Assembly: GCA_026874595.1 (NCBI GenBank)
Contig: CM049319.1
Location: 2,818,601-2,882,600, forward strand
Source of the DNA: Sipunculus nudus
Lineage: Eukaryota > Annelida > Sipuncula > Golfingiida > Sipunculidae
DNA length: 64,000 bases
Reading direction: 5' to 3'
The stretch's first letter is position 1. Each line of letters begins with the position of its first letter. Below, one piece after another: positions 1 through 64,000 of the stretch. The position numbers and the translations under genes are program-made. Under the pieces are notes generated by a model. It did not search any database, was not told where the DNA came from, and saw only the letters and a program-made list of their open reading frames with translations.

Positions 1-1824
1 ATATTAAGACTGATCATATGGTAATATGTATATAGCAAGCGTGAAGCCAGCAATAGGCGGTTACTGAATTAACCATGTTGGTTTTAAAACAGATTCTGGG
101 AAAGGCCTCTATAATTACCTTTTTACTTCAGTGGGAAAGACCTTAGTTCAACAAGACGGTGATGTGTGGCGCTGACTGTCCGGAACAACCCAAGTTTACC
201 AGTCGATGATATAAGAGGGTCAGAGAGTAGTAATTAGTTATGTAAGTTGCCATGTGATAGCAGTACCTGCACTAAGTGTGACACAGTGAGAGCCATCTGA
301 TATCTCTGTCAGAGCCATTTCATTGACTGGGCCAGTCTATTAAGATCTGTGTCATAGTTGACCTGTATACCCTTATGATTACCACATGTTTTACAGGTTC
401 TTATAGGTTGCTGATTAAAGCACCATGTTTTCAGAGGCCTTTAACTAATATGTTTATGCAGATGCATCATCCCCTCTTCTTCATCTTAGTTGATGGGACA
501 TCTTATTCCTTAGGGTTTAATAGATTCATCATTAATTCCCATTCATGAATATTGTAAAAATTAAAACCTTCACAAAGAAAAAGGCAATCACAGTTTGTCA
601 GTATCTTCTGCTGAAACATATTCCTTGTGTGAGCCTGAAATGAAGCTTCTTGTAACAGTCTCTAACAGGGTTGGTTTTCTTCCATAAGAAATGTATTTCT
701 TCCTAGACATTGGAAGAAACTGGAGGAAATGGGGTTTCCTCCACTTTCCTCTGGAATTAATGAATGAAAGTGGAATTTAGTGGAGAGTAAGAGTAATAGT
801 GTGATACACAAAAATCAAAACAGAAATTTGAACTATTTTATTCTTTTGAATAAAATAAAACAATAAGATGGAACAGATTATGTTTAAGCAGAAATAAAGC
901 TGAAAATTTATTTATTTTATATTCTCACATGACATTTGAAAGTTTCTTCCTGAAGATTTCTTCCGAGCCGGAAGTTTCCGGAAACATCCATGGAAGAGAC
1001 AGCCTTTCGGAAGAGATTGCAAACCCTGGTCTCTAAGAAACAGAACTCCTCTGATAATACCCTCCTCTGATAAATGATCAGTCATATTTAATCAATGTTA
1101 TTTTCACCATAAAGCAGTGATTTTTATATCACTAATATAAAAAGAGAGAGCCACAGTTAATGCTGGGAATCAGTTGTAATTTCATGATCTTTCATCAGCA
1201 AATATCAGATGACCTCTGCCAACCCATAATCAAAATTCATTGGTTGTTTATCAGCATGAAAATTCATACCTTTTTTGGACATGTACATCCCTTTCAGCTT
1301 ATATTTAAGTTTGTTGACGTATTGATAAACATATCCAATAATTTTATAGCCTACAAGTGTATATGGTAAAACAGAGGTATGAATTTATTAGTAAAAACAG
1401 AGTTTTCCTAAGTTTGCTTGCATCATTAGACATTTCTATGTAAGTATACCTTCCCTGTACAAAACTCTGTGGCTTGTCAATCAGATGTTTTGCAAAACTC
1501 CCTGATCATCAGTGATGATAAATCATCAGCCTATCAAAAATCCACTCATGATATTTTAACATGCCCTACTTACTTATTTTCATACCAAAACAAAACTTGT
1601 ATACTATGATTCACCTCAGATTAACAAAATACTTGAACCACATTGTCTAGTTTTATGAGAAATATAAAGAAAAATGTATAAATATCAGACAGTGTCACCT
1701 GAGATCCACAGCTAACCAGAGCTAATCAAAACATTCACTGCAAGCTTTCTTATTCATGGCTACATGATGGATGAGGAATATTGATTAAGAGGACCCTGTG
1801 ACTGAGTTTGAAACTTTGCTTCAG
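1..1824 (+). other. No gene seen (intron or upstream region of ACSS3)
   Basis: No exon encoding the missing ACSS3 N-terminus was recognised on the plus strand. Because exon 1825-1969 begins mid-codon after an acceptor, this is most likely intron. The only local structure noted is a short hairpin, GGAGGAAA / TTTCCTCC, near 722-742. Confidence 0.5.
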
Positions 1825-1969
1825 GTTTGTTGGTGGGGAGATCAACACTTGCTACAATGCTGTAGACAGACATGTTGATGAGGGGCGGGGCGACCAGGCG
1901 GCCATCATCCATGACAGTCCTGTCACAGAACATGTGTGTTACTACTCCTACAAGGAGCTTCAGCAAATG
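1825..1969 (+). CDS. ACSS3: ACSS3 exon 1 of those visible
   Basis: The acceptor is TTGCTTCAG at 1816-1824 and the donor is ATG|GTGGGT. The first base completes a codon begun in an unseen upstream exon, then the frame reads [16 protein letters not shown] and ends in YKELQQM. This is the ACSS N-terminal domain just before the AMP-binding core. The open frame continuing to 2014 is intron read-through. Confidence 0.9.
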
Positions 1970-2571
1970 GTGGGTGTCACAGTGATGTTACTAACACCAA
2001 GCAACCAGAACTGATAAAAGTTTTCCTGAAAGACTTCAAGTTGATTCTGAAATTAAGACTCTTATGTGAAGTTAAACCTTGAAATTACACCCACCAAGAG
2101 TCTTACATAAAGAGCATACTAAAAGAATTGGGACTGTGATCAAGTGGTTGTTATTTTGAGGTTGATGCTAAACCAAAGTGGTCTTTAGCCCAGGTTTTAC
2201 TGTATATATCAGAATATCAGTGATCATCACCTTGTTACTTCTGTGGTCATCTTTATCTAGCAGACCTGACAAATCACTCTTTTTTAAAAGAGTAAATTTT
2301 TTTAGGGTTTCCTGAAAATGACACTAATTAAATACTCTTTTTTTTTACTCTTTTTTTTTTCAGCAGCACTTTTTTTCCTCTTTTTTCATTAAAGAATTCT
2401 GGTATCTATTTCTCTCTTGCTTAAACAGTCCAGTTAGAACAAGAATAGGCCACATTGCATTTTTTTGTCTGCTAAGTCCATCATGTGTTACAACATGTGG
2501 AAAATGCCCTTATCTTAATGAAATTGGATGAGCACCATGTATATTTCTGACATTGGGAATGATATGCGTCG

Positions 2572-2644
<73 letters not shown>

Positions 2645-5600
2645 ATTGTGCTATGCGAAGCTCATCTTTATTCAGTCTGTGATAAAAAATGGGGAATTGG
2701 CGCTAATTTTACTCTTTTTTCACTTTTTATTTCAAAGACGTTTACTCTCTTTTTTCGGAGCACCAACTCTTTTTTTCAGTCATTTACCTTTACCTGTTAT
2801 GGAAAGTAAATCTGTTTCCTATCAGTTTAAATATTGAATAAGCCAACATGTTTGAACCACTGCCACAGAATCCCATGAGGATATCTGCTCAATCCTATAT
2901 TATAATTTCTTTGTGCTTTCATATGTGCATATCACATGATTCATATAAAAAAATTGCTGTAAAGCAGAATATTTTTGCAACATTTTTGTTTGGATATTGT
3001 TTGGGGTTTAACACAAATTATGAGTCTGAAAACATGACAGCTAATCATGTACAATAATTAACACACCAAGTTACAGGAATTTTGACATATATGTGTTTAT
3101 AACAAAGGTAACACCATTGCATTTGTTACTGATAAGAAATGTTATTTTAAAGTAAGAGAAAATGTGTTTCAGTATATTGTATCTTCATTATCTAACGTAT
3201 CAGCCTTTGAACTCAGATATTGGGTCTGTTAGGGCCATACTACAAATAATGTTACCAGCTTCTGTGGTGTGGGGTAGAGCACAGGACTCAAGCTGGGTGA
3301 TCATGAGTTTTAATCTCAGCTGTGGTGATGAGGTTTTCACGGTCTTCCTACAGCCATGCTAAGCACTCTACAGGCTTAAAGGGGTGACTGTGCCCAACAG
3401 TCATGTTTAACTCTCAAATGAATGCGCCTTTTGGGGTTTCTTGGTGGTATGACCACCAAGTGTTGTGAGAAAGATCACACATCCAGGACCCACAGGTGCA
3501 GTAGTCACTGGGCCTAGTTAACGCCAGGATATAAAATGGAGGAAGTGTGTGCTACTGCTCTGTAGTCCAAAAACAGAATGGTATTCTGCAAATGTACATA
3601 ATAAGTTAAGGCCAGACTTTTTTAATCTTTCGGTTTACGAACCCGCCGACCTCCGATTTACTCATTTCAGAAAAAAAATAAAATTGGCATTTGACTTTTT
3701 TTTTCTTCTATATTGCGTCGCCGTATCCAACACGGTTGTTGACAAATGATACGTTTATTGACCGTGTGTATTAGATCACCTCAAACGTTAGAACTCTTAT
3801 GATTGGCTAATAAGGTCACTTTCGTAATGACAGATGGCGGGTATAAGCCAATCACAGTGGGGTATCCTTGGGCCATAAATGCAATTGATTGGCCATCAAG
3901 TAGTCAAAAGATTCAGCAGGGAAAATGAGAATTCTTGGAGAGTTTTCAAAGTTCGTTTTCTGCACTACAGTTGCATTTTCAAAGCAGCGTTTATGTCATA
4001 TTTACCTCGTTAAACATATTTGTTTTAGATAGATGTGAATGAGATAAGGAAATTATTTTGGTTGCATAGCGGCTTTACCAGCTTTGCCACCGTTAATAAC
4101 TTGCTGGATATACAAACAAATTTACTTCTTAAGACTAATTATTGCATTCAAAGTCAGACCCTATTTACTACTGCAAATTGGCTAAGTTTCACAAGTTTAC
4201 TCTTAAAAAATATTATAACTTGTCAAAACTTTAAACTTAACGCTTAAAAGAAAATTACTGAACAGGTGAAATTATATGTACTGCAGGAGGTCGTCATGTA
4301 TTCTTTGAAAACTCCAGGAATTCTCAGGGTTTCTGCAGGATTTCCAACTACCTGTAGTCTTAGTGGCGCGGGTTGAAGCATAGGCTTTGCGGGTATTTTT
4401 TTATAATCAAATCAAAAGCAAGCTAAAATCAAAGCCATTAAAAATTCAGAAACTTTGAAAGGATTCATTTAATTGTTCCAAGCTGGAAGCTTTAATGTGT
4501 ATGGATGCCGAAAAGCAGTACCTGACTGACAGTGGCCAAGTGACGGCATTTTAAACCGAGTACGGTACGTACTGTCACGGCCGTGGTAAGAAATGCAGAT
4601 CTTTATTAATAAATATTAAAAGATTATTAATACTTTTTTAAACTTTTAAAATAGTTGGATTATTCAATGTGATCTCCAATGGAAACCTCACTTTATTAGC
4701 AGTTGTTGTATAATCATTCAATGTGATCTCCAATGGAAACCTCACTTTATTAGCAGTTGTTGTATAATCAAAGGACTATCAAACATGCGCAACACCAAAA
4801 AGGAAAGGTCATGGTTATAAAATCAAAGAACTCGAGTTCCATGTTGTTGACATTTGATAAACAATAGGCGAATAGCTGCAAGTTGCTCATTGACATTGTC
4901 ATTTACGACTGAAAAATAAAACTTCAGTCTATCATGCTAGCAGTGAATATTTAGTTTTCTCCTTGCATATCAGACAAAAATATATTATTTTGTATTTGTA
5001 TAAGTATTTGACTGGTCTTTAATTTGTAAAACTTTATAAAATAGGCAGTTCACTTGGCAGGGACAGTGACTAAAGTTTTATTTCAGGTGTGTATGAAATC
5101 ATATATAAGTTATACTGTTTAAACTTTTATTTGTCATTATTTTACCTTCGATGACATTCGAATGGCTTGAAATAACATGGCACACGCATGATTCATGTGG
5201 AAAACTCAAGAGGATGATAATAATATTTTAATTTTTACATATTTTATTTTTTATATAGGTTTATAAAGTGCCTTTTTAAAAATGAATTTTATAACCCAAC
5301 TGAACAATAAAGGATTCACGAACACCAGTATCCAGGTTTGTTCCATTTTTTTTTTTTTTTTTTTTCCTACCTCCTACCTATCACTTTTGTCAAACATGTT
5401 CGTAAACCAAAGAATTAAAAAAGTCTGGCCTAAGCCATCATTAAAGAGTGGAGGCAGTTACCTCGAACAAAAAAGAAATAAAAATTTTACCATTTGTTGC
5501 ATCAGCTCAGCTCTTTTACCTTCAGTTTGCACATAAAATTATCTGCTTACATAACAGGTGTCTGATTTTGCGGGTGTCCTGAGCTCTCATGGTGTTGGGC

Positions 5601-8600
5601 ATGGTGACCGGGTTTTGATCTACATGCCTATGATACCACATGCTGTCGTTACCATGTTAGCATGTGCTCGTCTTGGTGCCATCCACTCACTGGTGTTTGG
5701 GGGATTTGCCTCCAAGGAGCTGTCAACAAGGATCAGCCATGCCGAGGTAAGAGCTGTTGAATTTCAATGATAAACTGTATTATTATTGTTTGTTCCATCC
5801 CCTCCTTTCCACCTGGTTTTTTTTTTGCTATGAAATTCTTTGTTACATTTCAACAGAGAAAACAATAATGTAGGGTAGAAGATTAAGGGTCCAATTATCA
5901 ACAAGGTAAATAAACACCTAATTTGCACACATTATCAAAGAAACAAAAGTAATTAAACATATGAGAAATCTCTACATTTTACAACATATATCAGTTCCAC
6001 TTAAGGCAGTCAAGGTCACTGGTCACATGCACAAACATTTCAGGTTGACTTCTGCTGATTGGATGATGTCATGTAAATACTGTAAAAACATGTGTAAAAG
6101 AAAAATGGCTACTCATACAGGGACACATCTGGTCTGTCAGATTAATTTAAAAAGTAAAAATAAATAATGAATCATGAACTGGAGATATAATGTAAAATTC
6201 CTCATTGCCGTAGTAGGCCATGCAGGGTTTTTTCAGGAAAGTTTTGAAAAATATAAACTTTTAAGAAAATGATCTCTAACTATATAGTTGAAAGTAGATA
6301 AGGAGTATATAGCATACATTACTTCACAGAGAAAAAAATCCTTAGAAAAGTAAAGTGTTGGATGGTCTAAGTTTTATGTTTAAGTTCATGGCACTTTCAA
6401 AAACAACATGCATGACTTATCAGAACAAATTTGTCCTCTTTCATTTCAGCCAAAAGTGATTGTCAGCGCCAACTGTGGCATGGATTATGAAAAGGTCATA
6501 CCTTACAAACCCCTGTTGGATGCTGCTATAGAGATGTCACCCCACAAACCAAAAGCCTGTATCATTCTCAACAGGAAGTACATGAAGGTAAGTGCAGCGC
6601 TGATCTGCTTACAGCACTGGTAACCTATATCCTGTATCGTTCTGTACATGTGCATGAGAGAAAGTGCAGCTCCAATCCACTCACTTTACTGATAACATAA
6701 ACCCTGTGTCATTCTCAACATTAAGTACATGAAGGTATGTGCTTACATCACTGGTAACCTAAATCCTGTATCGTTCTGAATAGAAGTACATGTACATGAG
6801 AGAAATGCAGCTCTGATCCACTCACTTTACCGATAACATAAACCCTGTGTCATTCTCAACATTAAGTACATGTGAGAAGATGCAGCCCTGATTTACTAAC
6901 ATTTCTTCTGCTTTCATGTAACCTTCATATTTTATATATGTTGGAGAGTGAATTTAGCATTTCATTAAAGCTCTTTGAATATTTAAAAAAGATATTTTTG
7001 ATGTACATGTCATTTCTATTAAACCTGTATTGAAGAAATAATACAACACAGTACACTTCTATGCAAAACTTGACACAGTTTTGTGCAAAGCGCAGCCTGA
7101 GTCCTTTTTCAGTGCTCATACTGTTGGCTAGGTAATCTGCATACAATGATAAATTCAATTACATCACATCCAGCCAAACTTTTTTAGGGTGTATAGCACT
7201 TTTTTCAGCCTTTTTTCTTAAGTAACCAGTTTATACAGTTGTGGAGAACAAGATCTGCTTTCCTAATGTCGAGTATTTGAACTTCAGTTTGATGATGCTA
7301 ACCTGCTCCCTGGTCGTGACTTTGACTGGGATGAGGAGATGAACAAGGCCAGGCCGCACGACTGTGTTCCTGTCCCGGCTAATGATCCCGTCTACCTTCT
7401 ATATACTTCAGGCACGACAGGCACACCCAAGGTGACGTACACTTTATGTTTAGATGATGGAAAATATATTTAATTCTGAAATAATAGAAAGTTATACTAA
7501 CTGGTTTGGACAATTAAAGATACCTGAAATATCTGAATTGTTGAAAAATATATAATGAAAAGTATGAAATGATAAAAAATATATACATAAAGTAATGAAA
7601 TGATGAGACACATGATGAAAAAATGTAGTAATGAAATTATATGAAAATTTTGGGATCAGGAAAGTATATAAGAATAATTTAGATGTGGAAATATATATAT
7701 ATAGAAATGGTGCATCCATGAAACATATGTGATAAAATTTTATGAGAATGTTTATTATGAAATGTATGAGAAAAGTAAGTGTTTTTAAAAAAGCATATTT
7801 TATGCCTGTCTAATACAGAACATATTATGGTACACTCATGGTCTGTACATCTGTCTGTCTACCCATCCGTTAACTCTAAAGTGTTATTGCGATAACTTAT
7901 ACCAGGGGTTTGATGGAATTGGAAACTCGCATAACTACCTTCCTTTAGATTGTCTCACTCAAGTTTAGTGTAGACAAAGCATCAACGACAACATTCAGTT
8001 ATAAAAACCTAAAGTACCAACAATATGTCACAACAAACACACAGTTAGCTCAGCTGACTGAAAGTCATCTGAGCTATAGCGATCACTCTTTGTCCGTCGT
8101 CCGTCTGTCCGTCCGTTAACCAGGCACAAATCGTAACCACTGGACCTAGAACCTTGTTACTTGGGATTCTGAGAGGTCCATAAAAAATCTCCTTGGAAAC
8201 CAGAAATTAGGTCTCTGTTACCCATATCCTTCGAGCTATGGGGCCCCAAAGTACCCCCCAGAAAAGTCAAAAATTTCATACAAAAACTTCAATATCTCAT
8301 TAACTACTTGACTGATGGTCATGATTTTTGGCATACATATTGATCATGAGATGTTACATCACTTCCTGCAGACTGGTGGCGCCACCTGTATTTTTCGATT
8401 TTTTACGAATTGTTTTCTCTATTTTTGAGACCTTTAAAAATGTGAACATCTGTTAACAAGGCACAAATCATAAAGACTGGACTTAGAATCTTAATTCTTG
8501 ACACACTGAGAGGTCTACGAAAAATCTCCATGGAAACCAGAAATTAGGTCCCTGTTACCCATATCCTTCGAGCTATGGGGCCCCAAAGTACCCCCCAGAA

Positions 8601-11600
8601 TAGTAAAAAATTTCATACAAAAACTTCAATATTTCAATAACTACATCACTGATGGTCTTCATTTTTGGCATACATATTGATCATGAGATGTTCGATCAGT
8701 TCCTGCAGACTGGTGGCGCCACCTGTACTGTTTGATTTTTTACGATTTTTTCCTCTATTTTTGAGACCTTTGAGGATGCTGTCATCTGTTAGCGTGGCAC
8801 AAATCGTAACGACTGGACCTAGAATCTTCGTTCTTGACACACAGGGAGACCCATGATAAGTCTCCATGGAAACCTGAAATTTGGTCTCTGTTACCCATAT
8901 CCTTTGAGCTATGGCACTCCAAAGTACAGCTCAGAATAATGGAAAATTTGATACAAAAGCTAAAGTATCTGAACAACTAATGCAGAGATAACCATAATTG
9001 TTTGCATGGATATTGATCATGGAGTGTTTCATAAGTTTCTGCAGACTGGTGGCACCACCTGTATTTGTTCGGTTTTTTTTACGAAATTTTTCTGTATTTT
9101 TGAGACCTTTAAAGATATGAACATCTGTTAACAGGGCACAAATCATAACGAAGTTTTGCGGATACTATGTTTTTGATCGAGTTCCTCCACCGCGGCGGCG
9201 TTCGTTTCCAGAGAGCTCCTCGGAGACTAATGGACCAATTTTTCCCAAACTTATCGGGTCACATGTGAACTGGTGCCTAACCAATTTGCGTTGACCTCTG
9301 ACCTTTCCTCTCTATCCAGTGTCCATTTGTGGGTCTGTTTCCACTCATAAACCCTCATATCTCGGGAACCGTTTGTCCGATCAGGAAATAAAATTGATAC
9401 AAATGTAGCCCTTGGATTGCTTTATAACATACACAAAAAATGGTGGCGCCACCTGTAACCATGTTTGCACAGTGTCCATCTGTTCATCTGCCTTGGGTTA
9501 AAATCACTCATATCTCTGCAGTGAATTGACTAATTCACTTGAAATTCGTCATGCGTATACATCCAGGATAGCTTTCTTGATTTTATGACAGGTGGCGCCA
9601 CCTACATTCACGTTCACGCTGATGACATCCAAGCTTATATCTTGGGAACCGTTTGACGGATCAGGAAATAAAATTTATACAAATGTAGCCCTTTGATAGC
9701 TCTGTAACATACACAAAAAATGGTGGCGCCACCTGTAACAATGTTTGCACAGCGTCTGTCTGTTAGTCTGCTGTGGCCTAAAATCACTCATTTCTCTGTA
9801 GTGGTTCGACATAACTGCCTAAAATTTTGCAGGTTTATACATCGTGGACAGCTTTCTTGATTTTATGACAGGTGGCGCCACCTACATTCTAGTTAACGCT
9901 GCACACATCCAAGCTCATATCTCAGGAACCATTTGACCGATTGGGCCAAAATTGTGCATGTGTTTAGATCTCACATAGGTCTTTATCATACACAAAACTG
10001 GAGGGGTTACCTGCAAAGATTTTTGCACAGTGTTTGTCTGTTTGTCTGCCATGGGCAAAAATCGCTCATATACATGTAGTGGTTTGACTTTTCTGCCTAA
10101 AATTTTGCAGGTGTATACAACTTGGACAGCTTTCTGGATTTGTGGTAGGTGGCACAACCTACATACACATTTAGGCTGCAGACATCCATGTTAATATGCA
10201 ACATACCTCACTCTATTTCCCCTTGCCACTCAATCCATGCCTCACTATCTGATTTTGGCAGATACATGTAGTCAATTGTCGGTTACCCATATTCTAGTTT
10301 TAAAAGTTTACACATTTTTCTCTATTTTTGAGATATATAAATACAGACTAAATCTTGGCCTGTTGGTTAATCTGTTTGATGCTTCAGTTGAATGGGTATA
10401 TACTACCATTCTGATGATAAAATTTCCTTTTGCAAATCTCTTCCCAGTCAGCTGAGCGTCATGACCCATGGGTCACTTGTTTTTGAATACTTTAGATACA
10501 AACATAAATGCAGATTTGTATTTCACCCCAGTGCTGATCATTATACTTATTTAAAATGACTTTTATTTCTTCTCAAACAGGCTGTGGTGCGTCCAAACGC
10601 TGGCCATGCTGTGACCTTGAACTGGTCCATGTATAACCTTTATGGACTCAAGCCGGGAGAGGTTAGAATCAAAGTTTTGTTCATGATTAAAGATTTGGAT
10701 AATTTAAAACCAATTTAGTCAGACACATTACCCTTAATAAAAGCACAATTACAGTGATATGAATATTTACAGCATATTATTGTATTCTGATAACATTGAA
10801 ATTTGTGATCCAGTTAATTACCCATATTTGTGCATGTATTAGCTGACGCGGTGTATGAGACATGGGTATGTTTTATGACAGTTACTGTATCTTAATCTAT
10901 CATGTGTGATGTAATACCTGTTGCATCATGACTTGAATACACTGATATTGGTAGCAATGCGGTGGCCACATGGCAAATGTCAGCAATTGCCCCCTGAGTG
11001 TTTATTGCTACTTGCCTGCCATATGCAGATTCCTTGAAAACGTATTGTTTCTGTTGAAATTATAGCAAAAGCATTGAATTAGCACTTCAGTTATTTGTAT
11101 ACTTCATTATGCATGTAAATATAATATTTATAACATGTATATATAAGCATAATAATGCATGTTTATATATAATTACTTTTATATGTAAATATACAGGTAT
11201 ATATGTTCACATAAATATATGTATTTCATTAATTTTTTTTTTCAAATATTGTTCAAATAACTGAAGGTATGTTTCTTAGACATACAAATGAAATATAAAA
11301 AAAGATCTGGATATAGTTGACAGTTTTTCAACAAAATTTGCTGAATTGCATCTTTGCAAGTGTGTTTTGACCTTCTTTTTGGATGTACAGCTTTATTTGG
11401 GTTATAGTCTGGTTTAAAGTTTATAATCTGATTTTGTCATTTATTTGACTGTAGACCTGGTTTGCTGCATCAGATCTGGGCTGGGTAGTTGGTCACTCGT
11501 ATATTGTGTACGCCCCACTTCTTGCTGGCAACACCACTGTGTTGTACGAGGTATGTATTGATGCTCAACATCCAAAGTGTTCACATTTATAACATTTAAC

Positions 11601-14600
11601 ATCAAAAGCTCAAGTACAAGCTAAATATATAAAGGACTTTTGAATTTTTCAGATAAGCTGATGAAAACTGAAAAATCTTGAAGGTTTCCATCTTTGATTT
11701 TATGTGTTATATTGCATGTAAATACATGATTGCATAATTTCCTGTATTTGCCCATATGCATAGATCTCTATGATGTTTAAATAACACCAAGGTGTAATGA
11801 TAAGCATGCTTTAAATAAACTGATTGCAACCATAAAAAATCATGTCCACATTTGTACCATAGGTGATTGGTAATGTAAGGTTCCTATGTATCTTGTTGTT
11901 TTAAGGGTAAGCCAGTGGGGACGCCTGATGCCGGTGCGTTCTTCCGCATCATTCAAGAACACAATGTGGCAGCCATGTTTACAGCTCCCACGGCACTGAG
12001 GGCTATACGTCAGCAGGACCCAGATGGAAAACTTGCCTCAAAATACTCATTGCCCCAGTAAGTGAATGAATTAAAATCCCTTAGCAATTAAGAGGCCATA
12101 TATATGAGACATTGATTATATCAAATTATGTCTCTGATTTAGTTATTATAAATGGTCATGTCATTATGTCTCTAGATACAAGAATCATCATTTCATGTAG
12201 ATACTTTTTAATTAGGTAATTTTACTTAATACTGTATTTTTTTTGTTTATTTTTTCTGTGTATGTTTTACATTGTATTCATATGCTTGGTCACATGTATT
12301 CTATCTGGTATTGTCTGTTTGTGATGTCTGGTGTGTTGAATAAAATAAGTATGAATGACTTCTTGAATATGATTGTATATATCAAATCCTCATTCTAGAA
12401 TATTATGATTGAGAACATTGTAATTCTATACTGAAAAAAATGTTCCATATATTAATGGCTAACTTTATGTACAAATTCATTTCATCGTATGCCAAAGCTC
12501 TCCATCATCTATTTGTAAAAAGTTCATCTTTCATATGTGTACTTATAAAATCCCTTTGTAAAAGAATAATCCAAAAAGTCCATTACATCCATTCTGTTTT
12601 ATATACACATCTGATCTGCCAGCTACCAAGAGAATCACTTTAATAATAATCTTCTTCATTCTATTTCAGTGTGGTTTAATGTCCTTTGGTTCTCATGGTA
12701 TAAGTGCATCTGTGTTGACAATTGAAGTGTTTAGATATTAAGTTGATTGACATTTTGATTTGCTGGAGGTGCATGGGTCCATGAATATTAAATGTAGAGC
12801 ATATTAATAATGAAGTGTGATCTTGTGCATGATTACTCAGAGTGGATTTTATGAGCTAGTAGATGAAACTTAATTCAGTTCCACTACCCCTGTCCACCTG
12901 GTTCTTCTATCATTTCATTATATTCAGGAAAGTTAAGATGAATTATAATGAGGAGTGAAGCATAATGAGAAATTGATTGTAGTAAAATACAATTTACCTG
13001 TTCAGAGATCTTGCAAAAAGGTGAAAATGAAATAAAATAGTCAATATTTTTGCGATTTTTACAACCCAAGCAAAAAACACAATGTGGCTTTGAGAATAAA
13101 TGATACGAGAATGAAATATCTGATGTAATAACGAAATGAATCACATGGTCTCATCTATGCTATTAGAATGTATTTCCACAAGATGATTAAGTCAGTGATG
13201 CAGTAAAGACTCAGCACTGTAATCACAAGACAACAGGTCATTAAAATAATGACCATAGCATTTCAAGTCATTTCACAAAAGCAAACATTTTTATTCACTT
13301 GTTTCATATACTTTTGCTTTTTTAACAAATGGAATTGAATGATATATCATAAAAAACAGGTGGACCAGAGGGTGTTGGAAGGGATTATAGTGGTAACTAG
13401 AGAGCAGTCGACAGAGGGCAAATGCCTCTGCCAAGGCCAAACAATGAGAGTACATCCCATGTCAAGGGAGTGAAAATACTCATTGACTCATACATTAGGC
13501 TTACATTATGCTTGTAATGGGACTCGATCCCTGGTCACTCTCTGGAGTGAGTTCTGTTCTTAAAATTGAGCAGTCAGTTTGCAGAAGAACTGAGTCATAT
13601 GATGTGATGGTTATTTTTTCTAATTCAAATCCAGTCGTCACACAAAATATAATTTTAACATAAAATCAGTTGACAAGTTTAGGGAAAACTGGCCAACAGA
13701 CAAACAAAGCCATGACTTCAGAAAAAAAGTGTGAACATCCAAAGCAAAATATTTTTTTCGAGAAATTTCACCCGTGATTTATATATTTAGAAATTCAGGT
13801 TGGATGAACAATGCCATACCAAGGCTACAGTTTATCCATGGGATGTATATGGATCTGTGTTTCCTGAAGATTGACCTCTGCCAGAAGGTTAATTAAATCC
13901 ATTGTACATTGTCAAGCAGACTTATATCAAATAAACTGAAACTGTTTCTGCATTCACATATTAACCTGAATAATCTCCAGCTCTACAATACTTTTGAATT
14001 ATAAGAGAGATTCTAAAATTTATTACATTCAGTTTTGAGAAGTTTTTTAAGTGTTTTGAGAAACGTTGTGCATTTTCCAAAAATAGAGAGACTGTACATG
14101 GTTAGTTGTGCTTTTAGCATATGTAGCCATTTAATAAAAATATTATGAATTGCCTTTTTGGTATAAATCCCCTTGCTCTATGTGCCCTGGGTTTACATTC
14201 CGCCATCAGGCCAGCATGATGGAAATGCAGAAAAAAAGGTCAATAACATATAAGTAACATTTGTCTCCCTGAGCCTCCAAGTCCTTTCATTAAATTTCAA
14301 CTTACTCCAGTCAAATGAAGGATTTAATTCATGTTATGATCATAACATGTAGACTGATAATCAGTTATTCTGATCTTTTTTGTTACCACAGTGTCCCAAA
14401 CCATGTTCATGGTAGAATGTTTTGAATGATAATCAATAATTCTGATAATTGTATGTATTCTCAGTTTCCGGACCATGTTGATGGCAGAATGTTTTGAATG
14501 ATAATTATTAATTCAGATAATTATTTGTAGTCTCAGTTTCTGGACCATGTTTATGGCGGAATGTTTTAAATGATAATCATTTATTCTGATAATTATTTGT

Positions 14601-17600
14601 ATTGTCAGTTTCCGGAACATGTTCGTGGCGGGTGAACATTGTGACCATGAGACCTTGGAATGGATCCAGAAGGTCGTAGACCGACCCATCCTAGACAACT
14701 GGTGGCAGACAGGTCAGTACATATACGTGTGCCATGCAACCTTTGACATGGCTAAAGAGCAGCTATTTATTTTTGTTTTTTTTTTGCCATAGTAATATAA
14801 GATATGCATGTTTTGTTAAAATTGTATGAATTATATGTACCTTAAGGTCATCAAGAGTTCTAAAATTTTAATTAAAAAAAAATAATGTGACTGCATCAGT
14901 TTATAATATTTCAGTTCTAGAAGGGACATCATGCCAGACTGCCATACTATAATCTGTTTCATCACCTTGTGTCCAACTGGTTTTTGTTATGAAAATATTT
15001 ATTAGTTACATTTCCTTTTAGGAAAAGGTTAATATAGGTTAGAGATTTTAAGGGCCTAGCCTTCAACGAGGTAAATAAATACCTTTCCTCCCTATTATTT
15101 AAGAAACAGATTTATTTTAAAATATGAGAAATCAGTCAATATTTCACAACATATCAGCCATATTTATGGCAGTCAGGGTCATTGGTCACTTGCAAAAGCA
15201 GCCTCAGTCGACAGCCACGACTTGGCTGATGTCACATAAACACTCTTAAAATTTGACCATCTAAAACAAAGATGGCTGCTCATGCAGTGACACATCTGAT
15301 CAGTCAGATCATTTAAGGAGTCCAAAAAGTTGTGAAAGATAAACTGAAGATTTGTTATAAATGTCTTAATTGTCATATTAGGGCAATCAGTTCCATATGC
15401 AGTGTCTAGGAAATAAATGAAAAATTATAAATTTTGAGAAAATAATCTCTAAAAACAGGTGGACTCAGGTTTGTGGACCAGAGTATGATACAATGTTTGA
15501 CTTTGTATCTTTGGACAGGCTGGTGTATTGTTTCAGCCCTACACTGATGATTGCTGTTTTATTTTGCTTATTCAGAGACTGGGTCAGCTATAACCTGCAC
15601 ATGTGTTGGACTTGGCAACGACTTGTACCCTCCTCATGGCGTGGCTGGCAGACCTGTACCAGGCTGGAATGGTAAGATAAAGTTTTACTTATTTTAATAT
15701 TTCACTTGTTTAAAATAAACAAAACTGTTATTCACATACTTTTAAATAATATGACATGGTCATAAAGACACACAACGAGGGCCTACACAGACCATCAGGA
15801 GACCATAAAGTATTCCATTCTGCAGATGCAGTGAAACAAACTAAGCTCTTGCATACAAGTCATACAGGTTGAGTCTACTCAACTGCTTCTGACTGTGACA
15901 GAATAAATGCATGATACGGTCAATTACTGCTGACTCTACCTGAACAAACATGCCATAATTGGTGGCTAAGTTTTCTCTGAACTGTCTAAAAAACATGTAT
16001 AAATATTGTTTCAGTTTTTCTGTAATATTTACAAAATACTGGTCTCGTTTTTGTCCACACATCTGTAACAGCTTCAGAATCACTTTGGGTGTCATGTTAA
16101 ATTTTAGGCAAACTACAGGATGTCTATTAGTTGGAGTGTTAATTTTCAAAATAATGATTTTATAGGTCAAATAAATTTTAAATGAACAAAAGAAATTTTA
16201 CTTTTTAAATTTTCTTCTTTAAAAGTCTTGTCTTAATAGATGGGCCAAAAATAAAAATGTGCATAGTTACAATTCCATTTATTAAAATGAAATGTTTTAA
16301 AAAGTAAATGGCTGAGAAATATCAATTTAAATTTACAATATAGAAAACTAGTAAATATTTTCAGAAATCCCAAAGTTTTCACAAACCACTTTGTAGAGAA
16401 TATGTTTCAGAATATGTACATTTAAGTGGTCAGAGAGCAAGAGTTTTAACTAAAATTAAGGAAAACCTGAAACAATACATAGACAGACTAATGAGACAGT
16501 TCTGAGACAATGATAATAAAAAAGGTCAGGATTTTTTACAGGGTGCTAACAGAGCATGATTTAGGAGTGCAGTGCATTTATTTACCTGTTTTCTGTTCCT
16601 CCCAGGGTGGCAAACTTTGTCTTGTGTTACCTTAAAAACTGTCCGTCTGTCTGTTTGCTTGAGCAGGGTGGTGCTGCTCCAGTATATTCTCTCACAGCTA
16701 ACTACCAGTTAATGGTATTATAAGAAGTAAATTGGCATTTATAATATTCATGATTTTGAGATTCATAATAATTTACAAACTGCTAGCCATGTACTTTCCT
16801 GGTAGATGAAGGTTATGTAATTAATTGTAAAAGAAAGTATATTTTGTTGTGTACTAAGTGAAAAGAAGAAATGGGGTATGTAATGTAATTTAAATTTTAT
16901 ACATCTCAACTATCATAAAGCTGGTGATACTGATATTGGTGATTGTGATGGTGGTGATTTATAAATGCTTTAATGTTTCAGTGCAAGTTCACAGAGAGGA
17001 CGGCACAGAAACTGACGACTATGAACTTGGTGAAATTGTTGTGAAGTAAGTGTAACAAAATGTCTCATAACCTTCCATTAACAGGAATACATCTCACCTG
17101 AAGGGGCTTTCTCATAAAAAAAGGTTAAACTGCCTTTAAATTATGTTCATTTGTTGTACCCTTGAACCTCTGTCACAAGCTTATGTGTGACCTGAGCTTT
17201 ACCCATGAACTAAGAAATAATATTAAAACCTTATTCTGAGTACTTCTTAAGTATTGTGGTGACATGTAATCTCTTACAAAAAATCAAAAGACTATTTGCT
17301 TCATCAGGGTTGTATATTGGATATGATGATAATAATGAAATGCCCAAAATTTCTGTTCAGTATGTGTATAAGGCAGACTAGTATGAGTATTCTATTGAGA
17401 GAAAATGAAATAATCGAAATATGATTTTATTCTGCACTCTATATATGTCTTTCTGAATTCCTCTTCCAGGTCTGGAGCTGGATCCTGACTTTTATCTCAT
17501 TACTTTTCATTAATGTTTAAAGTACTTTTGACCTTCTAATTACTAACCTGCTTATTCATTAATTTTGTTTTATTTAAATGCTCTGTAAAGCTGTGGTTCC

Positions 17601-20600
17601 TTGTGCATGTATATGTGTATGTATGCGTATATGCTTAAAAAATCATTCACTTGATTTTGTAACTGTTGTATTTCCGTGTGTCCATCAGTGTATATACATC
17701 CGTCTTTATGATGAAGAACAGTCTTTATGATGAAGACGTGTAACAATAAATATGTCTTCCAGTTCATGAATATACACATATACATGCACACAGAAACACA
17801 GCTTGAGGTAGAGTATAACTGCTAAAATGGATTCATTGACTAACATGGATCTGTAACTTATCCCACTTTGCCAAAAATATCCCCAAATTCATTCGGCACT
17901 AGGTTAAACAGATAGATATCTAAAACGATTGATGTGATATTATTATATCTGTTTTCTTCTCCAGACTGCCATTGCCTCCTACATCCTTCTCCACATTATG
18001 GAAAAATGATGAATTGTTCAAGAACCTGTACTTTAACATTCCAGTAAGTATCATGGAGTCATTTATAAATGTGTCAGTTATTACTCTCTTTAGGTGGAGC
18101 CCTGTGGTAATTAGGATTTATATCTGTATGTATTTCAGCAGTTAATGTATTACAAAGATACTATTACCTACATGAACACTGTATTACAAAGATTTGCTGT
18201 GTAAACTATATGTAACAGTGCTGGACTATGCATTACAAAGTTACACTGTGTATTACAGGGGTACTATGACACAATGGATGCCGGATACAGGGATGAATTT
18301 GGAAATATCGCAGTTCTGTCACGAGCTGATGATGTCATCAACGTCGCTGGTCATCGCCTGTCAGCCGGCGCCCTGGAAGAGGTCCTTTACCACTCATTAT
18401 TCATATAGTTATTATATATATGAGCATGAATACTGTAAACTTAGTCAGTGCCTGTGTAATAATATAACATATTAGGTAATTGTTTCAGATGTTATCACTT
18501 TACATTATCATTCTCTATGTTTGCTTTTTACTTCAAACTTTCATATGTTACTGATGTATAATCAACATTTTTCCAAAAAATCTTTCTTTAAGGAATTATT
18601 GTTTTAATATACCCTTTTATATAAGAATTAACAGGGGCCTGCTTGACAAGCAGTGCCCTATAGTGATTACCGTGTCAGTCCTTCCTTCCGTCCATCCTTC
18701 CTCCCGTCAGTGACACTTTCTTTTGCGCTCAATACCTCAACAACAACATACTGTAGCTTTCACAAATTCACAGAGATGATTGGTACCTATGAGGGATTCA
18801 GACCTGTCGAATTACAGACCTGTCAGAATTCCAATATGGCCACCACAGCCCAATAGCTGATTTTCTTTCACTTGTGATAACTCAACAACAACATACTGCA
18901 GCTTTCCCAAATTCACAGGGATGGTTGGTACCTATGAGGGCTCTAGACCTATCAAATTACAGACCTGTCAGAATTCCAATATGGCCACCACAACCCAATA
19001 GCTGATTTTCTTTTGCGTGATTTAACTCAACAACAACATACTGCAGCTTTCCCAAATTCTCAGGGATGGTTGGTACCTATGAGGACTCCAGACCTATTGA
19101 ATTACAGACCTGTCTGAATTCCAATATGGCCACTACAGCCCAATCGCAGATTTTCTTTAACATGTGATAACTCAACAACAACATTCTGCAGCTTTCCCAA
19201 ATTCTCAGGGATGGTTGGTACCTATGAGGGCTCTAGACCTATTGAATTACAGACCTGTCAGAATCCCAATATGGCCACCACAGCCCGATCACTGATTTTC
19301 TTTCATGCGCAGTAACTCAACATCAACCTACTGCAGCTGTCCCAAATTTACAGGGATGATTGGAACCTATGAGGGCTCCAGACCTTCCAAATTGCAGACC
19401 TGTCGGAATTCCAATATGGCCACCACAGCCCAAAAGCTGATTTTATTTCGCGTGCGATAACTCAACAACAACATACTGCAGCTTTCCTAAATTCACAGGG
19501 ATGGTTGGTACCTATGAGGACTCCAGACCTATAGAATTACAGGCCTGTCGGAATCCGTATATGGCCACCAAAGCCCAATCACTGATTTTCTTTCGCGCAC
19601 GATAACTCAACATCAACCTACTGCAGCTTTTCTAAATTTACAGGGATGGTAGGTACATATGAGGGCTCCAGACCTATTGAATTGCAGACCTGTCTGATTC
19701 CAATATGGCCACCACAGCCCAATAGCTGATTTTATTTCGCGTGCGATAACTCAACAACAACATACTGCAGATTTCCTAAATTCACAGGGATGGTTGGTAC
19801 CTATGAGGACTCCAGACCTATAGAATTACAGGCCTGTCGGAATCCATATATGGCCACCAAAGCCCAATCACTGATTTTCTTTCGCGCACGATAACTCAAC
19901 ATCAACCTACTGCAGCTTTTCTAAATTTACAGGGATGGTAGGTACATATGAGGGCTCAAGACCTATTGAATTACAGACCTGTCGGAATTCCAATATGGCC
20001 ACCACAGCCCAATAGCTGATTTTATTTCGCGTGCGATAACTCAACAACAACATACTGCAGATTTCCTAAATTCACAGGGATGGTTGGTACCTATGAGGAC
20101 TCCAGACCTATAGAATTACAGGCCTGTCGGAATCCATATATGGCCACCAAAGCCCAATCACTGATTTTCTTTCGCGCACGATAACTCAACATCAACCTAC
20201 TGCAGCTTTTCTAAATTTACAGGGATGGTTGGTACATATGAGGGCTCCAGACCTATTGAATTTCAGACCTGTTGGAATTCCAATATGGCCACCACAGCCC
20301 AATTGCTGATTTTCTTTCGCACGAAATAACTTAACAACAACATACTGCAGCTTTCCCAAATTCACAGTGATGGTTGGTATCTATGAGGGCTCCTGACCTA
20401 TTGAATTACAGACCTGTCGGAATTCCAATATGGCCACCACAGCCCAATAGCTGATTTTATTTCGCGTGCGATAACTCAACAACAACATACTGCAGATTTC
20501 CTAAATTCACAGGGATGGTTGGTACCTATGAGGACTCCAGACCTATAGAATTACAGGCCTGTCGGAATCCATATATGGCCACCACAGCCCGATCACTGAT

Positions 20601-23600
20601 TTTCTTTCATGCGCAGTAACTCAACATCAACCTACTGCAGCTGTCCCAAATTTACAGGGATGATTGGAACCTATGAGGGCTCCAGACCTATTGTATTACA
20701 GACCTGTCGGAATTCCAATATGGCCACCACAGCCCAAAAGCTGATTTTATTTCTCGTGCGATAACTCAACAACAACATACTGCAGCTTTCCTAAATTCAC
20801 AGGGATGGTTGGTACCTATGAGGACTCCAGACCTATAGAATTACAGGCCTGTCGGAATCCATATATGGCCACCAAAGCCCAATCACTGATTTTCTTTCGC
20901 GCACGATAACTCAACATCAACCTACTGCAGCTTTTCTAAATTTACAGGGATGGTAGGTACATATGAGGGCTCCAGACCTATTGAATTGCAGACCTGTCTG
21001 ATTCCAATATGGCCACCACAGCCCAATAGCTGATTTTATTTCGCGTGCGATAACTCAACAACAACATACTGCAGATTTCCTAAATTCACAGGGATGGTTG
21101 GTACCTATGAGGACTCCAGACCTATAGAATTACAGGCTTGTCAGAATCCATATATGGCCACCAAAGCCCAATCACTGATTTTCTTTCGCGCACGATAACT
21201 CAACATCAACCTACTGCAGCTTTTCTAAATTTACAGGGATGGTAGGTACATATGAGGGCTCAAGACCTATTGAATTGCAGACCTGTCGGAATTCCAATAT
21301 GGCCACCACAGCCCAATAGCTGATTTTATTTCGCGTGCGATAACTCAACAACAACATACTGCAGATTTCCTAAATTCACAGGGATGGTTGGTACCTATGA
21401 GGACTCCAGACCTATAGAATTACAGGCCTGTCGGAATCCATATATGGCCACCAAAGCCCAATCACTGATTTTCTTTCGCGCACGATAACTCAACATCAAC
21501 CTACTGCAGCTTTTCTAAATTTACAGGGATGGTTGGTACATATGAGGGCTCCAGACCTATTGAATTTCAGACCTGTTGGAATTCCAATATGGCCACCACA
21601 GCCCAATTTGCTGATTTTCTTTCGCACGAAATAACTTAACAACAACATACTGCAGCTTTCCCAAATTCACAGTGATGGTTGGTATCTATGAGGGCTCCTG
21701 ACCTATTGAATTACAGACCTGTCGGAATTCCAATATGGCCACCACAGCCCAATAGCTGATTTTATTTCGCGTGCGATAACTCAACAACAACATACTGCAG
21801 ATTTCCTAAATTCACAGGGATGGTTGGTACCTATGAGGACTCCAGACCTATAGAATTACAGGCCTGTCGGAATCCATATATGGCCACCACAGCCCAATTG
21901 CTGATTTTCTTTCGCACGAAATAACTTAACAACAACATACTGCAGCTTTCCCAAATTCACAGTGATGGTTGGTATCTATGAGGGCTCCTGACCTATTGAA
22001 TTACAGACCTGTCGGAATTCCAATATGGCCACCACAGCCCGATCGCTGATTTTCTTTTGCCTGCAATAACTCAACAACAAACTACTGCAGCTTTCCCAAT
22101 TTTACAGGGGTCATTAGTGCCTATGAGGAATCCAGACCTATTGAAAACAGACTTGCTCAAAATCAAATATGGCTAACAGACTACATTCGGTGATTTTCTA
22201 TGGCACACATTATTTCAGACATATCTTCTAAATCTTTAATATCATTTGATCTAGTAGGATTTTTTCCCTCATGCATATGGATAAAAACCTGTTTCTGTTT
22301 GTCATATTTTTCAAATTTAACTTAATTTTTCACCCATATGTAAACTAGTACAGCACTAGCAGAAATGCGGGGCCCTCCGAGGACCATTGTCAAACCACAT
22401 CTAGGTATTTTTAATTTACTATCATTATTACAATGGATATAACACCCCTGGTCAATTTTTCAATTCTGCCATTAAATTTTAATCTTGTTTTTGTTGGTTT
22501 GACTGTTAGCAACTTTATGCAAAATGTTCTGTACAGATTTTGATGAAATTTTTAGAGGATTGGGACAACACACAAGGAACAATTCATTAAATTCTATAGT
22601 TATATGAATCATCATTTTAGTTTTTTAATGCAGAGGATTCTGTCCCATTGTCACATACAACTGTACATACAACTATTTCTTTATTAATGGTTCGACCTTT
22701 CCATTCATATGTATTAGAGCCATTATTTGTAAAGAAACTTATCATGTGAACCCATGTTACTGAAGTACAATATTGAAGCTTATAAACACAAGCTTGATTA
22801 TGATGGTCCTGACAAGGGTATCTGGTAGTTGCATCGTAGGAAATCAGAACTACCTACCATCCTTTTTAACTGTAAGTGGACTAACCCATTTAAAGGATAA
22901 CCCTGTGGTAAACTAGGCTGAAAGTGACAAACCCTCACTTTGTCTCTATAGCCTGGGTGAGATTGATGTGTGGCCATTGTGCAGCCATATTTGCTACATC
23001 CAGCACAAGTCACTATGTGGCGCTAAGAAGCTAAATGTTAATTGACGTAAGGGGAAACCTCTTTTAAGTACCCACTATGTTTGTATAGCTCTTTAAGAAT
23101 TATGCTTAATCCATGGGCTGGCAGTATATGTTTCAGCTTATTAATAACAACCGTTCCAAATTTGGACAAACCTTTTTGGTTATTTAAAACTTAAATTGCT
23201 TTGTTGTTTTTATTTTTATCTGTGAGAGAAATCCTGCAGTATGACCACACATACATCTTAGTTATAATTATTTTAATTTACTATGTATCTGTTTGTTACT
23301 CTTAATGCAGGCCATCTTGGAGCATGATGATGTGACTGAGGCAGCCGTTGTCGGTCTCCCTGATCAGCTTAAGGGCCACGTACCCCTTGGATTTGTGGTG
23401 CTCAAGAAAGGTAAATAACCAGGGGAGCTCTGAGTGCAGTGCAGATCCCTCTAACAAGGCTTAACATTCTGACATTTATAAAGGTAAATAAGCAGGGGAA
23501 CTGGATTGCAGATCCCTCTAACAAGGCTTAACATTCTGACATTTATAGAGGTAAAATAAGCAGGGGAGCTCTGAGCAGAGTGCAGATCCCTCTAACAAGG

Positions 23601-26600
23601 CTTAACATTCTGACATTAATAAAGGTAAATAACCAGGGGAGCTCTGAGCAGAGTGCAGATCCCTCTTACAAGGCTTAACATTCTGACATTAATAAAGGTA
23701 AATAACCAGGGGAGCTCTAAGTGGAGTGTAGATCCCTCTAACAAGGCTTAACATTCTGACATTAATAAAGGTAAATAACCAGGGGAGCTCTAAGTGCAGT
23801 GCAGATCCCTCTATCAAGGCTTAACATTCTGACATTTATAAAGGTAAATAACCAAGGGAGCTCTGAGCAGAGTGCAGATCCCTCTTACAAGGCTTAACAT
23901 TCTGACATTAATAAAGGTAAATAACCAGGGGAGCTCTAAGTGGAGTGTAGATCCCTCTAACAAGGCTTAACATTCTGACATTTATAAAGGTAAATAACCA
24001 GGGGAGCTCTGAGTGGAGTGTAGATCCCTCTAACAAGGCTTAACATTCTGACATTTATAGAGGTAAAATAAGCAGGGGAACTCTGAGTGGAGTGTAGATC
24101 CCTCTAACAAGGCTTAACATTCTGACATTTATAGAGGTAAATAACCAGGGGAGCTCTAAGTGCAGTGCAGATCCCTCTAACAAGGCTTAACATTCTGACA
24201 TTTATAGAGGTAAATAACCAGGGGAGCTCTAAGTGCAGTGCAGATCCCTCTAATAAGGCTCAACATTCTGACATTTATAAAGGTAAATAACCAGGGGAGC
24301 TCTAAGTGCAGTGCAGATCCCTCTAACAAGGCTTAACATTCTGACATTTATAGAGGTAAATAACCAGGGGAGCTCTAAGTGCAGTGCAGATCTCTGTAAC
24401 AAGGCTTAACATTCTGACATTTATAAAGGTAAATAAGCAGGGGAGCTCTGAGCAGAGTGCAGATCCCTCTAACAAGGCTTACCATTCTGACATTTATAAA
24501 GGTAAATAACCAGGGGAGCTCTAAGTGCAGTGCAGATCCCTGTAACAAGGCTTAACATTCTGACATTTATAAAGGTAAATAACCAGGGGAGCTCTGAGCA
24601 GAGTGCAGATCCCTCTAACAAGGCTTAACATTCTGACATTTATAAAATTAAATAACCAGGGGAGCTCTGAGTGCAGTGCAGATCCCTCTAACAAGGCTTA
24701 ACATTCTGACATTTATAAAGGTAAATAAGCAGGGGAGCTCTGATTGCAGTGCAGATCCCTCTTACAAGGCTTAACATTCTGACATTTATAAAGGTAAATA
24801 ACCAGGGGAGCTCTGAGTGGAGTGGAGATCCCTCTAACAAGGCTTAACATTCTGACATTTATAAAGGTAAATATCCAGGGGAGCTCTGAGCAAAGTGCAG
24901 ATCCCTCTAACAAAGCTTAACATTCTGACATTTATAAAGGTAAATAACCAGGGGAGCTCTGAGTGCAGTGCAGATCCCTCTAACAACTATTACATTCTGA
25001 CATTTATAAAGGTAAATAACCAGGGGAGCTCTGAGTGCAGTGCAGATCCCTCTAACAAGGCTTAACATTCTGACATTTATAAAGGTAAATAACCAGGGAG
25101 CTCTGAGTGCAGTGCAGATCCCTCTAACAAGGCTTAACATTCTGACATTTATAAAGGTAAATAAGCAGGGGAGCTCTGAGCAGAGTGCAGATCCCTCTTA
25201 CAAGGCTTAACATTCTGACATTAATAAAGGTAAATAAGCAGGGGAGCTCTGAGTGGAGTGGAGATCCCTCTAACAAGGCTTAACATTCTGACATTTATAA
25301 AGGTAAATAAGCAGGGGAGCTCTGAGCAGAGTGCAGATCCCTCTAACAAGGCTTAACATTCTGACATTTATAAAGGTAAATAAGCAGGTGAACTCTGAGT
25401 GGATTGCAGATCCCTCTAACAAGGCTTAACATTCAGACATTTATAAAGGTAAATAACCAAGGGAGCTCTGAGCAGAGTGCAGATCCCTCTAACAAGGCTT
25501 AACATTCTGACATTTATAAAGGTAAATAACCAGGGGAGCTCTGAGTGGAGTGGAGATCCCTCTAACAAGACTTAACATTCTGACATTTATAAAGGTAAAA
25601 AAACCAGGGGAGCTCTTGAGTGCAGTGCAGATCCCTCTAACAAGGCTTAACATTCTGACATTTATAAAGGTAAATAACCAAGGGAGCTCTGAGCAGAGTG
25701 CAGATCCCTCTAACAAGGCTTAACATTCTGACATTTATAAAGGTAAATAACCAGGGGAGCTCTGAGTGGAGTGGAGATCCCTCTAACAAAACTTAACATT
25801 CTGACATTTATAAAGGTAAAAAAACCAGGGGAGCTCTAAGTGCAGTGCAGATCCCTGTAACAAGGCTTAACATTCTGACATTTATAGAGGTAAATAAGCA
25901 GGGGAGCTCTGAGCAGAGTGCAGATCCCTCTAACAAGGCTTAACATTCTGACATTTATAAAGGTAAATAACCAGGGGAGCTCTAAGTGCAGTGCAGATCC
26001 CTGTAACAAGGCTTAACATTCTGACATTTATAAAGGTAAATAAGCAGGTGAACTCTGAGTGGATTGCAGATCCCTCTAACAAGGCTTAATATTCTGACAT
26101 TTATAAAGGTAAATAACCAGGGGAGCTCTAAGTGCAGTGCAGATCCCTGTAACAAGGCTTAACATTCTGACATTTATAAAGGTAAATAAGCAGGTGAACT
26201 CTGAGTGGATTGCAGATCCCTCTAACAAGGCTTAACATTCTGACATTTATAAAGGTAAATAACCAGGGGAGCTCTAAGTGCAGTGCAGATCCCTCTAACA
26301 AGGCTTAACATTCTGACATTTATAAAGGTAAATAAGCAGGTGAACTCTGAGTGGATTGCAGATCCCTCTAACAAGGCTTAATATTCTGACATTTATAAAG
26401 GTAAATAACCAAGGGAGCTCTGAGCAGAGTGCAGATCCCTCTAACAAGGCTTAACATTCTGACATTTATAAAGGTAAATAACCAGGGGAGCTCTGAGTGG
26501 AGTGGAGATCCCTCTAACAAGACTTAACATTCTGACATTTATAAAGGTAAAAAAACCAGGGGAGCTCTTGAGTGCAGTGCAGATCCCTCTAACAAGGCTT

Positions 26601-29600
26601 AACATTCTGACATTTATAGAGGTAAATAACCAGGGGAGCTCTGAGTGGAGTGCAGATCCCTCTTACAAGGCTTAACATTCTGACATTTATAAAGGTAAAT
26701 AACCAAGGGAGCTCTGAGCAGAGTGCAGATCCCTCTAACAAGGCTTAACATTCTGACATTTATAAAATTAAATAACCAGGGGAGCTCTGAGTGCAGTGCA
26801 GATCCCTGTAACAAGGCTTAACATTCTGACATTTATAGAGGTAAATAAGCAGGGGAGCTCTGAGCAGAGTGCAGATCCCTCTAACAAGGCTTAACATTCT
26901 GACATTTATAAAGGTAAATAACCAGGGGAGCTCTGAGTGGAGTGGAGATCCCTCTAACAAGACTTAACATTCTGACATTTATAAAGGTAAAAAAACCAGG
27001 GGAGCTCTAAGTGCAGTGCAGATCCCTGTAACAAGGCTTAACATTCTGACATTTATAGAGGTAAATAAGCAGGGGAGCTCTGAGCAGAGTGCAGATCCCT
27101 CTAACAAGGCTTAACATTCTGACATTTATAGAGGTAAATAACCAAGGGAGCTCTGAGCAGAGTGCAGATCCCTCTAACAAGACTTAACATTCTGACATTT
27201 ATAAAGGTAAATAACCAAGGGAGCTCTGAGTGGAGTGGAGATCCCTCTAACAAGACTTAACATTCTGACATTTATAAAGGTAAAAAAACCAGGGGAGCTC
27301 TAAGTGCAGTGCAGATCCCTGTAACAAGGCTTAACATTCTGACATTTATAGAGGTAAATAAGCAGGGGAGCTCTGAGCAGAGTGCAGATCCCTCTAACAA
27401 GGCTTAACATTCTGACATTTATAAAGGTAAATAACCAGGGGAGCTCTAAGTGCAGTGCAGATCCCTCTAACAAGGCTTAACATTCTGACATTTATAAAGG
27501 TAAATAAGCAGGTGAACTCTGAGTGGATTGCAGATCCCTCTAACAAGGCTTAATATTCTGACATTTATAAAGGTAAATAAGCAGGTGAACTCTGAGTGGA
27601 TTGCAGATCCCTCTAACAAGGCTTAATATTCTGACATTTATAAAGGTAAATAAGCAGGGGAGCTCTGAGCAGAGTGCAGATCCCTCTAACAAGGCTTAAC
27701 ATTCTGACATTTATAAAGGTAAATAAGCAGGTGAACTCTGAGTGGATTGCAGATCCCTCTAACAAGGCTTAATATTCTGACATTTATAAAGGTAAATAAC
27801 CAAGGGAGCTCTGAGCAGAGTGCAGATCCCTCTAACAAGGCTTAACATTCTGACATTTATAAAGGTAAATAACCAGGGGAGCTCTGAGTGGAGTGGAGAT
27901 CCCTCTAACAAGACTTAACATTCTGACATTTATAAAGGTAAAAAAACCAGGGGAGCTCTTGAGTGCAGTGCAGATCCCTCTAACAAGGCTTAACATTCTG
28001 ACATTTATAGAGGTAAATAACCAGGGGAGCTCTGAGTGGAGTGCAGATCCCTCTTACAAGGCTTAACATTCTGACATTTATAAAGGTAAATAACCAAGGG
28101 AGCTCTGAGCAGAGTGCAGATCCCTCTAACAAGGCTTAACATTCTGACATTTATAAAATTAAATAACCAGGGGAGCTCTGAGTGCAGTGCAGATCCCTGT
28201 AACAAGGCTTAACATTCTGACATTTATAGAGGTAAATAAGCAGGGGAGCTCTGAGCAGAGTGCAGATCCCTCTCACAAGGCTTAACATTCTGACATTTAT
28301 AAAGGTAAATAACCAGGGGAGCTCTGAGTGGAGTGGAGATCCCTCTAACAAGACTTAACATTCTGACATTTATAAAGGTAAATAACCAGGGGAGCTCTAA
28401 GTGCAGTGCAGATCCCTCTAACAAGGCTTAACATTCTGACATTTATAGACGTAAATAACCAGGGGAGCTCTAAGTGCAGTGCAGATTCCTGTAACAAGGC
28501 TTAACATTCTGACATTTATAAAGGTAAATAAGGGGGCTGGACATAGCCTAGTGGTTAAAGAACTGGACATTTAGAGCTGATGTCCCTGGTTTGAACCCTG
28601 TGAATTCATTGGTGGTATGTTGGTGAAATCTCGATAAAACCTCAGAGATTTGTCTAATGTCTTTCTAAAGGTTATGCATATATATAAATGTGAACTCCAG
28701 ACAGCTAACAAATAGCAAATCCTTTTCATTGTATTTTAACCTTCATCCATATTCAATAGACCTTGCCAGCAACAGGCCCTGGACCTATCCTCAAAAAAAA
28801 AAAAAAAAATTAATGCAATAATAATTATTTGCTGTGGTGGGATTCAATTTTAGTTGCTGTGCTTTTGGAAAAGTACATGATGATACAGGATAAGTGAAAA
28901 GCTCCTTAAAGAATCTGTTGAATCTTGAGAACAAATAGTTCTGATGGAAGAATTTTGCTGTCCTAAAGTGAACTATCATTGATTTTTTTTTGTGATAATA
29001 GGGTTCTCCAACCATTTGCATTCAACCCTGTCATGTCAAAACAATTAGAAGCAATATAACATAAAGCTGCCTTGTTCAGATTCGCAGTTATATTCATACA
29101 AGATCACATACATCTCTTAGGTCTCAAGCATTCAATCATTGTGTTTTGTAGCTTTATTTAAGTCCAAGATGCTGTGTTCATATACATTTTCTAAAAATAA
29201 AAACTAATTTTTAAATTGTAAATTAATGGGCTCACATGATTATTCTTGAAAGCTTATTACTGTTTCTAAATTGTTACATTGACAGTTACCTTAAATTTTA
29301 TGCAATTTACCTCTGGCTTATTTTCACCACAGAAAAAAGATAGACTTACATTTTTATCTTATAGGTGTGAAAGAAACTAAAGATGAAGTTTTGAAGAAGG
29401 TTTATCAAGTTGTCAGAGAACACATTGGGCCTGTTGCTGCCTTCAAACAGGCTGTCATTGTGGATAGGCTGCCTAAAACACGATCAGGAAAGATCCCTCG
29501 CAAGACTTTAGCTGCCATGGTGGCTGGAAAGCCATACAAGGTATGATCCCTGTTCATGTGTTATAATCCCTCTCTTGTTAGTCATGTGACATCCTGTGCT

Positions 29601-32600
29601 TAAATATGATTGGCTTATTGTACAAAGTTATGAACCAACAGATCTGGCTGCAGGCTGCAAACTGTTGCTTAAAATGAACACAGTTTTCGCCTGAATTTAG
29701 TTATCTTTCTCAGTATAAGTTTCTGGTTAAAGCATGTTCTTTAATGTTTATTGAACATGGCTTTTCAAGCTTGTTGCTTGAAAAAATGTTTGCTTATTTA
29801 AAGTGAGCAATATTTTGTTTGAATTATTTCTGAACAAGTATCGTTTTTCATTTGTTATTAGCCAGTAGTACTTGTACATCAGTCGTCTGTGACAGGCAAT
29901 TATATCTTGTCCATTAAATATACACTTATAAGTTTGAATCCTCTGATATTAAACCACTTTTTTACAGGTATATAACCACTCTGTTACAGGTACCTCTCTG
30001 AGACAGTCTAATTGCTCTCCTTAATGGTATACATGGATGTCTGTAACCTCACTGATAAAGGAACCATTCTGTTACAGATATGATCCAGAGCCTGCATCAT
30101 CTGTTTGTGTTTGTTATCATGACTTTCCGCTGTACAGTTATAAAATGGCAAATCTGTTACTCGCCTAGCCATAAACATACTTTTTGTCATATAAAGTGAT
30201 GAGTTCACCTTTACATCTGTCCTTTTCTGTTGAATCCTTGTATAACTATATACAGTGAAACCTCAATAGTGGGGACACCCTTGGGACTGGGAGAAGTTGC
30301 CCATTATATGGCATCATGACCGCAACATAAATAATGAGGAGAAAAAAGGGACTTTCAAATATGCCCACCATATACAGGTACCCATTTGAAGGAGGTGCCC
30401 ACAAGGAGAGGTTCCATTGTATATGCTCACGTTATAAAGATAAGCTTCTCTTTTGTACATACAGATCTCTTAATACAGATCTTTTGAATAACATGCTTTA
30501 TACAAACTGCAAAATCATTATGTAGTTAATTGTTCAAGTTGCTAGTGTTCACACAAAACAAAAATGCAGGAATTTTTTGTGTTAAATGAAGTAGTGTATT
30601 CATGCACATTGCTGCAAATTAAATCATATATTTTTTTTTCTGGCGTCTGTTTAAGATATTGGGCATTCTTGGTCTACTTTAATTGCTGGTCAGGATCTCC
30701 ACTCAACCTGATTCTTTAGGTTTCTTAACTAAGTCATTTAGCAGCAATAAATGCCTACCTTTTTATATTCTTGCTTCTAGAATCCTTTTCTTTCTCAGAT
30801 TGAAAAATTAAGTTTTTTTTTATTGTGCATATGCCTTGTAGATTCCATCCACCATTGAAGACCCATCTGTATACTTGGTTATCATACAGAATTTGAAGGA
30901 CGCAGGTTTTGATCCCAGCAGCCCATCAGAATAAGCATTTGTTTTTATGGTTAATATGACTTTTTATGTAGTTAATACAATGTCATCTGGAAGGTGGTGG
31001 CTACTAACCTGCACTTAACATTTACAATATTATGCTATATAATGTTGTAGTTACAGTAAACATCACTGCTGTTAGTGATCAGTGCCACCTAGTGTTAAGT
31101 CTTTAAATCAGAGTGTTTCCATTGCAGTACAGTTGTAACCTCTACACTTGTACATCATCTGTTCTAGGTAAGGATGATCATTTATTTTGTATTATGGAGT
31201 TTTCTCTCAGTGAAACGTCTGATTTATTAAATGGACACTAGATGGCATTGATCTTAATGTATTTAGGATGTGTTTACTCTAACATGAGCTTTTATTTATT
31301 AGCTCACCATTAGCTCATCATTAGTGTATTAATAAATGTGGCTTTAGTATGGTGATATTTATAAGAAAATACTACAAACATAACTATACTACTTATTAAA
31401 AATTTAAATATTTTAAACTCTGTTATACCAGAGTGTATAACATTCAATAATGCCTAAACATTTCAAAGTAAACAAAATAATGTTTATTGCCAATGTAGGT
31501 CATTTCGCAGGTCAAGAGATGGAAAATCTAGACCCAAAATGCACATTGATTTATGTAATAAAATTGCATAAAATATTTATGGAGCATCTCACATCAATTC
31601 TTCTTGTTGAGCACTTGATAAATTAGTAATTCCTATCGGGAGTTTTATGTTGGTCTCATATTCTGTTTTGCATATTTGATAACAATAATTACATTAATTA
31701 ATGAGAAGTTCCTGTTCATAGGTGTGGTGGTAGAATTCAAATTGCTGAAAACTGAGGAAAATTATATCACAAAATCCTAAAGTTTCTGTGTGATAACTCA
31801 TCAATTATAGATAAGAAATTTTTTATCGGTAAGAAATAATTGTGTCTGGGTGTAGATATGGCTGTGGTACAGCTAATTTTATGTCATCTGAACTGTACAC
31901 AGGACAAGGCCATGTTCCTCATTGTGTAGCTACCATCTCCCATATATGTCTGCCCTCCAATTTGGGAGACATATATAGTTTGTGCTGTCGCCACTGTCAT
32001 TATTTATGAATGCATTCACGTAGAACCAGTCATTTTTTTCATGAAATTCCAAATTTAAATTGTACCTAAAAATACCTCAGATAAGTTAGAAAACTGGTAA
32101 CCCAGACCTTCATCATCAAGCCGGAACAGAAATTATGTGAGAATGCTATAAATTTTGCGAGAATGCTATAACTTTAGAACCACTCAGTATACTTTTATGA
32201 ATCTTGACTCATAAAATGCTTCTATCAGAATCTTAGAAGTGAAAAAAACTGTGAAATTGACCTTCATCTGCAAGGTCAAATCAGTCAGAATAGAAGTTTT
32301 TTGTGAATGCTGTGACTTTAGAAGTAGTTCGTATTTCTTTCCTCAAATTTACGTATGGGGGGTCCATATGGAGGGGAGACGTATATCTGTTTTGCATTGC
32401 AAAAGCAACCTCATTCTAGTTCAACATGGTTATTGGTTGTGGCAAACCTGAAATTAGGTTTATGTGACCTATATTTATGTGCTTTTTAAAATTCTGTTGA
32501 GCTTCATGGCCCAAGGGTCACTAGTTTTAGTTCTCAGTCAGAAGTTTATGCTCAGTGTTTTATAACTAAGATGACCAGTTTTGATATTTTTTAATCTTGA

Positions 32601-35600
32601 ACCATTGTATATCTCAGACCCAGTGTTTAATGAGGTTTTCCTGCTCTGTATGTGCCTTGTAGATCCCGACCACCATTGAAGACCCAACTGTTTACTCACA
32701 TGTCATAAAGGATTTGAAGGATGCAGGTTTTGAAGCCAGCAGACCTTTAGACTAAGCATTTATTTTCTGATGGTTAATATGACTTTTTTTCTCATAGCAT
32801 ACCAAGATAACATAATGTCTGGGTGGTGGCTAACAACATGTCTCTAACTTTTCAAATGTGATACTGTAAAACCCAGTTTACAGTAACAATTACAAGCAGC
32901 AGTTGCCAGCACCACCTGGTGTTCAGTCTTGAAATTAAAAGTTCAATTTAACATTAACATTTATGTTAACATTAACATAAACATTAATCTATTAATCCTA
33001 TTTCAGTTGTTTCTTTATTATTCTGACAATCTGAATATTTAAAGTCCTGTAAAGATGTATTTTCAGGAATTCTCAGTGATAAAATTCTCTTCTGTAATTA
33101 AATTTGCCCTCAGTTTTTGTTTTAATGTATAACAAATACCCCAAGTGGCCTTGCTGAATAATTACTGTAAGTTTCTCTGTGTTTTACGGTACCACATGCT
33201 TCTTGCTGTAGATGCTGACTGCTGTTATGTTCTAACTGCTTGCTCTCTGCGGTGTTTTAATACATTGGAGTATAAGACTAGTAAATTGTAATTATGTAAA
33301 CATGCCGCCTTGTATTGCAATGATGATCAAGGAACTGCTGTGATCATAATTATGGTGCTTGTCCTATTAAAAGCTTATGCTTTGCAAGGGTGCATCGGGT
33401 ATGTAATGCCTGAACAATTAAATGATGTAAAACACTGTGCAAGTTAAAGAAAGACTCATTAAAGGTCAAGCGATAGAAAGATACAGATCCCCATTTTATT
33501 TGACAAAAATTAACATAAATCCATGTATTTAATACATAGACATTGAATGGGAAATTGCTACAGTTGGTGTAGCTACTGACATAGTAAATGATACGGTATG
33601 ACCACCAGTGATGGAGGCTTGGCCTTGGAAGGTAATGACTCAGACTCATAACTATTTTGTATACATGCATTTGAACTCAGTCCAGAATTCAGACATTGAT
33701 TCTTAGTTGTATGGACTTGGTTGGTGGTGATCCACCTGGGTCTCTGTGTTGGAGGGCCATTACACAGAATATGTCTTGACCTAGCCAAAGGGCCATGACT
33801 AAGCCACATCCTTGGAGGGCCATTACACAGAATATGTCTTGACCTAGCCAAAGGGCCATGACTAAGCCACATCCTTGGAGGTCCATTACACAGAATATGT
33901 CTTGACCTAGCCAAAGGGCCATGACTAAGCCACATCCTTGGAGGGCCATTACACAGAATATGTCTTTACCTAGCCAAAGGGCCATGACTAAGCCACATCC
34001 TTGGAGGGCCATTACACAGAATATGTCTTGACCTAGCCAAAGGGCCATGACTAAGCCACATCCTTGGAGGGCCATTACACAGAATATGTCTTGACCTAGC
34101 CAAAGGGCCATAACTAAGCCACATCCTTGGAGGGCCATTACACAGAATATGTCTTGACCTAGCCAAAGGGCCATGACTAAGCCACATCCTTGGAGGTCCA
34201 TTACACAGAATATGTCTTGACCTAGCCAAAGGGCCATGACTAAGCCACATCCTTGGAGGTCCATTACACAGAATATGTCTTGACCTAGCCAAAGGGCCAT
34301 GACTAAGCCACATCCTTGGAGGTCCATTACACAGAATATGTCTTGACCTAGCCAAAAGGCCATGACTAAGCCACATCCTTGGAGGTCAATTACACAGAAT
34401 ATGTCTTGACCTAGCCAAAGGGCCATGACTAAGCCACATCCTTGGAGGTCCATTACACAGAATATGTCTTGACCTAGCCAAAGGGCCATGACTAAGCCAC
34501 ATCCTTGGAGGTCCATTACACAGAATATGTCTTGACCTAGCCAAAGGGCCATGACTAAGCCACATCCTTGGAGGGCCATTACACAGAATATGTCTTGACC
34601 TAGCCAAAGGGCCATGACTAAGCCACATCCTTGGAGGTCCATTACACAGAATATGTCTTGACCTAGCCAAAGGGCCATGACTGAGCCACATCCTTGGAGG
34701 GCCATTACACAGAATATGTCTTGACCTAGCCAAAGGGCCATGACTAAGCCACATCCTTGGAGGTCTATTACACAGAATATGTCTTGACCTAGCCAAAGGG
34801 CCATGACTAAGCCACATCCTTGGAGGGCCATTACACAGAATATGCCTTGACCTAGCCAAAGGGCCATGACTAAGCCACATCCTTGGAGGGCCATTACACA
34901 GAATATGTCTTGACCTAGCCAAAGGGCCATGACTGAGCCACATCCTTGGAGGGCCATTACACAGAATATGTCTTGACCTAGCCAAAGGGCCATTACTAAG
35001 CCACATCCTTGGAGGTCCATTACAATGAATATGTCTTGACCTAGCCAAAGGGCCATGACTAAGCCACATCCTTGGAGGGCCATTACACAGAATATGTCTT
35101 GACCTAGCCAAAGGGCCATGACTAAGCCACATCCTTGGAGGGCCATTACACAGAATATGTCTTGACCTAGCCAAAGGGCCATGACTAAGCCACATCCTTG
35201 GAGGGCCATTACACAGAATATGTCTTGACCTAGCCAAAGGGCCATGACTAAGCCACATCCTTGGAGGTCCATTACACAGAATATGTCTTGACCTAGCCAA
35301 AGGGCCATGACTAAGCCACATCCTTGGAGGTCCATTACACAGAATATGTCTTGACCTAGCCAAAGGGCCATGACTAAGCCACATCCTTGGAGGTCCATTA
35401 CACAGAATATGTCTTGACCTAGCCAAAGGGCCATGACTAAGCCACATCCTTGGAGGGCCATTACACAGAATATGTCTTGACCTAGCCAAAGGGCCATGAC
35501 TAAGCCACATCCTTGGAGGTCCATTACACAGAATATGTCTTGACCTAGCCAAAGGGCCATGACTAAGCCACATCCTTGGAGGTCCATTACACAGAATATG

Positions 35601-38600
35601 TCTTGACCTAGCCAAAGGGCCATGACTAAGCCACATTCTTGGAGGGCCATTACACAGAATATGTCTTGACCTAGCCAAAGGGCCATGACTAAGCCACATC
35701 CTTGGAGGTCCATTACACAGAATATGTCTTGACCTAGCCAAAGGGCCATGACTAAGCCCCATCCTTGGAGGTCCATTACACAGAATATGTCTTGACCTAG
35801 CCAAAGGGCCATGACTAAGCCACATCCTTGGAGGTCCATTACAATGAATATGTCTTGACCTAGCCAAAGGGCCATGACTAAGCCACATCCTTGGAGGGCC
35901 ATTACACAGAATATGTCTTGACCTAGCCAAAGGGCCATGACTAAGCCACATCCTTGGAGGGCCATTACACAGAATATGTCTTGACCTACCCAAAGGGCCA
36001 TGACTAAGCCACATCCTTGGAGGGCCATTACACAGAATATGTCTTGATCTACCCAAAGGGCCATGACTAAGCCACATCCTTGGAGGGCCATTACACAGAA
36101 TATGTCTTGACCTAGCCAAAGGGCCATGACTAAGCCACATCCTTGGAGGGCCATTACACAGAATATGTCTTGACCTAGCCAAAGGGCCATGACTAAGCCA
36201 CATCCTTGGAGGGCCATTACACAGAATATGTCTTGACCTAGCCAAAGGGCCATGACTAAGCCACATCCTTGGAGGGCCATTACACAGAATATGTCTTGAC
36301 CTAGCCAAAGGGCCATGACTAAGCCACATCCTTGGAGCGCTATTACACAGAATATGTCTTGACCTAGCCAAAGGGCCATGACTAAGCCACATCCTTGGAG
36401 GGCCATTACACAGAATATGTCTTGTCCTAGCTAAAGGGCCATGACTAAGCCACATCCTTGGAGGGCCATTACACAGAATATGTCTTGACCTAGCCAAAGG
36501 GCCATGACTAAGCCACATCCTTGGAGGTCCATTACAATAATATGTCTTGACCTAGCCAAAGGGCCATGACTAAGCCACATCCTTGGAGGTCCATTACACA
36601 GAATATGTCTTGACCTAGCCAAAGGGCCATTACTAAGCCACATCCTTGGAGGGCCATTACACAGAATATGTCTTGACCTAGCCAAAGGGCCATAACTAAG
36701 CCACATCCTTGGAGGGCCATTACACAGAATATGTCTTGACCTAGCCAAAGGGCCATGACTAAGCCACATCCTTGGAGGTCCATTGCACAGAATATGTCTT
36801 GACCTAGCCAAAGGGCCATAACTAAGCCACATCCTTGGAGGGCCATTACACAGAATAAGTCTTGACCTAGTCAAAGGGCCATAACTCAGCCACATCCTTG
36901 GAGGGCCATTACACAGAATATGTCTTGACCTAGCCAAAGGGCCATAACTAAGCCACATCCTTGGAGGGCCATTACACAGAATATGTCTTGACCTAGCCAA
37001 AGGGCTGTGACTAAGCCACATCCTTGGAGGTCCATTACACAGAATATGTCTTGACCTAGCCAAAGGGCCGTGACTAAGCCACATCCTTGGAGGGCCATTA
37101 CTTGGCCTCTGAGGGTTGTAACTCGACTACAAAACTGAGGACCATGTTACATGGGCTGACAAAATTCTGTAACTGAGGAGTTCATTCCTGTGGCTCCTCT
37201 TCCTCCAAGATGATAGTTCTGGGCAAAAAAAAAAAATTATCTATGTTCAGCAGGTCAAACCCTGGTGTATTTTAATTTTTAGCTCAGCTGACTATAAGTC
37301 ATCTGAGCTATAGTCGTGGTCCATTGTCCGTCGTCCGTCCGTCTGTCTTGCTGTCCGTCCGTCCGTCCGTCTGTAGATGTGGCATGTTTTGAAACCGTAA
37401 GACCTAGGAATCCAAAATTTGGCATAATGTTAGATGTCCCCAAGATCTCCTACCAAGCTGAAAACTGGGTCTTTGCAGCTTCGTGCCTTTTAGAAATTAA
37501 GGAAAAACCTCAATTTTTTATTAAAAACCTATTTTTACACTTCAGGACTGCCTAATATCAAAACCACTCATCTGTTTTTCATCATATTTACCATAATTAT
37601 TCCTCTATATAGTTCCTATGTACATGCCAAAAATTATGTCTGTATTATGTAAATTTAAAAAGTTATGGGCCCAAACATAATGCATTGTGTAAAAAATCAG
37701 GAAAGATATTTGATCACTTAACACAAAATATGTTAAAGCTATAAACTTTTTTTCCAGTAATATAACTTTAATTAATCAAAATTAAATTGTATACCCAAAA
37801 TTAGATCAAAATCTTTTAAATTTTTTAAAATATTAACAAAAATAAAAAATTGGTACCTTAAATTTTGCCCAACTTTGACCATGGCACGTTTTTTTCCTGT
37901 AAGTACTGTGGATTTAATTTTCTAAGCATGTTTTTTTAGCATTTTGTCTGTAAACACCGAAAATTTGAAACCAGTTGATCAAAAACTGTAGATTTTATTC
38001 AAGTTTTCAAGCACCATGTAACATATTGTTTACATCAAGCTAGTGTCATGCAGTTTGCAAGTGCTCAGCTCCCCAGCTTCAGCTCTCAGTTCCTAAAATT
38101 TGGCATGCAATTAGATGTCTCAAAAATCCCCTACCATGCCAAGAATTTGGTCACTAGGACTTAATACCTTCGAGATATTAATGAAAAACGTAATTTTTCC
38201 ATTAAAAACCCATTGTTACACTTCAAGACTGCCTAATATCAAAACCACTGATCTGACTTTAATCATATATAATATACATATTTTTCTATACATTCTCTAT
38301 GAACATGCCAGAAATGATGTCAGTATTGCGTAATTGTTTTAAGTTATGGGCCCAAACATAATGCACTTTGTAAAAAATCAAGAAAAATATTTACTCCCTT
38401 AACAAGAGGATTGCTGAAGCTAGAGATTTTTTGTCAGAGATGTAACATTATTTAATCAAGATTCAATTGAATACCCAAAATTAGTTCTGAATTTTTCAAA
38501 TTTTATAAGTTATTAGTATAAATATAAAATTAGTACCTTAAATTTTGCCCAACTTTGACCATGGCATGTTTGTTTCATGTGAGCACTGTTGATATAATTT

Positions 38601-41600
38601 TCATATCATGCACACATAAAGATTTCAACTTTTTAGTTTAAAAAGCTGAAAGAAATTGGCCAAAAATTGTAGCTTTTATTAATGTTTTTATGAGACCATG
38701 TCAGACCTTGGCTCTCTGTAGCACCTCTTGAGTCACCTGTATGTTGACCTTGTTGAACTTTCAGCAAATTATGCATGCTTGAGGCGAGTCATAAACTGGG
38801 GCTCCAGGCAGCTTATTATATAATGGCCAGCCACAGTTGATCCAGGTGTCCAACCCAACTCATCTAGTAGTTTTAACCAACAACATAACAATAAACAATA
38901 AATTAATAAATTTTTATTGGTTTTTAATAACAAATTAAAGAAAAATAGAAAAGGAATTTGTTAGTTGATAATAACAGGAAATTAACTTGCAGTTACTGAT
39001 GATATAAGAATCTTGTATCGATGGATAGAATGTCACGTATTCCAAATAACACCATGCAGTCACCTATGGTATTTTTCAGTTCAATTTTAATGATAAAAAA
39101 GTAAATCATATTATTCATTACTAATCATTAGGGATCATATGAAGGAAATTAATGATAGACAATGATGCAGTTTATATTTAATATAAATAAAAGCCATAAA
39201 ACCAGGTACTTATGATCATTATTTAAATGTGTGAATTTTGTATATTCTGGATTCTCAACATCATTGTTTGGTGAAAACTGAATAAATACCAGACATGGTG
39301 TGAATACTTTGCAATTGTATTTAAACACTAATATGAATATGTACTCCATTATAAAATTTCTTTCATAAGAATGGGAATTCAGGTAAAAATGAAAGTATAT
39401 GAATACCAGTGCAAATACTTTCAAAATGTATTAATGAATGCATTCATGAATATATTCTTTAATATTATTTTAATAATCATTTCAGTCATATTTTATTTGA
39501 AAAAATCATAATATTCTCTTATATTTGGGACAATATTTGTAATTTTTTTAATAAATAGTTAAACTCTTATATTATATGTTCTGCTTAAATTTTATATGGC
39601 CAAGTCAAAATCTGTGTGACAATTGCACTCCATTTGTTTATAAAATAAATTAAATTAATCCTCTTTCCTGTCTCCAAAGTACTATCAAAATCATACATAA
39701 GCTAAACAACAACAAATCATAATACAGCTTATTTTTGTTACCACATAAAACCAGCATGTGCCTCATTTCTAAATCATACTTTTTTATCATATATAACAGC
39801 TGAGTGCCGTGACCCATAGGTCCCTTGTTTTAGTTTTAATATTGAAAAGTCTGAAGTCTTTACAATGTGATCAGGATGAGAAAGTCACTATATCAACAGC
39901 CGGGACATGGTTTTTATCTTGGTGCTGGTTCCAAGTAAACAGTTTGTTCCATATCTTGTCTGAGTTGACCCTAGGGAATGGTTTCAGTTCTTTTCACCAG
40001 GTGTCACTAGGTTCAACTTTAACTTTAAACTATTACCTCCATTGGAATTAACTGATATTCTGAATACCACAGTGTTTATACATTATCACTACATGTACTT
40101 GTGGTAATGCTTGAAATGTTTTGCAGTGAATGATGTATATAACACATTGTTTTCAGATCTATCTTACTGATATAACCTGCACAAAAATAGTTGATTCCAT
40201 AATATTCATCATTTTGTTGTATGGGCACACACATAGTAACACTTGCATTTACATATACCCTTTCTTACATATACATGTATGTTTATGGTTTGTGTATATT
40301 TGCAAGCGTGTGCTTTTTTTTTTATTTTAATTTGACACCTGATTGCCTATTTGTTGCATGTTGCAGTGAGATTTTGCTTCCAGAGCTTGTGCCATGCTTT
40401 GCAGTTTACCAGTCCTGCTTATTGTATAATGATCCATATCAAGATCACCATGCCACTGTAGTAAAAAGAATGCCCTTTATTAGGTGACTGTGTGTAAAAA
40501 TATTTTGTTTTATTAGTGATATCATATTTTATCAAAAATGTATTATACAGTGAAATTTTGTTTGCCAAGCAGTCAGAAAATAGTTAAACACATTCAAGGA
40601 TTAAAACATTGGGTTTCCTGGATAATAAGTTATCTAAACTTTGCAAGGATCTATAGATTATGCCTCTTTACACAGGATGTAAACTTTTAGTACCGAGTCT
40701 TCAGTTTTTTAGGACTGCCTTTATAACATGTATTTGGCTTTTTAGAAATAGGCTTTTTTAAAAAAAAAATCCCTGTCATATACAATTCTCCTGTGAACAC
40801 TAAAGCTGAAGGTTTTGAAAATCATCAAGGAAATAATATAGATAAGTTCTGATGTGTAAAATTGGACAAGTCCTGTGTTTACTAGTTGGTTAAATCTGTG
40901 GTTTAGGTTTATCTGACAGTGTGGACTTTCTAAAGGGTTGGAAATCAGTGGGAAACTATTAGATTATTGGAGATCCAAATATTGAAATGATGGATCTAGA
41001 CTAAATTACTTTCTGTTATTCAGGAAATGATAATTTAAATGTGCAACTAAATAAACCAGATTATATGCTTAATTTTTATCCTTCAGTTCAAAATATTCAA
41101 AAATATATTACTGTATTTTTCCCTGCTGCGTTTTTATTCTCAAATCAGGTTTTAAACATTTGACATAGGGGTTATTAAACATAATTGAGTTTGACTAAAT
41201 TGTTGTTCCCACACAAGCTACTGTGGTCTTGCAGAATAATGAAATTATGAATGTTAAAAATGGAATGTATTGTGCATGGGCTTCAGGTTCCAAGTGCTAT
41301 AGAAGACGCTTCAGTTTATGCTGCTATAACAATTGTTCTACGTGATGAAGGCTATGATCCAGTAGACCCGCCCGTATAGGTCATGTGACCTGTTGTGTCA
41401 CATGACCAATAGTAAATACTCATAGGTTTGTACCAAGTCCTCTCCTACACTCCCTCTCTTATACTGCACTTATGTAAAAAACGCTTATTTGCATGAGGCT
41501 CATTGATTGGCCAATGTACACTAATTAGAATTAGTCTTGTGTTGTCTTGTAGTCTAGTTGTTTGTTTATAAATGGTATATAATCTTTCATGCATGGTATA

Positions 41601-44491
41601 TTACAGTATATTCATTATTTAAACAAACTGCCGTTATATATAGACTTTTGCACAGATATGTTGTTTTGTCTTGTTGATTGTGTATAAATTATGCAAATTG
41701 ATACATGGTACATTTCAGCATGTTTATTCATTTAACAAAGTTAAATTATATTATACATATGAACAAAGGAACAATGTATAGTTTTAATGTAAAGTTAACA
41801 CTTTAAATTCTGGTAGTCAAGTAAATTTCAAGGTATTTCACCTACTGCACTGAAAATAAATTAATATTATAAAGCTTAGTATGCAGCCCATTTAAGGAAT
41901 TTAAACTGTTAAGTTGACCCTTTTATACACTGTGTTATAGTGTATGATTATTCTGCAATGAACGGGGGGAAATTTTTATTTTAAAGATTGTTTATCATGT
42001 TATTTATTTTTTTATGAATAAAACTAAATGATCAACCAACAATTAAAAACCAGAAGTAAAATCTCTTTTATTCTGATACTGTAAATTAATAAGGGGCAAT
42101 TGAATCTTGAGTAATAAGCCAAACTTGGGACCTGCCAAAACTGGTCTTAGTCCATAGGTGGTCTTATATAATTGGTCAGTTTTAACTGAAGTGGGTGCTT
42201 ACAGTCTTTTGAGAGAAGTGGTCTTTCAGACAGGTTCTCCTGTATTAAGCAACTCACTTTTAGCATCCCTGCTGGTTACCTTGTCTCCCACCAGATGTCA
42301 CCACTGCACATACTTCTGTAGAATCTTTTATCTTCTTTCAAATGCATCAGGCTTAAACTTCTGACAGCATAATTATTTAACTTACAAACAACCTCTTCTT
42401 CAGCAAACCTGCAAGGGGTCACTTTGTTATAACTCTACAGTTTAATTGATCAGACCTTGACACTTACCTGTATTACTATGGTAACAGTTTCTTGTTAAGA
42501 TTAGTACTTTCTTCAGGAGATTCTGAAAATGACAAACTATTACTGATGCACATTCACTCGCTTGCATTTTCCTTTAAATACACAAATGGTCTTTTTTTCT
42601 TTTTTTTTTATATGTATAATCTCAAGCAGCAGTTATTTGTTGCAGTCATTCCAGATCTCCTTTGTTATAACTGCTTTTTTTTTCAAGTTTCTTTGGGTCT
42701 CAAAAACAGGGCTGGCACAGGGCCATTAATCAGAGCAATGATAGCAGGGTGTTGCAGGTTTAAACCTCAGGGGTTATATGCACAATGGGATACATGTACC
42801 ATACTCACATTGGTCTGATTACAATTCTTTACCTGTGTCAGCCCTGGTGGTGAAACCTGGAGACTCTGGCTATACACAGCAGCGGTTAAAGCGAAGGAGA
42901 TTAAAAACAACTGCAGTGTGTAACCACTGCCTGAGGAGTGCATGTTTGGTGGCTGGACTTTTGATACAGTGGTTTAAATAAATTTAAATTCAAACTTGCT
43001 AAACGGGTAATTTATTAATTGAATCAGTATAATAAGTTAAAAATATTCTGTGTTGTTGAACTTTTGACACAGGTGTTAAGATTAACATAAATTTTAATAG
43101 CTGGTTGTTGAACTTAAAATAAAAGTTTTATTTTTTATCTTAAATGGAGTTGTTTAAACTTCCAAAAAAATTGTTCAGATTAATTTTGATTTAATTTTAA
43201 GTCTTGTTTATCTTAAAAAAAATTAACTATATTTTTTCTATCCTTGACACAGCCAAATTTTTTTTTAATTTCCAAGCAAGGTCAACAAGTGTATCAACCT
43301 TTTGTTGGTAATTTAAGTTACACAGTTAAAGTTACCTGCATTCACTCAATCACCACAAGTTTCATATTTTCTGGACTGTTATATTCTTATCTGTACATTA
43401 CCTAAAATCATACTTGTAGTTCCTTTCCATAAATCTTGAGCAAGAGATTTTATTAATTGAGACAGTAGATTTTTTTTCAGTGTAAATCACTCCAAGCTAC
43501 CGGACATAATTTAAATTCCAATAATTCTCTCCATAAATGGCCAATATATCTGAATAATATCTATTGTGGGACATTAGAATATATGTAAATCATACCTGAA
43601 ACAATCTGACCCAATCTTTAACAAATTAAATAGTACTAATATTGGTGGTAGTAGTTGTTGTAATTTGAAAGTTTATGTGAATATTACTTTTACTGATAGG
43701 AATATTTTGCTGCCAGTAATGAAGTGACCTTGTGAACAAAGATAGATTAATGATATTTATGTATTTATTGTCTTGCTAGTACATATTTCCAGGGTAATAT
43801 TAAACTATGTAATGTTTTTGTTTATTATTTCTGCTTCCTTATAACTGGTAATAAAGTGACTTGGTAAGTATGAATCCAGATTAAATATGTGCATATAGGC
43901 GGCTTACCTTTAAAATATAAAATAGTATATAGTGTAATGATGCAGTGATTGTATAAGTATTTAAAAGTAGCTCTTTAGTAGTTTGACTAAGGACTCTATT
44001 TGTATACAAAACATTTAACTGTTGGTTCTGATATCTTCTCTAAAAAATGTGAATCTTTTGTGTCAATGATGAGATTACATGCAATACACTAATATGAAAC
44101 AAAGTTTGATAATCAGTTGATGATTAAGTTGGTCAGATGGCATCTTCAGAGTCATGTTTTCATATACATTGTGTACATAGGTGAGTCTTTTAATAGAAAT
44201 GTGACTTATAATATATAATGGAGAATTTACTGTAATTATTTATTATCATATATAAAAGTCATTGTAAAATGTACACATAAATCAGAGATTAATATAAAAT
44301 GATGTACTGATTGAGCACAGGTTGAAGATGAAAATATATGTAATGTTGTTTATGGGATTTGTATTTTATTTATTTATTTTTTTTAACATTTATTTCAGAT
44401 TCCATTAACCATTGAAGACCCCACAGTGTACAGCAATATTATAAATGTTTTAACTCAACGAGGCTACAAGACATCAACACCCAGGAAGTAA
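1825..44491 (+). CDS. ACSS3: Acyl-CoA synthetase short-chain family member 3 (ACSS3-like), 5'-partial, with four alternative last exons
   Basis: ATP-dependent AMP-forming synthetase that activates propionate or acetate to the acyl-CoA; family members are usually mitochondrial. Internal exons: 1825-1969, 5558-5746, 6450-6587, 7288-7431, 10581-10661, 11455-11550, 11906-12057, 14609-14712, 15576-15671, 16982-17045, 17965-18043, 18259-18381, 23311-23410, 29365-29540, then one of four 93-bp last exons. All junctions are GT-AG and keep frame, giving 592 residues against about 686 for human ACSS3, so about 90 N-terminal residues are missing. Visible motifs: [16 protein letters not shown], then [13 protein letters not shown], the AMP-binding loop TSGTTGTPK (exon 4), [10 protein letters not shown] (exon 6), WWQTETGS (exons 8-9), [10 protein letters not shown] (exon 12) and the C-terminal catalytic-lysine motif TRSGKIPR (exon 14). 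The FVGGE start block and TIED tail fit ACSS3 better than ACSS1 or ACSS2; that choice is from remembered family features. No upstream exon, promoter or presequence was found in 1-1824. Confidence 0.93.
2571..2640. repeat. (TA)n microsatellite
   Basis: About 70 bp of almost pure TA dinucleotide in ACSS3 intron 1, with one TG interruption. It produces spurious YIYI open frames. Confidence 0.95.
3262..3545 (+). repeat. Possible tRNA-derived SINE
   Basis: GGGGTAGAGCACAGGACTCAAG followed at tRNA spacing by GAGTTTTAATCTC resembles degenerate A and B boxes of an RNA polymerase III promoter. The 3' limit is a guess. It lies immediately upstream of the Harbinger-like element in intron 1. Confidence 0.4.
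3610..5430. mobile_element. Non-autonomous PIF/Harbinger-like DNA transposon
   Basis: The ends are inverted repeats of about 33 bp beginning GGCCAGACTTTTTTAAT, at 3610-3642 and, inverted, at 5398-5430, differing by one base and one indel. Both sides are flanked by TAA (3607-3609 and 5431-5433), a three-base target duplication of the TWA type. This and the GG start fit PIF/Harbinger. No transposase was recognised inside 1821 bp. It lies in ACSS3 intron 1, 127 bp before exon 2. Confidence 0.8.
4662..4769. repeat. Perfect 54-bp tandem duplication
   Basis: Positions 4662-4715 and 4716-4769 are identical by eye. It lies inside the Harbinger-like element, so it may be a copy-specific recent duplication. 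Confidence 0.95.
5558..5746 (+). CDS. ACSS3: ACSS3 exon 2
   Basis: Acceptor ATAACAG, donor GAG|GTAAGA, 63 codons in phase 0. It encodes [12 protein letters not shown], then the conserved [13 protein letters not shown] and [15 protein letters not shown] blocks of the AMP-binding domain. The acceptor lies 127 bp downstream of the right end of an inserted Harbinger-like element. Confidence 0.93.
5805..6290. repeat. Dispersed repeat, copy 1 (intron 2)
   Basis: It resembles 14962-15460 along its length: shared blocks include GGGTCCAATTATCAACAAGGTAAATAAA-type, ATATGAGAAATC, GGCAGTCAAGGTCA and ATGGCTACTCAT-type segments in the same order. No terminal repeats or coding capacity were seen. Confidence 0.7.
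6450..6587 (+). CDS. ACSS3: ACSS3 exon 3
   Basis: Acceptor TCATTTCAG, consensus donor AAG|GTAAGT, 46 codons in phase 0. It encodes [20 protein letters not shown] and ends in IILNRKYMK. The last ~30 bp of this exon plus its donor are repeated in the following intron (see 6588-6885). Confidence 0.92.
6588..6885 (+). repeat. Tandem copies of the exon 3 end and donor in intron 3
   Basis: The exon 3 end (ATCATTCTCAACAGGAAGTACATGAAG|GTAAGT) recurs as TCATTCTCAACATTAAGTACATGAAG|GTATGT near 6709-6739 and again near 6850 in a shorter form. The stretch between copies (CACTGGTAACCTA, ATCCTGTATCGTTCTG) is repeated too. It is a decayed three-unit tandem duplication anchored on a splice donor. Confidence 0.85.
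7288..7431 (+). CDS. ACSS3: ACSS3 exon 4 (AMP-binding loop)
   Basis: Acceptor ACTTCAG, donor AAG|GTGACG, 48 codons. It encodes [27 protein letters not shown] and the P-loop-like AMP-binding signature TSGTTGTPK at its 3' end. This motif identifies the ANL adenylating superfamily. Confidence 0.95.
8046..10486. mobile_element. Unclassified dispersed repeat with internal tandem units (intron 4)
   Basis: The left end AGCTCAGCTGACTG is nearly inverted at the right end, CAGTCAGCTGAGCG (10447 onward), which runs on to TGACCCATGGGTCACTTG. The interior has repeats of about 335 bp containing CACAAATCGTAAC and GGACCTAGAA, then another repeat type. Related ends occur at 37281, 39795, 32496 and 50168. No transposase was seen. 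Confidence 0.7.
8375..9882. repeat. Seven copies of the palindrome GGTGGCGCCACC
   Basis: Perfect 12-bp palindromes at 8375, 8712, 9442, 9591, 9722 and 9871, and one with a single change at 9048. They lie within the dispersed repeat of intron 4, in different surrounding unit types. Confidence 0.9.
10581..10661 (+). CDS. ACSS3: ACSS3 exon 5
   Basis: Acceptor CTCAAACAG, donor GAG|GTTAGA, 27 codons in phase 0. It encodes [11 protein letters not shown]...[14 protein letters not shown], directly continuing the TSGTTGTPK block. Confidence 0.92.
11455..11550 (+). CDS. ACSS3: ACSS3 exon 6
   Basis: Acceptor GACTGTAG, donor GAG|GTATGT, 32 codons. It encodes [20 protein letters not shown] and then [12 protein letters not shown], a conserved part of the ACS adenylation domain. 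Confidence 0.94.
11906..12057 (+). CDS. ACSS3: ACSS3 exon 7
   Basis: Acceptor TTTTAAG, donor CCA|GTAAGT. It encodes [16 protein letters not shown] and [15 protein letters not shown], and ends two bases into a histidine codon completed by exon 8. Confidence 0.93.
12058..14391 (+). other. ACSS3 intron 7, mostly without recognisable content
   Basis: AT-rich sequence with no exon, RNA gene or clear repeat recognised until the exon 8-related repeat at its 3' end. Short open frames on both strands look accidental. Confidence 0.6.
14392..14636 (+). repeat. Four-unit tandem repeat of the exon 8 acceptor edge
   Basis: Unit starts after an acceptor-like CAG at 14392, 14465, 14537 and 14609 (spacing 73, 72, 72). 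Each begins with a version of TTTCCGGAACATGTTCGTGG. The last is the real exon 8. The upstream three run into TTTGAATGA or equivalent stops soon after. Confidence 0.9.
14609..14712 (+). CDS. ACSS3: ACSS3 exon 8
   Basis: Acceptor TATTGTCAG, donor ACAG|GTCAGT. It encodes [18 protein letters not shown] and LDNWWQT. Three decayed copies of its acceptor and first ~25 bases lie immediately upstream at 72-73 bp spacing. The true exon is the only one that stays open beyond them. Confidence 0.93.
14962..15460. repeat. Dispersed repeat, copy 2 (intron 8)
   Basis: Same order of blocks as 5805-6290 (GAGGTAAATAAATACCT, AATATGAGAAATCAG, ATGGCAGTCAGGGTCA, ATGGCTGCTCATGCAG). The copies have diverged substantially. 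The short open frames in it are not supported as genes. Confidence 0.7.
15576..15671 (+). CDS. ACSS3: ACSS3 exon 9
   Basis: Acceptor CTTATTCAG, donor AATG|GTAAGA. It encodes [20 protein letters not shown] and then [11 protein letters not shown]. It completes the WWQTETGS motif from exon 8. Confidence 0.92.
16982..17045 (+). CDS. ACSS3: ACSS3 exon 10
   Basis: Acceptor TGTTTCAG, donor GAA|GTAAGT, 64 bp. It encodes [20 protein letters not shown] (with exon 9's last base). Frame is preserved across both junctions. Confidence 0.9.
17965..18043 (+). CDS. ACSS3: ACSS3 exon 11
   Basis: Acceptor CTTCTCCAG, donor CCA|GTAAGT. It encodes [20 protein letters not shown] and ends YFNIP. The KLPLPP block is shared with ACSS3 relatives. 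Confidence 0.92.
18259..18381 (+). CDS. ACSS3: ACSS3 exon 12
   Basis: Acceptor TATTACAG, donor GAG|GTCCTT (weaker than the other donors), 41 codons. It encodes [32 protein letters not shown] and ends AGALEE. This is the hinge into the mobile C-terminal domain. Confidence 0.93.
18650..22170. repeat. ~146-bp satellite array, about 24 monomers, with dimeric higher-order pattern
   Basis: Monomers contain ATAACTCAACAACAACATAC, TGCAG, AGGGATGGTTGGTACCTATG, CCAGACCTAT and CCAATATGGCCACC. In the middle, an A form (GCGTGCGATAACTCAACAAC) alternates with a B form (GCGCACGATAACTCAACATC). The array fills much of ACSS3 intron 12 and starts after a GC-rich GTCCTTCC-type leader near 18635. It is less regular at both edges. 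Confidence 0.93.
22171..23310 (+). other. Rest of ACSS3 intron 12
   Basis: No gene recognised. It contains satellite-flanking sequence to about 22400 (possible right end of the element that carries the satellite) and ordinary AT-rich intron up to the exon 13 acceptor. Confidence 0.55.
23311..23410 (+). CDS. ACSS3: ACSS3 exon 13
   Basis: Acceptor CTTAATGCAG, donor AAAG|GTAAAT. It encodes [16 protein letters not shown] and [13 protein letters not shown]. Its donor forms the start of a ~70-copy tandem array filling the next intron. Read-through gives GKstop immediately after the donor. Confidence 0.93.
23411..28530 (+). repeat. 73-bp tandem array (about 70 copies) starting at the exon 13 splice donor
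   Basis: Unit: GGTAAATAACCAGGGGAGCT, then CTGAGTGCAGTGCAGATCCC, then CTAACAAGGCTTAACATTCT and GACATTTATAAA. The first unit begins at the donor of exon 13 and shares AAAG|GTAAATAA with later units, so almost every unit contains a donor-like site. Variants (ACC/AGC after AAATA, GGG/GTG, GAGTGGAGTG/GAGCAGAGTG) recur in blocks. A tRNA-derived SINE interrupts the end. Minus-strand open frames reflect the repeat, not genes. Confidence 0.97.
28531..28690 (+). repeat. tRNA-derived SINE at the end of the 73-bp array
   Basis: GGGGCTGGACATAGCCTAGT followed by GGTTAAAGAACTGGA and, at tRNA spacing, GGTTTGAACCC. These match the A and B boxes of an RNA polymerase III promoter. It abuts the last truncated 73-bp unit. 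The 3' limit is approximate. It is not a tRNA gene, because no complete cloverleaf follows. Confidence 0.65.
29365..29540 (+). CDS. ACSS3: ACSS3 exon 14 (catalytic lysine exon)
   Basis: Acceptor ATCTTATAG, donor AAG|GTATGA. It encodes [29 protein letters not shown] and [14 protein letters not shown], ending AGKPYK. The lysine of TRSGKI is the residue that acts in the adenylation half-reaction and is acetylated in this family. The exon ends in phase 0, so any of the four downstream 93-bp exons can follow. Confidence 0.95.
30250..30422. repeat. Probable dispersed repeat in the intron before exon A
   Basis: CAGTGAAACCTCAATAGTGG and, later, GAGGTTCCATTGTA form nearly inverted ends around GGTGCCC-containing sequence. 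A related stretch, AAAACCTCGTCAATGACCAC, lies at 53139. This looks like a common short interspersed repeat; the class is unknown. Confidence 0.45.
30842..30934 (+). CDS. ACSS3: ACSS3 alternative last exon A
   Basis: Acceptor TGCCTTGTAG, 31 codons including TAA, phase 0. The tail begins [16 protein letters not shown] and ends GFDPSSPSE. It is the nearest last exon to exon 14 (1.3 kb) and is most like exon B (18 of 30 residues by eye). The similarity to B continues about 200 bp past the stop. Candidate polyadenylation hexamers are ATTAAA at 31226 and AATAAA at 31557. It does not end in a peroxisomal PTS1 tripeptide. Confidence 0.88.
   Translation: MPSTIEDPSVYLVIIQNLKDAGFDPSSPSE
31557..31562 (+). 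promoter_or_regulatory. Candidate polyadenylation signal for ACSS3 exon A
   Basis: AATAAA about 620 bp after the stop of last exon A, with ATTAAA at 31226 as a nearer alternative. Confidence 0.35.
31940..32530 (+). repeat. Dispersed repeat copy between exons A and B
   Basis: It ends with GCTTCATGGCCCAAGGGTCA and CTAGTTTTAG, like the ends at 10486 and 39833. Its 32280-32410 part is repeated in inverted orientation near 54785-54900. Confidence 0.55.
32663..32755 (+). CDS. ACSS3: ACSS3 alternative last exon B
   Basis: Acceptor TGCCTTGTAG, the same last ten bases as upstream of exon A; 31 codons including TAA. The tail begins [16 protein letters not shown] and ends FEASRPLD. The length, phase and stop position match A, C and D exactly. 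No AATAAA is seen nearby; ATTAAA at 33097 is a possible polyadenylation signal. Confidence 0.88.
   Translation: MPTTIEDPTVYSHVIKDLKDAGFEASRPLD
33750..37100. repeat. 63-bp minisatellite, about 53 copies
   Basis: Unit: CCTTGGAGGGCCATTACACA, GAATATGTCTTGACCTAGCC, AAAGGGCCATGACTAAGCCA, CAT. Copies differ by one or two bases (GGG/GTC after TTGGA, ATGACT/ATAACT). Because 63 is divisible by three and the minus strand lacks stops, two minus frames stay open for hundreds of codons. This is between ACSS3 last exons B and C. Confidence 0.97.
37281..39835. mobile_element. Unclassified dispersed repeat with ~680-bp internal repeats
   Basis: The left end AGCTCAGCTGACTATAAGTC, a GTCCGTCCGTCCGTC leader and the right end GCTGAGTGCCGTGACCCATA match the element at 8046-10486, but the interior is different. 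Segments near 37506 and 38187 (CACTTCAGGACTGCCTAATA / CACTTCAAGACTGCCTAATA) show an internal duplication. No transposase was recognised. Confidence 0.65.
39836..41286 (+). other. No gene seen between the repeat and exon C
   Basis: AT-rich intron. The open frames at 40130-40487 have no recognisable domain and no splice context. Confidence 0.5.
41287..41379 (+). CDS. ACSS3: ACSS3 alternative last exon C
   Basis: Acceptor GGCTTCAG, 31 codons including TAG. The tail begins [16 protein letters not shown] and ends GYDPVDPPV. About 15 of 30 residues match exon A by eye; flanking DNA shows no obvious similarity to A or B, so it is an older copy. AATAAA occurs at 41855-41860. Confidence 0.86.
   Translation, partial: VPSAIEDASVYAAITIVLRDEGYDPVDPPV
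41855..41860 (+). promoter_or_regulatory. Candidate polyadenylation signal for ACSS3 exon C
   Basis: AATAAA about 475 bp after the stop of last exon C. It is needed if exon C is used as a terminal exon. Chance occurrence in AT-rich DNA cannot be excluded. Confidence 0.35.
42709..42945. repeat. Dispersed repeat, copy 1 of a pair
   Basis: Shares GTCTGATTACAATTCT, CCTGGTGGTGAAACC and AACTGCAGTGTGTAA-type blocks in order with 52538-52815. Between exons C and D. Probably a SINE-like element; the class is undetermined. Confidence 0.7.
44399..44491 (+). CDS. ACSS3: ACSS3 alternative last exon D
   Basis: A long T-rich tract leads into acceptor ATTTCAG; 31 codons including TAA. The tail begins [16 protein letters not shown] and ends in a basic STPRK. 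AATAAA lies at 44587-44592, under 100 bp past the stop. It could be the ancestral last exon, being the most distal, but this cannot be decided from sequence alone. Confidence 0.87.
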   Translation: MPLTIEDPTVYSNIINVLTQRGYKTSTPRK

Positions 44492-44586
44492 TTTTGGAAT
44501 TTTATCAAAACCTGGTTCATTTTAAATGGGCATTCAGGTGGGTGCAATTTAACTTAAATTAATTCATTGATAAGTTATTCCAAATG

Positions 44587-44592
44587 AATAAA
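44587..44592 (+). promoter_or_regulatory. Candidate polyadenylation signal for ACSS3 exon D
   Basis: AATAAA 96 bp after the stop of last exon D, inside AATAAATAAA. A longer 3' UTR is also possible, since further AATAAA copies occur over the next few kb. Confidence 0.4.
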
Positions 44593-47500
44593 TAAATTTA
44601 TCAAATTCCCAAATTCCAAACATTATCTTTAAACTTTTTTCAGCTATTTCCTGTGATCTGACAGTCAAAATGTCTTTCTTTAAGCTCTGATAGTGTCAAC
44701 ATGACATTCTCCAGTTGCAGGGCTGCAGCTGCCTCCAGTATTTAATGTATTTTCGTTAAATTTGTCTCTCATGTTTTTCACCATTAAGAGCATACTCTCC
44801 TGTAAGTTCCTATATTTTTTTTCACAGCACAATTGAGTTTCTGATACAATTGTTTTTATATAATCGTAGTTATATGAACATTTTACTGTTTAAAACATGC
44901 AACTCTTTTATAGAACTATACATTTAAGGGTTGTACTCATACAAGTAAAGGAATTTTAACACAATTAAACAGACTTTCAGATATTGCTTGGAGAATTGAT
45001 GGTCATGTTAATTTACCATGTAGACCACAATTGTCCAGTAAAAACTCATATATTCTTCCTATACTTTTGGCTGTAAACCCTAAAACTCCTATACTTTTGT
45101 CTCAGGTGCTCCGATAAAAGGCTATATTTCGTCAGGGGTTTGGCAGAAGCCCAGCAGTTTTCAAATATATGTTTTTGGAATATGGCTGACATTTTTGATT
45201 CATCAGTTTGGTTGAATCTTTGTTAAAAAGGAACTGATATGCCATATATTAAACTGAATATCTTAATTATATTATAGGTGTGCCTATGCTTCTGTTTCAA
45301 TGTATTGTCTAATTCACTGATCAGAATAATATCCACAGTCATTATGCATTAATACACATGCACAGTATTTTAATGGATCATACTTGATAGACTATCAGTC
45401 ATAGATAATTATAACACATATTTTGAAAAAAAAAACTCAAAACAGATAATTATAATGGTTACACCTGCTAAGTGGATGAGTCTTCAGTTTCTTGTTTCAG
45501 ACCTTATTTGCTGTGTTGTACTGTATATCTATATTATTTTGTGTTTTCACTCTCCATTGCAGACATGTTTTTAGCATTCCTCTATACCGAGGCATTAACC
45601 ATTGACAGGCTACAGGGATGAAATCTCCACCTTTCAACTACTGATGTCATGTGACTAACTGCTAATGATCTGGGCTAATAATACATGATATATGTATCAG
45701 GACTGAACAAAGCAAATAATACTCTGTACCTGTGAACCAGAAGAAATGATCTGGAACCTGCTGAAAAAAAACAGCAACTCCACCGATTAGGCCTACACTA
45801 CAGCATTCATTCTGTATATATCAGATGCAAAACATTGTTATAGATGAACCTCCTAATAACATATCTAATCATGTACATAGAATTTAGTTTAAATATATTA
45901 AGTTGACAGATTTTCATTCAAGAAATGTTTAACCGCAAGTCAGCAAGAACAAGATGCTATTGCTTATAAGGCTTAGTTATGTAATTACTTTAGAGATATG
46001 TTGAGATAAACATTATGTTGGTCATGTTATGAGAAAAAACTAATCATTTGGAATGCACCAACTGACCTCTTAATATTACAGCTTTAGTATATAAGGGCAG
46101 TTGGTAAATCTGAAGTGAACACCATTTATAATAAGCTGAACTGTTTTTACCTAATGTTGATAAGTGTAATATATTCTGATTAACTGGTATCCTGTTCAAA
46201 TGAATTGGTTGTCAAATATTATTAGGAGGAAAATTTTGTAGAGATATACACAGAAAACTAAATTTTATAGAATATGTTGAGATACAGCATTATAAGTACG
46301 GTATTATTTCAGTTATCTGAACATCTTGAAAAGAAAAGACAATTTGTTCAGAATAAGTTTTCACTTTTTTCAGAAGTTTGATGAAATGTGGCATATATGT
46401 GATCTATACTGTTTTTTTTTTAGCAATTTAAAGATGTCATAAAAAACAAGATATGAGGTTTATACTCTGGTTGATGTGCAATATATGAATTAATTTTTTT
46501 TTTAATGTTAGCTCTTCAATTGGATTTAATTAAGTAATTGTTGATAAACTTACTCAGGTGATGCATTTTTACACTTGTGAAAGATTTGATTCCATTAATG
46601 CTCACAATTTTGCTGTGAATATCATATTATTATTTTTTTTCATTTTCCATTTGAATATTATGGGTTATTTGTAATAATATCATTTTATAATCACTGATAA
46701 TTTCAAATATATATGAAAAGCTGGAATATGTTCCAGTTCACTATAATGAAACACCTTTATATAAGAGTTTAATTTGCTCATAACATGTATTTGAACAAAA
46801 ATTAGGCATTATTGTTCTGTGTTTATTTAATTTATTTTTATACGATTTTTAGGGGTGTAACACATGATCATGTAGTGGCAGTATTTTATTACATGATGCC
46901 AGAATTTTGCCAGAAATCACAGCAAATTTAAGAGTATGGTTCCAGGATAGATAAAAATGACTAAATGTGCATACTGAGATTAAGCTTTGATACACAGGTT
47001 AAAGTTCATCAGTTTTTAAACAGAATTATGTACTGGATAATTTTTATTTTCTGCCAGGAGTTAATACATGTGTCAGCATGGAGAATACAGTGAGCTTCAG
47101 TAAGGTATCCAATCAACATTTTTAACTTTTGATTAGTAAATTGTAATAACTTCATTGCTGGCTATGAAGCTCCATTGGTTGCATTATTGTCTTTTAATAA
47201 ATTCTTGTTACACACCATTGTTATATTATACATTAAACAATGAGTATTGAACATTCTGAAAATGCCATATCTTTTCTTTATTATGATAGATCATTCATTG
47301 TAATTTATGCACTTCATATGAAGATTAAAATTTTCAGCATTGGCATTAATGGATATTATTAAGATATTTATAAAATTATCTTACTAGAGGAGCTCTGATT
47401 TTAATGTAAATTCCTCCACCAAGATTAGTATATAAAAGTGTGAATTGAACTTATTATCTTACTGGCAAATTATTAAAATGTTCCATATCTGGCAGAAAAC

Positions 47501-48361
47501 AATTTTGTATTCCTGGTATCATAATTTTGTATTTACAGTGACTTTGGACAACTTGTGCCTCAGCTTGCTGCCTGCCTATTGGCTAGCAGCAGCATAATAT
47601 TTTGAAGAAAAAACTGCGTATTTTTAGCTATTGTTTTCAGTATATTTCCCCATCTTGTTAAAATATGCAAGTTTCTTGTCTGTTAAATGTTACCCTTGTG
47701 TGTTTTACCTTTTATGCTCAAGTATGTTGTATACTTTCAATTTAAACAGTTGGTACAATTATATATACATACCAGTGCCAATTTTAGAAAATGTACAGAA
47801 TTCAGGATATTGATATTTGTTCATAAAATGAAATAAAATTTGTATATAAATATTGATGTATTCAGTGAGGTATTTTTATATGGGTAAAGGGTCAAGTTTG
47901 TATACAACTTGTTGTACACAGTTTCCTGTAGTATGTCATTATAATGCTAGGACATGCATATCTTGGATTGTTTATAGAGGTTAAGTTTATATACATGTGT
48001 AAAAAGTGATAATAGAATAATTGACTGTGTCATGTACTTGGTACATGCCGATATGCAAGGTTTAGGATATCATTTTTAATCAGGCATTTTGGGAGTGGGT
48101 ATACATGTATTTTTAATATTTTACATGTCATTGTGCCTTATGAAAAATTATATAAATAAATTCCTTGATAAAACTTTAGGTATATGTTTAATTTATTATA
48201 CACCCAGGAGAATCCTTAGGTGTATGTAATCTCTACTGAATGTTCCAACATTTATTTGAATATCTGGCAGCAAAGCAAATCATATACTTTATATTTTTTT
48301 ATTCCATAAATGTATGCTCTGAATGACCCTTTTTTATTAGAGGTTAGAGATATTGGGGCTG

Positions 48362-48391
48362 CCCCCCCCCCCCCCCCAAAAAAAAAAAAAA
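48362..48391. repeat. Poly-C then poly-A run
   Basis: A run of about 16 C is followed directly by about 15 A. Such runs are prone to assembly and length error. Confidence 0.9.
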
Positions 48392-49279
48392 ATAAACCTG
48401 CCAGGCCATTCAAAATTATTCTTGCAAGTAAGTAAAATAATATGGAATTTGATGCCTTGATAGATATAGCCAAGTCCAGGTTATTATTAAATAATAGCCA
48501 GAGAACCATAAATTACATTGTAGTTACATCATTTACCACCAGGAAGCAGTACCTGTCAGAGATGATTTCAGACAGCCAGTTAAAATGTATATGTACCGAT
48601 TGTTTTGGCCAAAATAAATAAAAGGTTTGGTTTTTAAGCACCACCCGCATCAACTTTAAAACCCCGCATCAATTTTTTTTTTTTTCGATTTTCAATAGAA
48701 ACTAACCAATTTTGAGCTCTAGCCGCCCGGACATTTCTTTCCATAAAAATTTCCTGAGTTATGTAGTGCTTTTAATTGTTTAGCAAAATAAATCTGTTAT
48801 TATCATGCTTTTCCCTGGACATTTTTATTGAAACATGCCAAAAAATAAAAATAAAAACAAGGCCTACAGGCCTAATGCGAACCTGTGCATTGGGAAATAC
48901 ACCAGGTATAATGCTTCAATGCTGGACCATTACTTTTCATGTATATGAAAAATGCAAGTACTAAACATTTTGAATATGAAACAATTACACAAACATCACT
49001 GCTGAAATTCTGGCATGAGTGCACACAACACAGAAATGATTGTAGCTGGCACAACCAGTCTTGTATACAACAAAGCTATCAGAGATATATACATATGCCC
49101 GATTTCAGACTGATATATCAAACCCCTCCTGAGAAAAACGCAGGGACACACACTGTGCAAAAGTCATTGTAGGTGGTGACACCTGTCTTGTGAGTGAGAA
49201 AGTCATCAAAGAAACATAGGTCAAACTACTAGGCCAATACATCAAACTTACCTCGAGTCTGATGCATGGGGCTGACCAG

Positions 49280-49930
49280 GCTTAGGTGAGAAAGGCAGGT
49301 GCCCCGAGTGAACTGTGACAAATTGCTTGCTCAGGCTACTGCGCTGAGTGAACTCATGACCTACCTGGCTAGACTGAGTGATTTTTTGACCTGTACTTGG
49401 CTGCACTGAGTGAACTCTAGACCTGTTGCATAATCTGACACAGTTGGCAGTCTGCCAAAGCTATAAATAGATCCAGTGCCAAATCTGATGCAGTGGGCAG
49501 TCTGCCAATGCTATAAATAGAATGCAGCTACTGCACTGAGTTAACTCCTGACCTATACCTGGCTGCACCCAGTGAACTCTTGACCTGTTGCCTAATCTGA
49601 TACAGTTGACAGTCTTACAAAGCTATAAATAGATCCAGACTGACCTTTGGCCTGTTGCCAAATCTGAAATAGTAGCCACACCTATGCATAAGCTCTCAGA
49701 TTGGCTCCACATGCAGCCCTGAGGGGCATGACACACATGAGGTGATCACATGATATTCATGAGGTGATCACATGCTACCTATGAGGTGATCACATGGTGC
49801 CCATGAGGTGTTCACATGCCACCCATGAGGTGATCACATGCCTTGTGCTTGGCTGCACTAACTGAACTCTTGACCTATATCTGCCTGCACTGAATGAACT
49901 CTTGATCTGTTGCCAAATCTGAAACAGTTG
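49280..49930. repeat. Complex tandem repeat with CACTGAGTGAACTCTTGACC units
   Basis: Repeated blocks include CTGCACTGAGTGAACTC, GACCTGTTGCCAAATCTGA, CAGTTGGCAGTCTGCCAA and GCTATAAATAGATCCAG. Within it, 49735-49842 is a cleaner five-copy run of about 22 bp. Confidence 0.8.
49735..49842. repeat. Five-copy ~22-bp repeat containing ATGAGGTGATCACATG
   Basis: The core ATGAGGTGATCACATG recurs five times, one copy having GTTCAC. The core contains the palindrome TGATCA. Confidence 0.9.
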
Positions 49931-50167
49931 GTAGTTTCTCAACCTATTTAAAAATACAGACACAATCTTGGCATGGTAGTAAATCTGTTTACACATACTG
50001 AAAGACTTTGGCCAAAATACTTTTTTTTGGAGCTGACATATTCATAAACTTTTTATCAAAATATTTAGAATAATAAAAGATGCAGTTCTTTCATTGTTAA
50101 AGGTCTAATAGTTCTGCCAAAAATCGTTCAAGTAAACTTGAACAAAAGCCACCTAAGAATAATTTTT

Positions 50168-51370
50168 AGCTCAGCTGACTTTCAGTCATGCTGGGCTATA
50201 GCGATGGGTCTTTGTCCGTCGTCCTTCCGTCTGTCTGTCCGGCTGGCCGTCCGTCCGTTAGCAGGGCACAAATCGTAACCGTAGGGGCTAGGGCCATGAA
50301 CCCTATGCAGTCTTAGAGGTAATAAAAAGATCTCCTTGCAAACCTGAAATAAGGTCACTGCGACCTATATTCTCGAAGTTATGGGGTGTGTTTGCACCCC
50401 CCAGAAATAACTCTTTGAGACAAAATTTTCATCCCAAACCTTCAATCTTTCACATACAGCTCACCTACCAACAGGGGAAGAACGATAATTTTTTTGAGGT
50501 CAAAAGGTCAAAGGTCAAGGTCACAGGAGCCTTTTCTTTGAAAAGCCTGTGGATACATTTTAAGCCAACCCTTTCATCCAAATTCTTTGATCTTTCACTT
50601 ATAGCTCACCTACTAAGTTGGAGAAGAATCCTACAGATTTTGAGGTCACAAGGTCAAAGGTCAGGGTCACAGGATCCACTTCTTTGAAAAGGTTGTGGAC
50701 ACATTTCAAGCTAGACTTTTCATTCCAAACCTTCCAGCACTGATATCGCTTCTCTGCCAACAGGGGAAAAGACCTGTTGATTTTGAGGTCAAAGGTCAAG
50801 TTCACAGCACCCACTTCTTGCGTGGAGTCATTTTCAGGCAAACTTTTCAATCTGTACCTTCCATCTGTCATATATGGCTTACCTACCAATAAGGGAAGAA
50901 GCCTATTGATGTTGAGGTCAAAAAGTCAAAGGTCAAGGTCACAATATTTAATTGTTCTAAATGCTTGTGAGCATATTTCAAGTGAAACTGTTCAACCCAA
51001 ACCTTCAGTCTTTCACATTTGCCACATCTATGCATCACTCAGTTTGACTCAAACTTCATACTTATGGGTCTTTTTGCTTGAATAAATAACTTATTGATTT
51101 TGGGGTCAGCTGGTCAGCAGGTTAAAGGTTGCAGGTCAAAGTTATTCACCCATTGGTTGCCAAGTAATTACACCAGATTTAAGTGGTTAGTAGTTACCCA
51201 TCATTTAGAAGGAATCCAGTTGATATATGGGCAAAAGGCCAAGGTCATAGGTCAGGGATGTTCACAATTACTTATTTTATAGACCATCTCTATTTTTCTT
51301 GTATATATAACCATCCCACTCCAGCTGGTACATCTCCCTGTGTGGCTGTAATTGTGAGTGACACTGGTGA
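50168..51370. mobile_element. Unclassified dispersed repeat with AGGTCA-rich internal units
   Basis: The left end AGCTCAGCTGACTTTCAGTC plus GTCCGTCGTCC and GGGCACAAATCGTAACC matches the left end at 8046. The interior has units of about 150-180 bp with TTGAGGTCAAAGGTCAAGGT-type cores and TCTTTCACATAT-type blocks. The right end is degraded (GTGACATATGACTCCC near 51369). Confidence 0.65.
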
Positions 51371-52537
51371 CATATGACTCCCTTTTGTATCAGCCTATTA
51401 AGTGATAAGGCTCAGTGATAGGTACCTCGTTACTTCATAACAAAAACACTGTTGTCAGAATGCTTCAGCCAGGCATAAAGACTATGAGAGTATAGTATTA
51501 AGGTTTACCTACTGATTTATAAGATGATGGGAACATTTTGCAGTTTATTTTATGGAATCCTAGCAATAAACTTAGTTTCCTAGATATCTGAATATTTTAA
51601 TATATATCACCACATATAAAAGCAAGTGTTTGTTCTCATAATATGTGGATGTGTACCTTGATTTAGGATGGCTTTTTGTTTTATTTCAAGACTCTTAGTC
51701 ATGCTTTCTGCATTTCTTTTCTTTCAGGTTTGGCAGTTTACCTACCCTGCTGACCCCATTGAAAAGCAGAGTGATAATAAAAAATATTGGACTTACACTT
51801 TTTACAATTGCATATCTATAAATCTGATATGAGGGCCTGGACATGCCTTTTGAATTATTTTGGGCATTCATTACTGGATAATTTGCCCCAAGTTTGGTCT
51901 CCTATTGGAGAATGTGGGATATCAAATGTTATACTTGTCAGAAATCCATTATGTCTGCCAGTTAGCCACCTTAGAAATTCTTTCTTCAGTGCAGTTTCAG
52001 TAATTTTTCTTAAATGTTTGGTCTGATTTAGAGAATGTTTGTTGTCTGATTTCAGACTTGTCAGAAGTCCAATATGGCCACCAGGCAACCATCTTTTTAT
52101 TCCTTTTGATCATATTATCTCAAGAACAGTTAAAGTGAATGCAGTTGGATGTATATTTATGTAATCTTGTAAAGGATTGGGTCAAATATTTCTGAATAAA
52201 TATTACCATCATTTATAAAAGTGCAGTACAGTTGGCTTGTATTGAATAAAAATTCATACAGAAGCACCTGTTTCTCAATAATTCTTGCATGTATTTCCTT
52301 GATTTTTGCTATATATTTTGATCTTATATTTGCCCTTTGTGGTGTTCCTTTTGAGACTGACAGGTTTCAAGCAAGCTGTTGGAATAGTTCCTGATAGCTT
52401 AACAATCATGCATTTTCCTCAGACCATCAATTCACTGTGTTTTAACCAGACATAGGTGATATATATTTCTGTTGTCATAGAAAATTTTCAACAAATTGGC
52501 AAATTGGTTCTTCAAAATTTGACTGGTTTAACCGTCA

Positions 52538-52815
52538 GGGCTGGCACGTTTCAGGGACAAGAATTTGTTTTCAGACTGATGAGTGGGGCATCACATTTTG
52601 CATCAAACCAATGAGAGCTTGATGGTGTGGGTTGGAAACTTGGAGTTGGATGCACAATGTGATACCACACTCTCAGTGGTCTGATTACAATTCTGTGCCC
52701 TGTGCGACCCCTGGTGGTGAAACCCGGAGAATCCTGCTATACAAAGCAGCTGTTAAAACAAAGGAGATCCAGGATGACTGCAGTGTATAATTACTGCATG
52801 AGGAATGCAGATGGA
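52538..52815. repeat. Dispersed repeat, copy 2 of a pair
   Basis: Matches 42709-42945 in order: GGGCTGGCAC, TGGTCTGATTACAATTCTGT, CTGGTGGTGAAACCCGGAG, GACTGCAGTGTATAATTACT. Intergenic. Confidence 0.7.
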
Positions 52816-53261
52816 AGAAAATCAAAAACATTACGCAGGAGTAACTGAGGAAAAAACCTGTGAATCTCATGTCTACAAAAACTATGAACAACTTTTTGTA
52901 AAATATCATTTATTCACTTTAGACAGACATTTTGTGGTCCATGAAAAGCATACATAGGACAACATACCTAGCCAAATATTATGGCTACTCTAACCGTTCA
53001 AGCTTCACCCTATCCCACCTGCCTTGTATGTATAAAACAAACCAGCGCTGCCAGTTGATTTCCTGCATTATTATGCATACCATCTTCACTGACCAGTGAT
53101 CTTACTGGACTCTGCATTGACTGCTGCCACATACAGAAAAACCTCGTCAATGACCACCTCATATTTGCGACCACCTCCTAAAATTGATCACTTTTTTCAT
53201 GGCCCAATTCTCTGTTGCTCTTTATATCAGACTTTGATTAGATGTCCACCTCAACATCCAC

Positions 53262-53277
53262 CCCCCCCCCCCCCCCC
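53262..53277. repeat. Poly-C run
   Basis: A homopolymer of about 17 C, with a second poly-G run of about 13 at 53581. Confidence 0.9.
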
Positions 53278-54777
53278 AGAAAGTCCAAGGCCAACATATT
53301 GACAGGAGTAAACTAGCACTGATATTAACACTTACTATAAAATGTTACCAACCTCAGTGTAGACGTTTTTTCTGCTCATGCCAGTTGATTTCATTGGATG
53401 TTTTTTCATCTACACTATACAACATGTCATTATAGCCACATATATTAAAAAACCAGCAGTGGTGAATAATATTAGATTTGTGGCATTTCAGGATAACAAT
53501 AAGAACGGAGGAAGCCGTTAAATGTTTTAATAAATTAACAAGTACTGGAGACATTGAAGACCTGGACCCTTACAACCAAAGGGGGGGGGGGGGTAATTAA
53601 AGGGCCATGATGAACCCCCAGATATCACCCAGGAACAACCATGTTTTAAAAACCCTCTATCAATCAGTTCATAAACATTTCTGGTAAAGCAAGTGTAATT
53701 AACTAGTTTACCTATAGGTCATGGATGTACCGTAAATAAAATGGCAAGTGTTTGCCAGTCTGAGTGTTTGACAAAATAATGCTGAGTACCAGTCTACAAC
53801 TTGTATGCAAAGCATAGCTTGTGAAGCACACACAGCAATTGTTATGTTAAACTAACATCTGCTCAGCTCTGCAAGCAACAACCTGTATTATGCCATCAAA
53901 TAATAACTTCAATAAAAATTTTTTAAAAGTTATTTAAGTACATCTTTGTAGCACCAAGATATAAGATACCTTGCAGTAACTGGGATTAACAAAAGCTGTA
54001 GATGTGTCAATTCTATTTTTATCAGATTATTTTTATATTCTTTGGATTACTGAAAATTTATAGATCATTAAACATTCACAGGAGGTGGTTAGATGGTTGG
54101 TTCAGATTACATTGCTAGGGAAACTAGATTCTAAACCCTGTACTAGTTTGACTAGTGAAAGTGCAGGTGCTCTGATGAACACTGACCCTGACTTTAAATC
54201 CCAGTTCTTAAGGCGTTTTTTAGGATTTCCTTCATATGATATAAATGTTTAGAACTTCTGAGAGTCCTCTAATAACTAGAACCACTCATTTTATATGATA
54301 AGCCAGTATCCAAAGACATTGCACATCAGGACAACTGAAGGTGCACCTTCGTAAAGAAAACTAAACAGCACGTAAGCTGTAGATTCCCTGTTAGGATAAA
54401 CTGAAACATGCACTGTTTCCTGCAGTAAATGGTTTGGCTTGTTCTGGTTGGCCTTGGCCTAGGCTGTAGTGACATAATTTGACACCTCCATGTTTGACTT
54501 AATCAGAAGAACTTTTTAATATTCATGGGAGATAACCTGCAACCCTGCAGTAAATGGCTTGGCCCACTATGATTGGATTTAGGGCTGCAGGCCTTGGCAT
54601 TTAAATACAGCTCCAGTGTTTGAGAAACATATGTTTGGCATAATATTCTCACAAAAACAGGTAGCATTTGAAAGGTTTTTTATTTAAATTTGGTCTAGCA
54701 GAGGTTTTGATGAGCAAGTGCTAGACTGTCCACAAGGAGAGATGACATTTTAAATTCACACTAGAATAAGGTTGTTT

Positions 54778-54990
54778 TTGCAATACAAAAACAGATATAT
54801 ATCTCCCCTCCCTATGGGCCTCCCATCCCAAAATTAAAAAAAAAATACAGACTACTTCAAACGTCACAGCATTCACAAATAATTTTTATTCTAGCTAAAT
54901 TGAGTTCCTGAGTCCATTTGCATAAGTTTTTAATCGGGGAAGACCCATAATTTTTTTTATATGGGTCTAGATAGAGGGGCAAGTCAAGTA
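54778..54990 (-). repeat. Inverted copy of the 32.2-kb dispersed repeat
   Basis: Read on the minus strand it gives TGTGAATGCTGTGACGTTTG, then GAAGTAGTCTGTATT and GGGAGGGGAGATATATATCT, matching 32300-32400 (TGTGAATGCTGTGACTTTAG, GGAGGGGAGACGTATATCTG). Confidence 0.7.
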
Positions 54991-55239
54991 AGATATTATT
55001 TTGTCTAAGTCAAGATAGGTATCCTACTGAATGTTGTTCTAATTTAATTAACTTTCTATAAAGGTATATGGTGCTATGGAACCACTACTACCTATGTATA
55101 CAATAATTGTGATAAAAAATCGTTACCAGCACAAACAATGAGTGACTGAATAATTGTTTCATTCTTAAACACCAGATGGCACTGACAAGCAGTTGCAGTA
55201 TTACTATATTTTACTAGAATGACACTCAGCAGTACATAC

Positions 55240-55420
55240 CCCACCAAGGCAAGACAATCATACTGGATTGGACCGTCTGTCTGGATCTGTACCAAATTTT
55301 ATAGCGGCTTTCTCTGGCCTATGAACAAAGATTGATGGAAATAAGTCAAGTAGTTTTTGTGTTATGCTGCTTAAAACAAACAAACAGAGGTGAAAACATA
55401 ACCTCCTTCCAGAAGTAATA
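55240..55420. repeat. Possible dispersed repeat downstream of TRAF6
   Basis: CCGTCTGTCTGGATCTGTAC, then AAACAAACAAACAGAGGTGA and AACATAACCTCCTTCC resemble short repeats seen elsewhere in the window (for example CTCTGCCAAG...GGTTATG near 59300). Low certainty. Confidence 0.35.
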
Positions 55421-55501
55421 ATGACTGTTTTTTAAAGTACCCATTTTACTGAAAGGGGACAATCTGACCATAGGTAAATATCTTCTGATCATTAAGAATA
55501 C

Positions 55502-55507
55502 TTTATT
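55502..55507 (-). promoter_or_regulatory. Candidate TRAF6 polyadenylation signal
   Basis: AATAAA on the minus strand about 90 bp after the TRAF6 stop codon. No other evidence of cleavage was seen, and a 90-bp 3' UTR would be short. Confidence 0.4.
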
Positions 55508-55594
55508 AACACAGATAACATTATGGCTTACTAATTTCTAGATATTATTCAGTGTATCAACATAAAAAATCTGTATCACCATATAAAAAAAACA

Positions 55595-63334
<7,740 letters not shown>

Positions 63335-64000
63335 CTGGAAAGATATGCAATTAAATACGAGTTAAAATTTTTAAAGCAGACACAGGACAATTATTATATC
63401 TCTAATATTAGTAGAATTTCTGAGCAGGATCAAACTCTTTATACCATTTAATGATGACATTTTCAAACTGACATCAGGACTGGCTGAAGGTCTGGTGGTG
63501 AAACCTGTATTAATGTTGGGTAACCATGACAGTCAAGCAGGTTCAAATCTATTCACCTCATCCATTCTCACTTTCATCTGGATAAAGGTAGACCTGGTGT
63601 CTAACACACCTGCAGGTTATGGGTATGTGATGATCAATCCATGTTGCTGGGTTATATTACTTATAACAGTGAGGATCTCACACACTTATAAGTCATACAT
63701 GGCTGTTGGACATAACCTTTCCAATAAGCACGCAGTTTGCTCCCTGGTTGGGTGAAATTTCACCACTCCCGAGCTGAGATTCTAACTATTAATATCCTGG
63801 CTTTGAGTCTGATGTGCTCACTTATAGTAGTCCTAAAGCACAGAAGCTAATTTTCAGTTTTTTTTACAAATATGCAAAGTAAATAACAATAGTATATATG
63901 TAGAACAGGTTGAACCAGGATGATGTTTGTTGCTAGGTTTTTAGGATTCATTCTACACGGTAAAAACATCACAGTACAAGCCAGGAACCGGTGAAAATAA
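63335..64000 (-). other. Upstream of TRAF6 coding exon 1: no gene seen
   Basis: Probably 5' intron of TRAF6, given the acceptor at 63335. No TATA box, CpG-rich stretch or upstream exon was recognised. Confidence 0.4.

Follow-up and report, generated by a model that had tools for sequence, protein, structure and literature searches.

Four tandem candidate last exons in an ACSS3/PrpE-like acyl-CoA synthetase gene of Sipunculus nudus

Alternative last exons in other genes

In tropomyosin, one common body can be completed by any of several alternative last coding exons. The ACSS3-like gene of Sipunculus nudus that we describe here resembles it in having candidate alternative last coding exons and differs from it in its product, tropomyosin being a structural protein and ACSS3 a metabolic enzyme. 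Tropomyosins are listed among the MXE families in the accessible text of PMC9013439, which also records that tandem exon duplication is common and that arrays of homologous terminal exons, used in a mutually exclusive way, have been described. Drosophila pip, with its eight clusters of homologous terminal exons, is treated there under 3' UTRs, and the paper reports competing RNA structures in PGRP-LC, CG42235 and pip. As far as that text goes, the pip array and the 3' variable regions of PGRP-LC are like the ACSS3 array in consisting of homologous, mutually exclusive tandem terminal exons (for ACSS3 we infer the exclusivity); unlike them, the ACSS3 array shows no competing-RNA-structure signal in the one genome at hand.

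Mammalian Cdc42 offers a view of how such a choice is made. In the accessible part of PMC4870516, the choice between exons E6 and E7 depends on relative acceptor strength and on repression of the proximal exon by PTBP, the distal acceptor being the stronger. Cdc42 shares with ACSS3 the plan of one body with a choice of terminal exons, but it is a GTPase with two such exons and known regulators.

The closest precedent that we can name, going by the available portion of PMC5589949, is the oyster (Crassostrea) AOX gene. Its terminal exon 10 and part of the 3' UTR are tandemly duplicated, giving two C-termini; both isoforms are expressed and shift under air exposure. AOX is a mitochondrial enzyme, and as in the ACSS3 array its terminal exon has been duplicated in tandem along with part of the 3' UTR, the copies having equal coding length and their own stops; one gene thereby encodes C-terminal isoforms, as ACSS3 would do. 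There are differences, too: AOX has two copies, not four, one of its messages carries both exons, and its expression has been shown. In the open-access literature, we found no paper linking ACSS3 with an alternative last exon, and oyster AOX was the sole match for a duplicated, alternatively spliced terminal exon in a mollusc. The kind of arrangement is already known; unusual here are the count of four copies and their place in a housekeeping acyl-CoA synthetase.

The host gene

The S. nudus assembly spans 1.43 Gb in 153 contigs, and the window, by which we mean the whole stretch of DNA analyzed, is 64,000 nt of contig CM049319.1. Our tblastn query was a bacterial propionate-CoA ligase (PrpE) taken from a bacterial contig in the same assembly. 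The parts of the gene that lie upstream of the tails are these:

1847..23412, + strand: upstream coding exons of an ACSS3/PrpE-like gene, placed as 12 homology blocks by tblastn, splice context and family scans
about 29365..29540, + strand: last shared exon, with PKTRSGKI, placed by tblastn, splice context and Pfam AMP-binding_C

The weakest of the 12 upstream blocks is 15551-15679, with E = 0.26 by tblastn alone. Neither the first exon nor a targeting peptide was found with the bacterial PrpE query, and the stretch at ~15.7-18.0 kb is partly unplaced, which leaves the gene model incomplete. The last shared exon holds PKTRSGKI, which we take to be the catalytic lysine region, and closes with the donor AAG followed by GTATGA; AAG is a complete codon, and the join to what follows is in phase 0.

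Joined up, the incomplete model scores 567.6 bits with NF007815 and 524.5 with TIGR02316 (propionate-CoA ligase) against 490.5 with TIGR02188 (acetate-CoA ligase), the two propionate scores lying below the curated cut-offs of 955 and 827.4, which were set on full-length bacterial proteins. For C-terminal fragments alone, TIGR02188 is the top-scoring model. The joined model contains AMP-binding (PF00501, 223.5 bits) and AMP-binding_C (PF13193, 88.5 bits) domains. Its best solved relative is 5gxd, the alignment reaching residue 560 of 565, tail included. The Pfam AMP-binding_C match covers residues 4-78 of a 124-residue fragment in which the tail begins at 95, beyond the end of that model. We regard the host gene as PrpE/ACSS3-like on the strength of propionate-type models outscoring acetate-type ones. 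ACSS3 is the animal PrpE-type synthetase, and our use of the name rests on that.

Four last exons

Past the last shared exon lie four short exons, each of 93 nt:

30842..30934, + strand: alternative last exon A (candidate), 30 aa and TAA
32663..32755, + strand: alternative last exon B (candidate), 30 aa and TAA
41287..41379, + strand: alternative last exon C (candidate), 30 aa and TAG; lacks family residues T4 and P8
44399..44491, + strand: alternative last exon D (candidate), 30 aa and TAA; AATAAA at 96 and 100 nt past the stop

The initial annotation had described such a set, and all of its elements were found again: the coordinates, the AG acceptors, phase 0, the 30 codons and a stop for each exon. 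The four also align without gaps, as it had said, with nine invariant residues (P2, I5, E6, D7, V10, Y11, L18, G22 and P28). Its account of charge held up in part. It had called C hydrophobic, which is true of the last residues only; net tail charge is -4 in A, -3 in B, -5 in C and +2 in D, making C the most acidic tail of all.

Our reading of the locus is as follows. The last exon of a single propionate-activating acyl-CoA synthetase gene (ACSS3/PrpE type) would have undergone serial tandem duplication, the duplicated exon encoding the conserved PrpE-family tail of 23 residues and a 7-residue extension. From the donor of the last shared exon, splicing would go to one of the acceptors A-D in a mutually exclusive manner, and the transcript would be cleaved and polyadenylated past the exon so chosen. 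The outcome would be up to four enzymes with a common catalytic body, differing only in tail surface and last residues. From the sequence, we put at roughly 0.75 the probability that at least two of the tails are used as alternative last exons. On this reading we would expect transcripts joining each tail, poly(A) sites between the tails, and isoforms that differ in regulation, stability or partners.

The tail as an element of the PrpE family

We built a tail profile from bacterial propionate-CoA ligases. Of 547 bacterial relatives 80 were retained, and all 80 tails were used. The search patterns for these relatives came from the shared-exon part and not from the tail, two of the three query rows carrying tails A and D. 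Across 23 columns, the bacterial tails are gapless in 80/80, and six residues (P2, T4, D7, P8, L11 and E13) are invariant throughout. The four S. nudus tails all retain P2 and D7, all carry Y11 for L11 and all lack E13; C alone among them is without T4 and P8. Past the conserved part, the bacterial extension is variable (2-12 residues), as against seven residues with an invariant P28 in A-D.

Against the bacterial profile, A scores 22.5, B 21.3, C 17.3 and D 22.7 bits, with the runner-up at 2.6. They are the top four of 32,516 stop-free 23-mers drawn from six frames of the whole window, a ranking that rules out chance exon-like stretches as the source of the four. Adding a tail also improves the fit of the C-terminal fragment to NF007815, from 67.2 bits without one to 74.2 with A, 75.6 with B, 71.1 with C and 73.4 with D.

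A repeat limited to the tail

How much of the gene was duplicated? Of the 23 matches in a genome search with the last shared exon, one lay on animal contigs and 22 were full or partial prpE on ten bacterial contigs. Whole-gene tandem duplication is ruled out by that single animal copy. Genome queries with three of the tails (B, C and D) produced no match outside the ACSS3 locus, a search of limited sensitivity in that the B and D queries missed C, and a diverged fifth tail copy may exist elsewhere in the genome. A query with the C-terminus of acetyl-CoA synthetase gave strong matches on two contigs, once on each, and no separate tail, a lone tail being hard to detect in this way. No relative turned up among the viral contigs. 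A dispersed or transposon-borne tail is unsupported, the three tail queries, at that sensitivity, matching this locus only.

The region does contain repeats, tandem and dispersed, the one point in favour of the four exons being an artefact of assembly or of repeats. The dispersed ones fall in the A-B interval (about 31944-32432) and past D (about 44730-45170), none of them on exons. A 63-bp tandem array of ~53 copies occupies about 33690-37110, in the B-C interval. It is stop-free over long stretches of the - strand, with open frames of 913 aa and 721 aa, probably owing to a unit length divisible by 3. Further tandem arrays sit in the introns (about 18800-22000 and 23500-28500), with spacings near 145 bp and 73 bp. 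Yet the four exons are on one contig, and the base differences between them (19 to 47 of 93, the minimum being A versus B) exceed what haplotype duplication would give. The surroundings of C, 40700-42000, have no other match in the genome. Taken with the profile ranking and with the confinement of matches for B, C and D to this locus, these points lead us to give next to no credence to chance exon-like stretches or an artefact of either kind. Further along the window there is another gene:

55598-63313, - strand: convergent TRAF-type gene with RING, TRAF zinc finger and MATH domain exons

The bacterial contigs hold a curiosity of their own. Across the ten, prpE has none, one or two further tandem copies of its 3' end, at 279-nt spacing, and in the six bacterial loci read, every extra copy comes after a stop. 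These repeats parallel the animal tail array and are probably unrelated to it. The contigs themselves may belong to a symbiont or a contaminant.

Age of the copies and selection

The sequences next to the exons tell the copies apart by age. Two flanks are homologous to one another:

30935..31124, + strand: 3' flank of A
32756..32960, + strand: 3' flank of B

Of 181 aligned bases in these flanks, 135 are identical, and A and B are also alike across their last 40 upstream bases. On the 3' side, no similarity to another copy could be detected for C or for D. Between these two there is a marginal likeness in the 40 bases just upstream (0.02-0.04 of background sites are as similar, uncorrected for the six pairs compared). 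In the five pairs that include C or D, pS is 0.56-0.82. With synonymous sites near saturation and 3' flanks that cannot be aligned, C and D are old copies; A and B, which have a 3' flank in common, are younger.

Selection had been suggested by the initial annotation, which proposed a comparison of dN/dS among the four exons. That comparison gave dN < dS in 6/6 pairs. A one-omega codon model returned 0.36 on the best tree, which pairs A with B and C with D, and omega = 1 was rejected (p = 0.004); the other two trees were 1.05 and 2.27 log units worse, and omega = 1 was rejected on each with p < 1e-4. Tests of single tips against neutrality fail to reject it (p = 0.36 for A, 0.35 for B, 0.058 for C and 0.66 for D), being underpowered because each tail has only 30 codons. 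Between C and D the contrast among codon positions is small, with identity at 32/60 for positions 1 and 2 and at 15/30 for position 3.

We also simulated neutral decay, asking of each copy that it retain an open frame and its observed profile score. Times were taken from the tip lengths of the codon model (A 0.20, B 0.33, C 1.03 and D 0.94), and the runs started from extant copies, which is an approximation. At 0.9 substitutions per site, 0/4000 runs per start succeeded for C (three starts) and D (two starts). At 0.2-0.3 substitutions per site, the success rate for A or B was 0.27-1.45% (B 0.27% at 0.3, A 0.85% at 0.2). The dN/dS pairs, the omega of 0.36 and the loss of the family profile under simulated neutral decay bear out protein-level selection on the tails as a set, and at the level of sequence comparison they support long-term purifying selection on the set of four.

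Could a single tail, perhaps D or A, nevertheless be the main last exon, the others being recently functional relics or negligibly used? At 0.1 substitutions per site, 3-22% of simulated runs survive, so the recent inactivation of a copy would leave little trace in 93 nt and may have happened; the branch-specific tests lack the power to expose it, and C is already without two residues that are invariant in bacterial tails. Against this, frames, stops and acceptors are intact in 4/4 copies, and C and D retain frame and profile despite synonymous sites that are near saturation. Three separate recent losses would be needed, none of which left a break. We consider a single main exon unlikely and prefer the use of at least two tails. 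That all four are used looks to us like an even bet from these data, with C the weakest case for use, T4 and P8 having been lost there though invariant in 80/80 bacterial tails.

Signals for splicing, polyadenylation and RNA structure

The acceptors of A-D fall at the 84.6-95.7 percentile of 3,795 + strand AG sites, and the 11 other placed acceptors of the gene span 67.2-99.8 (one further acceptor is unplaced), by weights that were generic and untrained. Of the four, A scores lowest, at the 84.6 percentile. By analogy with Cdc42, a weaker proximal acceptor at A would let transcripts reach the distal exons. The first AATAAA or ATTAAA follows the stop by 292 nt in A, 179 in B, 476 in C and 96 in D. 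Such hexamers after the four stops are uninformative because the window is AT-rich and their density, 2.4 per kb, is near the 2.1 expected from base composition.

Splice junctions after stop codons invite nonsense-mediated decay. This weighs against a further reading of the locus, in which the tails would not be mutually exclusive and a downstream tail would also be spliced in as untranslated sequence behind an upstream one. So do the distances involved, the intervals being 1.8 kb from A to B, 8.6 kb from B to C and 3.1 kb from C to D, with repeats in the first two, and so does C, which has no GTRAGK donor-like site within 1.5 kb. The other three stops do have GTRAGK sites beyond them (234, 412 and 311 nt past A, B and D), and the oyster AOXB message, in the part of PMC5589949 available, holds both duplicated exons. 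On balance we judge this arrangement distinctly improbable and keep to mutually exclusive tails.

A docking-selector arrangement was sought by pairing the first 500 nt of the intron with the 150 nt before each acceptor; in this one genome, a fraction of 0.41-0.87 of the background paired as strongly. Around exon C we came upon an inverted repeat:

41379..41407, + strand: inverted repeat GGTCATGTGAC/GTCACATGACC, beginning at the last base of the stop codon of C

Its fold has a z of -1.98 (8/200 shuffles fold equally well), and a genome search that allowed up to 3 mismatches found no second copy. A 10-mer, GTCATGTGAC, occurs at 29581, 41380, 41397 and 45646, four copies against 0.11 expected, all of them around the tail array, and two of them form the hairpin directly past the stop of C. 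As a signal, GTCATGTGAC carries no weight: it had been picked post hoc, and it is one of 22 among 11,520 comparable 10-mers that have four or more occurrences outside the arrays. Just ahead of C, at 41273-41278, is a TGCATG, presumably the RBFOX-binding core, which ends eight bases 5' of the exon.

What the array would mean

Tandem duplication of a terminal exon is a recognized path to new isoforms. A bolder and tentative idea, which the sequence leaves us inclined to doubt, is that all four tails serve a core enzyme of propionate activation as regulated C-termini, each specific to a tissue or a stress. One metabolic enzyme would then be tuned through a four-way last-exon switch, and isoforms ending in the diverged, most acidic tail C or in the basic tail D would have partners or stability of their own. 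A four-member array in a housekeeping acyl-CoA synthetase, its old copies still marked by constraint, would suggest that animals are able to vary the C-terminal end of a metabolic enzyme under regulation. Together with oyster AOX, it raises the question of whether duplicated last exons are a recurrent device in mitochondrial enzymes.
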